Source: Paracyclopina nana
Lineage: Eukaryota > Arthropoda > Copepoda > Cyclopoida > Cyclopettidae
Assembly (NCBI GenBank): GCA_019096065.1
Contig: JAGUCH010000001.1
Coordinates: 17,696,001 to 17,760,000 of the forward strand
Length of the DNA: 64,000 bases
Direction of reading: 5' to 3'
Part shown: positions 1-64,000 of the stretch, piece after piece
How positions within the stretch are numbered: position 1 is the first letter of the stretch
Layout of the letters: each line of letters starts with the position of its first letter
The notes under the pieces: generated by a model
The model's input: only the letters and a program-made list of their open reading frames with translations
Told to the model about the DNA's origin: nothing
Databases searched by the model: none
Made by a program: the position numbers and the translations under genes

Positions 1-354
1 CTCAAGTGACGTATCAGTGATGGAAGCGTGCGGGCTAATCTCTCGCTTTTTAAACAGAGCTCCCAGATAAGTTCTGGTTACTTTCAAAAAGCATGCAATT
101 TAGGCACTTTTTGCTAATTCAAGTAAATTCGGGAACTTTTTGTTAGTAAAATACCCAGAATTCTAATAAAATTTCGTCTTTAAGCCTAGTTAGCCTACCA
201 CAGCTCAGTCTAGTCAGACTATGCACTAAAGTAAAGCAGCGATAAGAACTCACCTTATGGCATGAAAAGTCCTCAGAGTGATCAGCAAGGTTAGTGTGAT
301 TATTGCGGTTAATTGCGTAAGCGCATTTCCAAGTAAGTTGATTGTTGACAAGCG
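1..354. other. Non-coding left edge
   Basis: No convincing reading frame, splice pattern or RNA gene is visible on either strand. The window starts mid-sequence, so this could be intergenic or intronic sequence of a gene lying to the left. Confidence 0.4.
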
Positions 355-822
355 AATTTTCGTAATTTCCAGAGACTTATATAGAAAGAGAAGTGCTACT
401 TCTTGCATTCTCACTGCACGCGAGCGCGCGCCAAGTACTACAAGAGATTTTTAAAACGTTTGGGTCAGCTGTTCTAATAAAATAGTCAGTGGGCTGTATT
501 GACTCAGAAAGGAAAACACCAACTGGTACCTCTGTTTTACAACTTTTGATTCCTAATGGTTGGGAAAATATTTATAAAAAACAAAAGATAGCCCTAACAA
601 AATTGAGCATCTCGTAAAATAGGACTATTTTGGCTAAGTTGACTCATTAAGGAATTATTAGCAACCAAAAGTCGGCCACAGCCCAAATTCAGGCAGCCGC
701 GACCAAAATTCCATTGTAGTCTCTTTTGCAGCGTGCAGCAGATCTGCAAACGCACCCCTTTAAGCCTCGCCCAGTAGCACTTCTCTTGTTATATAAGTCT
801 CTGGTAATTTCGTCATTTTCGT
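355..822. repeat. Foldback/MITE-like element with ~40 bp inverted repeats
   Basis: The stretch at 361-400 (containing CCAGAGACTTATATA) is matched in inverse orientation at 773-812 (TATATAAGTCTCTGG), and the similarity reaches a few bases further out on both sides. The roughly 370 bp between the arms holds no reading frame of note. This is the structure of a small non-autonomous DNA element. I could not fix a target-site duplication. Confidence 0.55.
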
Positions 823-1122
823 GTCATAATTTTGAAAATAACAAAGGATCAAAAATATGCCTCGAGCCAACATTGCCTTATATCAGTTTCGTTAGAAGAT
901 ATTAAAAATCATGCTTACTGTCTATTATCGATATTTAAGTAATTCTTACGCAAGTCAAGTAATAAGTTATTGTCATTTTATCTTAAAAATATATTCAAAG
1001 TTGGCGGGTTTTAAAAGTCAAGTGTGCCTTATAAAAGACCGGACGGTTTACACTTTTCGCGGAAAAATCAAATCTTACTTATGTAAACAAAACAAAAGAT
1101 TTTGACATTTTCATAAGTGAAG

Positions 1123-2221
1123 ATGATTCCTAGAACCTTTTTAAGGATGAGACCGCTGATTTTGAGCTTTGCAAGGTCGAATTACGTGCAAGGCCAAAGT
1201 CCAGAGCGTGGCATTCGCGAATATTTCTACTTTGTCGACCACCAGGGCATGGTAAAAATTGTTATTTTGGCAAAAATCAGCATATATCAGATTAATTCTT
1301 TTTTAGCTCTTCATGGATGATGCTCGAATGAAGAATTTCACCTCTTGCTTCAAAGAGTTGCAATTTCTCAAGTTTTTCTTCTCGAGGCTCAAGAAAAATG
1401 ACACGAATCGATACGGCCAAGATTTCCCATATTTGTCTCTCTGTGGCAAAGAGCGGAATTTCGTCCGTTGCGAGGATTTGCCCATCGTCTTCACTCATTT
1501 GCTCCACGACAGGTTGATCTTTTATATATTACATAGTTATATGTGCAATAATTCTTTTTAGTGAGTCCGAGCTTCCTTTGCTGTCACACAATCATGGCTC
1601 CAAGTTTCTCACTGTGCAATTCCAGCCTGAAATGATTTGCATGGTGCCGGAAACTGGGCGAATTTACCACCCGGCTGCCCAAAAAGTCGGCGGAATCGGC
1701 CTCATCTCGGACAAATTGGGCATAGCTTGGACCGCAGTAAGGAAAAAAAAGTTATACTATATTGATGATCATTCGCAAGTTTTCAGGAAAAGCGTTTCGT
1801 GTTTGAGAATGGCGAGGAAAATCCGCCCACAAAGTTCATATGGAACGACCAAGAATTTCCTTTACACAATGACTTGGCCCAAAAAATGCATCAAAGGCCG
1901 ATTTCGAGCAATTTGACAACTTCTCCTGTGAAAGTCAAAGAAGATGTGGTTCACGATTTTTCGTCCAGGGAATTTGTGATCCAATTGGAGGACAACTCCA
2001 AAGCGTACATAAAATACGAGTTTCTGAGTGAGAAGCGGATCTTGCTGCAAACCACCCAAGTTCCATCTAGTCATAAAAAGCAGGGATTGGGCCGAAAGCT
2101 CGCGGAATTCGCACTGGATTTTTGCGTTGAAAATGGGCTCGAGTTCAAGAATGCCTGTTGGTACATTGACGACTTTTTGGCCAAGAACCCCTCGAAGAAG
2201 TACAAGAGACTGCAGAAATAA
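1123..2221 (+). CDS. UPF0598 (C8orf82-like) protein fused to a NATD1-type GNAT domain
   Basis: Four exons join in frame: 1123-1251, 1307-1512, 1562-1736 and 1787-2221, with GT..AG introns of 49-55 bp, giving 314 residues. Residues 1 to about 190 match the UPF0598 family as I remember it (YVQGQSPE near residue 23, DDARMKNFTSCFK across the exon 1/2 join, LSLCGKERNFVRC, GRIYHPA). The last ~90 residues look like a short GCN5-related acetyltransferase of the NATD1/YjdJ type: a Q/RxxGxG-like acetyl-CoA loop at KKQGLGRKL, followed by the CWYIDDFL segment. Both parts sit in one uninterrupted last exon, so the fusion does not depend on splice prediction. The first ATG is 1123; the N-terminus is basic with no acidic residue in the first 20, so mitochondrial targeting is plausible. 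Substrate unknown. Confidence 0.85.
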
Positions 2222-2789
2222 TAATTAATAGAGAAGAAAAAGCCAGATTTATTTTCTTCATTCATTCTTGAACACTTGCAAGTTCAGTCTCATGATAATA
2301 TTTGATCAATCTTTTGGGTTGACAATCAGACTTATTATTTTTATAATTTTTCTACCTTTAAATTTTTGTCTTTAGAGAGAAGCAACTTTTGAAGAAGAAA
2401 GTTTTGAGGGCGTGCAGTTTACTCTATGAACTACTACTAGAAAGTTGGGTGTGTCTTGAAGACTAATAATGATGATGAATGTACGACAATTCAGGCAAAT
2501 TAAGGTTGTTGTTCAGAAAATGCTCTTTCTCTTGTCAGTGCGTCGTTCCACTGAGCTTCAGTCTTACGATTACTTGGATAACCAGTCTGTTTCTTCAGCA
2601 AGTCGTTGTTCATCACGCTTTCATTTTCAGTTGGCTGCTCTGTAGAGGATTTTTTTACAAAGGGCGCTCACCCTTTGATTCACCAGGCTTCACTCGGCAT
2701 ACGATTTTAGGGGATGTCAATGCCGTCAAAGTCATGCCAATACCATGTCACTCTCAATTTGTAACCACAGCTCAATTATTGACTTTTAG
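2222..2789. other. Intergenic, no gene seen
   Basis: This lies between the acetyltransferase-fusion gene and the tandem array derived from the neighbouring zinc-finger gene. The open frame at 2479-2805 has no recognisable protein features, and its right part runs into the decayed array. A further, very degenerate array unit may lie at about 2630-2790. Confidence 0.4.
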
Positions 2790-3491
2790 GTTAGGTCTAC
2801 AATAGTGGGACGACATTAAGGTTTTTGATACCTTGGTCAGCAGGGGCCAAGATCATCAATGAATTGGGTGTCAGGAAAGGGATTAGGCGTCATTGGTATA
2901 CAGAGACAATTTTGTTGTGTACGCTGACCATGACAAATAGACGACATGTATCCTGTTCACGAAATGAACTACATGTGTGGGACAACAATGAGGTTTGTGA
3001 TGTCTTTGTCAGCAGCGGCCAAGATCATGGCCTCGTCGAATTGGGTATCAGGAAAGGGATTGGCGTCATAGGTATCAGAGACAATTTTGTTGTGCAGGCT
3101 GACCATGACCAATACATAAAATCGATCCTGTTCAAGAAATGATATTTATGTGATCGGGACAAAATGGTGTGTGATGTCTTCATCAACAATGGCCAAAATC
3201 ATGACCTTGTTGAATCTGGTGTCAGGAGAGCCATTGCATGGTTGGTATCAAAACAGTTTGGTTTTGAATGCTGACCATGGCAAATAGAAGACATGTATCC
3301 TGTTCATGAAATGAACTACATGAGTTGGACAGCTACAAGGTATGTGATGTCTTTGTCAGTAGCGGCCAAGATCATGGCCTTGTCGAATTGGGCATCAGGA
3401 AAGGGGTTAGCGTTGTAGGTATCAGAGACAGTTTTGTTTTGTATGCTTTGTATACTGACCATGGCAAATAGACGACTGTTCAAGAAATGAA
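2790..3491. repeat. Tandem ~172-176 bp decayed copies of the 3' coding end of the BTB zinc-finger gene
   Basis: Four degenerate units start near 2790, 2965, 3137 and 3313, and the functional copy follows at 3491-3660. Each repeats the string GTTTGTGATGTCTT..GTCAG and CAAGATCATG.CCT.GT, and most carry GAATTGGGTATCAGG. These are the reverse complement of the last coding codons of the zinc-finger gene (…LAATDEDITN…). The array therefore lies in the 3' flank of that minus-strand gene. Units at 2965 and 3313 are the best preserved and 3137 is the most diverged. Confidence 0.8.
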
Positions 3492-5872
3492 CTACATGAG
3501 TGGGACGACAACGAGGTTTGTGATGTCTTCGTCAGTAGCGGCCAAGATCATGGCCTCGTCGAATTGGGTATCAGGAAAGGGGTTGGCGTCGTAGGTATCA
3601 GAGACAGTTTTGTTGGGTGGGCTGACAGTGTTGAATGGGCTAGACGTTAGCAGAGAAGGAGCCACAGATGGTGTGGTCGTCACTGATATTGCAGGGCCGA
3701 AATCTGAGACAGCCAAAGTGACCACCGGTGTTGTGGTTGAGACCACATCAGTTTTTTCCTCTTCCGCCTCATCGGGGTGGTACTTTTTGACATGCTCGAC
3801 ATACTTGTCCGACCTGAGCGACTTGAAGATGCACGAGTTGACCTTGCATCGATAAATGGTGGCATTGGTGTCGTGTTGGCGAGCATGTCGTCGCATGTTC
3901 TTGGCCAGGCTGAAGGAGCGGCCACAAATTTCGCACTGGTGAGGCTTCTCCTTGGAATGGGTCAGTTTGTGCTGGACCAAATTGGACTTGCGAGTCGTCT
4001 GCAAAAATCCGGAATGAAAAAATTGGAAAAAAAAATACCTTAAATTAAGTGGTCGTCACCTGAAAGGTGCAGCTTTTGACGTCGCAGCGCATCAAGTTGC
4101 CGCTGTGCATGCGGTTGTGGAACCTGAAGGTGGAGACGTGCGAGGTGGAGAATCCGCACTCCTGACACAAGAACTTCTTCACGGCCGAGTGGACGACGGC
4201 GTGGGCCGTCAAAGCGTGCTTCCACTTGAAGGCTTTGCCGCACTCCTTGCACTCGAAGGGCGCCTCCGAGGAGTGCTTGGGCAAATGCTTCTCCCACTTT
4301 TTCCGCGTCGAGAACCTCAGGTCGCACACCACGCAAAAGTACGGCTGCTCCGGATTGGCCGCATGCTTGCCTGAAAAATCAATTATCATTATAGATCGGG
4401 GTGGACTTGGGGGCCAAAATAGGCGCCCAAATAAGCATATTTTACGAAAAGCTATTCTCTTTTTTGCTCTGAGTTCACCGAGAATTGTGCGCACTTTGAA
4501 ATCAAAAGTTGGTGTAACAAATGCAAGAAATATAGGGCCTTGTTTCATCGCAAAAAAAACAACTCTAAGATTGGTTTGTTTTCAAATTCTTCCAAAAAAG
4601 GCCAAATTAACAGGCAATATTATGGGAGAAGTGAAAACAGCTTTTTCCAGCCTTGAATACCTGACAATCGGTTTTGAATCCAAATTTCAAAAAATACATT
4701 TCATCAACGCATTGAATAAAAAAGGTTTCTCTTGAATTTGTTAGAACCTGTGAGCCATATACCGTCTGACCGTTCAAAATTGGACGGTGCGGGAATCTAA
4801 AGTTTGTGTTACGAATTGATGAATTTTGTGGCTTAATGGGTATCGTTGGAAAGCTTGAACCTTTGGACATCTTTTTTGTTTTCCGACAAAATGTAAAATA
4901 TTAACATTAATTCCGCGTGACAGCAAAAAATAAATTACGCATCAGTTTTTTCGTGACAATTTTCTGCATTGCCTTGGGAAAATTTGAATTTTCCCGGTGT
5001 TTTCCTCTTTCGATTGATTTTTTCTACTTTTACAAAAACGATATCATTTAAAAGTCCTATATTTTTTGAATATGCGACAAAAAGTTTCGATTCCCGTACC
5101 GTTCATTTTTGAACAGTCAGACTGTAAGTGTACCTATGTGAGCCTCGGCGTCTCGCTGCGAGTCCCCCTCGTGTCCGCATATGGAGCAGACCGTTTCTCC
5201 GTGGCGCACGTCCACGAGGTGGTTGGCCAGGCCCTGGACCCTGGTGAAGAGCTTGCCGCAGGTGTAGCAGGTGAGCTTGCGCGAGCACTTGAGCTTGGTG
5301 TGCGCCAAGAACTCCTCCCTCGAGACGAAGAGCATGTTGCACACCGGGCAAATGCTCAGGTCCATCGAGGCCTCGGCCTCATTGTTATTATTATTATTAT
5401 TAGAGGACGTGACCAGCTGCTGCGTGGGAATAATGGGCTTGGCCTTGACAAAGGGCAGCTGGAGCTGGAGGCCTTCGTAGGCCGAGGCCAAAAGGCTGTC
5501 CGTACCCGCGTCCGGACTCACCACCTGGACGCCCGTGTACAGCGAGTCGACCACGACCGGCATGAGATCCTCGATGCCGCGGAACAACTTGCTCAAGTCG
5601 AGGAAGGCCTGGAAGGATTATTGTAATTTTTGATCAATGAAAAAGAAGTAAATTAAGACCTGCTCCATCGGTGACTTTTCGCTCCGCAGCAGCAGCTTTT
5701 CTTCGCAGAACTTGGAGGCCGAGGCGAGGACGGCGGAGTGGGCGTGCGTGGTCACCCCGCATCCCGACCGGACGACCACGTCGCACAGACCCCGCTGCGG
5801 CCCCACCAACCGCGACCGCCGCTGCGCGTTCAGCGCCGCGACGAGAGCCTCGGAAAACGTCAAATTCGCCAT
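3492..5872 (-). CDS. BTB domain C2H2 zinc-finger protein (nine fingers)
   Basis: Four exons on the minus strand, 5872-5660, 5608-5134, 4370-4060 and 3998-3492, join in frame to 501 residues. Residues ~1-110 form a BTB/POZ-like dimerisation fold split by the first intron (LCDVVV, THAHSAVLASASKF, then SLYTGVQV). A poly-Asn run from an ATT/TTA trinucleotide repeat (5386-5402) follows. Nine C2H2 fingers come next: three in exon 2 (the third spans the join into exon 3), three in exon 3, one across the exon 3/4 join (CDVKSCTFQ joined to TTRKSN), and two in exon 4. The tail is acidic and S/T-rich. This is the architecture of a sequence-specific nuclear transcription factor; no particular orthologue is claimed. 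Intron 2 (763 bp) is the largest and holds nothing recognisable. Confidence 0.88.
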
Positions 5873-6290
5873 CGTGTTGTTGTCGCCATTCGAGGCCGTT
5901 GACCTCAGTGTGTAATGTGTCTGGGTTCACTAAGAAGGCCTTGCAACCTTCGGAAAGTTGGGCGAGATCGGCGGCAAAGGCCAGGCTTTCCCTCTTTCAC
6001 TTCCTATCAGGCATTCCAAGTACTATCGGCCTTTGTTTTCCTTCAGCTTCAACGGATCGAAAAAGTGACCCGAGCTTCCGAATAAATGCTTTAATATGAG
6101 TAAATTATCATTATTTAACTATTCTTCTGGAACTAGAAAAGGAACTATTGATTTTGTTGATTCCAAAATTACTCATATTTTTAAAGGTTTGGTATTTGAC
6201 GGATTTTTTGGTTTTATTGATTTATCTAAAACGCCCTAAATTTCTTTAACGAGTTTCATACGAAAGGTCTCCTTATTTTTTCGAGGTGTA
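5873..6290. other. Upstream/intergenic region of the zinc-finger gene
   Basis: GC-rich just upstream of the minus-strand start at 5872, then AT-rich. It presumably holds the promoter and 5' leader of the zinc-finger gene, but I see no clear core promoter element and no further gene. Confidence 0.35.
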
Positions 6291-6294
6291 TCTG

Positions 6295-7325
6295 GCTCAG
6301 GCCCGAGCCCGAAAGCCCGATACCAATTTCTAGCCCGAACTAAATAAGACCCTAGCCCGACTCGGGCCGATATTATTAAAGCCCGAAAAAGCCCGAAGTT
6401 GCCCGAATGACAATTTTTTAAATCAAAAAAACTTCTTCAAAATCAGAAAAACTATTGCTTTCGATTATGAGCAAAACACTGAGATTGATTGTTAAGTTTT
6501 CCTGCATTTGCACATCCTTCTGTAATATAGGTGAATTTCATAACAAAAGTGATTATTATTCAGATTTTTCCAGAAAAATTGTCAATTTCATCTCGGCCCG
6601 AAAAGCCCGTAACAATTTTTGACTTGCCCGAAAAAGCCCGAAGCCGGAAAAAAAAGTTCAGGCCCGAATCTCTTTTATCACATCAACCTGAGGGCTATTG
6701 CAACCCAGAAAAAATTGCCCACCTAAAATATATACATGTTCTGAAAGCTTATGGTATGGGGGTTCATTTGGTAGTAATTTTAAAATCCTGGCCTAGCGCT
6801 TCCCATAACATAAAATTTTAAAAAACTTCTAGCGCCGAAAGCACTGACTCAATCGGATTTTGTATGTTAACAAACCCCCACTAGAATCACAAGATCTATA
6901 TTTCTTTACTTTATAAGAAAATTGCTAGAATGCCCTGGAATCGAGATATTGTGGTCGGATCATGCACTGATGAATTCATGCCATTTGACAAAGAAGAAAC
7001 CTGCCACCACTGTATCTCGATTCCAGGGCATCCTAGCAATTTTCTTATGAAATAAAGAAAGATAGATCTTGCAATTTTATTGGGGGTATTATAAGAGGCA
7101 AAATCCGACCAAGTCAATATTTTCGACGCTAGAAGTTTTTTAAAATTTTATGTTATGGGAAGCGCTAGGCCAGGATTTTAAAATTACTACCAAACGAACC
7201 CCCAGAGCATAAGCTTTCAGAATATGTGTATATTTTAGGTGGGCAATTTTTTCTGGGTTACAATAGCCCTCAGGTTGATGTGTTTTAAAAAGCCCGAGCC
7301 CAACTTTTCTTGGCTCGAATCCCCC
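6295..7325. repeat. GCCCGA-rich dispersed repeat, split by a foldback element
   Basis: Repeated (A)nGCCCGA words occur at about 6300-6410 and 6596-6668 and resume at 7287-7325 (AAAAAGCCCGAGCCC). No reading frame is maintained. The 605-bp palindrome annotated separately interrupts this repeat. Confidence 0.6.
6678..7282. mobile_element. 605-bp foldback MITE with ~275-bp inverted arms
   Basis: The left arm starts at 6678 (CACATCAACCTGAGGGC) and runs to about 6955. The right arm runs from about 7004 to 7282 (GCCCTCAGGTTGATGTG) and is its near-perfect reverse complement, including CTAGCGCTTCCCATAAC against GTTATGGGAAGCGCTAG. Only ~45 bp in the centre is unpaired. TTTTA at 6673-6677 and at 7283-7287 is a probable 5-bp target-site duplication. 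There is no coding capacity, so it is non-autonomous. A transcript through it would form a long hairpin. Confidence 0.8.
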
Positions 7326-8535
7326 CCGATCTCTACATTTTTTGCCACTACATATGATGGGTCTAGCATATTCATTGCAACTCTGCGTGACTTATAAATA
7401 TTTCGATAACATACCATTTATAGTTATTCAACAATATTTGCTCTTTTGACAATCAATTTATAAATGTAAACATTTCATGGAAAGGTGTAAAAACAGCTAT
7501 TTGAAATTGAAATTGTAAGAAAAGAACAATCGAGTTTTTTATACACATTTTTAAAGAAGATTTTGCAATCCATTCTAACATTTGCTATTTTTTTAAAACA
7601 AGCTTCATTTGTATAGTCATATATTGAATGCATTTAAGGCGATTTTTTGCAGTAAGGAATCTCCAGGATGGCCGATCTGAAAGCTTTGCTTCTCGCACAA
7701 CAAGCATAGCAAGAAAAGCAACTAATATACACTTACAGGAACTGTCATTCCATGTGTCTTCAAATTCGAGGTTGCGCAAACAATTAGCAGCAACTTGCGA
7801 TCATTCCCAATTGCAGGAAAGCTATGAGAGTTTTTTAAGAGCTTTGTTCTGTAATAATGCTTTTCGGTGAAACGCCCACATTGAAATTAGTTTCACTTGG
7901 TGCATTTGCTGCAAACATTAGACATCTGTCATTAATTGAAGCTTTAAAAACTCTTTCTTACTCTCTGAAAACAATGCTTATTTTGAAGGATATGTAATGC
8001 AGTAATGTAGCAGCCTGTATTGTAAAAGTAGACCTCCGGCCGCAAGTTTTAGCTATATCTCCTGCGAAGAAGCATGTGGAGCGCTCGTAGCTACCTACGC
8101 TGGATTGGGACAAGTGCAACTTTTAGCTATAAAAGCGAGAGAGCTCTCCCCATAATCAATGCAAGCTGCAGTGATTCACCTGCAAAATAAATTACACCAA
8201 ACTGGCCTACATTCATCGAGTGTTTTTGAATAGAATACATTAATGAAATAAATACATAAAGATGAAATTCAAAATTTGGGAAATTCTTGAATTTGCAATT
8301 TGATAAAGTCTAAAAGACCACATTTCATTAGCTTGAATTATTGCATTTTTTAATTTGTGTTTTGCTAAGGAATGACTGCGTTTCTGCGCGCTCTGCGCCA
8401 AGTTTTGTGCATGATGACTTTCGGCGTGAGACCAAGACAACTGACTAACTTGAGCAGCGGATGCTTGAGCAGCAGCAGCACAAAAGTCAGCTTCGTTCAT
8501 TGCTTCATCCATGTTTTGCTGTTGAATTTCGCAAA
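7326..8535. other. Intergenic, no gene seen
   Basis: AT-rich sequence with several short open frames on both strands, none with recognisable domains or paired splice signals. It presumably contains the promoter of the downstream MARVEL gene. The frame at 8240-8542 on the minus strand overlaps that gene's first exon and is probably a shadow. Confidence 0.4.
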
Positions 8536-9973
8536 ATGCCAATTTCAGTGGAGCTCAAGTACGAGTATTTCCTCACTTGGGCAGGAAGAGTCAAACTCGT
8601 CGAGTTGGTAAGTGAAAAAAGTTAAACTTATTTTTTTATTATAAAAGTATCTAAATAAGAATGCACTTTCAATTAGTGTGTCAGCTTTCCTTTTCTGCTG
8701 CAATCTGATCTTGGCTTTTCCCCCTAGGTTTTGGCCCTTTTGTGCATGGCCTGTGCCGCCCCGGCCTACCACAGCACTCAACACTGGTTTCTGCTCGTGG
8801 TTGTCTGTGGATTTGTGGGCTCCCTGTTCTTCTCCCTCTACCATTTATGCCTGGATGTCTACCTGAAAAACGTCAATGTCGGATGGCTGCCAACTGTATT
8901 ATTACCCGTTTTTTATGCTTCTAATTATTCATCAACTTTTTGCCCCTAGGAATTTTGGTTCACTGCAGTTGCATCGTTTCTCTACTTCACTGCTTTCACT
9001 GCTCAATTGGCTGACTTCAGCGGAGTGACCGACGCGGAATTTCAGTATTGGTACGACGCCCAGGTGGCTGCAGGGGTAAGATTTGAATTTTCCCGCCAAA
9101 ACGGAACGCAACCTAATCAACAGAGGATTTTGTCAATTTATAACGCTAGATGGCGCCACTGTAATGCATTACAGCTGTTGACGCTAGAGCTCTAGTTGAC
9201 GCATGATAATTTGACCTAAAGTGGAAAAATTATAATTATTATATATTAGCCTTAAAAACTGCCAATTTTTGCATAGAATAGCCCAAAACACGCACGAAGC
9301 CAAGGCAAAAGTTTTTATTTTGTAGCGCCTAGCTCCAAACTTTCAAATTTTAAAATATATGTTTCAATTTTAGAGCTTCACCACTTCCCCCCTTTTTTCA
9401 GCTGGTTGGCCGGATATTTTCACAAAGTTGCAGGAATCAAACTTATGCTTCAATGACATTTTTTGATTTTTTTTTTAATGCTTCAAAGGGAAAGGCCATT
9501 TTTTGGCAAATTATAACTTATAAGCTGCGATGTAGCTGCCTCTGTAGTGAAAATACTACGCGGCTTTTAACGGGCGCGCTGACCGTCACCGTGCTACGCA
9601 ACCTTACAGATGTAAACAAATTCGCAGCGTTACGCACGCGACACAACCTTTATTCGTCACTCGCGTCTCAAAAACGCCACATCATGCAATCTAATGAAAA
9701 ATCCACTTCTGGCAATTTGGCCAAAAACGTCACACGATGCAAAGTCCAAAGATATGCACTAAAATAGGCTTGAGGACGAAAACAAAAACATGTTTTTTCT
9801 GCTTTTAATGCATTCTCAGGAATTCAAAAACAGCTGACAAATGCAGTGATTATCTCCTTTCGCAGGTGTTTGCGCTGTTCAACGATGTCGCCTACGTCAT
9901 TGGGACGTATTTCCTCTACTTGGACTGGAAAAGCAACCCCGCGGGCACCAATGCCCCACTGCCCTCCGTGTAA
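8536..9973 (+). CDS. Four-TM MARVEL-type membrane protein, copy 1
   Basis: Exons 8536-8607, 8728-8895, 8950-9075 and 9866-9973, all joined in phase 0, give 157 residues. Four hydrophobic segments lie at about residues 22-40 (ALLCMACAAPAY), 44-64 (HWFLLVVVCGFVGSLFFSLY), 81-100 (EFWFTAVASFLYFTAFTAQL) and 122-140. Size, a short N-terminus and the helix pattern fit the MARVEL family (CMTM/plasmolipin-like), which acts in membrane apposition and vesicle traffic. The next gene has the same exon plan, including an identical 126-nt exon 3, so the pair arose by tandem duplication. AATAAA follows the stop at about 9999. Intron 3 is long (790 bp) and AT-rich. Confidence 0.82.
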
Positions 9974-10403
9974 ACTGACGATGACAGCAGACGAAGAATA
10001 AAATTGAAATTATATGCACTCCGTTCCTGCTTACATCTTAATTTGATCCTCGTCACGTCAGCGTAATTTGGCACGAGGATTTTTGCCACACTGTGAAATC
10101 AAAATTCGGCATTCCCCACCTGCATCAAGTTTTATTGAAATTCCAAAGAAATGATGCAATTTCCGAAATTGATTTTTTTCAGGTTTTTCTTCCATTTACG
10201 AAATCAGGAATTGTTGAAAGCCAAAAGTGAATTTTCTAGCAAAAGTTTGAAAAAAGCAGCTAGAGCAATAAAATTTGAAAAATATCTATCTTCGAATAGG
10301 AGGTGAAGAAGCCATTTTTTTTGCTGGTGGGGCGCGCGCGCGGGGCCAAAGGGAGAAAGACACTTTGAAGGTTTCTCCAATAATAATGCATTGCTCTAGT
10401 TAG

Positions 10404-10409
10404 TCAGTT
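10404..10409 (+). promoter_or_regulatory. Possible initiator (TCAGTT) of MARVEL copy 2
   Basis: TCAGTT matches the arthropod initiator consensus TCAKTY and lies ~90 bp upstream of the ATG at 10496. No TATA box sits at the expected distance. Weak evidence from a short motif. Confidence 0.3.
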
Positions 10410-10495
10410 CGTGCAGGAGCATTAAAGACTTGAATTTGATTAGCGTGGACACAAAGGCTTTATTTTGCCAGTGATTTGAGAGGCATTTGGGCAAA

Positions 10496-11731
10496 ATGAT
10501 GCCAGCAGAAGAGGCAGGCGATGGCAGATACAAGCTGATCATCGAGCTCGACTACAGCCACTTCGTCACCTTCCACGGCTGGTTCTACCTCGCCCAACTG
10601 GTAAGCCATCATTTCCGTCCAATTATGTTGGCAAGGCTCTTTGGAGGCTCAGTTGACCCTAATAATTGGTCATGCCAAAATTCATCCGGATTGAAGGCCG
10701 ATTTTCCCCACAAAAGAAGAATTTGGTTCAGTTAGCTTCCGCAGAGCCTTGCTTAGCTTTGTGAAACTATAATGAGAACGGGCTATAATTCATTAAATAA
10801 ATTCCTCATGACAAATTGTAGATCTTCGGCATTCTGTCGATGGCATGCAGCGCCCCAGCTCCATTTCCAACGCAAGTGTATTTCGTCATTGTTGTGGTTG
10901 TGGGATTCATTGGAACCATTCTCCTCTCTTTGGCGCACCTCAGATTTCCAACGTTCAACAAAATGGGAAAACAAGCCGTAAACAAAGGCCTAATTGCTTC
11001 TGACAATTTGTCTACAGCTTTGCTTCGCAGGAATTCGTCTACACTGCCGCGATGGTTTTGTTCTACTTCACCGCTTTCACTGCCCAATTCGCGGACTTTG
11101 ACGGCTTTCTCGCCCCGGATTTGGAGCACCGCTACACCGCCCAAATCGTCGCGGGGGTAACTATACACTTTTTATTAACTATTGTTGTATAAGCCGAATG
11201 TATAAGTCGCTAGATTCACAGCGCCATCTAGCGCGGCAACTTGAATTACTACATTTGTCATGGCTGCGCTACATAAGCGATCAAGAATTGGCAATTGTTT
11301 GGCTTTTTCAGCACTTGCGCTAAAATCTTCATTAATATGATCCAATCTATGGGCAAAATGGAATCCTTTCAAGCCAAAAAAACATATTCAAGTCACGCAA
11401 ATTTTTGAGCTTTTCATTAGCGAAACCTTTTTCCAGCCTGGCTCCGCTGAACAGCCAATCAAATTGCCGCTCGTAGTCACGTGACAAGTTTCGCGCACGA
11501 CAGTTTGTCCAAAAATACTTGCTCGAAAAGCGCCATCTGACGAAAATGTTTGTCCCTTCACCGGCTTATTGTCTTTTTTAGGTTTTCAGCGTGTTCACAG
11601 AGCTGACACTGATGGCCACGCTGTATTTGATGTATCCCGACGCAATCATGTGGTATGAAGAGTACAAAGGGGAGACCAGACCGCCGGCCTCGATTTCAGC
11701 CTCGGCTGCCGAACAGCAACAAGTGGAATAA
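10496..11731 (+). CDS. Four-TM MARVEL-type membrane protein, copy 2
   Basis: Exons 10496-10600, 10822-10977, 11031-11156 and 11582-11731, all phase 0, give 178 residues. It is the tandem paralogue of the gene at 8536: exon 3 is again exactly 126 nt and encodes the same FYFTAFTAQ(L/F)ADF helix end. Hydrophobic segments follow the same four-helix MARVEL plan. The C-terminus is longer and ends in an Ala/Ser/Gln-rich cytosolic tail. AATAAA at 11727-11732 overlaps the TAA stop (11729-11731), so the 3' UTR may be very short. Intron 1 holds a short MITE copy and intron 3 holds a copy of a dispersed repeat. It is convergent with the seven-TM gene at 12036. Confidence 0.82.
10628..10757. mobile_element. 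Short MITE copy in intron 1 of MARVEL copy 2
   Basis: It begins GCAAGGCTCTTTGGAGG and ends CAGAGCCTTGCTTAGC, inverted ends that match those of the larger element at 16252-16596. Internal words (CCTAATAATTGGTCATGCCAAAATT in inverse form) are shared too. Two copies of one family are therefore in this window, both in introns. Confidence 0.6.
11196..11555. repeat. Dispersed ~360 bp repeat, copy A (in intron 3 of MARVEL copy 2)
   Basis: This matches 14735-15085 in reverse complement: shared words include CTAGATTCACAGCGCCATCTAG, GCCTGGCTC, GCCAATCAAATT and TAGTCACGTGA. CCAAT and CACGTG motifs sit ~20 bp apart. There is no coding capacity. It is probably a SINE-like or non-autonomous DNA element; its ends are not resolved. 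Confidence 0.65.
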
Positions 11732-12035
11732 AGTCTGAATTTGCACTCAACCATAAACCTTTTTTATTTTTTCCCTTCCGATCTTCCAACTTTGAGAAAC
11801 TGACTTAAAAATGAATAATTTCAAACAAAAAAAAGGAGGAGCAAAACCTCCGGCAGAATCTTTTTTTTTGAAATGAGTTGCCATTAGCTTGATTTGCTTG
11901 ACAACTTGAAGAAAGAATTGTGAAGCAACTTGCTGATGCGTGCAAATGGGAAATTGGATCTATTTTCAGCTATGGCTGCCATAACTAATTACTTTTTCAG
12001 TAGCAGTTAGTTTGAACATTTGGCCTCAAATTTGG

Positions 12036-13092
12036 TCAGACCTCAATTGTACTAACGGACTTCTTCACCGAGGTCAGCTGGTAAAAACTGAGCATAACTG
12101 AGAGGAAGGCAGGAATGAGATGTTTGTAGCACAAAATCAACAAGTTATCCGGGAAAGAGTTCCAGCCACGTGGGTCGGCCCTATAAAAACAAAAAGTACA
12201 TTTAATAGTAGATGTAGGCGTCCACGACGTGGACAGGAGGGAGCGCGCGTGCCACCAACAAACTCTAACTGCAAAACCTGATTGATAACACTTACTTATT
12301 GATGCGGGCCATGATCAAGGTGGAGGCCACTGTGGCCGCCAAAACTATTCCATTCAGGAATAGGTGACCGAGGCTTTTCATGCTCTCATTGGTTCTGCCG
12401 CCGCCAAACCTCGCCGATTCATCCATCGCGTTGACTTTGCGCTTGTGCCTCCAGATGAGCGTGGCCAGCGCCAAATGCAGCACCATTGGAATGCCCTGCA
12501 CCACGAGCTCAGTTTGGAATTTGGGCGGGATTTGTTTCCAGGAAGCGTGGTAGGTTCCGGTGCAGAAGGCCTGGTTGAACACAGTCTGGCCCGGCTGGTA
12601 GAATTTGGCCGAAATGGCCAGGCAGCCAAGCATGGCGGAGGCTCTGGTGAGGAATCGCGCGAGAAAGTCGTCATTCATCACGGGCATCGTTTTCCACACG
12701 CAAACAATGCAAAACTTGAGGGCAGTGGCTGAAACAGTGACAAATACGCAGGTGTTGATGATTCCGCCGCGGGCCAGGTAGGTGAGGTTGCAGGCCCACC
12801 CGGGAAACGGGCCGGCCAGAGTTCTAACCAGTTCCGGCGTTTGCACCGTGCAGAAGAAGGAAATGGCCAAAAAGTTGACGAAAACAGCCAACTGGTTGGT
12901 GAGCGTGCGATAAGGCCCCAGGTGGCCTTTCACCTCTTGCAGAGCAACCCAGCCTAGGGAAATGCAGCTGATGAGAATGACAACCCAACACCCGACGGCC
13001 AACGGGTTAAGCCAGGCGTTCGAGGCCTCCAGAGGGAAAATGTTCGACTCAGAATAGGCAGACATTTTGGTTTCATTTTTAAGAGCTGCCAT
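12036..13092 (-). CDS. Seven-TM membrane protein, family not recognised
   Basis: Two exons, 13092-12296 and 12180-12036, join AA|G in frame to give 313 residues. Seven hydrophobic segments can be counted: about 30-52 (VGCWVVILISCISLGWVAL), 68-88, 105-128, 150-165, 197-215 (VVQGIPMVLHLALATLIW), 240-260 (FLNGIVLAATVASTLIMA) and 280-300 in exon 2. No rhodopsin-type DRY or NPxxY motif is evident, so I do not call it a class A GPCR; a receptor or transporter-like role is open. A second in-frame ATG ten codons on (KMSAY) could be the true start. It faces MARVEL copy 2 tail to tail with 304 bp between stops. Confidence 0.75.
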
Positions 13093-14734
13093 CAGTACAA
13101 CGATTGATGCAAGACTGTTTTTAGAAATTCTGAAAGAGAGAAATATCGCCCGCGCCTCACTCTCTTCTATACAATGTTTTTGAGCCCTTAATAAATAAAA
13201 AGCACTTTAAACAATTGCCTAACCTATGAAAAGTGCACACTTTCTAGGTAAATAAAGGCTTCTACGAAAAGCATAAGCTAAATTCATATTTTCGGGCTAA
13301 AATACTATTTCGTATGGAAAAAGCTAAAATTCGGCTATTTCGTCATTTTCATGATTTCAAGTTTTTTGAGCAAATTGGGGCTACGCGCATGCGTCCAGCT
13401 CCACGTAAAAGGCTGACTTTCAGCCTTTCAATTCACGCTAATCTGAGCTATATTTTCCTGGCACAAAAGCTGTCCAAAAATTAGAAGCTGGAAATTGGTG
13501 GCGAAATGAGAATTGGATAAATTTTGCGTCCAATTTTCCCACCTCGCTTCTTCGTCATTCAAATTTTCCTCAGTTGAGATCATGTGGTGTACAAGGCAAG
13601 AATTACAACATGTTAAGAGAACTATTAGCAGTGAAACGTAAGTGATTTTTAATGAGCTCCTTTGGCACATAGAACAAATTCCTAGTACATTTTTTCATAA
13701 TAATTTTACAGATAATTTTACAAGATGGTTGATATTTTTAGAATTAAAATGGTTGAGTGATTTTGGCCTTATGGGAAAATTGGACCAAAATTCGGCTTTA
13801 AAAAAGGTTTCTCATCAAGTTTTTACGACGTAAATCAAGATAATTAGCAATTAGCACATCATCATTTTTGGACCACCAGGAACTAATTTTTACTTGGCAG
13901 TTGTTTCCACTGATTCGGCTCATTGAATGCTGTATGATCCAAAATGTGGGCTGGCAAAATGATTATCATTATATGGTAGGAAGTGTGGTTAGTAGAATTC
14001 AATCCTTCCACATAAAGAGCACAATTATTCTTACTTTATATTATAGTATATGTATATTTAAAGGTTGTCTTGTACTTTATTTAACTCTTTAGTATAACTG
14101 GTCTTAATGCTATGGTTATAGCTAAAATGAAGTTAAAACAATCTTATTATTATTAGGTGTAGTACTTTTCAAAGTCTTTGTTGTAAACGAAATAGCCGAA
14201 TAAGGAAACCACAAAGAGCAGCAATTCATGCATCAATTGCGCTCAACAAAGATCGAGATCAAAGTTATAACTGGACAATGATATTTGCTGTGTATTATTG
14301 ACTGATATGAATCATGACAAGCAAATTATGCAGTATAGCAATTCATTCACACCTGGCTTTATTAAGCCAATAGTAATATGCGTCATGCGTAAATGTCCAG
14401 TTTTTTTGCTATTAATTCTCCATTCTGATTTCACTTATCCAAATTGCCTTTATCATGCAAGAATATGTAAAAAGAACGAAAATTGAAGAAATGCTACTTC
14501 CGTCACTCTTTGTGAGCTGCCAGTTCATTTCGTAGTATAAAGCTAAAGTATAAAGAAAAAAGCTTTATTCATGGATGGCTAACGGCAAATTACGCGCACG
14601 AGTTTATTGAAATAATTGCGTACAGCTACGCAACGCCACTATACGCACAGCGTGCTGAGAGATAGCTTTGAGCAAACATCAATGTTCAAAAACAAAGTCG
14701 CCTTTTTTGAATGAGCTAGAGGAGGGAAAAACTT
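13093..14734. other. Intergenic, no gene seen
   Basis: AT-rich, with only short unconvincing frames on both strands. The first ~200 bp upstream of 13092 should carry the promoter of the seven-TM gene; no clear element is seen. Confidence 0.4.
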
Positions 14735-15225
14735 TTTTGTTAGATGGCGCTTTTTGAGCAAGTATTTATGTGAAAACTGTCGTTCGCAAAACTAGTCACG
14801 TGATTACAAGCGGTAATTTGATTGGCTGGTGCTAGAGCCAGGCTGGAAGAATTTGGTTTCTTCTACGAAAAGCTAAATAAATTGCGTGAGTTGCATACGG
14901 TATTATGGTTTGAAAGGGTGCCATTTTGTCTGCAGATTACGCCGAATTAGTGAAGTTTTTTACTCAAGTGCTCTTAACATCAAGCAATTATCAATTTTCG
15001 ATTGGCTATGTAGCTCAGACATGTCAAATGCAATAACTCAAGTTGCCGGGCTAGATGGCGCTGTGAATCTAGCAACTCTACGCCGTTGGCTTTTGTGGCA
15101 AGTTCTCTTAACACCAAACAATTATCAATTTTTGATCGGCTATGTAGCTCAGCCCTGTCAAATGTAGTAACTCAAGTTGCCGGGTTAGATGGCGCTGTGA
15201 ATCTAGCGACTCTACGCCGTTGGCT
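14735..15225. repeat. Dispersed ~360 bp repeat, copy B plus partial tandem copy
   Basis: 14735-15085 is the reverse complement of the copy in the MARVEL intron (11196-11555), keeping TAGTCACGTGAT, TTTGATTGGCTGG and AGATGGCGCTGTGAATCTAG. From about 15095 to 15225 the end segment (ACAATTATCAATTTT.GATTGGCTATGTAGCTCAG through AGATGGCGCTGTGAATCTAG) is repeated once more, so copy B has a tandem partial duplication of ~130 bp next to the following gene. Confidence 0.7.
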
Positions 15226-15434
15226 GATCTAACGACTTTGCTCTCAACTGAAATTATCCTTGGGTAGGAGGCTCTCTCAGCACACCGTGTTACAAGTAGC
15301 AGCAACAACAGCAACATTTTTATCATACTGTATACAAGGTCAGTGTTGTGGAAGATCTCAGCAGCATCAAACTTGCAACAAAATCTTGAGCACTTTGCTG
15401 GTTTCACGTGAGCATGAAAACGGCCCTGGCTTGA

Positions 15435-17845
15435 TGTACAACTCTTGGTCCCTGGGCCAAGATTATGAGCAAGAATACGCGGAAGTGACCTCATTTGTGT
15501 TCAGCCCAGCCATGCCCGAGGTCACGTACAACCCATCTTATGTCTTGGACATCCTTTGCCCTTCTCCCTCGGGAGAGCTCGAGAGCATTTTCGGGCTCGA
15601 GCAGCGCTGCCATTTTGTGGCCAAAAACGGGAAATTCCTGGCGGGCATTGAGTACCCAACCACTACCAATTTTGCCAGTCGAATACTGGCCGAAAGAGAC
15701 TCTCTGGTGACGAAAAGCCTGCTCGACTTGACTTCATACAGCTCGGGCTTTGAGCCTAAATTCGAGAAATATGCTCGAGCCTTCGATCCTGATATCATAA
15801 TCAAGGCCGAGGATGGGATATTTGCTGAGACTGATGAGGCTGACAATAACAATAACAATGTGATTTCCTTTGAGGAGCTCGGTCAGGTGTACAAGAATAT
15901 TTCCCGCAGCCAAATCTTGTCCAATGTGAACTACTGCTCAAACGTCCACTTTCATGCCCATCCGGATGGCAGCACCACGATCCATAAGCACAAGGCCTGC
16001 TCCACGCTGGATCCTGGCAGAAAAATTAGCTCCGACAGCCGAAAGGTAAGTCAAAACAGAGCTCTACTTTGTTATCTATTTATGTAGGCCAGCATTTCAT
16101 AAAATGAGCATCGCTGGAAAGCTTCAACCACTCAGCATTATTTTTGCTTTTGGCTCCATTGCAAAAGTTAAAATCAAAATAATTAAATTAGCCATTTTTT
16201 CCTGCACAAACTCAAATTCCTGAGCATAAGCGAACACTTTAACCTCATATTAGTTAAGCAAGGCTCTTTGGAAGAGAATAGATAAGCAATCGCTGAGCCA
16301 ATTGGAACCACACTTGGTAGGATTCTTCAATGAGACGATATATCCACAGCTGTGTGCCAAATTTGGTTGAGATCCGAGACCCCCAACTGGAGGCCATTTA
16401 TAATGTGAAACAAGGCAGCTTTGCTTTAACATTTATTGCTGGAAAAAATGGCCTCCACCAATCAGCCTTCAATCCGGATGAATTTTGGCATGAACAATCA
16501 TTAGGGTCTATGGGCAAATCCTATCAAGTTTGGCGCCTATTGGCTCAGTAGTTGTTGAGATATGCGCCTACAAAGAGCCCTGCTTAGCATTATAGGAGCC
16601 TAACTAAAGAAAGCAAGAAAACGGGATATTGTCTTCATATCGCACCAAAAAACCAAGCAAAGCTCAAAAGACTAATGGTTCTCACAACATTTTAAAAGCA
16701 GAACTATTTTCTTTTTTGTTGGGCGACATTAAGCAAGCCAAACCAGTTTCATCGCTACACATTCGAAAAAATTATCTGTCTTTTGAAAATGTTGGGCATT
16801 TGCTTAGCTTTTTCTTTAGTATTGCTTTGCTCTTTGCGGCAATATGCATAAGGCCTTTTCTAGAACCAACAGCCTTTTTGAAAGGTCTTGGATAAGCAAA
16901 ATCATGGTTTGAGCGTGGATAGGTGGATTTGTTTATTAAAACACTTGCTTTTGAGTTACAGAACGATAAAATACCCTTAAGAAAGGCTTGAAAGTGCTTT
17001 TTTGGGAAACTGCACAAAAGATCTAATTTCAAGTCAATTTTATGATAGAAACATTTTGCGTAAAAGTGACATTTTAGCCCTCAAAATCAGGATTCGATTT
17101 TGAGTGTCTTTTCATGTTGGGCCTTGTTATAGAGCTTTTTAAAGGTGGCAACCAGGCCAACTATAAAGTGTAATGTCATGGCTTTTATAAGAGTGCGGAC
17201 AGAGACAGATGGCAAATTGAATTAAGCACGCCAAAATCACTTTCCATCCTATCACTATTTTTCATTTCCAGATTAATTCGTATGAATTGGTGCCGGACTT
17301 GCAGTCAGACTCGGATGAGGTCTACTCTTCGCTTGGAAATGGGCCACGCCCTCTGCCGGTTCCACCCAGAGGCCTCAGCCCGCAATGCACGTGCGACTCA
17401 AGGGAAGCTGTTTGCGACATGGAGGGAGGCATTAAATTCAACCCTTGCTTTGACGACAATAAGCCATGTGACATCATGCTGGAGGCAGCTTGGCAAGCCG
17501 GTCAAACGACAGCTGCGCATGCCTCGAGATGTGACCAGTGCGCGCAGTTTTCAAGCAAAATTCGCCAGGACTTTAGCAACATTGTAATTGAAGCAATTAT
17601 GCTTGCAAGGGACTTATAACTCACAATTTGCTTTTTTTCAGGACAATTTGGACACAGTGGAACGCGGCCTTCACTATGGCGGCGTGGCCATGGTTCCATT
17701 CCCTCCATATCCTCTGAAGCATTATTCTTCAGTGGACAGAAACATCAAACTGGTGGCTTATTTATCTGTTATTGTCTTGGCTGTCTTATTGCTGATCTTG
17801 GTGATCATAGTTCTCAGCGTGTTCTTCCAGCACTATGCTGCCTAA
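15435..17845 (+). CDS. Single-pass membrane protein with EF-hand-like loop, family not recognised
   Basis: Coding blocks to 16045, 17272-17583 and 17642-17845 join in phase 0. The first in-frame ATG is 15435, but the frame is open from about 15262 with a hydrophobic stretch (VLQVAATTATFLSYCIQG), so an upstream exon carrying a signal sequence is likely and the start is unsettled. The body is cysteine-containing. A loop with D/N at positions 1, 3 and 5, I at 8 and E at 12 (DNNNNNVISFEE, encoded ~15840-15880) fits an EF-hand, apart from N instead of G at position 6. A His-rich HFHAHPDG segment follows. One strong TM helix (VAYLSVIVLAVLLLILVIIV) near the C-terminus is followed by only a few residues. 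This suggests a type I surface protein with almost no cytosolic tail. Intron 1 is 1.2 kb and holds a MITE. Confidence 0.7.
16252..16596. mobile_element. ~345-bp MITE inside intron 1 of the single-pass membrane protein gene
   Basis: Inverted ends TTAAGCAAGGCTCTTTGG (left) and AAAGAGCCCTGCTTAGC (right) bound a non-coding segment. The shorter copy at 10628-10757 shares both ends and internal words. This is the structure expected of a non-autonomous DNA transposon; the target-site duplication was not resolved. Confidence 0.6.
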
Positions 17846-18160
17846 TTAGCATTATATGTCTTAATTATAAGATTGTCGAGCCTTTAGGAATGCTATTATT
17901 TAAAATTGCTTGAAATATCCTACACACCTTTATAGGTATGCAAGGATTGTGAGGTGACTGATAAGTGATGATAGCCAATAAAGCATAATATAAGCTGAGT
18001 TTTTATCATTTTGGACGAGGTTGTGCGCATTATGTTATTTCCGGATGTCTGTGCGCTGGTTATCTGGCCACTGCCCGAAAAAGAACCTCATCAAAAGTGG
18101 CTGTCATCAAGTCAATCCTCGCCTGCTTCACCATCATTCCATTTTTTCAACGACTGTTGT
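17846..18160. other. 3' flank, no gene seen
   Basis: It follows the stop of the single-pass membrane gene; CAATAAAG at ~17976 may be its polyadenylation signal. No gene seen. Confidence 0.4.
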
Positions 18161-19999
18161 GACGTAGATAGGCTGTTTCAATTGTCCGGATTTAGCTTTC
18201 TAATAAACTATAGAAGTCTTGGTTGTGACTCCCATCATTGTCCACCATCAAAATATTGACAGTCTAAACAAATTTGTTGAAATTTTCTAAATAGGCAAAA
18301 TTAATAATGGCTTCATTGGAAAATAAATATATCAGTCTAACAATACACTCTATTCATGTTTATTTCTTTTGTATGCAGGCCATTTTTTAATGGATTGATG
18401 AAATGCTTTTGCCACTAATGTCGATTTTGATAATGATGAGACGAGTAATGGCTCGCATCATCAAATTTTGCTCTGCTCCTAATCCATCTGTTTTAGCTAG
18501 CAGAATGACATTTTCACTTTCATAGCCATTGGCAACAAAATGGTCCACCACAAGATGTTGCTTTTGGTGCCCTGCTTGCGAGTTAATCCATGCTTTCAGC
18601 TCCTCGGTGATCTCATCCTCCTTGCCATTAAACTCCAAAGGTCGCTTCTTTTCACATTCCTCAACTAAATCGGACACTTCATATGTTTGCAAATACCTGA
18701 AATCGGGCTTGAATTCAATCAAGGGCTTAAATTCAAGATGGCTAAAAAATTACGAGCAATACTTGGATAATTTTAATTGCAATTCACAATATTAGAAAGT
18801 TATGCCAATTAAGAGAAATAATGAAGCAAATTATTTCCCGAATTCCTCTTGCACAATAATCAGTGCTTTTGAGTTCCGCATTTCCCTTAGGACTCTTTTC
18901 AATGCAGCTCTCAAGTTTGACAATTTGCAGTCAATTTGTTTGACATTTTCACTCTCTGGCAAATTGTCAAATCCACTCCATTTTGGAATGTAACTTGAGG
19001 AATAATCGCTGGCAATCCTTTGCCCATTTGCTTCATGCAAAACTTTGTCAATTATGTTTTTGGAATTCCTCAATGGGACTGTCATTTCTGGGAAATGAAA
19101 GGAAGGGAACAAATTGGGCAGGGATTCCCTAAATCTCTCGCAATTATCCAAGCTAAAAAATAATTTGCTTGTGGGTGGCTGAAATATTTTTAAACTTTCA
19201 TCATAGTTACTAATCATATCCAGAAATTGCCATCCAAAGGACTTTTCTTTTTTTTTGAAAGGTAAGTGAACTGTTTCGAGTGAAAAGAACGAATGTACTG
19301 TTCAAATCAGTGTCCGCAAAATTCCGTGCCGTTATATTTCGTTCTGTAAAAATCCGTTCCGTTATTATCAGCTCCGCAAATCTCCGATAAACCGCAAATA
19401 CATTTAAGATGTCTTTTTCTTTGTAAGGTTTGGTGAGTTCAATTTAAAAAGTTGCTACAGTGATTGCAGTGGTCTTTTCTATCTTTGGTGTGTGTGCAAC
19501 TCAGTACAGATCATGGTCATGTCTGGAAGAATTGAATGGAGTGGAGAAGATGCAATTGACAATTGGACTAGTTTTGTGAGAAATGAGGAGAATTTGCTGA
19601 CCAAATTTACTATATAACATCTGCTATCTGTTAGATGAAATTGGCTACTTTTGGCCTGAAATTTAAGTCCTATATTCGGATGAAACAAAAAAATATTTCT
19701 ACTAGAAGAAGCCGTTGATCAAAATATATTGAATGGTTTTTAACTGAGACGATTTTGACTGAATGGATTTTCACGGTGAGGATTTTTACGGAACGGAAAA
19801 TAACGGCACGGATTTTTGCGGACACGGATTCCAACAGATATACCAAAAGAACTGCCCTGAAAAAATAATTCATCAATGAAAATGTTGTGATCTTCTTTGT
19901 ACTCATCCATGATAGTAGAAAGAGGAGAACCATGGTGGCATTCAAAATGCTTTACAGTGACATCGCCAGCAGTTCTATCAATAGCAAGGGAATCAAGCT
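18160..19999 (-). pseudogene. Truncated, interrupted copy of the NERD/SF1-helicase gene
   Basis: Minus-strand blocks resemble the gene at 51872-55006: 19999-19855 carries a Walker B-like IFIDEL, ~19255-18831 carries a motif III-like VLWMAISGY and the LRNSK..I segment, and 18727-18387 carries GHQKQHLVVD, GYESENVILL and MRAITRLIII. The nuclease part and Walker A are missing. Homology stops abruptly at ~19999, next to GTTAGGTTAGGTTA (20003-20016). A foldback element splits the Walker B block from the rest. Homology continues into the 3' flank down to ~18160 (TCAATTGTCCGGATT..AGCTTTCTAA is shared with 51655), so a genomic segment, not an mRNA, was copied. Confidence 0.75.
19296..19840. mobile_element. 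~540-bp foldback element inserted in the helicase pseudogene
   Basis: The left arm from about 19306 (TGTCCGCAAAATTCCGTGCC) is matched inversely by the right arm ending about 19833 (GGCACGGATTTTTGCGGACA). Both arms are built from short CCGT(T/G)CCGTTAT-type subrepeats. It separates helicase blocks that are adjacent in the subtelomeric copy. No coding capacity. Confidence 0.7.
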
Positions 20000-20002
20000 G
20001 AA

Positions 20003-20016
20003 GTTAGGTTAGGTTA
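20003..20016. repeat. Short interstitial TTAGG tract at the pseudogene breakpoint
   Basis: GTTAGGTTAGGTTA is a little under three telomeric repeats, exactly where homology to the subtelomeric helicase gene ends. It has the same orientation as the terminal array. Confidence 0.6.
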
Positions 20017-20399
20017 TCTCAACCCAGGGGATGATACATTCCCTTCCGCCCCTAGCTCCCAGGGGCCTTGCCCCAGGGGGCAAAGTCATTAATACAAAAG
20101 GACCCGATTTTTGTGCCCTACATTTGATTTTTATGAAGTTTTTCATTCTACCTATAGTACATTTTCGAGCAAGCATCCTTTTTGTTCTTTTCCCTAATGT
20201 TTAGTGGAAAAAGGTGTCCCTTCCCAGGCCCACGGGCCCAAGGGTTGCCCCAGAGCCATGCCCTTTATATCCTAGCCTATTCAGGCCACGCCCTACAACT
20301 TCTATTAATGAAATTTTTCAATCCACCTATCCGTTGGGCCCACTCGCTTCATAAGTATCATCGTTTTAACCCAATTTTTCACTTTTGGGCCTCCATTCA

Positions 20400-20640
20400 A
20401 CTTTGGTGCTGAATGCTGGTTATGACTTCCAAACCGACTACAACCCTGCTGAGTACTTTAATTACAACAATTCCCAGCAACGGCTGAGCAACTCAGAGTT
20501 CAGCGCTCACCACCAAGGCGGTGGACTACCATCCCAATGCAGTTGTGGAGCATGCTCACCAATTGAGTGCGGAGCAAATGCTGAGGATCAACAACAACAA
20601 GTTGACTCCGCTGAGCAAGGCTTCCGGAAACAGTGAATAG
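20400..20640 (+). pseudogene. Gene fragment A (YNPxEYFNY / SNSEFSAHHQGG family)
   Basis: The frame reads YNPAEYFNYNNS, QQRLSNSEFSAHHQGG, then shifts frame; the other frame continues VDYHPNAVVEHAHQLSAEQ to a TAG at about 20636-20638. Relative to fragment B a GGTG is missing, causing the frameshift. The parent gene is not recognised; composition is Asn/Gln/Tyr-rich. No start codon or splice signals support an intact gene. Confidence 0.6.
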
Positions 20641-21207
20641 TTCTTCCGGAACAATGGCCAACAATAGCTTGCAAGGCTCCTTGATCAGTGTCAACAGTTG
20701 CAGACCACCAAGTTCAGTATCAAAAACGATGCGAAACATTACACAAGTATAATATCATGTAATCCAAAGACTATATCACCATTATAACTTTTTTTTCTTT
20801 GCACCCGGCTGTGAAAGCTACCCCATCACATAATATAATGAATAAAATCTAGTTCATTGTTGCCAACTAGATCATGGCTAAGGCTGGTAATGGCTCTCTA
20901 ACTAAATATCATGGTAATTGCGAAAAGCTTGTCTTGAGCTTAGATTAATGCTACAAAGTCGGTTCAGATGGCGCTAGTTGCATTCTGAAATAACTCTGTT
21001 TGTGGGCTTTTTTCGGAATCAAATGGCCCATTGCGGAATTTGTCATCCGTTAACACACACAAAGTGCGAGGTTGAAACGCCGGCCCGTGTTGATGAAATC
21101 ACAAACCCACTTTTATTCGCGCCCAAATTATGACGTCATTTTGATCTGAATTGCCCTCTGTGTACGAGTGCAGCGCCATCTATATATGATTTGGCATTAA
21201 TCAAAGC
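20641..21207. other. Spacer between the two gene fragments, no gene seen
   Basis: Non-coding. It includes another AGATGGCGC.AG word of the kind found in the dispersed repeat family and a TGACGTCA motif at ~21131. Confidence 0.35.
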
Positions 21208-21224
21208 TTGAGGCAAGCTTTTCC

Positions 21225-21430
21225 CAATTACTACGACTACAACCCTACTGAGTACTTTAATTACTACAACAATGCTCAGCAACGGCTGAGCAACTCAGAG
21301 TTCAGCGCTCACCACCAAGGCGGTGGGGTGGACTACCATCCCATTGCAGTTGCGGAGCATGCTCAGCAATTGAGTGCGTGGCCAATGCTGTGAATGGCCA
21401 ACAAAAGTTGACTCCAATGAGCAAGGATTC
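21225..21430 (+). pseudogene. Gene fragment B, duplicate of fragment A
   Basis: It has the same YNPTEYFNYYNNAQQ, RLSNSEFSAHHQGG and VDYHPIAVAEHA order as fragment A and keeps the frame that fragment A lost. It then ends early in TGA after LSAWPML, where fragment A reads LSAEQML. The two fragments are broken at different places, so each decayed independently after duplication. Confidence 0.6.
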
Positions 21431-22792
21431 CAATTTCAGGCAGGGTATTCTGTGTGGCCATATATAGCCAATATTAAATTGGCCATTTTATACCAAATTC
21501 AACCCAGTGGTTTACATCATTAGAAAGCTCACTTCAGCCAAAATATGCCCATGATTTAGAGGCTCTACTGGTCAAAGGCTAAAAAGGTCAAAGGCTGAAT
21601 AATTATTGGCTAGTCAGTTAAAAGCTACGTTTGTAAAGGCTACCTTGCAACAGGCTAATTTGGTTAAAGGCTATGCTTTACAAATGGCTATTTTGATTAT
21701 ATCTGCGAAATTGGCGCAAATTGCGGAAAATCAACCCAGCACAAAATCACGCGCGTCGCTTAATAGCCTACTATGTCATCGCACGCGGTAATATCCTTAT
21801 TTAGCAGCAGAAAAACGGTTGAAAAATCCATCAGTTTGAATTAAGATGTCATCGGACATTCCTGATCATTCTTTCATTGTTGAGAAAAAAATCACCAAGA
21901 CCGGAAAAAGTGTTGGTGAAGTGAAATATTTTGCTACCTTAATTGTTCCTCCATATACATTCAAGAGAAGAAGAGATGCCAAAAACTTGACTGGTCGAGC
22001 ATATTTCAGTTGCAATGAGTGCTCAAAGTTGAGTGTCACAACTTATGCAGTTGCAATCTAAGACACTTTGGATGATGGGACCCCAACCTACACCCTGCTG
22101 CAATGGCCAACTGCCCATGAATGCTCTCCAAGTAGCACAGAGCACCTGGTCCTACATTTTCGGAAAAGGCTGTATGAAGCTGTTGAGGCCAACCCATGTA
22201 TGCCTATATACAAAATATACTATGACACTCGGAAGGAAATTGCAAATCATAACTCTGATGAGATGCTAACACTCATGCAAGAATTGCCAATTTATCAAAA
22301 CATGCAGAAGCAGCTTCATGAACACAGGCGAAATTTCATTCCGAGAGCTCCAATCTCCTTTGAAGATTTTGACTTGGCTTGTTCTTGGTTTGAAACTGAT
22401 GCAAAGGAGTCAATTGTCAAGGGGGACATTACTTGTGACTCAGGGAGAGTTGTCTTATTTGCTCTTAAAGACACTTTGAAGACTTTGTCCAGGGCAAAAA
22501 CTATGAGTGCAGACTGCACTTTCAAAAGTTGCCCCAAGCTGTGGTACCAGCTCATGGTTGTCTCTTGTGAAGTCCAAGAGGATATTTGGATACCAACTGC
22601 TTTTGGGTTCCTACCTGACAAGAAGCTGGACACCTACAAAGCCTTCTTCAAGCTACTAAAGGAAAGTATGCAGAGTGAGAATATGGAGCTGTCTGCATCA
22701 TACATTATGTCAGATTTTGAGCTGAACCTTCGTAGAGGCATTACAAGCATCTTTCCTGAAGTCCTCCTAAAGGGGTGCCATTTTCACTATAG

Positions 22793-23010
22793 GTGGGTTG
22801 GTAATGTGCGAATTTCTTGATCTTATTGCTGGTTATTTCTTGCTTCCTATTCTTAGCTCACTTTGATTCTTACAAATTGTAGACTCGTCTCACTTCAACT
22901 CTTGCTTCAATTCAGTTTTCCCTGACCTGAATTCTTGCTTCTTTGATCTTCTCTTTTCTTGCTCATCTATCTTTATTTGGTATGATTGCTAAAGTTTAAT
23001 TATTCTTTAG
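22793..23010 (+). other. Intron of the MULE transposase
   Basis: GT at 22793-22794 and TTTAG at 23006-23010. Splicing joins CAC TAT AG|C AAG TGC and keeps the frame through the conserved C..H region of the transposase. Confidence 0.7.
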
Positions 23011-23157
23011 CAAGTGCATTTGGGCTAAAGTGGTTGATGCTGGGCTCAAAAGTGATTATTCAAAAGCAGAGCACTCTGATTTGGCAGCTTTGGTTAAAAG
23101 TGCTATTGGCCTGCCATTTGTTCCTCTCGACCGCATTGGTGAAGGAATGGACATCAT

Positions 23158-24329
23158 TGTAGCAGGATCCCGAGCACGCGACACCTTCGCTCCCGCCTCC
23201 ATCCCTGGGGAAGTCGTTGTTTCCGACAACGACCAAATAAGACCGGGAAGAGGAGGCAACAATATTAGTGCGTTCCGGCTGAAAGTATGCCACGAACATC
23301 AACCTCACCCTCGCTGAGGCTACGGTGGCTGAGGCTACCAAAAGCTCACGAGAGGGAGTAACTTGGGCAGCAGGTCCCGCCACCCGCGTCGTCCCCCGAG
23401 ACACCGAGTGCGGATGCTGTGCCCCCTGGGTCCAAACACCAGGACCGTTTCCGCGTCGAGGCCGGGGTGCCCCTGAGAAGAGGCCATCTACCCCGGGCCA
23501 CCGGAAGCGCGCTACATAGTCGGCGCTGCATCACTCTGCAGAAGAGTGCAACGAGCCACTATATGAGAGCTAGTCACTATACATGCATCGCAAATGCCAA
23601 TAAATCAAATTCGATCAACACGATCAATTCTTTGCTCATTCTCATGCTCCCAATTCGATTCGAATACCTGCGCAGCGAACTGCCGGGTCGGCCACACCCC
23701 CGCACGTCACGATCGACGGCCTCGAGGCCGCGGTCGCCCAAAGCCACGCAGGGCGGGCCAGCGACCCCCCCTGAGGCAGAGCCAGAGCCGCTCCATTTCA
23801 ATGCATTTCAACGCATAATTGCCGCTGCTGCAATTTACGCATCGGCCATCTTGCAGTGAGGCAAGAGAGCGCCAATAAACAAGCCGTAAAACTGGCCCCT
23901 TTATGAGGGCTGCATGCTGTGCTTCACATGTGCAAGGCAATTATCGAGATTGTCTGTCAACGCACTAAAAGCCATTATTCTCGCATGCACAGCAGTCGCT
24001 CCAAACAACCTTCTTGTTTTACGATCGTCAAAATCTCCTATCGAGGACCGGATCGCACAAACAATTTCAATTGCCATGCTAAAACGATCACCCGAGGGTC
24101 GGAAAAATGCAGCGGATGCTGCGGGTGAGCGGTCGCTGCACAGGGGACGAGAGAGGCTATAAAAGATCGAGTACCAGGGGGAAAAGACCCAGTTCTTTGG
24201 ATTCACTCCAAGTTGTTGCACCCCTGCTCTCGCGCTTTTTACGCCACTCTCGGTAAATATTCATTCACTTGCTTTCACCAGGGCCTTAAGCCAACCCCTT
24301 TTCGCTTCTGCAGCCGCCGCTCACTCATC
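23158..24329 (+). repeat. 5' LTR and leader of the retroelement (LTR end unresolved)
   Basis: It begins with the same TGTAGCAGGATCCCGAGC as the 3' LTR, but similarity fades after ~20-50 bp. One possible LTR end is GCTACA at 23511-23516. AATAAA at about 23600 and a TATA box (CTATAAAAG) at 24158-24166 lie further in. No primer-binding site could be identified with confidence. Confidence 0.5.
24158..24166 (+). promoter_or_regulatory. TATA box upstream of gag
   Basis: CTATAAAAG lies 164 bp before the gag ATG at 24330, in a GC-rich leader. It is a strong match to a core TATA element and may drive the genomic transcript. Confidence 0.45.
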
Positions 24330-25697
24330 ATGCCTGTCGAACGATCTCCTCCTCACACCTCTGCGAACGAGGAGCTCGGGACGTCCCCAGACAGCCACGA
24401 GTTGGGGCCCCACCCCACCGGGCTTCAACAACGCTTCGAAGCCGATTTAAGCACCCTCGGGGCCCACGGGGCCGCCACCGGGAGCCATTCTGGCCTAGAC
24501 CCTCTCGGGTTTCCGCGGAACCACGGATCGGCCGCTGAGACCGTCACTGGGACCAGGCCGCGCCCCGGGCCCGGGGCTAGGGTGGATCCGCCAAACCAAC
24601 CAGCTGAGACTGACCCGGCTGGCGCCGGCGCCAACCCCGACACCGAGGGGCTGTCGCAGTCGATGCTGCTGCAATTCCTGAGGTCCATGGAGGCCCAGCG
24701 GCAGGCGGATGCACAGGCCTGCAAACAGGAGGCCGAACTACGGCTCCTGGAGATCAACACCCGCCGTCTCGAGGCCGAAAACGCCGCTGCTCGTTCCGGG
24801 CGCAAGCGCAAACTCGAAAAGTTCGAGGACACGGAAGCGGACAAGTGGCTCACCTTCCGCCTTCATGTGGAGGCCACCTTCTTGGGGTCCAAGGATACCG
24901 AGGCCACCAAGAAACTGGAGGTCAAGCATGCCATGGTGGGCGCGGCACTTCGTACTATCAATGAGGTAGATCTGCTCCTGACGGACGAAAGCTTCACCCT
25001 CAAGCACCTGCTCGACGCCTACGAGAGGTTCTTCGTCACCGCTACGTCGTCCCAGGTGGCCCGTATAGCCCTCGAAACGGCCCATCAGCGCTCTGATGAA
25101 GGGATTCCCCAATGGCACGCTAGGCTACGCAGCATCTTCGTCCGCGCTAAGCCTGAGCTAGCCAAGGAGGTCGAGACCTACCCCGACTTGATCCGTATGT
25201 TTGTGACCAAGCTTCACCGCAAGGATGTGGTCATGGGCATCGCCGGACACAAATTCACCACCATGGCCGACGCCTTGGAAGCCGCCAGTCAAGCTGAATG
25301 TTGGTTGTCGTTGGGGCAAGGTAAAGGCCGCGTCGCCGCCATGATTCCCGGAGCCGGCGACGACTCCACGGTCGTATGCTTCTACTGCGAGCGTAAGGGT
25401 CACCGCAAGAGCGAATGCAGGACCCTCGACTCCGACAAGCGTAATGGCCGCTACGACTCCAAGATCGACAAGTGGGCTCACGCAGCTTCCCTCAACAAGG
25501 ACCAGGCGGCTCGAGGACAGAGTTCCCGAGGTCGAGGACGAAGGCGCGCCTCCGACCAGAAAAGGACCTCCGATCGGCAAGGCTCGTCGAACAAAAAGCC
25601 TCGAGTCAATGAAATCTACGAGGCCAAGCCCAAGGAAGAACCCGAATCCGAGGCCTCGGATGATGCGGCACCGGGAAACGACTCGACCCGGTTGTAG
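24330..25697 (+). CDS. gag: gag-like protein with CCHC zinc knuckle
   Basis: Open from ATG 24330 to TAG 25695-25697, 455 residues. The N-terminus is Pro/Gly/Thr-rich and disordered, followed by an Ala/Gln/Glu-rich coiled coil (~residues 110-165) and a helical capsid-like region (KWLTFRLHVEATF, ALETAHQR). A zinc knuckle CFYCERKGHRKSEC has the C-X2-C-X4-H-X4-C spacing used by retroelement nucleocapsids to bind RNA. The C-terminus is basic. Pol follows in another frame after a short gap, so pol expression would need a frameshift or reinitiation. Confidence 0.85.
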   Translation: MPVERSPPHTSANEELGTSPDSHELGPHPTGLQQRFEADLSTLGAHGAATGSHSGLDPLGFPRNHGSAAETVTGTRPRPGPGARVDPPNQPAETDPAGAGANPDTEGLSQSMLLQFLRSMEAQRQADAQACKQEAELRLLEINTRRLEAENAAARSGRKRKLEKFEDTEADKWLTFRLHVEATFLGSKDTEATKKLEVKHAMVGAALRTINEVDLLLTDESFTLKHLLDAYERFFVTATSSQVARIALETAHQRSDEGIPQWHARLRSIFVRAKPELAKEVETYPDLIRMFVTKLHRKDVVMGIAGHKFTTMADALEAASQAECWLSLGQGKGRVAAMIPGAGDDSTVVCFYCERKGHRKSECRTLDSDKRNGRYDSKIDKWAHAASLNKDQAARGQSSRGRGRRRASDQKRTSDRQGSSNKKPRVNEIYEAKPKEEPESEASDDAAPGNDSTRL

Positions 25698-25729
25698 AGA
25701 GCTCCAGCCGGGTCCCCTCACCTTCCTCC

Positions 25730-28700
25730 ATATTAGCAGCTCTCGACCACATCGCCAGTCATCAACGATTCATGGCCCAAGTCCCGATCCGCATCGGCAA
25801 GATCAAAGCCAGGGCCCTGGTCGACAGCGGCAACAGCTGGCGCACGTGCATCTCCGAGAATTTCGCTCGCCGACTTGGAGTTCTTCCACACGGTCTCCGG
25901 CCCATGCTCGACATGCCCGCGGTGGGCACCGCCCACGCGCAGCAACGCCTCCAGGTCCTGGGGGAGTTACGGCAACCACTGCGAGTGCAGCTGGGTAATC
26001 ACCCTCACTCCTTCTCTATCCGACCCGCAGTGGTACGAAACCTCTCCATGGATTTCAACTTGTCAGGGCCATTCCTGAGCCACCACCGCATCGACCAGCT
26101 CCACTCCCAAGGGACCCTGCGCGTGCACGGGAAGCAGATCCCGCTGGTGGGCGCCCTCCAACCCGCTGAGGATCAGGAAGAGTACGAAATCCGGATTCTG
26201 CGGCCCGTCAATATTCCAGCCCGCACTGTCACCCTGGTGGCCGCCGTAGCCCCTCACTGGCCCCACGGGTCCACACGGGCCGCCGCCCTCGAAGCAGGGC
26301 CCCAGTTTGCCGCGCAGACGCAGCTGGCGCCCTGGAACGTTGCACTGGTCCAGCCGCGGGCCGGCGGCAGCCTGGCAGTTGGGGTGCTGAACCCCCTGGA
26401 TCACCCGCTCCGCCTTAAGGGCGGAGTGATCTACGGCACCCTCCGCGTCTACGAAGAAGACGAGGGCCCCAGCGGAACCGAGGCTACTCCCTCGGTGCGC
26501 GCGGTGAGCACGCCGGCCACCACCCGCAGTACCAGCCGGAAGCAGTCGGAGTCCGATGCCAAGCGCCGCTACGAGCAAGCTGACCGTATCATCGACACCT
26601 TCAAGCTGAACGAGAACGACATGCTCAAAGATAATCCCAAGCGGCTGGCTCAAGCCGCCACCCTGCTCGCGGCCCACGCCGGAGCCTTTTCATTTGACGG
26701 CCGCACGGGGCAGACCACACTGGTCGAGCATGCCATAGATCTCAAGCCTGGGACGAAGCCCATCAACATCCGTCGGCGACCCATCAATCCGAACCTCGAG
26801 GCGTCCCTGAAGGAACAGATCCAGAAGTGGTTGGATGAAGAAGTCATCACGCCCATCACTTCGCCGTGGTCCGCTCCTCTTGTTCCCGTCCGCAAGAAGG
26901 ATGGCACGCTGCGATGGTGCGTAGATTATAGGGAACTCAACAAGGCCACTGTAGTCGACTCACACCCCATCGGAGACGTCAGGGACAACCTCAGCCGACT
27001 GGCCCGCTCCACGGTGTTTTCGACGTTGGACGCGGTGGGTGCCTTTAACGTGGTTCCCATTCGGGCAGAGGACGTGGAGAAGACCACCTTTTCCACAGGG
27101 GACGGCTCATACGCCTTCCTCAAGATGCCCTTCGGCCTCACCAATGCGCCCAAGACATACAGCCGCCTCAATAGGATGGTTCTGGAGGGCATATCATGGG
27201 ACGTTGCCCTGCCATACCTCGATGACTGCTTAGTCCATTCAACCGACTTCGAGTCCCACCTCCGCAACTTGCGCCTGGTGCTGCAGGCCCACGAGAAAGC
27301 AGGACTTCTGCTGAAGCCGTCCAAATGTCACCTGTTCCAATCCAGAGTGACATACTTGGGGCATGTTGTCACTCCTCAGGGCCTCGAGGTCATGCCAGCC
27401 TACATTGACCTCATCCGTGAATGGCCCTTGCCTAACACCAGGAAGCAGTTGCGTATCTTCCTTGGCAAGGCCAATTATTACCGATCCTTCATCGAAAAGT
27501 ACCAACATGTCGCGGCGCCCCTGTCGGACAAGCTCTCCAAGGACGACGGCACCAGCGACAACCATGTTTTCCAACCCAGCCCGGAGTTCCGGGCCGCTTT
27601 CGACGAGCTCAAGAAAAGGCTGACCTCCGCGCCTGTACTGGCCTATCCGGACTTCGCCTCGCCTAACCCCTTCATCCTGGATACGGATTTCTCACAAGAA
27701 AACAGGGCTGTTGGAGGGGTCCTCTCCCAAGTCCAAGATCGCAAGGAAAGAGTCATCTTATACGGCGCCAAGAAGCTGAACGCCGCTCAAAGCAATTATT
27801 CCGCTAATCAGGGCGAGCTGGTGGCCGTAATAATTTTCATCAAACAATTCAAGTATTACCTGCAACACCGCCGTTTCATCCTGCGCACCGACCATCGGGC
27901 CCTCCTCTGGATCCGCTCCATGGAAGCGCCCACGGGAATGCTGGGCCGATGGCTCGACACCATCTCCAACTACGACTTCGAAGTGGTACACCGGGCAGGA
28001 GTGAAGCACGGCAACGCCGATTCCCTCAGCCGAGCGCCCCACCTGGCACAGCGGGGTGACCATATCAGCTCAGACGTCTCTGATGATGACTTTTTCCGGG
28101 TGGCTAATCTCAAGCTGATTCCCACGAAGCCGGAAGCGTGGGCTGCGGCCCAGGAGGAGGACGACGACCTGGTCCTTCTGAGACAGCTAGTCCGACTGAA
28201 ACAATCGCCTTCGCAGGAGAACCTCAACGCTGCATCACCTCGAGGTCGCGTGCTACTGGAACAACTAAGTTCCATGACCATGGATCGGCAAGGTGCTCTT
28301 CGCTTGCTGGATCGGAAGAGGCAAACCTCGCGACTGGTGGTGCCCCGCCAGTGGCAGGAAGCCAGCCTCCGCCACGTACACGACACCATGGGACACCAAG
28401 GGCGCGACTCCGTGGTCCACAGGGCAGCTCAGCACTTCTACTTCCCAGGCATGACGCGCCTGGCCGATGAAGTCGCAAGTCCTGCCTCCTTTGCCAGCGG
28501 TCCAAGCCGGGCCAGAAGAGCCAGCTGCACACCCTCAAATCGCACTACGCTGGCTACCCGCTCCAGATCTTGAGCCTCGACTACGTAGGGCCGTTCCAGC
28601 CTTCGCCGAACCGTCACCGCTACTTGTTCACTGCTAAGTGCGTCTTCACCAAATGGATCGAAGCTTTTCCGTGCGGTTCCAATGATGCTGAAACAGCCGT

Positions 28701-30013
28701 GCGGTTTTTGACGACCGAAATCATCCCTAGATTTGGCCTTCCAGAGAGACTACACACCGATCAAGGGACTCATTTCACGGCCCATCTCATGCGGGAGGTA
28801 TGCGCGGCCCTTGGGATACAAGCCACCACTACTCCTTCATACAACCCGCGCAGCAACCCGGTCGAACGGGCGCATCGGGATCTCAACGAGCTCATCAGGA
28901 AGATGGTCAAGGGTCGATACGCGGACTGGGCCGAGGTCGCTCCTTCGCCCTCTTCGTCCTCCGTACCACCAAAAACCGCTCCACGGGCATGGCACCATAT
29001 GAAATGGTTTTCGGTCGCCAACCGTCGACCAACCTGGACTTGATCTTTGGGGACCCGCAGCCGGCTGTAGCAAAGGCCACGCAAGCAGGCCGATTCGCCA
29101 AGCAACTGAAGGAGCGAATACAACTGGCGCATGAATGGGCGAGGAAGAACATCTCCAACTCGATCGAGCGACAACGACGGGCTTATCACATGGACAAGCG
29201 TGCGTTCGTAGTGGGACAGAAAGTGTGGCTGTTCACCCCGAAGGTTATTCCACGCATCTCCAAGAAGCTACAAACCTTCTGGACGGGACCGTGGACAATT
29301 GAGAAACGAGTGAACGAGCTCACTTACGAAATAGCACCAGACCCGTCTTGGGCTCGAGCGCGGAACCAAGTTGTCTCGGTAGACCGCCTTAAGTTGTACA
29401 TCCCACCTGACCAAGATCAAGGCAACGTGTCTACTGCACCACCGGCCGAGGATTTGGATCTGTCCATGTTAGGTGACGAATCCGCCGAATTCCTCGCGGA
29501 CCCACCACATGAAATCGCGGCGGAGCCCGCTAATGACCTCGCTGTACCTTATGAATATGCGGTGGCCCCGACGGACAGAGAATATGGGTTCCCAGAAGCC
29601 CGAGATGACCCCATCCCGGCCTTCAACGACGACCCCACGATACCTGAGTACGACTGCACCCGATACCAATCCGATCCGGATGAACGCCCATCCACACCGG
29701 ATAATGAGTCTCCGCAGAATACTCAGCAACTGCCAAGCCCTCCTACAGACGATGATGAGCCCAGGCGCACTAGCACAGTGGTGAAAAGGAAACGACGATC
29801 AAATGCAGAAATGTTGCAGGCTGACACCGAGAGATTCTTAGGTGGACCAGAGGCGGTCACCAAACGGTCTAGATCCAAAACACGCAGCGGTGACAGGAGA
29901 AGCACGACCGACGAAGATACGTTGCCACTGCAGCATTTGCAAGACAATCCGCCAACCGTGCATCAAACTACTAGATATCTGCTCCCGCCGCTAGAACCGC
30001 GGCCACTACCTCC
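25730..30013 (+). pseudogene. pol: pol of the gypsy-type element (PR-RT-RNaseH-INT), frameshifted
   Basis: The first block (about 25730-28500) has an aspartic protease motif (LVDSGNS), reverse transcriptase of Ty3/gypsy type (VDYRELN, FGLTNAPKTY, and YLDDC at ~27217-27231), RNase H (LDTDFS, RTDHRALL) and the start of the integrase H2C2 finger (HDTMGHQGRD). A frameshift falls inside that finger between about 28480 and 28565. The integrase core follows in a second frame (28570-28940; HTDQGTHF and the downstream Glu region), and a second frameshift at about 28930-28950 moves to the C-terminal part (chromatin/DNA-binding tail, acidic and Ser-rich). The last frame is cut at 30013 by the CACTA-like element and continues on its far side at 45257. 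Confidence 0.85.
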
Positions 30014-30945
30014 CCCACAAAACAAAATGAAAAAAAGTTGTTAAAATATAGGGATTTCGTAGTGTATTGAAATCCCGATTAGTGTCAACTATTGGCAATA
30101 AAAGCGTAACGATATCGCTAAACATATGAAATCGGAAATAGGGACTACTAAAAAACAAAGATATGAGTTATTTTTTGTTTTCAATACGTCATTCAGACTC
30201 TAAGGATAGCGCATGATTAATTAAAAAAAAAATTATTAACAAATTCGAGAGTTATTAATTATTTTAATTTGGCAATAGCGCTATTTTATTTGTTCTTATT
30301 CCATATTCTATGGATTAAGTATGGATTTAATTTTTTTTTTTTTTTTAAATATTTCAAATTCTGTTTAGTCTATTTTCTTTCCATTTATTCCCAATTTTTG
30401 GGAATTAATATGGAATTAAATGGTATGTCAATATCTACTAAACCTATTCAGTTTAGATTTAAATGGAATTAAGTATACGTGTACTTTGCTTTTAAATTAC
30501 CATTTTTTTATTATTAATTTTTATTTTTTTCCGGACATTTCATTAATAAATTCTCTATTTATCTCCTAACTTTATCCGCAAATAACGTTTACATATAACA
30601 TGATTTTTCTTAGTAATTTTTTTCTCCCTATAAGACAGCTTTAGTAGTGCTAATTAATTCCATTTAATAGTCCTATTTTTTTAATCATTAGTAGCTATTT
30701 TTTAGATATGAATTAATGCATTATTCGATACACATTTTTCAATCCTAACTAAATGGAAATGGACTACCTTTTCAATCTACCAATAATTGGCATATAATCT
30801 ACTAAAATAAATTCCAATTAATACAGATAAACATAGCATTTATTTCCATCAATAAATAGTGCTTTTTTTCATAACTAATGATTGATAGATTTGTTCATAG
30901 AAAATAACGCTCAAAATAATTATCCTCGTGATTCCTTTTGGCCCT
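30014..30945. other. AT-rich left subterminal region of the 15.2-kb element
   Basis: No gene. It contains ATAGGGAT at about 30048 and AATAGGGACT at about 30136, words that recur at the other end of the element. The rest is poly-A/T-rich. Confidence 0.55.
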
Positions 30946-33887
30946 TCATATTTCATCTTCAGATGTTTCATTATGATGACTTTCAATCTAAAATAAAGAT
31001 ATATATTCATATTTTTACCATAAAATGTTAGTTTTTAGATTACCTTTCTTTCGGATCCGGATTTGTGCTGTTTCGTCAACTTATGTCCAGAAGTGACATG
31101 CATCTCATCATCTCTTTCCATCAACATCATTGGTTGTTGAGAGTGAGCTTTTTTGGGCAATGGATTTGATGTTTTTGGCACTTGTTGGCTTAATACACCC
31201 ATCTTGATCGACCTAGCAGATGGTCTCGCTGGTCTCAAGTCCTCTTCAAAGGGTATTTCTTCCCGTCTTCTCTTCATCGCTTTTCTCTTAGTCTCCTCTT
31301 CAGTTTCGAAATCATCTTCTGAACCTTCTTCGACTGTCATGTCCTTTGACGGTGTCATTACACTTCGCAATGCATCTTTGTTCCGCCAATCTCGAATTGC
31401 CTCAGCCACGTCCTCACAAGTAGCCAGTGCCTCCAAATACTTCTGTTTTGGCTATAAAAGTTTTTGAATAATAGCTCTATTTTTCTGAGTATATACAGAA
31501 ACAATACCTTTATAATACCATCCATAGGGTAGAACATGACGCTTTCAGGGTTCTTATCCAATGCCAGGCAAACCGCAGCGATGATTTTTGTTGCATCTTT
31601 AAGTCCATGAATTTGTTCGCCAGCACCCTTTTTAAAATTGCTCAACAAATGCTTGTATTTTGCATAATCATCAAGGGTGACATCAGTTGTTTCCGTTCCG
31701 TCATCCTTGTCGGACGTCAGCTTGTTTCGCAATGCGGTCATGTCTTTAGTAGTGTTAAAGAAATGATCATACGTCAGTGATGGATCCTTGTTGGCATGCT
31801 GAAAACATCACATTTAAAAAATATTGTTTTTAATTTGAAACTAGCTTACATAATTATTGGTCCAGAACCACATTGCTTCGAGGTACAAGGCTTTCATAGC
31901 ATCTCTGCCTGATTTTGCTTTCTTGCATACGTCATCGATGAATCGTTGCCTATCACCACTGAGAGCATCACCCATTCGATTTTTGATGTCTTGAAGTGAT
32001 GTTTTCTTGACATATGGCTCATCCACTTTGTGTCTCAACAAGTATGACGTCACAACCTCTTCAGCGAGTTTCAAGCAACCATTGGGAAAACCTCTCTTAA
32101 ACCAACTCTTGTTGTGTGTGCCACTGTTAAACAAAACAGAATCTATATTTTAAGTTGTATTTTGTCTGATTGTATACATACGTCATCTTTTCACCAAGAA
32201 TTAAATGAGCACGAGCGTTGCTGGTGAACAGAATTCGATTGATTAGCCCTCCCATTTTGCTTTTCAATTGCGGATATTCAATCTTGTCAATGCGAGGCCT
32301 AATAGCAGTTTGCAACACTTGCAGTATCACATCACATGCAAAAAAGTAGTCATGTCCAATATTGACGTGATCCACCGGCAAATGTCTCATCACAATTTGT
32401 CTCGCAAGCGACTCTTTTTCAACAGGAATTGTTCTCAGCATTGACATTTGCTCTTTCATGACTGCTGTTTGCTCGAGAATCGCCTTGTTTGTCTTGAGTA
32501 ATTCTTGATGCTCATCAACTTTCCTCTAAATAAACAATAATTTATAGAGATAATATATATTAAAGATTACAATTTTACCGGCTTTATAGCAACAGCTGCT
32601 TTGATCCACTTCGTTGATGCAACAGCACTTTCATTGATCCTCTCGCATAGTTGTTTGATGTCTCCATTTCCATTTGCCAAAGTTGAAATGTGCTCAATAA
32701 TTTCATCCTTTGCGTCATCGATTTTTTGAAAAATTGCTGTTTGAATTTGTGGAATCAATTCGCGAGCAAGTGAGCTGACCAATCTATTGATCGGACCCTT
32801 CTCAATGACATCATCATTTTGAGACAACAAGTCATCAGCCAGGATTTTTTGAGCTGCTTGGCTTGACTCGTTGCTTAACCGACGCTTCTCAATGATCTCA
32901 TTAGGTGGCATTATGTCACTGATACCTGATTCATCATCTGACTGATCAGAGTGAGCGAACGTTTGTGACCTCTTGCCTTGAGATCCCTTCTTGGCTTCCT
33001 TGCGTTTGCTAGATTTTTCATGGATGATATTCTCATCTTCCTCTTCACTATCCTCAACTGTTGGAAATGTCTAATATAGAAAAAAAATAGTAATAAAAAT
33101 GAAAAATGAAATTGCATTACTTTACCTTCGGTAGCTTGTTTGCCTTTGCAGTCACATCGCTATCAGAAGTAATCGGCATCGATACTGGCTTACTGCGCAA
33201 GTTTTGACCATGCCAATTATGGAAGATATGCTTCCCCGTCTTCAAATCGATTGGAGGAAAGGTGAAATCCATCATCAACTTCTCTGGATACGTTGACACC
33301 ATTTGGGAATACATTCTCTGGATTGACAGAAGATTTCTACATTTCCGAAACAGATTGTTTTGGTATTCAAGCACAGTCGACAAACGACCATCAGTGACAC
33401 CTAAAATTAGTAAACGATATCAAAAATTATGAGAGATAATAGATTAAAAATAGTAATTACGATCTTCAATCCTAAAGTAAACGTAGGTTGATGCAAAATC
33501 AATGCCATCATGCACCAGACAAGGCTTCAATCTTGATAAATGTTTCAGACTCTTGTTGGGTTGAAATCCGAAAATTTCGGTGAACGTTTTACCCGACACG
33601 TCGCATCTATGATTGACATAACGTATGAATAGCTTATCCTTTTTCCTGTTCGGATCGAATAGGCATAAGCGATCATAGGTTGCACCCGATTTCGGCAAAC
33701 GTACGGCTTTGTTGACATCAAGATGTGTCGTACTCTCAGATTGTGGAACATCAACACCGGCAATAATTGGCAGTTCATCGCCAATGACTTCTGATTCCTG
33801 ATGGGGCTCGATTGGTGGCAATTCTTCATCAAAGATTGATCCTTTTTTGGAACGTTTCATTTTCACACGTGGTAGGATTTTGATCAT
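30946..33887 (-). CDS. Cargo protein 1 of the CACTA-like element (850 aa, unknown family)
   Basis: Eight exons on the minus strand (33887-33461, 33400-33126, 33070-32579, 32525-32182, 32123-31850, 31798-31508, 31451-31044, 30987-30946) join in frame. An N-terminal domain (YDRLCLFDPN, KTFTEIFGFQPNKSL, YVYFRIEDR) is followed by a second conserved block (MYSQMVSTYPEKLMMDFTFPP, FHNW), an acidic linker, a helical region (residues ~290-400), and a C-terminal block (LFTSNARAHLILGEK, WFKRGFPNGC, GDRQRFIDDV). That block recalls BEN-like DNA-binding folds only loosely. It ends in a Lys/Arg-rich tail (KRKAMKRRREE). Exons 4 and 5 are exactly 344 and 274 nt, identical to those of paralogue 3. A nuclear, DNA-related role is inference. 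Confidence 0.75.
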
Positions 33888-34080
33888 CAGCTGACAACAA
33901 TTAATGAGATTGAATATTGATCGCTCAGTTGCTGCATTAACTAAGCAAAACTCTAAGCATAATTAGAAATGTCTATAAACTAACAATAAGCTGTTAAAAA
34001 AGTAGATTTTAGAGAGAAATACTTTTTTTTATTTTGGAATTCTTTACATAGTGATCTTAATCATTCACTAATCGCAAACA

Positions 34081-35221
34081 TCATTTTTTGCTTGAACGAT
34101 CAATCTCCTTCAATGAGGATCGAATGTCGACGACGTGCTCACCAACAGTGACAATTGCATCAGCTAGTGCATTGCAAACTTCTAAAATAGAGTTGCTATT
34201 CTGGTCAACGTTGTTAGTAGCACATTTGACTGCGTGCAATGATTCAACGGAATCATTGACTTTGTTGAAGCATTCATTCATGGTTTGAAGAGTTTCCAAG
34301 TTATCGATCTTGATGATTTCCATAGACCCTTTGATGACCCTAACGTCGTCATGGATAGATGTAATGAGCCCCTCCACAATACTTTGACGCTTATCGAAGT
34401 AGTCATTGATTAATGGACTAATCTTGTCCACAATTGCCTGTGCCAGCAATGCTTGATTGGCATTTCCGTCATCACGTGGATCTTGCTCAATCAGTTCCCC
34501 GGGTTGCGATACTTCTTGCTATGTATACAAATTTAACATTATTCCTGATTAAATGCTATTTATAGTTATTTACCTCACTATCTGAAGACAGATCAATCAC
34601 TACATGAGTCCGCATAGCCATTCGCCGACAATGAAAGTGGAACTCGTTCGTTTGCGGATCTCTTGGAGGATAGGTATAGAATACCATCAACTTTTCAGAA
34701 TATTGCCCGACCATTTCAATGTAAAGAGCACGTCGATCATCTTCAGTTTTGCATGATTTGAAATGCGCATTCAGGAATCCAACGATCCGTTCAACTCGAT
34801 TCTTAGAAACAGCTGGAATGGTTAAAAAAAGAATAATCTCTCAAACGTAAAACATTTATAGATTCAACAATTACTTACCATCTTGGATACGAGCAAAAAC
34901 AAAGAACTGCTCCTCTCGCCCGCTTTCAAGAACATCATGTCCTTTAAGTCGATTTTCATCGGACAATTCTTTTCGTGGATTGAATTCAAAAATGTCCAAG
35001 AGCGTTCGGTCAGTGTAGTTGCAGAAATAGTCAAAGCCTTGGCAAAACATGACTTCTTTCGTGTTGAATGGATTGAAGATAATCAATCGATTGTATTTTC
35101 CATTCCTTGGTCGGGCGACAGCCTTATTCCGTGGCAGATGACTTGTCTCTTCAATCAGTGGGACAATAACACCCATTTTTTTCGGGAACGACACTATTTT
35201 CCTCGAATGACGATTCTCCAT
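34081..35221 (-). CDS. Cargo protein 2 (339 aa), short paralogue lacking the C-terminal half
   Basis: Three exons, 35221-34879, 34812-34574 and 34518-34081, join in frame with the same phases as the first exons of paralogues 1 and 3. The N-terminal domain (YNRLIIFNPF, RTLLDIFEFNPRKEL, FFVFARIQDG) and second block (LYIEMVGQYSEKLMVFYTYPPRDP, FHFH) are conserved. The last exon is a helical, coiled-coil-like region ending in SSKK and a stop; the WFKR-containing C-terminal block is absent. It may act as a dominant partner or be a degenerate copy, but no stop or frameshift interrupts it. The first ATG is 35221. Confidence 0.75.
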
Positions 35222-35239
35222 CGCGTTTGAAATTCGGAA

Positions 35240-36440
35240 CACACGTGTTTACGAACGTTGGTTCAATTTTGCTGAGAAAAATACTGAGAATATGCTTAGG
35301 CAGGCTCGGCTGTGCGGGGCTGTCTGTCACCTCAGGCAGTTATTGCCGGCAATGCGCTTCATTGAATGACGCAACTTTTACACAATTTTTAGTCACATAA
35401 CCTCTCCAAAAATAACTTTAAATAGACTTAACAATGCTTATTCATTGATATCGGTGATCAATTGTTTATGAAAGTACTTGATAATGAAAGTATTTAAAAT
35501 GCTATGTGCTGTACTTATTAAAATATTGGAATTTAACGAAGTCTTAATAACAACACGAATATACTATTTAATAATGCGCAATTTCATGTTAGAGACTTAA
35601 AACCTTATGAATCAACGTAGATTTACAAAATGAATAAATAATAAGATTAAGTAAACAAAAGGTAATTATGAGCTGGAACATAATCATAATTGAGATAAGC
35701 TGTAATATTTTGAAATAGAGTCGGCTCCACCAACGGCCAATCAGAGCACAGCTACATTGCCATCTTCTCCAAAAGGCTGATCACGTGACCATTTCAACCA
35801 ATAAGAATCGAGATCGCTTGTTAAGCATAGAAGCAATAAAAATGAACGTTTAACTACGAAATTTATATCGTTTGATGCCATGAGCTACGATAACATTAAC
35901 TAAAATATTGAATTATACATTTAAGTTGTAACAAATGTATAATAGTAAACTAAATTCTAGCAAATGAACGTCAGTAATAGCTGCTACAGCACTTCGCAAT
36001 TTCACATATGTCAGTTATAAAACAAGATGTTGCATTTAAATGACATAATACAAGGTATTAATAATATCAAATGATATAATTACGATTACATTTGTAGATA
36101 TTTTAATTATTTAAATGTTTTTTTTTAAAAAATAAATCGATAAATCATATTGTCTATATTTAGTAAATGAAATCTAAAATTATAAGAGAATATTGACAGT
36201 TTATAGAGATAGCTCATTTTTATGTAAATTTTTAAAAAAATTCCGTTTCTTTTATATAAATACGTAACAATTTTTAACTTAAACGTCAATAACAAAGGAG
36301 TAGGCTTAAATTTCATACATATCATGCTTTTATTCTATTAGATCCAAGTCACATGCTTATTTTATCCTTAATGCGCACTAAAATTTAGGGTGGAGTATGG
36401 ATTACTCAATTCTTTTCCGAAAAATTACATTTTAAAACGA
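35240..36440. other. Intergenic between cargo genes 2 and 3
   Basis: AT-rich and non-coding except for the CCAAT/E-box module. It presumably holds the promoter of cargo gene 2 on the left side and the 3' end of cargo gene 3 on the right. Confidence 0.45.
35721..35820. promoter_or_regulatory. CCAAT/E-box module, copy 1
   Basis: GGCCAATCAGAGCACAGC, then ATTGCC.TCTTCTCCAAA and GGCTGATCACGTGACCATTT. The same order is found at 43099-43202. It holds a CCAAT box and a CACGTG E-box and lies between the start of cargo gene 2 and the stop of cargo gene 3, so it could be a cargo-gene promoter. The function is inferred from motifs and duplication only. Confidence 0.45.
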
Positions 36441-36444
36441 AATT

Positions 36445-39348
36445 TCAAGCTTCTTCAGCCTCGGAAGAGCTGTCATCCTTAGGCGGGGGCGGAAATTGAG
36501 ACCTAGTAGCAACTCGGACACCTGATGTGGAAGCAATTGGCTTCTTCGCAGACGCAGCCTTGGCTGGCGTCTTCTTCTTCGCCGACTCCGTTTTCTTGGC
36601 CTCCAGCAAGGCCTTCTTGACTGCAGCAGCAGACATTTGCTTGCGTGGACGTTTCGAGGCAGAAGAGAGGCTTTCAGATGACGATCGTTTGCCCTGCTGC
36701 TTCTGCTTTTTTGTTGGTGGCGTCACATTGTCATCCGATTCGGCATCGCTTGTCTCCTCATCGTCCCTTGGAGCGCATCCTTCTTGAATGTTCTCCAAGA
36801 CGGCATTCATATCCAGACCGGAGATGAATCTCGAGTAGATATCATACGGCTGTAATGAAAGTTTGAGATTTAGATTTATGTCTATATAAAATCAATTTTT
36901 TATCAATTTATGCTTAATTATTTGAAGCTTACATTTTGAATGCCATCGATCTCATCGAATTCGACGTCCTTGGGATCACGACCCATCGCATGACAGACAG
37001 CGGCAATAATACGGCACGCCTCTTCAATTGATCCAATAGGAGAACCGTGCGCGCCTTTGAATTTCTTCAGGACATCCTCCTTGGCAATATCCACACCGAG
37101 TGGTTCAGCTTCAAACTTCTGTTGAAGATCATCCGAATGTCCATATTGGTCTTGAAACTCCTCATACGTCATATTGGGATCGACGTTGACGTGCTAAAAT
37201 AGTAGTATGTCACAAATAGATCGTTTAAATTGATTCATCATAGTATTTAACTACCTGATTTTGAGTCCAAAACTCCATAGCTTCATCATAAAGCACGGAC
37301 ATTGCCATTTCCCAATCATTGGCAACTCGGCAAACCTCTTTGATGAGTCGCTGTCTCGCTGCGCTGAAGCCATCGGCAACCTTCTTGTTGACCTCATTGA
37401 CCGAAATGCGAAGGATTTGCTGCTCCGTCATATTTCGCCTCTGATGGTTGTCAGAGACGACCTCGGAGATGAATTTGATGCATCCAGTTGGCAGCTTGCG
37501 CTTAAACCAAACCTTTAAGGCATTTCCACTAAAAAATATAAATTTGTCTATAAACAGTCAATATATAAATAGTTATTTACTTACGTGGTCGACTTTCCAA
37601 AGATCATGTGCGCCAACGCGTTGCTCGTGAAGAGGAAGCTTGAAATCTTGCTGGGCATCTTTGAAGCCAAGACCTCAAACCGAATGTTGTCAACAATGGT
37701 GACAATAGCGCCGAGTAAGATCTCCCTGATGATGTTGCATCCAAAAAACATGTCGTGTCCAGCAGTGACATGATCGACAGGAATGTATTTGCATACAATC
37801 CTACGAGCCAATGATACGCGCTCGACCTTTGATGACTTGATGTCCTTAAGCGCTTCCTCAATCATCGATACCTTCTCAAGTATGGCCTTGCACGTAACTA
37901 GTGCTTGTTGTTGATCAACGGCCTTTTTCTATAAGTAAAAATCAATATATACTTTCAATACTTTATATTTTTTTGAGAGTTTACCGTCAATGCGTCCTTT
38001 GTTGAGATGGTCATCTTATTGATTCCCTCGCAAAGTTCAGACAACTTCCCAAAGTTTTGGCATTTCTCGTTAACCTCGCCAAGAGCATCTTTGAATTTGG
38101 CAGTCGTGTCTCGTCCTTGGCCAATGTCATCCTTGATCGATGCCACGTCAGCCTTGATGAGTTCAAGTACATCGATAAGGCGTTGATCCCTCTGCGCGAA
38201 GCTTTCCATTAACCTCGGCATGATCTGATCGGCAACTGAACGAGCAATCTCGTCAATTTGCGATTTAGTCAAAGCAGACGACGTTCCGAATTCAGGAGGA
38301 TGGAACGTGATTGACGGAGTGCGCACTAAGACTGGAGCGTCATCATTGTCATCCTGAGTCTCCGCGTCATCAACTGCAGTCTCAATTACTGCTGTGGTGT
38401 CATGAGGTGCCACCTCATCCTCCTCGTGCCCCCTTGCTTTTTCCTTGGTCGTGAAAAGCATTTGGACTTTCAGAGGGCTACATTTACTCCTTGACGACCT
38501 GGTGCTCCTCCTTTTTGGACTCGTACTTTGCGTGGACGACTGTGGCTCGTCGACTTCCTCCTGTAAATTGTTTTTCATCATTATCTATATAAAATCTCAA
38601 TATTAAATTGTTTTTACCGCAGTTATTGCGTCAGTGACGCTTTGAGCGATGGCCTCCCTCTTCTCTTGGATGTCGGTCAATCTGTGGAAGTAGAACTCCC
38701 CGTTCGGGTCTCGGCTCGGATACGTGTAGTCTGCCATCACTTTCTCATTGTATTGCTCGACCATTTTGTGGTAGATGTCAATACGCGCAGACTCGGACTT
38801 AGTTCTAAAGTGGTCATTGAGGAACTTCAGCAATGTCGCCACTCTCGAACGTTGAACTCCTGCAAATCAATGATATCGCTATAAAATGTTATTTTTTGTT
38901 TCATTATGTACTTACGATTCTCAACTCGGCAGAAAATGAACGCCTTTCGCTTTGTCCTCTTGCTGATGTGCATTTCGCCCTCCTTCAATCGTAGTTTATC
39001 GCTCAGCTTCCCCTTAGGTTCGAAACCAAAAATGTCCTTGAACGATTTTCCAGTGTATCCACAGATCGTCGTGATTGGATAAATCGATACCGGCTCGAAA
39101 TCTTCTGGGTTGACGATGAAAACCCGATTATATTCGGCTTTTCCTTGTCGAGCGACGGCGTCCTCTTTGGCCAATCCAGTCCAATCCTCGACATCTGGGA
39201 TCGTCAAACCAATTGAAAGAGGATAGATCACCTCACTTGTTGACGGACTGGCTCCGGGTGATGGAAGTGGCGTCGGTGGCGGCATATTGAAGTCCTCACG
39301 AAACTTTTTTCGCTTTTCGTACAGCAATTGCTCCTTCGTCTTCACCAT
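36445..39348 (-). CDS. Cargo protein 3 of the CACTA-like element (844 aa, paralogue of 1)
   Basis: Seven exons (39348-38916, 38859-38618, 38560-37985, 37928-37585, 37528-37255, 37193-36933, 36849-36445) join in frame. It has the same domain order as cargo protein 1: N-terminal domain (YNRVFIVNPEDF, KSFKDIFGFEPKGKL, AFIFCRVENR), second block (YHKMVEQYNEKVMADYTYPSRDP, FYFHRL), acidic/Ser linker, coiled coil, C-terminal block (LFTSNALAHMIFGKS, VWFKRKLPTGC, ARQRLIKEV), then a basic Lys/Ser/Ala-rich tail (KKTPAKAASAKKP) and an acidic end. The exon 4 and 5 lengths (344, 274 nt) equal those of paralogue 1. The start ATG 39348 is the first in frame; it is divergent from the transposase gene with 526 bp between. 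Confidence 0.78.
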
Positions 39349-39874
39349 TGTTGACAGGAAATAGATGTTTGCGCTCAATTTTCCCGCTCAGTATAACTTC
39401 TCAACTAAACTAGTTTGGGCCGGCATATGTTGCTTAGTTGTACTGGCCGCACGGGCAGAACAAGCGCGCACAATAGCTGCCCAAAACTAAGATGGCGTCT
39501 GCCTGAATAGCTTGGACTACCGGATGCAGTACCGGCACGGCGTTGCATTCGGCTTGCGCGCCGAAATCATAGATTGAGTCACTGTAAATATTATTTGTTT
39601 TTCGAATCGATCGATTATTTTTTAGCCAATTACTGATTTAGTCAAATTAAAATATATAACATTAGGATAAGTCAGGTAATATTTTATTTTATAATCTAAT
39701 TCTATTTTATTTATTTTTCTAAATCAACTTTATTGTTTGCAGTGTCAAAAAAGTATAATGATATGCAGTAAATGATATCTTATTGATGTTCTTAAATATA
39801 TAATATCATCATCTCATTTATTTTTTTGTTTTGTTATTCATTGATTATTAAGACGGTAAAGTGCTATATCAGCA
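39349..39874. promoter_or_regulatory. Divergent intergenic region, likely bidirectional promoter
   Basis: The 526 bp between the starts of cargo gene 3 (minus) and the transposase (plus) must hold both promoters. It is GC-richer near the cargo side and AT-rich near the transposase; no clear TATA/Inr pair could be assigned. Confidence 0.4.
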
Positions 39875-42555
39875 ATGTCGTCTAAGGATCGTATGGCATT
39901 ACTCCGTCAACGACGCATAGAGAGACAGTTACGTGAACTTGATTCAGATGATTCCACTGATTCATTAATTATTGACAGATCTCAACAAAATCACAACTCT
40001 GAACGAATTGACAACTTAATCAGTGTTGTTGAAAGTGAATTGTCAAATTTACATGCAACAACCTCATCTCATAATTTGCGTGTATTACGTAAGCGTTCGG
40101 CATCAAATAGCTCAATTGATTATGTACCGAAGCAGGCAAGAAATGTAATTATTTTAATCTATTAGCATTGATAATTCGATTTCATATGACATATTTTCGT
40201 AGAACGAGTGTTCTCAAAATAACGGTGATGGAAACTCAATACCAGATTTAAATATATCTGTTGAAAATCAGACTATTGATTCATCAATCGATAATAGCCA
40301 AGGAAGTATTGAAGAGGACGAAGAGGTAATAAGCCTATATATTTTATAATTTTATTCAATTATTGTACAATATTCCATTTTTTATATTTAGATTATCAAT
40401 TGTGATCATTCATCTGGATTTGGTGTAAAGGACGGATACTACACAGCTGATGGAAAGTACATGTTTCTTGATACCACGAAACATAGACTTAAAGAGAACT
40501 ATTCAATTGAAAAGTTTATTGCCTTATTTGATGAAGCAGCATCCATGCCTCCTGATGCTGCATGTGATTATATTGGTGACAGCTTCATTATGACGTACAC
40601 TGAACTCATGATGTCTGAGAATTCAGCAAGAGCCATGTGGAATTTTTTGAGAGCCGCATTAAGTCAAAACTATCCGAACCTGAAGTCATTTGCCACGATT
40701 AAAAGGAAATTCTACATGACAATACCAAAAACGAAAGTAGACTATCAAATATTGGATAAAGGAAATGGAAGCATCATCAACTTGACCGATAAAGATGCAT
40801 TTCCTCGAAAAAAATATCCTGCAAAGAAATTCGAAATATTGTCAGAATGGACAAAGTTGTCAATTCTTGATCTCTACAAGTTTCATGCCAAAAATCACAA
40901 CTTATTGATTGATGAAAACAGCATTATGAATGTTAAATACGATTTGTCCTTTGATGGAGTACCAGTAACCGAATCTGGGATCGACAAAGCCACTGTTTTA
41001 TGTGTCAGATTCTTTGGTTGTCGATTAGTGTACAATGTTGGTCTTCATAAATACAGGTATATTTTTAATATAATAAATCTATAACAGACTGTATATTTTA
41101 TTTTTGTAGAAGGAAATCGAAGGTTGACTTTAATTGTTTAATGGAGAAGATAATTTATGATGGCCTTATGGATGGATTCATTTGCCATTGTGCAATTGCT
41201 GATGCTCCCTGTCGTTCATCGGGCAAGTGTTTTAAAGGACATGGTGGCTACTGCTCGTGTGAGAGATGCTATGCTGTTGGAGTAAGCTTAGGACCTGGAT
41301 GCATTGCCTATCCTCCTACGAAAAAAAAATATCAACTACGAACACATATAGGGTGGATGCGAATTGTTGAAAATATTAGAAACTCGAATAAGCAGTTGAC
41401 AGACTATGCCAAATTTGGTGTTATTGGCAGTTCACCTTTCCTCAAACTGCCACATTTTGATATAGTCAAAGACTTTCCTGTTGAGCCAATGCATAATTTG
41501 TTTTTAGGCCTAGCAAAAGGCCTACTTAAGCTAATGCTTGGTATTTCTGGAAAAACAAAATCATACCCTCAAAGAGTCATGACTGTATTTAAAAAGTATT
41601 TTCTTTCTATAATTATGTGTTTGGGTAATTGATATACTTGTTTATTTAGATTTGATGAGACGTGGACAAGTATACAACTACCATCTGAATTTTCAAGGAA
41701 GCCAAGAGATCTCGAACGATCATTTGTTCATTTAAAGTCTGAGGAATTTGTCACTATAACTTGTTGTGCATTCTGGCATATGGCTGAATCATTTAGTGAT
41801 ATTGCATCAACCAATCGGACTATTTCCCAAAAACATTTGAGACGATTATTCAAATTTTTTGGTTTTCTTTGCAAATCAGTGCTTCTCGATAATCAAATGC
41901 TTGAGTTCTGTCATGAGAAGACATATTTGCCACTTGAAAAGTTATTAGACATTTTCTATGAAATGTGGTCAGAACAGTTTGGAGAGAAGAAATGTTCTTA
42001 TAACCTTCACGCTTTCAGTCATGTATTTCTTGTTCGAGAGGATCATGAATTTGATGACATATCTGCAGAACAATTTGAAAACAATTATGGTTATATGAAG
42101 AGATTTCTAGAAAATAATACTCAGGTAATTATTGTTTAACAGTATAAAATGTCTATAAATACTTATTTTTTGATATTTAGTCATATGGTAAACAACTCAT
42201 CAACAAAGCAAATGTCTTGACGATGCAAAAACATCACTGTGCAAGAGTTATTCGGATTACTAGTATGCAAGGAAAAAATAACACTAACGACGCATTCATT
42301 CTTGCAAATAATCTTATGTTTTATGAAGTTTTATCAGACAAAGATGATTATTTCTATTGCAATAAGGTGAAAACTGAAAAATTTGTAGATGAGGAGACAC
42401 CCGAACTTAATTATGATGCAATAATGCTCAGAAGGTTTATTAAAGTCATGAAAAGTGAAGAATTAGTACCAGTTCTGAAAAAGGATGTCAAGTCAAAATG
42501 TGTCATTGTCAATGACTTAATCTATTCTGTGTCATTTTCAACTTTATTTGTATAA
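39875..42555 (+). CDS. EnSpm/CACTA-like transposase (797 aa)
   Basis: Six exons (39875-40144, 40203-40325, 40392-41056, 41110-41595, 41650-42124, 42181-42555) join in frame. After an acidic, Ser/Asn-rich N-terminus come conserved blocks: YDLSFDGVPVTESG (first catalytic Asp region), a Cys/His cluster (IADAPC, then KGHGGYCSCERC), RTHIGW, and DFPVEPMHNLFLGLAKGLL (second Asp region). Next are a PSEFSRKPRDL..LKSEE block and a helical C-terminus. These match in order the Transposase_21 family of EnSpm/CACTA elements as I remember them. No internal stop is present and all introns are 47-66 bp with good splice sites, so the enzyme may still be functional. Confidence 0.78.
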
Positions 42556-42644
42556 TTTTGTGAAAATATATTGCGTGCTTACATCTTGAGCTACAAAATC
42601 GATCAATCACTTATATCATTTCGTAAACAAACAAAAACGGGAAA

Positions 42645-42956
42645 ATGGAAAATGATCGCAACGATAAGTTGTTTAAAAGGAACACGATCATACAAAAGCT
42701 TAATGAATTGGCTGGAAACAAGAATTCAAGAATTGGTGAGGCAATAATGACCAGAACCGAAAAATTCGTTTATTCAAGAATTGATATGGCTAAGGAAATG
42801 AACGAAGACAATCCAACTGAAAAAACCTCGCAAAAAGTCTCATCGCCTAAAAGTTACTACAGCAGTAATAGCGGAATGCAAAATAGCGTGCGATGTAAGT
42901 TCGAAAAAAAGATGCCAGCCATTGTCTACATCACTGATAGCGAGGATGATAATTAA
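42645..42956 (+). CDS. Small basic ORF downstream of the transposase (103 aa)
   Basis: It opens 89 bp after the transposase stop with ATG 42645. It is Lys/Asn/Glu-rich with a helical N-terminal half (KLFKRNTIIQKLNEL), and ends with VYITDSEDDN, an acidic tail like that seen in SUMO-interacting motifs (hydrophobic VYI followed by acidic residues). AATAAA lies at ~42974. It is probably a small accessory protein of the element, but with no homologue in view it could also be chance. Confidence 0.45.
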   Translation: MENDRNDKLFKRNTIIQKLNELAGNKNSRIGEAIMTRTEKFVYSRIDMAKEMNEDNPTEKTSQKVSSPKSYYSSNSGMQNSVRCKFEKKMPAIVYITDSEDDN

Positions 42957-43098
42957 CTCTATGTTATAGATCAATAAAATGTAATAACTATTGAATAAAT
43001 AGCAATTACTTTTCATGCCTTCAAGACATACGTGCAAAAAAATGAGTTTAATTTATGAATTTGATGTTTCATTAAATGAAAAGTAATAACATATTACA

Positions 43099-43202
43099 TC
43101 GGCTCCAAGATCAGATCACGGCTCAAACAACAGCCAATCAGCGCACAGCCCTATTGCCTTCTTCTCCAAATGGCTCATCACGTGACAATTTAACCCAATC
43201 GG
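43099..43202. promoter_or_regulatory. CCAAT/E-box module, copy 2
   Basis: It is a diverged copy of 35721-35820: CAGCCAATCAGCGCACAGC, ATTGCC.TCTTCTCCAAA, GGCTCATCACGTGACAATTT. It has the same order and nearly the same spacing, and lies between the small plus-strand ORF and the small minus-strand gene. Confidence 0.45.
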
Positions 43203-43561
43203 AGTCATTCTAATGCAATCGCCACATATTCAGTCGTACATCATTTTTGGGGTTGATAGCAATTAAATTATATCCCAAATAATAGTTTTTATAGCTTATT
43301 AATAGTGTAATTTATATTTTATTTTCACTAACCTTAATTTTAATAGAAAGTAAGAAAACATCAGGTCAATAATTATCAATACATTATTCAAGCGTATTTG
43401 ATCAAGCTATAAAATTGGCTCAATTACTGAACTGCCAATAGAAGCAATAAACACTGCCTTTCTTGACGCTAATCATGAATTGCATAAATGTTATAAATTA
43501 AACTTCTTTTCTGTTTTCTATAATATCTATTTCAAAATGTTAGACTGCGAAGACATATCTT
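43203..43561. other. Non-coding spacer inside the 15.2-kb element
   Basis: AT-rich; contains GAAGCAATAAA and other A/T-rich words but no gene. It probably holds the 3' UTR of the small minus-strand gene to its right. Confidence 0.4.
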
Positions 43562-43827
43562 CTATTCTTTCTTGGTATTGCTATTGTTGATCAATTCCCT
43601 CTTCAATTGCTCAATAGCATTCTCAGCAAGTCTTATTTCCTCTTCTACTCTTTCAGCCTTCTCTTTTGCGGATCTGATAAAGTATATGCATTAATAAAAA
43701 TTGTGTACATAAACAAACATATATAATAATTTTACCGTAAATTGCGATCAGCTCTTTTTTGCAAAAATCTTAGTTGCAAATTTTCAGCAAGTAATGCAAG
43801 AAATTCTCTGATCTCGTTTGGATCCAT
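43562..43827 (-). CDS. Small two-exon coiled-coil protein (67 aa)
   Basis: Exons 43827-43736 and 43673-43562 join CG|A in frame. The product begins MDPNEIREFLALLAENLQL and continues as a charged heptad-like helix (RVEEEIRLAENAIEQLKREL). The join, a 62-bp intron with GT..AG, and the uninterrupted amphipathic pattern across it support a real gene. No homologue recognised. Its place in the element suggests an accessory or adaptor role, by inference only. Confidence 0.55.
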
Positions 43828-44020
43828 GGTAACCCACACAAGTCAACTAGCACGTATTGACTGCCCTTAAGCAATGACAAACTTTCGAACAATATGAGAA
43901 TCAGGTTTAGTGATGAAACAGAAAACTATGATAAATACCAGCATTCTAGTTATGAAGAAACTTGATTTTGTAAAATTCTGTTTACGTAAATGCCACAAAC
44001 ATTTGGAAAAAATGGCTATT

Positions 44021-44702
44021 TACTAAATCCAAATAGATAGGAAAAATTGGCAAATAAATAGGGATTTAATTAAAAGCGAATCAATTCGAAAGTTAGGAAA
44101 AGTCATGCAGTCTTATCAGCAGTTAGATGCGAATTCCATATAGCAACTTTCTCGTTATGGCATGCAGCATGAATAGATAAATAATATGTAGTCACTTAAT
44201 CCAAATAGATAGGAAAAAGTGGCAAATAAATAGGGATTTAATTAGAAGCGAATCAATTCGAAAGTTAGGAAAAGTCATGCAGTCTTATCAGCAGTTAGAT
44301 GCGAATTCCATATAGCAACTTTCTCGTTATGGCATGCAGCATGAATAGATAAATAATATGTAGTCACTTAATCCAAATAGATAGGAAAAAGTGGCAAATA
44401 AATAGGGATTTAATTAGAAGCGAATCAATTCGATAGTTAGGAAAAGTCATGCAGTCTTATCAGCAGTTAGATGCGAATTCCATATAGCAACTTTCTCGTT
44501 ATGGCATGCAGCATGAATAGATAAATAATATGTAGTCACTTAATCCAAATAGATAGGAAAAAGTGGCAAATAAATAGGGATTTAATTAGAAGCGAATCAA
44601 TTCGATAGTTAGGAAAAGTCATGCAGTCTTATCAGCAGTTAGATGCGAATTCCATATAGCAACTTTCTCGTTATGGCATGCAGCATGAATAGATAAATAA
44701 TC
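44021..44702. repeat. 172-bp tandem repeat, about four units
   Basis: The landmark GAATTCCATATAGCAACTTT starts at 44131, 44303, 44475 and 44647, exactly 172 bp apart each time. Units are almost identical (rare changes such as CGAAAG/CGATAG). Each contains AAATAGGGATTTAATTA, the same ATAGGGAT word found near the element's two ends. It lies ~550-1230 bp inside the right end of the CACTA-like element. Confidence 0.9.
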
Positions 44703-45256
44703 TTGTGTAACTATATCAAATTAGATGGGAATTCGATATTTAAAAATGTATTAAAAACTGCATTTCATTTTAAAAAAAAAAGGAAATAAAATTACTTAAA
44801 AATTGGTATATTAAATCTATAAAAAATGCATTTTTTTAATTAAATTTCTTAATTAAAATTTAAAAAAATGGCAAAAAAAATAACAGTCTATTTTTTAACA
44901 ACTTAAAGCCTAAAAAAGGGAAAAAATATATAAAAAATAGAGCTTATAAAAATTAACTTATTAAAAAAAAAAATAACGTTATTATGTCATAAATGTTATA
45001 ACTTAAGCTATTGACACTTAAAATTTATGAAAACTAATAAAAAATTTATAATTTGAACTAAGCGAAATTGCAACAAAAAGGCAAACTTTAAATTTGAATA
45101 TCTCAATAATGTAACGGAGCACATTTAAAAAAAAGGTATGTGTGCAGTCGGTACATCATATGGAATACGATAATGCCAAAAATTTTCAATTTGAGAGAAG
45201 TTTAATTTAGGGCAGGATTTAATAGATAAAAAATAGGGATGTTTTGTTTTGTGGGG
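44703..45256. other. AT-rich right subterminal region of the 15.2-kb element
   Basis: Poly-A/T-rich, without a gene. It carries AAATAGGGATG directly before the terminal TTTTGTTTTGTGGGG. Confidence 0.55.
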
Positions 45257-45587
45257 TCTTCGACCGTCCATTCCGTCACCGATCAAAGAGGCCTCTCACT
45301 CAACATCATCATCGGCACCGTCAGCAGCTACCGCAGAAACGTGCGACGACGTGTTCCAGGACTAATACAAACCAAGTGTAAAAAGGCTATCATACGCACC
45401 AATATTGCTCCCTCATGACAAAGTTTGGGGGGGTGCACACACATTTATGCCACATTCATGCCATATTTCACATCACATATGTATCATAACTGCATTATTA
45501 ACACATGCTCATGCTATATAAACCATGACATTCGGGCGCAAACACTAACAAGACAAACAAGCGTATAATAATCATTTACCTTCTCTC
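45257..45587 (+). other. End of pol and env leader of the retroelement
   Basis: 45257 to about 45363 continues the pol tail frame after the CACTA-like insertion and ends in TAA. TATATAAA at 45515-45522 and a pyrimidine tract with CAG at 45591-45593 lie just before the env frame; the latter looks like a splice acceptor for a subgenomic env mRNA, as used by env-bearing gypsy elements. Confidence 0.5.
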
Positions 45588-45677
45588 TTGCAGTCTGAGT
45601 TAATAACCAACTACCTCCTAGCGAAAGGAATTTATAAAGTGTATACTAGCTCACCACTACGTACTACGTCGTCCACC

Positions 45678-48137
45678 ATGCATCCAGGTCATTGTTTGTG
45701 CAGTCCCACGCTGATGCTCCTCGTCTTCTTTGGATACAGCTACTGGATCCTCCTCAACGAGGTGGCCCAAGCAGCAGCCTTCCCGGGGCAGTCACCACGA
45801 CCAGCCGATTTGTACACCCCAGACGCCAAGGTGACCTCGTTCACCACCTATGACTGCGCGCACCCCGATGCCATGCACGAAGCCATCGACCTGAGCCAGC
45901 CTGAACTCTGTGAAGATATTCGCAGCTCTTACCAGTCGCCGGTTAATATCACGATTCAGGTACTGCAGACGGCCTCGACCCTCTCCGTTAAGGCATACCG
46001 GTGCCGAGTGCACATATCGCGGGAAGTCACTCGCTGCGGATATGATAGCATCAGTTATGGGAGTCAAATGACAGACGTAAATAGGCCCTACCTGGTAACG
46101 CCGCAAGCCTGCCGAGACGCCGCCGAGAAACGCTTCCTGCTGGTGGAAAATAAGAAGGTCCAAGTCACGCTCAATACCCCCGTGTCCCTGTCATACTTCT
46201 CCAAGGGTGGGCTCGATAAGGATCACAAATGCACGACGACTACTTTCATCAGTGGTGGCGTGACATTCTACAAATCGTATGAAACCACCACGATCCACGC
46301 GCTGGTGGAGCCGATCTACGGGAAGCTAAACACGGCCAATGGGCGGGTGGTCTTCTCCAACCACCTTACAGCCAACTTCCAGGACTTGATCGTGCAGGAC
46401 GACGCCGAAGGCACCATTGTGTGGCTCTAAGCGCAAGACCCCCGTTGCGAAGATGAACTGAGCGAAGTATACAAGGGGCCGGCCATTCTGTATCCTCACC
46501 GCAACTCGTCCAGCTTCAGCGGCAACGCTGGTCACCTAGGAGACCTGCTCCTCCTTGCCCACGAAGAAGAATCGCGGTTCGCGGGATTCGTCCTCAAGGG
46601 CGTGCAGTCCATGTGCCAGCGGCGGCTGTTCACCACTCAGCTCCGCGACTTCGCCGTCTTGATCGTGGGACCCGGGATGGACCCTCCAAGCCAAGTACCT
46701 CCACCCGGAGGACATGGACGGTGCGAACATACAGACACAGCTGGCATTCGTACATTCGCAGCATGCGCTGCATATCCAGGACCGGTTCAAGTTCCTCCAG
46801 GAACTTATTTGCAAGAACGAACGAGCGATCCTGCACTCCAAGCTGCAGAGTATGGCTTCTGGCTCCTCATCATACGCCACCCTGGATAGCCACGGACCAG
46901 GCCATCTAGTCACCCGTGCCGGGGCTGTAGCCTATGTTACCTCCTGCTACCCGGTGCAAGCCGTCACCAGGTCTATTGCGAACTGCACGCAGGAGATTCC
47001 TGTGCTGGTGAACAACGAGACACGATTCGCGGACCCTCTCTCCTTTGTGCTGACTGACCGGCCCAGCGTGGTCCCATGCGATTCCATCACCCCGATTAAA
47101 TGGAAGATCCACAATCAGTGGATGTGCGCTACCCCCAGATCCACGCCTGTATTGCCCCTACGCAACTCAACCCCATGTCGGACGCGGCTCCCCGGAGCGG
47201 ACATTACGACATCAGTCGAGGACTAGGGGTGGAGTGTTCTCGGCGGAACAACGGGCTAACCATATCCTCTACCTCCACTTGTTTAGCAGTCGGGAGGCCG
47301 TGGTGAACACTATCACTAGTAACGTGCTCCACAACTCGCTTATCACGGGCAGCAGGTCGACTACGCTTATGGACGCAGGAAGACATTGATCAAATGGTGG
47401 ATCATGTCGGCAGCGCAATTATTCCTTTCTTCAGCTCAGTGGGGAAGTATTACTCCTACTTCACAGGGACTCTCATCACCATCGGCCTGATCAAGTTGAT
47501 CCTCGGAGCCATCATCCGGATGATCATCCTGTACCGACGGCGCGGATTGGGTTGGTGGATGTTCTTGGCTCTGTGGCATACGGCCTTCCTGATGGTTGAG
47601 ATGCCGTGGCGGATGCTTACCAACCTTGGGCACGACCAGATCCTATTCCCTGGCGGGGACGACGATGACGAGGATCAACCCCCAACACGCGGCAGGCGCC
47701 GACCTCGAAACCGAGACGGACCCGAGGCGTACCCCCTGGCCGCCCTCAGCGACGGAGACGAAGAGGATGACGACGAGGCACCCCCTAAGTACGGGGTCGC
47801 AGAACCAGGAGAAACCGATGGACCCCGCCGGACTGGATTCCGCCAACGCATGAAGGAGGCTCTATTTAAAGAACAAGACGGCCTCTACCGGAACCTGCAG
47901 GCACAGGTCGACGCACTGGCGAGGCAGAACGAGACTATGCACAACTACATTATGGCTGTGCTTCCCTCGGCTCCGGCGCCCAATACTGTGGCCTCCGCGA
48001 CCTCGACGCCCCTGAAGTCACCGATGGAAGGAGGAGCGACCACCGGTCCACCTATCTCCCCTGTACCTCCGGCCGCGGGATCCCCCCGACATAGGGTGCC
48101 AGCATTGCGCCGTGAGGACACGGCCACGCTTCAATAG
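45678..48137 (+). pseudogene. env: env-like viral-type glycoprotein gene, broken
   Basis: ATG 45678 in a CCACC context is followed by a hydrophobic signal-like helix. The ectodomain has paired cysteines and an N-glycosylation site. An in-frame TAA stands at 46428-46430, the same frame then continues to about 46680, and at least two frame changes follow (about 46690-46714 and between ~47130 and ~47394). The last block (47394-48137) carries two hydrophobic helices, then a long acidic/Pro-rich tail ending just before the polypurine tract. From memory the ectodomain resembles glycoproteins of chuvirus-like negative-strand viruses captured by LTR elements; I cannot verify this. The gene cannot make a full product as it stands. 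Confidence 0.65.
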
Positions 48138-48145
48138 GGGGAAAT
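48136..48145 (+). other. Polypurine tract
   Basis: AGGGGGAAAT lies directly before the TG of the 3' LTR and overlaps the end of the env stop; this is the expected site of plus-strand priming. Confidence 0.7.
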
Positions 48146-48344
48146 TGTAGCAGGATCCCGAGCCTGCGCACCTGCGCTCTTGCCTCCTCTCGTGCGGTAG
48201 CACTACAATTGTACGGCAGTAAATAAACGACTATGCGCGAGCAAACAGCTCGACGACATATATCCTTCCAACTAAGATGGAGTCTTATAAGCTATAAGTT
48301 AGTAAGGTGTAACGCGTAGGTCTCAGAGTGTTCGAACCCCTACA
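48146..48344 (+). repeat. 3' LTR (199 bp)
   Basis: It starts TGTAGCAGGATCCCGAGC and ends CCCCTACA. It is preceded by a polypurine tract and followed by TCAT (TSD). AATAAA at about 48221 can serve as the poly(A) signal. Only the first part matches the 5' end of the element. Confidence 0.7.
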
Positions 48345-49912
48345 TCATTCGTCGACAAGCAAGGCAGCTTACTAAAAAGCATGAGGACTTTGGTAATAGC
48401 TTTGTAGCCTATATTCAGCGAACATGGATAAATGGCCATTATCCTCCTTCCACTTGGAATTTCTTTTGCCACGACGGTGTCACAACTAACAACTATCAAG
48501 AGGGATACAACAGGAAGCTAGGTCATCATAGGGACATTTCCAAGCACCCAAATCCCTATTTGTTGTGCAAAGTTTTTCAAGGAGAGCTGAATGCTGCCAT
48601 TCTTGACACAATTGCTGCACAAGTTGGAAACCCCAACCAGAAATCGTACAATAGGTGCTATAAGAGGCTGAGAGTCCAAAAGCTAAATCTGATGAAGAAC
48701 TTGCACCTGCGAAAGTCAGATCTTAGTACTTATATGAAAGCCATTGGAGCCTTGACCCTCAAAGGTGATTCAAGAGCCAAGCTTGTTGACCCTAGTCCTC
48801 CAACAGAAGCCAATGACACCTCTATTGTGGAGAGCTCCCATTTAATGGAAACCAATGGACGACTTTCACTATTTGGTGAGGAGCTTAGGAAGAGAAGGGA
48901 TATGTCAGACATGCAGAATCCTGACATTCCATATGTTCCATCTCGTATCCTTGATGTTGGATCTGTTCAGAAGCAGCACCAGCAGGGCTTAACCCTATAT
49001 GAGGGCTACATTTTTGCTCAAACTAGGCTGTCTACCATAGGATTCCAGAACTCTCCTTCCCAGAAACTAACTCCTGGAGATGGAAACTGCTTTGTGCATG
49101 CCATTTTGGATCAGCTCACTTATGACTCTCTCCTAATGCCATTGGTGAACAAATTCAGCCCTCAGACCTTTCGTAAAATGATTTGTGACAGTCTTGATAT
49201 GCTGCTAATGTCAGGTCGACTCATTTGGACAGATAACATATCTCAAGACCAGTGGCTGACTTCAATGTCAACTGATGGGCATTATTGCGACTGGACTTTC
49301 TTCCAAATTACAGCTGAAGTTTTAAACAGAAGAGTAGTATTGTTCCCCGTGTTTGAAGAGGATGGGCATGGAGATGGAACAATGACTTTGATTCCACAAA
49401 ACTCTCTCACTTACACAAACCATGGGTCCCTCAGCTTGCTCTTTTATAATGAGCCCAGGTTTTCTACTCCTCATTTTCAAAGCATCAGGCCCATTAGAGA
49501 AATCATATCAGCAGATGTAAGCCCTGCACAGTTTAGGGGAGTAATCAATTCCCTCCAGAGTTTGCCTGACACTTCTGAAGTATTTCTACCAACGACAGAG
49601 AGTACACAAAACTCTCAGAGAAAGAGAAAAAATAGGGACCTATCAAATTTGGATCAATCAAATGTCATTTTGCATAAGCGTCGCAGGCCTTAGTGATCAA
49701 TTTGACTATAACATTTACTTCAGACTAAATTTCAATTGTGATGAAAAATAAATAGTAAGCAGCATTTTTTAAAGTAGCCAATGTGATTGGTTAGCCTTTA
49801 ACCAGCGTTGCCTTTGCCATGGTAGCCTTTGACAGTGTCGCCATTTACCAGTTAGCCAAATACCTTCTAGCCTTTGACCTTTTTAGCCATTGACCAGTAT
49901 ACCCGATTTAGA

Positions 49913-50280
49913 AAGCAATTCAGCTTTCCTTGTAGAGCATAGCAGTTCAGATTGAGAGCATGAAACTAGCTTTCTTAGTGGGAAACTCTTCTCCTGAAGA
50001 CATTGATTTCGATGGAAATCAATTATTCCTATGCTATTTCTGCTGCAGGTTTTGCAGTAGCGCCATTTGCAAGTACCATATGGTTGTATTTTTACTGTAC
50101 CCTCCAACCGGGTGCCATTACTAAACACTACTGTTTTTACTGTTACGCATTAGTCAATACATTTTTTGAACATATATTTTAAGCACTTCACTACTGACAC
50201 ACTGATAACTACTCTCCACCAACTAATGTACTTACCACTACAGAACAAAAAATACTCATTTTGTACTGACATACTACTAA
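49913..50280. other. Right flank of the MULE, no gene seen
   Basis: Sequence following the MULE target-site duplication. Short frames only. Confidence 0.4.
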
Positions 50281-50283
50281 GCA

Positions 50284-51323
50284 CGGGTGAGCACATTAAC
50301 GTCGACTTTAGAGTTGTTTTTACGTCGAATGAATGAGTTGTAATAGTGTCAACATCGGGCACTCATTTAAGACGACACTTTTGTCATAGTTGTTTTAATA
50401 TCGACAAACGGGCATACAATAAAGTCGACAAGTTTGCTCATGTTATTTTAATGTCGACACCAGACGTTAGCATCGACAAAAGATATTTTAATGTAGACAC
50501 AAGATGTTTTTATGTCGACACACACCAGTTATGGCATATTTGCCTCTCGAGAAGTAGTTCGAAGTAAACACTTAAATAAATTTAATTAATTTACTCATTT
50601 TTTGGAGGATTGCTTCATGACGGTTAAATTGAGTGGTTTTATATACTGTAATACTCTTTTACACACAGGCAGCTTTTTGCCAACTGAGAATTTACGTGCT
50701 GACTGCTGGATGAAACATGGGCCGCTTTCCAGTACCCTACAATAAACATAAGACACTTATGCTGTGTTCATCTATAAAGGAAATGTTTTCCTTCCGTTAA
50801 ATTGCGTTTTACTTAAGCCTCCTATTTTAGTACTGATCATTTTAACTCACTTTTGATAGCTTTAAGTAAACCACTTTTCCCACTTCTTTTGGTCACATGA
50901 GTTTGAAGTATTTTGATTAATCAGAAGTACGAAAACTTAGGCATTTCATTTAAGGCTGTCGTAAAATAAAGAAATTGGGCATAGATGAACACCACATAAT
51001 TATCAAGAGTCCTGATGCTACACATAAGAAAAAAGTGGCTAGACTAAAACATGGATGCAAATTGTCTACGCAAAAGCATTTTTTGTCGATATAAAAACAT
51101 GAAGTGTCTGCATAAAAACACGAGGTGTCGACATTAAAGCATGATGTGTCTACGCTAATATTACATAGGTGTGTCGACACAAAAGCAACTCTCGCAAAAG
51201 TGTCGACGTAAAGACATCATGGAGTCAAAAAAATGTCGACATTAAAATATCTCTCGCAAAAGTGTCGACACAATTGCAACTCTCGCAAAAGTGTCGTCGT
51301 TATTGATGGCGCCCGTGCACTAC
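50284..51323. mobile_element. ~1.04-kb foldback element built of TGTCGACA subrepeats
   Basis: The ends GCACGGGTGAGCACATTAACG (left, from about 50281) and the inverse of CGTTATTGATGGCGCCCGTGC (right, to about 51321) pair as a TIR. Inside each arm, variants of TGTCGACA with short spacers recur about every 20-40 bp: about 50300-50520 on the left and 51060-51300 on the right, plus CTCTCGCAAAAGTGTCGAC several times. The middle (~50530-51040) is non-repetitive and has no gene. This is the structure of Foldback-class elements. Confidence 0.72.
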
Positions 51324-51640
51324 CACTGACACATTAGTTACTACTCCTACTACACTAAGAGTACGCAGATTAGGCATTGGTATTCATGACACATTGAGGT
51401 ATAAACTCTCATACTTTATCAGGGAATACACAGAGTGCACACATCGAAGTTCACTACAAATTATATCAACAACGAGAGACTTGTAAAAGAAGTCTTTCTA
51501 GGCAGGAGTTTAAGTTAGGGGGATCTTTAAAGAAAAGCTTTTATGGTTTGGCTGTCAAGGTCAGGATTCCAAGATTTAGCTTTTAAGGCTAGACTTTCAA
51601 GGTTTGGCTTTTACAGTAAAGCTTTTCAGGTAAGACATTT
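51324..51640. other. Intergenic, no gene seen
   Basis: Includes a run of GCTTTTA.GG(T/C)-type words at 51536-51640 (for example TTAGCTTTTAAGGCTAGACTT), a short degenerate repeat. No gene. Confidence 0.4.
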
Positions 51641-51871
51641 TTAAGTGTTGCTTCAATTGTCCGGATTCAGCTTTCTAACTATGTGAAGATCTTGATCATG
51701 GCTCCCATCATTGTTCACCAACAAAATGCTACCGTTCTAAAACAATTTCATGATTTTTGCATTTTTCAAATATTTACATTGGCAAACATGAATCAACTCT
51801 TCATTGGAAGTTAAATATATCAGGGTCAAGGCTCTTTTCCTGTTTATTTCTTTTGTAGGCCGGCCAATTTT

Positions 51872-54800
51872 TTACAAATGGATTTCTTGCTCTGAATCTT
51901 CTACACTGATTATGATTACAATGAGATGAGCCTTGGCTCGCATCATGTAATTTGGTGAATATTTGTTCTGATCAGTTAACAGAATGACATTTTGACTTTC
52001 ATAGCCATTGATGACTGAATCGTCTACCACAAGATGTTGCTTTTGGTGTCCTGCTTCCGATTTCATCCATTTTTTCAAGCCCTCAGTGATCTCATTCTCC
52101 TTGCCACTAAACATCAAAGGTCGCTCATTTTCACATTCCACAACAAAATCAAACACTTCATTGATTGACAAATCAAAATTCCTGAAATTAGGCTTGAAGT
52201 AAGGACTAAAATTCAAGAATGCTCAAGAGTTATGAGAGAAACACTACAATAATTTTCATAATGATTTGGAATAATAGAACATTAGGCCAATCTATAGAAA
52301 TTATCAAGCAAATTTTTACCAATATGAATCCACAATAATAAGCGCTTTTGAGTTTGAGGAGTTTCGCATTGCACTCAGGGCTTCTTTCAATGCATCTTTC
52401 CAATTGGGCCATTTGCATTCAATTTCTTTGACTTTTTCACTCTCTGGCAAGTTAGTTAAGTGGCAACTCCATTCTGTGTGACATGAGAGAAAACCATAAA
52501 CTAAATTTCCCTTAGTTGTTACTTCATTGATAACTTTTTCAGCGATGCTTTTTGAGTTCCTCAATGGCATAAGCATTTTAGGTGAATAAAAGGACTGGGA
52601 GAATAAATTGGGTAGGGCAGATTTAGAACCATCAATGCTGCAAATAATTTGCCCTAAAATTACTGAAATAGTAGAAAACTTAAATTATAGTTACGGAGAA
52701 TATCCAGCAATTGTTATCCAGAGCACTTTTTCCCTCGGAAATTGATCGACAGCAAAGTTTCTCAAGGACTCATAATCTTCCTCATGCAAAGCAAGCTCGT
52801 CAACAAAAATGTGGTGATCTTTCTTGTACTCATCCATGATGTTGAAAAGATCAGTATCGTGCCCTCAAAAAACAGCATCATACTGCACCCAACCGCAACC
52901 ATTAGCACCATACTAGAAACCGCACAATAATATCTATTAAAGTTAAACGTCAGAGCTTTTATATATGTGTAGTAATATGAACTGAGACGAATTGGTAATC
53001 TGAATTATACATGCGAAAATTGCTTTCCATCATATAATATCTATTTATATATGTAAACAATTTATAAAACAAGCTAATAAAATAGCTGAGCAAATTTTGT
53101 AAAGTGAAAATCGAATGGCATTTTTGCGGGCTCGAGCTTGCGAGAGCCAAGTAATGCTATGAGATTTTTACTTTGCAAAATGAGCTCAGATATTTTGTTA
53201 GCCTGTTTTATAATTTGTTTACATATATATACGATTTTATATGATTTGGAGTGAGTTTTGTTTGGTAAATGTTTGAGTTGCATCTAGCTTTCTTTTTTTT
53301 AAATTGATCAATCTTTTGGGTGCGGTTTTTAGCATCGCTTGGTTTGGAGTGGCCTGGTACGGAATGATGCTTTAGGGTGCGGGCTTTAGTTTGTACAACA
53401 GAAATCATTTGCAAAATGCATGACAGTGACTGTGTCATTAGAGCTAAAATACGTCTCCAACTCTATCCAGAGTAAGGGAATTAGCCTGTTCAAGGCAACT
53501 TTTAGGATAATTATGCTAAAAAAAATTATACTCAGTATACTTTATATAGCGGGCAACCAGAAATAAGACTTTCTCTCCCTTTTTTGCCAGGTCTTCTGCC
53601 TTTTTCTTCATGAGCAGAGTTTTGCCAGTCGACCAACTTGATGTGAAGAGGACTCTTTTTTCATCCATGACCATTCTTTGGCCCGGTGTGAGAAACATCC
53701 AAAATTGGATGTTCTCAGGAGGACTGGCAGCTTCCAAGCTCTTTTCCACATGGCTGACATTGGTGCGCGGCACTGGAGCAGGCACAGATGAGGAGTAAAA
53801 AATCAAGTACTTAACAAGCTTCCTGAACTCATCAGGTTTGGGTTTGGGTCTTCCTTCTAATTGTGTAGAAACATGGTTCAACATGGCTTCAAAAGTTTGG
53901 GCAAGTGAGCTACTGAAAAGAGTAAACAAACTCCCTTCAGCACATGCATGTTTCAACAAAAATATTTCAAAGTTAAAGTTTCTACCTTTCAGAATCATTT
54001 GATGACAGGAAAAAGGGCTCACAATTTTTGCAGCACTTAATTGAGCCATCTCTTCTTTTGGAGTACGAAATCCCTACAAATTTCCAGTCTGAGCTAATAT
54101 CAGCTCCAAACCACCTCTCCAATAGTTCTTTGGTTTCCTCCACCTGGTCCACTGAGCTTTTTCCCCCTTTTTTCCCTTTTTTGCCCATTTCCTCTTGATG
54201 CTAGAGTGAACAAATGTTCATAAGATGCTAAGTAAAAAGGCAAAAATGTGGAGTCACTTGGATATTACCTTTACTTCAATGGACATGATGTAGCCATGTG
54301 ACAGATTCACAATGACAAAGTCTTTTTCCTGATGGGAGCAGTCTTTGACCTTTTGCATGTCTATTTCAGAGAAAACGTGGCCATGCAGGAGCAGGACATC
54401 CTCTTTTTTGCCTTCAAAGTAATCAACAAGGGCTTGGTGAACCTCTTTCTCAGCTGTTTCACCTTTCATGTCATTTTCAATATTCTCTTGTTTTCTCACC
54501 CCTTTTTTGCCAAGTAAGTCGGAATCTGCTTTGTTCTCTTTCACTTTCACATATGAATCAAAATCAACAACCTCGGGATTTTTGCTGCGGAAAAACTGAG
54601 GTACTGCAACTAATCCAATTTTGCCTGGTTGGTAGTTGTCATTGGTCAAATCATGAATTTGAGGGTAATCTCTTTCCATCAAAAAGCCAGTCGCTTGAAC
54701 TATTGAGCGGGACACCCTTCCATTTCCTAACACAAACTGATTTCCCCCCTCCTCTTTGGCTGTCAATGGAGCTTTTGGGCTGTCATTTTTTTGCCTTCTC

Positions 54801-55006
54801 TCAGCTGGACCTTCATCAGATTTATCAATTGATTCCTCAGTGAGTTTAACTAGATGCTCTTGGTTTCTCTCTATCTTGGCAATGGTCTTTGTAGAGCATG
54901 CTCCTGGATTGCTGATCCTCTCTTCAATTTTGGGCTGTGAAGGATCCAGCTTTAATTCCTGAATGCCTAATATTTTGCAAAAGTTGCATCCTCCACCCTG
55001 AGCCAT
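51872..55006 (-). CDS. NERD-like nuclease + superfamily-1 helicase-like protein (possibly decaying)
   Basis: Exons 55006-54269, 54200-53986 and 53912-53541 join cleanly in frame. Exon 1 (246 aa) ends with a nuclease-type pattern (SEIDMQ, KDFVIVN, SIEVK), typical of NERD/PD-(D/E)XK domains. Exon 3 holds Walker A (SSWSTGKTLL). Further blocks downstream are 52863-52700 (Walker B IFVDEL, motif III WITIAGY), about 52650-52320, and 52216-51872 (GHQKQHLVVD, GYESQNVILL), ending at a stop. Joins in this second half are not clean: the Walker B block appears 4 nt short compared with the 18-20 kb copy and a stop follows motif III unless a 32-nt intron is assumed. The N-terminal half looks intact. Proposed role is an ATP-dependent DNA-processing enzyme; biological context unknown. 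Confidence 0.65.
53047..53231. mobile_element. 185-bp hairpin MITE in a helicase-gene intron
   Basis: The arms 53047-53113 (TATATATGTAAACAATTTAT…) and 53162-53231 (…ATAATTTGTTTACATATATA) are inverse repeats with small mismatches. The apex contains GGGCTCGAGCTTGCGAGAGCC, itself a hairpin. It lies between the Walker A and Walker B blocks of the helicase gene. Confidence 0.65.
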
Positions 55007-55029
55007 TTTGCCACCTGAAATGAAAAAAT

Positions 55030-55131
55030 ATTGAGTCAAATTACATTTTTTCAATAAAGCTTTCTGGTTTTCACATTATAATTGAGTCAAATTACATTTT
55101 TTCAATAAAGCTTTCTGGTTTTCACATTATA
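55030..55131. repeat. Perfect 51-bp tandem duplication upstream of the helicase gene
   Basis: Units 55030-55080 and 55081-55131 are identical; each begins ATTGAGTCAAATTAC and includes TTCAATAAAGC. It lies just upstream of the start codon at 55006, likely within the 5' leader or promoter. Confidence 0.85.
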
Positions 55132-57212
55132 AAGCACTTCACACGCTCTTAAAATTGATGATACAAACATTAAGTTTTACCTCAGTATTGACTCGCTGAA
55201 AATCCAAAATGCTCCTTGCTTTAGAAATTTGCAAACAAAATTGCTAGTTTTTGGCTATTTGTCAACCTAGCAAACTAGTCTTGTCAAAACTAGCTTTAAA
55301 AAGGCCCAAAATTTGTCAGAATTATACTTTTCCTCTATTTATTCTTACGTAATGCGTTTTCCGCTTCTAGCTTTAAATATGTAAAAAGAAATTGCAAATG
55401 TCAAAATTGAAGTTTAGTTCTGGCAGTTATTCACCTTATGCATTTTTCGCTCTTAGCTCAAATAGTTACCATAAAATATGCTAGCTTCAATTTATTAATT
55501 GGCACCTGGGCTATAGTCACGCCAAAAATTGATTTAAAAAAGGCTACTACAAACTTGGCCTTTGCCCAAATGTAAGTTTTTCTCCTGTTATCATTTGCGC
55601 AACGTGACTCGGTGATACACCCTAGGTGCACCATCATTGAAAAGATATGACATCATCTTTGGGTTTGATACTGAGAAATATTTAGTTAAAAAACTAGAAA
55701 ATCAGTAAGCAATCCACCCCGTAACCCTACAGTGTCGCCTACGCCACCTAGTAGAATTTTGAGTCCCTAAAGCAGCTCTCATTTGACTTGCCCAAGAATG
55801 ATTTCGTATGTTGTAATGTAGAAAGGGATGTTGAGAGTTATAAGGCATTTCGCACGCTTTTAAATTGATTTAAAATTACCTTTGTATTGACTCAATGAAA
55901 ATGAAGAAAATCCAATGAGCAGGGCTTAATTACTCTTTCGGATCGACCCAGTTCCTGACCCGCTTCCTCAGCTATGAGGAAGCACGCCAATTTGAAACTG
56001 TTGAGCATGTAATTTTTCACCTACTTTAAATACACAGTTTTATTTGCTTTATTTGCCTTTGTTATCTTCACAATCCACAGTGGATAAAAATGCTCATCCC
56101 AAAAAAGTCGCGAAATTAACGTGGCACCTTTTTTTCTAAAGCTTTAAGCTAAAAACAGACTTCAATAATTCTTAGGGTTCTAGAAATTCCTCCACGACTT
56201 TTTACTACGTTATAGGATTTTTACTTAGCAAAGTGTTCCAAATGAATACACCTAATTTTCTCCGAGTTACCCTACAGCGTAGTGCAACGAGGTCGCAGAG
56301 GAATTTCTAGAAAACCCAGTTTTTGGTTAACCAAAATTTTTACAATAGCCCCTTGAAATTGAATTGACAGATTGTAGTATTTGAATATCATGATATAGAG
56401 ATTGCTTACAACTTTTAGAAAAAAAACCTTAAAAAATGTAACATTTCTTTTTTAAATGAAGACATATCAAATTGGAGATGCTAAAAAATCAGCATACGGG
56501 GCAAATAGGTTGGTACTGTTGAAATCAGTCCTATGCTAGAAAAATCCAGATTCTTTTACTGACTTCACAGCATTTACAAAAAGTAAATATGAAGCAGCTT
56601 CATATATTCCAACATATTCTAAAGTGGACCTGATAAAGAATACTTTAGTACTACAATACTTGCTCAAGCTGTTTGCTCCAAGATAACTGATGTGATCTCT
56701 TAGCAAGCTTCAAGTTCAAAAGATACTCATAGCATACATTATGCAAAGTTTTATGGAAATACATCAATGGCATTAAATAATTCAGCAAAAAATGAGGAAA
56801 TACCAATGCAATGTATTGGGTTGAAAAAGGTCCACAAATCATAAATCAATTGTTTAGATACATGTGGAGCAATGACTTCAATCACTTTTTGGGGCTTTTA
56901 ATTCGCTCATCTTTTCATTTTGAGATAAGCAGCGAATGCAAATTTGAGAAAGATTTTACACATTTCTAAACATTTACTCTAATTATATAGAGGAAAAAAA
57001 TAATTCAAATGGCATGATGTAGACGTTATCTAGCATCAAATCATTATTTGTTCTGAGCATACAATATTTAATTGATGTCAATGATCTCTCTGGGAATTAT
57101 GAAACTCCACTTTTTTGCTCCCCAAGTAATCATGAATGTAGAAGGTATTATTTCAAGGATCAAGTAGATGAACACCACATTTTAAATGGGGAAACTTTTA
57201 ATGTGAAATGTC
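55132..57212. other. Subtelomeric sequence, no intact gene seen
   Basis: AT-rich. The minus strand around 56650-56870 shows transposase-like hydrophobic/aromatic stretches broken by stops, possibly a dead DNA transposon, but I cannot name a family. There is no subtelomeric satellite and no recognisable telomere-specific non-LTR retrotransposon. Confidence 0.4.
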
Positions 57213-57521
57213 CTACACTTGAGAAACATTATGAAGCTTTTGATTAAAACAAAAGTACATAGCACCATTTTTGTGATCCAGCAAATTTGAGACTGGGTGT
57301 TTTTTTCTGGATGAATCTGTTTTATTTTTAGCATTTTGTGAAAAAGTGGCATCTTTTAGGCAAAAACCACCAAAGCTAATGTTTGGGCTTGAAGCTACAA
57401 AATTGGCTGCAGTTTCAAGCTTTTTCATATATGATTTGTCAGCACTCGTGAGCCACAATTTTGATAAGGGATTTTTGTGTGCACAATGAGTCAAAAAGCC
57501 ATTTTCACGCGCACGAGACAT
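57213..57521 (-). CDS. Hypothetical small ORF (102 aa), doubtful
   Basis: ATG 57521 to a stop at 57213. Composition is protein-like (Cys, Trp, Lys/Ser-rich: HKNPLSKLWLTSADKS, FGGFCLKDATFS), which is why it is listed. No domain recognised, no paired splice sites. It may be a remnant of the decayed transposon to its left. Confidence 0.25.
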   Translation of the reverse strand: MSRARENGFLTHCAHKNPLSKLWLTSADKSYMKKLETAANFVASSPNISFGGFCLKDATFSQNAKNKTDSSRKKHPVSNLLDHKNGAMYFCFNQKLHNVSQV

Positions 57522-57992
57522 TCCGCCAAATCGCCCGAATTCTCATTTAACCACCAATTTTCAACTTCCAACTGGGTTGACTTGCGGGGAATAAAAAGAA
57601 TCAAAAATGGTTTTAATTGACAGACACATTTTCAAAAACAGCCATTTCGCCCATTTTTTGGGCAGCCACAACTTTTGGTTGGAATCAAATTTTTTCTATA
57701 ATGACTGAGTGGTCAATCAGACCCCATTTAATTATAATTCATCAAAATTGAAAAAGGAGGGAGCTCTGATTGTAAATGTTTAGCTTACTGCCCTATCAAA
57801 ATTGACTCCCAACAATTTCGCAAATTTTTTCCTCATGCGCGTTCAAAAAGGCATTTTGAGCCACTGTGCAGGATATTCTACTTGTGTAAGATTTCAATAA
57901 AATTCACTCATTTGACAAAACCATCAATTTAAATTTTGCATTAGAGCTGCTCCTTTTTAGATCAAACATGAATCAATGAACCAGCGGTTAAT

Positions 57993-58190
57993 GTGACTGA
58001 TCTCAACAAGAAACCAAATTATAAAAAAATGTGGATTAGGCAGACATTTTTGCGTTTGGGCCATTCAACGCAACAGCAAGAGATTTTTTTGGAGAAAAAT
58101 CGCATGCATTCCAACAAATATGCCTTATCATCAAAGCTTAAGGCACATGATAATCAAGCATCAAAAGTTGTGACTAATTTTTCCCATTAG
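57993..58190 (+). CDS. Hypothetical small ORF (65 aa) beside the telomere, doubtful
   Basis: This is the last open frame before the telomere. It is basic and Gln/Lys/Asn-rich with no recognisable motif. GTG at the listed start means a conventional ATG lies further in (58030). Probably chance. Confidence 0.15.
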   Translation: MTDLNKKPNYKKMWIRQTFLRLGHSTQQQEIFLEKNRMHSNKYALSSKLKAHDNQASKVVTNFSH

Positions 58191-58365
58191 TAGGTTGTGT
58201 GACTAAAAAATAAAAGTTCAGCTCTTACACTCGAATCAGAACAAAAGCAATTATGTGAGTGAGGTTAGAACTTAGATAAAGTTGGGAGAGTGGGCGCATT
58301 TACATGGTACTACTATGGATCGTGTCTGGTACTACCAGAATGATACTTGGTCCTACAAAATGGTT

Positions 58366-61300
58366 TGGTTAGGTTAGGTTAGGTTAGGTTAGGTTAGGTT
58401 AGGTTAGGTTAGGTTAGGTTAGGTTAGGTTAGGTTAGGTTAGGTTAGGTTAGGTTAGGTTAGGTTAGGTTAGGTTAGGTTAGGTTAGGTTAGGTTAGGTT
58501 AGGTTAGGTTAGGTTAGGTTAGGTTAGGTTAGGTTAGGTTAGGTTAGGTTAGGTTGGGGTTTGGTTAGGTTAGGTTAGGTTAGGTTAGGTTAGGTTAGGT
58601 TAGGTTAGGTTAGGTTAGGTTAGGTTAGGTTAGGTTAGGTTAGGTTAGGTTAGGTTAGGTTAGGTTAGGTTAGGTTGGGATTAGGTTAGGTTAGGTTAGG
58701 TTAGGTTAGGTTAGGTTAGGTTAGGTTAGGTTAGGTTAGGTTAGGTTAGGTTAGGTTAGGTTAGGTTAGGTTAGGTTAGGTTAGGTTAGGTTAGGTTAGG
58801 TTAGGTTAGGTTAGGTTAGGTTAGGTTAGGTTAGGTTAGGTTAGGTTAGGTTAGGTTGGGTTAGGTTAGGTTAGGTTAGGTTAGGTTAGGTTAGGTTAGG
58901 TTGGGTTAGGTTAGGTTAGGATTAGGTTAGGTTAGGTTAGGTTAGGTTAGGTTAGGTTAGGTTAGGTTAGGTTAGGTTGGGTTAGGTTAGGTTAGGTTAG
59001 GTTAGGTTAGGTTAGGTTAGGTTAGGTTAGGTTAGGTTAGGTTAGGTTAGGTTAGGTTAGGTTAGGTTAGGATTGGGTTAGGTTAGGTTAGGTTAGGTTA
59101 GGTTAGGTTAGGTTAGGTTGGGTTAGGTTAGGTTAGGTTAGGTTAGGTTAGGTTAGGTTGGGTTAGGTTAGGTTAGGTTAGGTTAGGTTAGGTTAGGTTA
59201 GGTTAGGTTAGGTTAGGTTAGGTTAGGTTAGGTTAGGTTAGGTTAGGTTAGGTTAGGTTAGGTTGGGTTAGGTTAGGTTGGGTTAGGTTAGGTTAGGTTA
59301 GGTTAGGTTAGGTTGGGTTAGGTTAGGTTGGGATTAGGTTAGGTTAGGTTAGGTTAGGTTAGGTTAGGTTAGGTTAGGTTAGGTTAGGTTAGGTTAGGTT
59401 AGGTTAGGTTAGGTTAGGTTAGGTTAGGTTAGGTTAGGTTAGGTTAGGTTAGGTTAGGTTAGGTTAGGTTAGGTTAGGTTAGGTTAGGTTGGAGTTGGGT
59501 TAGGTTAGGTTGGGTTAGGTTAGGTTAGGTTAGGTTAGGTTAGGTTAGGTTAGGTTAGGTTAGGTTAGGTTAGGTTAGGTTAGGTTGGGTTAGGTTAGGT
59601 TAGGTTAGGTTAGGTTAGGTTAGGTTAGGTTAGGTTAGGTTAGGTTAGGTTAGGTTAGGTTAGGTTAGGTTGGGTTAGGTTGGGTTAGGTTAGGTTAGGT
59701 TAGGTTAGGTTAGGTTAGGTTAGGTTAGGTTAGGTTAGGTTGGGTTAGGTTAGGTTGGGTTAGGTTAGGTTAGGTTAGGTTAGGTTGGTTGGGTTAGGTT
59801 AGGTTAGGTTGGGTTAGGTTAGGTTAGGTTAGGTTAGGTTAGGTTAGGTTAGGTTAGGTTAGGTTAGGTTAGGTTAGGTTAGGTTAGGTTGGGTTAGGTT
59901 AGGTTAGGTTAGGTTAGGTTAGGTTAGGTTAGGTTAGGTTAGGTTAGGATTAGGTTAGGTTAGGTTAGGTTAGGTTGGGATTAGGTTAGGTTAGGTTAGG
60001 TTAGGTTAGGTTAGGTTGGGTTAGGTTAGGTTAGGTTAGGTTAGGTTAGGTTAGGTTAGGTTAGGTTAGGTTAGGTTAGGTTAGGTTGGGTTAGGTTAGG
60101 TTAGGTTAGGTTAGGTTAGGTTAGGTTAGGTTGGGTTAGGTTAGGTTAGGTTGGGATTAGGTTAGGTTAGGTTAGGTTAGGTTGGGTTAGGTTAGGTTAG
60201 GTTAGGTTAGGTTAGGTTAGGTTAGGTTAGGTTAGGTTAGGTTAGGTTAGGTTAGGTTAGGTTAGGTTAGGTTAGGTTAGGTTAGGTTAGGTTAGGTTAG
60301 GTTAGGTTGGGATTAGGTTAGGTTAGGTTAGGTTAGGTTAGGTTAGGTTAGGTTAGGTTAGGTTAGGTTAGGTTAGGTTAGGTTAGGTTAGGTTAGGTTA
60401 GGTTAGGTTAGGTTAGGTTAGGTTGGGTTAGGTTAGGTTAGGTTGGGATTAGGTTAGGTTAGGTTAGGTTAGGTTGGGTTAGGTTAGGTTAGGTTAGGTT
60501 AGGTTAGGTTAGGTTAGGTTGGGTTAGGTTAGGTTAGGTTAGGTTAGGTTAGGTTAGGTTAGGTTAGGTTAGGTTAGGTTAGGTTAGGTTAGGTTAGGTT
60601 AGGTTAGGTTAGGTTAGGTTAGGTTGGGTTAGGTTGGGTTAGGTTGGGTTAGGTTAGGTTAGGTTAGGTTAGGTTGGGTTAGGTTAGGTTAGGTTAGGTT
60701 AGGTTAGGTTAGGTTAGGTTAGGTTGGGTTAGGTTAGGTTAGGTTAGGTTAGGTTAGGTTAGGTTGGGTTAGGTTAGGTTAGGTTGGGTTAGGTTAGGTT
60801 AGGTTAGGTTAGGTTAGGTTAGGTTAGGTTAGGTTAGGTTAGGTTAGGTTAGGTTAGGTTAGGTTAGGTTAGGTTAGGTTAGGTTGGGTTAGGTTGGGTT
60901 AGGTTAGGTTAGGTTAGGTTAGGTTAGGTTAGGTTAGGTTAGGTTAGGTTAGGTTAGGTTAGGTTAGGTTAGGTTGGGTTAGGTTAGGTTAGGTTAGGTT
61001 GGGTTAGGTTAGGTTAGGTTAGGTTAGGTTAGGTTAGGTTAGGTTAGGTTGGGTTAGGTTAGGTTAGGTTAGGTTAGGTTAGGTTAGGTTAGGTTAGGTT
61101 AGGTTAGGTTAGGTTAGGTTAGGTTAGGTTAGGTTAGGTTAGGTTGGGTTAGGTTAGGTTAGGTTAGGTTAGGTTAGGTTAGGTTAGGTTAGGTTAGGTT
61201 AGGTTAGGTTAGGTTAGGTTAGGTTAGGTTGGGTTAGGTTAGGTTGGGTTAGGTTAGGTTAGGTTAGGTTAGGTTAGGTTAGGTTAGGTTAGGTTAGGTT

Positions 61301-64000
61301 AGGTTAGGTTAGGTTAGGTTAGGTTAGGATTAGGTTAGGTTAGGTTAGGTTAGGTTAGGTTAGGTTAGGTTAGGTTAGGTTAGGTTAGGTTAGGTTAGGT
61401 TAGGTTAGGTTAGGTTAGGTTAGGTTAGGTTAGGTTAGGTTAGGTTAGGTTAGGTTAGGTTAGGTTAGGTTGGGTTAGGTTAGGTTAGGTTAGGTTGAGT
61501 TAGGTTAGGTTAGGTTAGGTTAGGTTAGGTTAGGTTAGGTTAGGTTAGGTTAGGTTAGGTTAGGTTAGGTTAGGTTAGGTTAGGTTAGGTTAGGTTAGGT
61601 TAGGTTAGGTTAGGTTAGGTTAGGTTAGGTTAGGTTAGGTTAGGTTAGGTTAGGTTAGGTTAGGTTAGGTTAGGTTAGGTTAGGTTAGGTTAGGTTAGGT
61701 TAGGTTAGGTTAGGTTAGGTTAGGTTAGGTTAGGTTAGGTTAGGTTAGGTTAGGATTGGGTTAGGTTAGGTTAGGTTAGGTTAGGTTAGGTTGGGTTAGG
61801 TTAGGTTAGGTTAGGTTAGGTTAGGTTAGGTTGGGTTAGGTTAGGTTAGGTTAGGTTAGGTTAGGTTAGGTTAGGTTAGGTTAGGTTAGGTTAGGTTAGG
61901 TTAGGTTAGGTTAGGTTAGGTTAGGTTAGGTTAGGTTAGGTTAGGTTAGGTTAGGTTAGGTTAGGTTAGGTTAGGTTAGGATTAGGTTAGGTTAGGTTAG
62001 GTTAGGTTAGGTTAGGTTAGGTTAGGTTGGGTTAGGTTAGGTTAGGTTAGGTTAGGTTGGGATTAGGTTAGGTTAGGTTAGGTTAGGTTAGGTTAGGTTA
62101 GGTTAGGTTAGGTTAGGTTAGGTTAGGTTAGGTTAGGTTGGGTTGGGTTAGGTTAGGTTAGGTTAGGTTGGGTTAGGTTAGGTTAGGTTAGGTTAGGTTA
62201 GGTTGGGTTAGGTTAGGTTAGGTTAGGTTAGGTTAGGTTAGGTTAGGTTAGGTTAGGTTAGGTTAGGTTAGGTTAGGTTAGGTTAGGTTGGGATTAGGTT
62301 AGGTTAGGTTAGGTTAGGTTAGGTTAGGTTGGGATTAGGTTAGGTTAGGTTAGGTTAGGTTAGGTTAGGTTAGGTTAGGTTAGGTTAGGTTAGGTTAGGT
62401 TAGGTTAGAGTTAGGTTAGGTTAGGTTAGGTTAGGTTAGGTTAGGTTAGGTTAGGTTAGGTTGGGTTAGGTTAGGTTAGGTTAGGTTAGGTTAGGTTAGG
62501 TTGGGTTAGGTTAGGTTAGGTTAGGTTGGGGTTAGGTTAGGTTAGGTTAGGTTAGGTTAGGTTAGGTTAGGTTAGGTTAGGTTAGGTTAGGTTAGGTTAG
62601 GTTAGGTTAGGTTAGGTTAGGTTAGGTTAGGTTAGGTTAGGTTAGGTTAGGTTAGGTTAGGTTAGGTTGGGTTAGGTTAGGTTAGGTTAGGTTAGGTTAG
62701 GTTAGGTTGGGTTAGGTTAGGTTAGGTTAGGTTAGGTTAGGTTAGGTTAGGTTAGGTTGGGTTAGGTTAGGTTAGGTTAGGTTAGGTTAGGTTAGGTTAG
62801 GTTAGGTTAGGTTAGGTTAGGTTAGGTTGGGTTAGGTTAGGTTAGGTTAGGTTAGGTTAGGTTAGGTTAGGTTGGGTTAGGTTAGGTTAGGTTAGGTTAG
62901 GTTAGGTTAGGTTAGGTTAGGTTAGGTTAGGTTAGGTTAGGTTAGGTTAGGTTAGGTTAGGTTGGGTTAGGTTAGGTTAGGTTAGGTTAGGTTAGGTTAG
63001 GTTAGGTTAGGTTAGGTTAGGTTAGGTTGGGTTAGGTTAGGTTGGGTTAGGTTAGGTTAGGTTAGGTTAGGTTAGGTTAGGTTAGGTTAGGTTAGGTTAG
63101 GTTAGGTTAGGTTAGGTTAGGTTAGGTTAGGTTAGGTTAGGTTAGGTTAGGTTAGGTTGGGTTAGGTTAGGTTAGGTTGGGTTAGGTTAGGTTAGGTTAG
63201 GTTGGGTTAGGTTAGGTTAGGTTAGGTTAGGTTAGGTTAGGTTGGGATTAGGTTAGGTTAGGTTAGGTTAGGTTAGGTTAGGTTAGGTTAGGTTAGGTTA
63301 GGTTAGGTTGGGTTAGGTTAGGTTAGGTTAGGTTAGGTTAGGTTAGGTTAGGTTAGGTTGGGTTAGGTTAGGTTGGGTTAGGTTAGGTTAGGTTAGGTTA
63401 GGTTAGGTTAGGTTAGGTTAGGTTAGGTTAGGTTAGGTTAGGTTAGGTTAGGTTGGGTTAGGTTAGGTTAGGTTAGGTTAGGTTAGGTTAGGTTAGGTTA
63501 GGTTAGGTTAGGTTAGGTTAGGTTAGGTTAGGTTAGGTTAGGTTAGGTTAGGTTAGGTTAGGTTAGGTTAGGTTAGGTTAGGTTAGGTTAGGTTAGGTTA
63601 GGTTAGGTTAGGTTAGGTTAGGTTGGGTTAGGTTAGGTTAGGTTAGGTTAGGTTAGGTTAGGTTAGGTTAGGTTAGGTTAGGTTAGGTTGGGTTAGGTTG
63701 GGTTGGGTTAGGTTAGGTTAGGTTAGGTTAGGTTAGGTTAGGTTAGGTTAGGTTAGGTTAGGTTAGGTTAGGTTAGGTTAGGTTAGGTTAGGTTGGGTTA
63801 GGTTAGGTTAGGTTAGGTTGGGTTAGGTTAGGTTGGGTTAGGTTAGGTTAGGTTAGGTTAGGTTAGGTTAGGTTAGGTTAGGTTAGGTTAGGTTAGGTTA
63901 GGTTAGGTTAGGTTAGGTTAGGTTAGGTTAGGTTAGGTTAGGTTGGGTTAGGTTAGGTTAGGTTGGGTTAGGTTAGGTTAGGTTAGGTTAGGTTAGGTTA
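58366..64000 (+). repeat. (TTAGG)n telomere
   Basis: About 5.6 kb of TTAGG runs without interruption to the window end, with TTAGG on the plus strand, i.e. the G-rich strand reading toward the chromosome end as expected of a right telomere. Variants are scattered through it, mostly TTGGG (seen as GGTTGGGTTAGG), and rarer GGATTAGG, GGGATTAGG and GGAGTTGGG forms. No retrotransposon is inserted. TTAGG is the ancestral arthropod telomere repeat. The boundary with unique sequence is abrupt (…CAAAATGGTTTGGTTAGG). Confidence 0.97.

Follow-up and report, generated by a model that had tools for sequence, protein, structure and literature searches.

A likely transposase companion gene occurs in three versions in a 15.2-kb CACTA-like element of the copepod Paracyclopina nana

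The window, a stretch of 64,000 nucleotides from contig JAGUCH010000001.1 of P. nana, contains a CACTA/TRC-like element in which a transposase is accompanied by three paralogous genes (A, B and C). A gene of the same kind was found beside nearly every related transposase in the genome. The three genes, which a sequence-only reading of the window had labelled cargo, therefore most probably belong to the transposition machinery. Judged from these comparisons, they look like versions of a core transposase companion, here called the partner gene, that was multiplied in the subfamily of the window element. The features are listed in Table 1.

Table 1. Features of the CACTA/TRC-like element (window coordinates)
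Feature	Position	Strand	Remarks
Whole CACTA/TRC-like element	30013..45256	.	15,244 bp; terminal inverted repeats (TIRs) and 2-bp target-site duplication (TSD)
Left TSD, TC	30011..30012	.	
Right TSD, TC	45257..45258	.	
Left TIR, CCCCACAAAACAAAA, 15 bp	30013..30027	+	
Right TIR	45242..45256	-	perfect reverse complement of left TIR
Partner gene C, 8 exons, 841 aa	30946..33860	-	
Partner gene B, 3 exons, 339 aa	34081..35221	-	N-terminal domains; lacks the exon 4-5 core; exon 2 closes with a SIM-like motif
Second copy of 81-bp module	35722..35802	-	upstream of B; 84% identity
Partner gene A, 7 exons, 844 aa	36445..39348	-	head-to-head with transposase
Transposase, 6 exons, 797 aa	39875..42555	+	hand-made model; homologues with DUF4218/Transposase_21
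Small gene G5, 103 aa	42645..42956	+	acidic SIM-like C-terminus; absent from the sequence-only reading
81-bp module with CCAAT-like and CACGTG motifs	43119..43199	-	repeated upstream of B
Small gene G6, 2 exons, 67 aa	43562..43827	-	coiled-coil-like (by eye); absent from the sequence-only reading
Right subterminal tandem array, 172-bp unit, 4 copies	44022..44701	+	last unit stops about 555 bp short of the right end

A CACTA-like element of 15.2 kb had been proposed at 30014..45256. This proposal was borne out, with the start moved to 30013 and with a 15-bp TIR and a TC duplication at the ends. The element is inserted in an LTR-type element and carries the transposase, the paralogues A, B and C, and the small genes G5 and G6. 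More often than expected by chance, an exact 2-bp TSD was observed at all 12 insertions readable at both ends (the window element, L042-L049, C9_879, C4_4063 and C2_5790); L050, L055 and C9_1566, whose two ends were not both seen, were left out of this count. This length agrees with CACTA/EnSpm elements (2-3 bp) and with their TRC type (2 bp). Both CCCCACAAAACAAAA and the TIR of a sister family, CCCAACCAGACAAAC, start with CCC, as do the TIRs of the animal TRC type; those of plant elements start with CACTA. Two elements of the sister family, of 16,061 bp and 15,599 bp, have kept the gene order C-B-A-transposase. Two nearly identical related copies (C2 and C7) span 15,099 and 15,094 bp between the matches to both element ends; this pair may be a segmental duplication. 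No TIR pair was found in C7_4118, and an Rfam scan of window positions 1-58300 gave no match.

The gene model of the transposase yields exactly the predicted length of 797 aa. The protein groups with animal CACTA/EnSpm ('TRC') transposases. Residues D319, D384 and E658 are invariant in all 15 aligned transposases and could be the DDE triad. Used as a single query, the window transposase had no homologue in a large protein set at E<=0.01 and no Pfam match to Transposase_21 (tnp2) or DUF4218 at E<=1; three distant relatives gave no match to these two domains at E<=10. A transposase profile found 10 homologous proteins, seven of which match DUF4218 and/or Transposase_21 (DUF4218 in six, Transposase_21 in two, both in one), in all cases below the curated Pfam cut-offs. 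The profile found no match among viral contigs. A genome scan with PF02992 was uninformative because control genomes gave no match.

Exon models of A, B and C were built by hand from the sequence. All introns are of the GT...AG type, and the 18 exons (7+3+8) are open throughout. The intron phases are 1,0,0,2,0,0 in A, 1,0,0,2,0,0,0 in C and 1,0 in B; exon 4 (344 nt) and exon 5 (274 nt) have identical lengths in A and C. The models thus agree with the sequence-only reading in the 18 open exons, the shared phases and the two exon lengths. Its three relatives of 850, 339 and 844 aa exist as well; the length of 339 aa was reproduced, and the other two were modelled as 844 aa (A) and 841 aa (C).

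The reading had further taken the open frames to imply selection or recent activity. Selection was shown for A, which is under purifying selection equal to that on the transposase. A comparison of A with its C2 copy over 826 codons without stops gave a dN of 0.105, a dS of 1.29 and a ratio of 0.08. The corresponding ratios for the transposase are 0.09 over 745 codons and 0.07 over 741 codons; short, badly aligned rows of 66-243 codons gave 0.15-0.43. For B and C, dS was saturated, which left no dN/dS value. A stop interrupts one of 11 comparisons of A and one of two B orthologues examined, and in three other elements C keeps an open frame along 721, 793 and 800 aligned codons. In the tree, the orthologues of C group with a support of 100/100 and those of A with 92/97. 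Orthology is established for A and C, and less firmly for B.

The family formed by A, B and C is seemingly undescribed, as the reading had supposed. In the Pfam search all three proteins stayed below the cut-offs, the best matches being bDLD2 for A (E 0.0067; 17.3 bits, cut-off 25), DUF7217 for B (0.059) and DUF6877 for C (0.17), and no other known domain reached them. One of 13 members of the N-domain matched Activator_LAG-3 (0.006), likewise below the cut-off. A had no relative at E<=0.01 in a large protein set. Searches of PDB sequences with A and the two domain alignments, and of NCBIfam with A, returned nothing credible, and the core-domain profile matched no viral contig. The appearance of exon 4 had suggested a BEN-domain protein; this candidate was rejected, as neither A, B and C (E<=1) nor 12 members of the core domain (E<=0.1) matched BEN. 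An AlphaFold model of the two exon-4 pieces of the window (mean pLDDT 43) was too poor for use. By fold or sequence, these searches found no link of the partner proteins to a DNA-binding protein.

The reading had asked whether the additional genes and the transposase always co-occur. Within the subfamily of the window element, partner genes were read by eye at all 14 transposase loci, three at 11 loci, five at two and one at one; by eye, 13 of these 14 elements also have an exon 1 of the B type. C was counted through the cross-hits of A and B, supplemented by directly read elements. Among the related transposase loci found, 90 of 98 have a partner within 10 kb, a number that replaces an earlier, narrower count of 62 of 88, and at 89 of 98 the two genes lie head-to-head. 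The label cargo was consequently abandoned. A partner was also seen in each of four distant elements read in part (L051, L052, L053 and L040-L041). No listed partner accompanies eight of the 98 transposase loci; the searches behind these lists scored part of their candidates. As a possible objection, the reading had named copies of the same TIR family that lack the genes. Six such copies of 2.0-2.2 kb do exist, in which both ends match and the gene region does not, but the transposase is missing from them as well. They are therefore deletion derivatives, which moved recently, and no argument against a role as partner.

Tandem arrays with a unit of 170-172 bp were found in the right part of all seven elements examined there, and their sequences are mostly unrelated. 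The arrays end 479-624 bp from the terminus in the five elements measured and are retained in all six gene-less copies that match both ends. No 170-bp array was found in the examined stretches of L051, L052, L040 and L053, which lie outside the subfamily, or in the short TIR relatives L048-L049. It is conceivable, albeit unlikely, that the transposons maintain subterminal satellites of nucleosome length in which length and not sequence is selected, and that the rapidly diverging partners co-evolve with them and build a phased chromatin platform marking the end for the transposase. On this reading the element, a DNA transposon, would bring along and renew its own chromatin-organising satellite.

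We consider it likely that the element is a two-component animal CACTA transposon of the TRC type, whose partner works like plant TnpA and is triplicated here. A TnpD-like transposase would cut and join at the CCC-starting TIRs and thereby produce the 2-bp duplications. The divergently transcribed partner, at first probably one gene per element, would be a TnpA-like accessory factor; most likely its target is subterminal DNA and, in elements that have them, the 170-172-bp arrays there, and it assembles the element ends or controls the element's own promoter. The triplication presumably predates the divergence of the subfamily elements; A occupies the usual head-to-head place, C is another full-length version, and B, shortened and lacking the core domain, may be a regulator. 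We infer that the partner binds DNA, is required for transposition and has its labour divided among A, B and C.

This proposal combines features of known systems. According to the available text of PMC2613891, plant TNPA binds subterminal repeats, both plant proteins are required, and the partner of the plant CACTA transposase diverges so far that relatives are hard to recognise. The plant elements treated there (En/Spm, Tam1, Tgmt*) share the two-component logic and the sequence-divergent subterminal repeats, and plant deletion derivatives move in trans if their ends are kept, which resembles the gene-less copies. However, the plant proteins are described there as products of alternatively spliced transcripts of one region, whereas the partner here is a separate divergent gene, and the duplication of Tgmt* is 3 bp instead of 2 bp. 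Unlike in these plant elements, the partner apparently occurs here in up to five versions per element and has no known domain. SmTRC1 and the animal TRC elements (PMC1636069) share the CCC-starting TIRs and the 2-bp duplications, their Transposase_21-type transposase may have its counterpart here, and SmTRC1 also has a tandem-repeat region. In contrast to the window element, the accessible part of that report describes no separate divergent partner gene, nor a triplicated one, and the delimited elements of Tribolium and Aedes it gives are about 5.2 and 9.2 kb long, compared to 15,244 bp here. The literature searched yielded no animal counterpart of the plant CACTA partner. En/Spm families of the red alga Chondrus crispus, as cited in the portion of PMC6431247 at hand, are likewise enlarged (16-20 kb) and contain 4-5 ORFs, a likeness in size and ORF number. 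PIF/Harbinger elements, which belong to another transposase superfamily, also use two element-encoded proteins for mobilisation, ORF1 and the transposase (excerpts of PMC2836001).

It is highly improbable that the element captured A, B and C from its host and carries these genes as passengers. They do contain introns and lack recognised relatives; for 42 of 131 partner loci, no transposase is listed at a distance of up to 10 kb, and some of these may be stand-alone partner genes. However, the list of matches to A, for which 54 of 330 candidates were scored, has at least 97 entries, every one of them within the 14 clusters that contain a transposase, and the head-to-head arrangement at most related transposase loci compares with 2.3% of random genome places having a partner within 10 kb. 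Moreover, the groups of partner genes track the elements in the tree, and A is as constrained as the transposase. Host-gene cargo was rejected because of the co-occurrence.

Two further readings concern what the partners do. One of them, which is doubtful, is that they act mainly against host silencing and not in cutting and joining, by engaging SUMO-dependent chromatin or piRNA-linked repression and so keeping the element transcribed. In accordance with this, exon 2 of B ends with VVIDLSSDSE, and the two other B orthologues read have PIVVDLCSDDE and PIVVDLASSDDE; these sequences are close to a canonical SUMO-interacting motif. Likewise, the four G5 proteins read end with a hydrophobic-then-acidic stretch that is rare in shuffled sequences (frequency 0.01). 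All nine G5 matches in the genome lie inside elements of the window subfamily, with weaker relatives in C4_4063 and C9_879; pieces of G6 recur with 84-90% identity in the C7 copy (L055), and C2_5790 and C4_4063 have weak matches to it. However, the SIM-like motif is short and that of B is not rare in shuffles (0.16), the same scan matched neither A nor C but did match the transposase once (shuffles 0.25), and a nearly universal head-to-head partner is no less compatible with a core function. The other reading, that B and C serve mainly as repressors by which the element limits itself, is less probable still. Repressor forms are known from other transposons, and by analogy B could be a natural truncation titrating complexes of partner A. 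B indeed has the N-terminal domains and stops before the core domain, and its exon 1 recurs almost throughout the subfamily; yet C has all domains and open frames in three other elements, so that not every extra copy is truncated.

With about 90 pairs of transposase and partner, in many of which the transposase frame is uninterrupted, this genome makes co-evolution of partner and DNA directly testable, and the window subfamily is a case of a partner gene tripled and retained. The protein family has no Pfam model, and in arthropod genomes its members might be wrongly annotated as genes of the host.

Splice models built by hand for the window element gave a transposase of the length claimed from the sequence alone, three partner genes (A, B and C) and two small additional genes, G5 and G6. 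As that reading had also stated, the intron phases of the three partners agree (A, 1,0,0,2,0,0; C, 1,0,0,2,0,0,0; B, 1,0), and exons 4 and 5 are of equal length in two of them, namely A and C (344 and 274 nt). Exon 1 of A is 31% identical to B and 29% to C; exon 4 is 44% identical between A and C. A SIM-like motif, present in all three B orthologues read and in G5, offers a putative lead on partner function. An 81-bp module with CCAAT and CACGTG occurs twice in the element in one orientation, and also in the element C9_879 and in the related stretch L009; it is possibly a shared promoter.

Features of the window, the related elements and their surroundings (C1-C9, contigs; L, stretches of related elements elsewhere in the genome; TSD, target-site duplication)
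Feature	Location	Size or structure	Remark
Window element	window 30013-45256		starts CCCC; perfect 15-bp TIR; TC flanking both sides
Transposase	window element, + strand	6 exons, 797 aa	hand-made model
A	opposite strand to transposase	7 exons, 844 aa	hand-made model
B	opposite strand to transposase	3 exons, 339 aa	hand-made model
C	opposite strand to transposase	8 exons, 841 aa	hand-made model
G5	window element	103 aa	additional gene
G6	window element	67 aa	additional gene
81-bp module	window 43119-43199 and 35722-35802
Related copy	C2:4523161-4538259	15,099 bp	spans matches to both ends
Related copy	C7:4374055-4389148	15,094 bp	spans matches to both ends
Sister-group element	C9	16,061 bp	TSD TA
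Sister-group element	C4	15,599 bp	TSD CT
Sister-group element	C2_5790	10,555 bp	TSD TC
Elements apparently with five partner paralogues	C6:1.002-1.012M and C3:11.188-11.198M		by eye
Additional long frame	L051:6104-7264	386 aa	transposase strand, partner-transposase interval
Additional long frame	L052:2345-3592	415 aa	transposase strand, partner-transposase interval
Tandem array	L050:1-2717	93 bp, 29 copies	adjoins one short relative of the element
LTR-type element	window 24129-30012 and 45259-49693		split between polymerase and envelope parts by the CACTA insertion
MULE transposase domain	window 22062-22817
TTAGG-type array	window 58361-64000		long, telomere-like, variant units

A Pfam search of the window transposase gave no match. 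A profile of four transposases, run against a set of 5.8 billion proteins, retrieved 10 proteins, seven of which match DUF4218 (six) or Transposase_21 (two, one of them with both), all below the curated cut-off. A protein of the mite Blomia tropicalis is a distant relative (22% identity). Within this genome, D319, D384 and E658 are invariant in all 15 aligned transposases, and 2-bp duplications accompany 12 of 12 insertions. The animal TRC group of CACTA elements, known from Schistosoma, Tribolium and Aedes, shares the CCC-starting TIR and the 2-bp duplications, as described in PMC1636069. The domain matches, the invariant residues, the TIR and the duplications taken together, the window element is consistent with this group.

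The genome contains at least 14 loci with at least 58% identity to the transposase query. By exon-1-type matches, which were read by eye and do not stand for intact genes, three partners are present at 11 of these loci, five at two and one at C2_5790, and hence at least one at each of the 14. All 97 matches to A among those listed (54 of 330 candidates scored) lie inside these clusters. The wider transposase family is more telling. Distant transposases (28–44% identity) have mostly uninterrupted frames and are accompanied by a partner as well; in the stretches L051, L052 and L053 partner domains lie upstream of the transposase on the opposite strand. The additional frame in L051 and L052 could belong to a gene of its own, or else be a transposase exon lying upstream. 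For a count, three transposase searches (57–71 of 229–235 candidates scored) were combined with partner matches (E≤0.001) and selected rows of two other partner searches. A partner match lies within 10 kb of 90 of the 98 transposase loci listed, head-to-head in 89, with a median gap of 1.7 kb; in a control with random places, a transposase was found within 10 kb in 2.3% of trials. On the question raised in the sequence-only reading, whether both components always co-occur, a partner was seen at all 14 subfamily loci, and none was listed for eight of the 98 loci of the wider count. Conversely, 42 of the 131 partner loci have no listed transposase within 10 kb, a number that may shrink because the transposase searches scored part of the candidates. 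Stand-alone partner genes are possible.

Between A and its counterpart in the C2 copy, 826 codons without stops are 83% identical (dN 0.105, dS 1.29, ratio 0.08). The transposase yielded ratios of 0.09 against the C2 copy (745 codons) and 0.07 against the C1 copy (741 codons); short and poorly aligned rows gave 0.15–0.43 over 66–243 codons. Ten of 11 comparisons of A, covering eight elements, are stop-free and one has a single stop. Saturation of dS for B and for C leaves openness as the sole readout: in three elements C reads open across 721, 793 and 800 aligned codons, and the B frame is uninterrupted in C4 and carries a single stop in C9. In a tree of the N-terminal domains, C orthologues group together (100/100), as do A orthologues (92/97, below the level that the tool marks with a star); B orthologues cluster only with a long-branch row included. 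These groupings indicate that the A/C duplication predates the divergence of the two TIR groups, and B probably arose before it as well.

The sister group has the TIR CCCAACCAGACAAAC, and the gene order C-B-A-transposase is conserved in its C9 and C4 elements. Apart from paralogue cross-hits, C2_5790 has no match to A, B, or C residues 1–61. Internal stretches of 3,583 and 3,438 bp in the 15.1-kb copies on C2 and C7 are 99.94% and 99.97% identical, respectively; as this comparison is internal and the flanks lie outside it, segmental duplication instead of transposition is a possible origin. Six copies, 2.0–2.2 kb long, align with the window element at its two ends and with none of its genes. 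In one pair, identity is 99.96% over 2,203 bp, similarity ends at the termini and the 2-bp TSDs differ; these gene-less copies have therefore moved recently.

All seven elements whose right part was examined contain a tandem array there, with periods of 172 bp (window, C7), 171 bp (C2_5790, C9_1566) or 170 bp (C3, C4, C9_879). In five elements measured, the array lies 479–624 bp from the right end. Within the 330 kb of sequence examined there are six more arrays with a period of at least 60 (93, 111, 119, 134, 145 and 255 bp). Array units are 84% alike between window and C7 and about 74% between C9_879 and C4; those of C4 and C2_5790 have a 29-bp stretch in common and nothing more. The remaining pairs showed no similarity at E≤0.01, the C3 unit being outside the comparison. 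A left array was found in three of four elements with the left part examined (174, 174 and 164 bp), the window element being the one without. The stretches of other subfamily elements (L009, L010 and L012–L014) contain no array and stop 0.5–1.5 kb beyond the transposase, too early to judge; no array of the 170–172-bp type was found in the stretches examined outside the subfamily.

The window comes from close to one end of a contig of 17.77 Mb, which continues for about 12.6 kb past it; the genome comprises 91.95 Mb in 10 contigs. The TTAGG-type array with which the window ends suggests that the host is an arthropod. The insertion sits within an LTR-type element that is rich in G+C (LTRs not located) and whose upstream frame has domains for reverse transcriptase, RNase H and integrase. 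Downstream come frames similar to a fusion glycoprotein of Monjiviricetes (PF24664), apparently a negative-strand-virus type of envelope gene, and then an OTU-like protease frame.

In plant CACTA elements, as set out in PMC2613891, TNPD and TNPA are both needed, TNPA binds subterminal repeats, and these repeats and TNPA-like proteins diverge greatly among elements. The elements described here match this logic in their conserved transposase, fast-changing partner and fast-changing subterminal repeats, and further in gene-less derivatives that retain ends and repeats. Judged by this anatomy, the partner is likely to be a TnpA-like accessory factor, and that it would bind DNA is an inference from its co-occurrence with the transposase. 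For animal CACTA elements, the literature searched, which mostly excluded subscription papers and Repbase reports, showed no conserved partner protein encoded separately from the transposase; one may already be in print.
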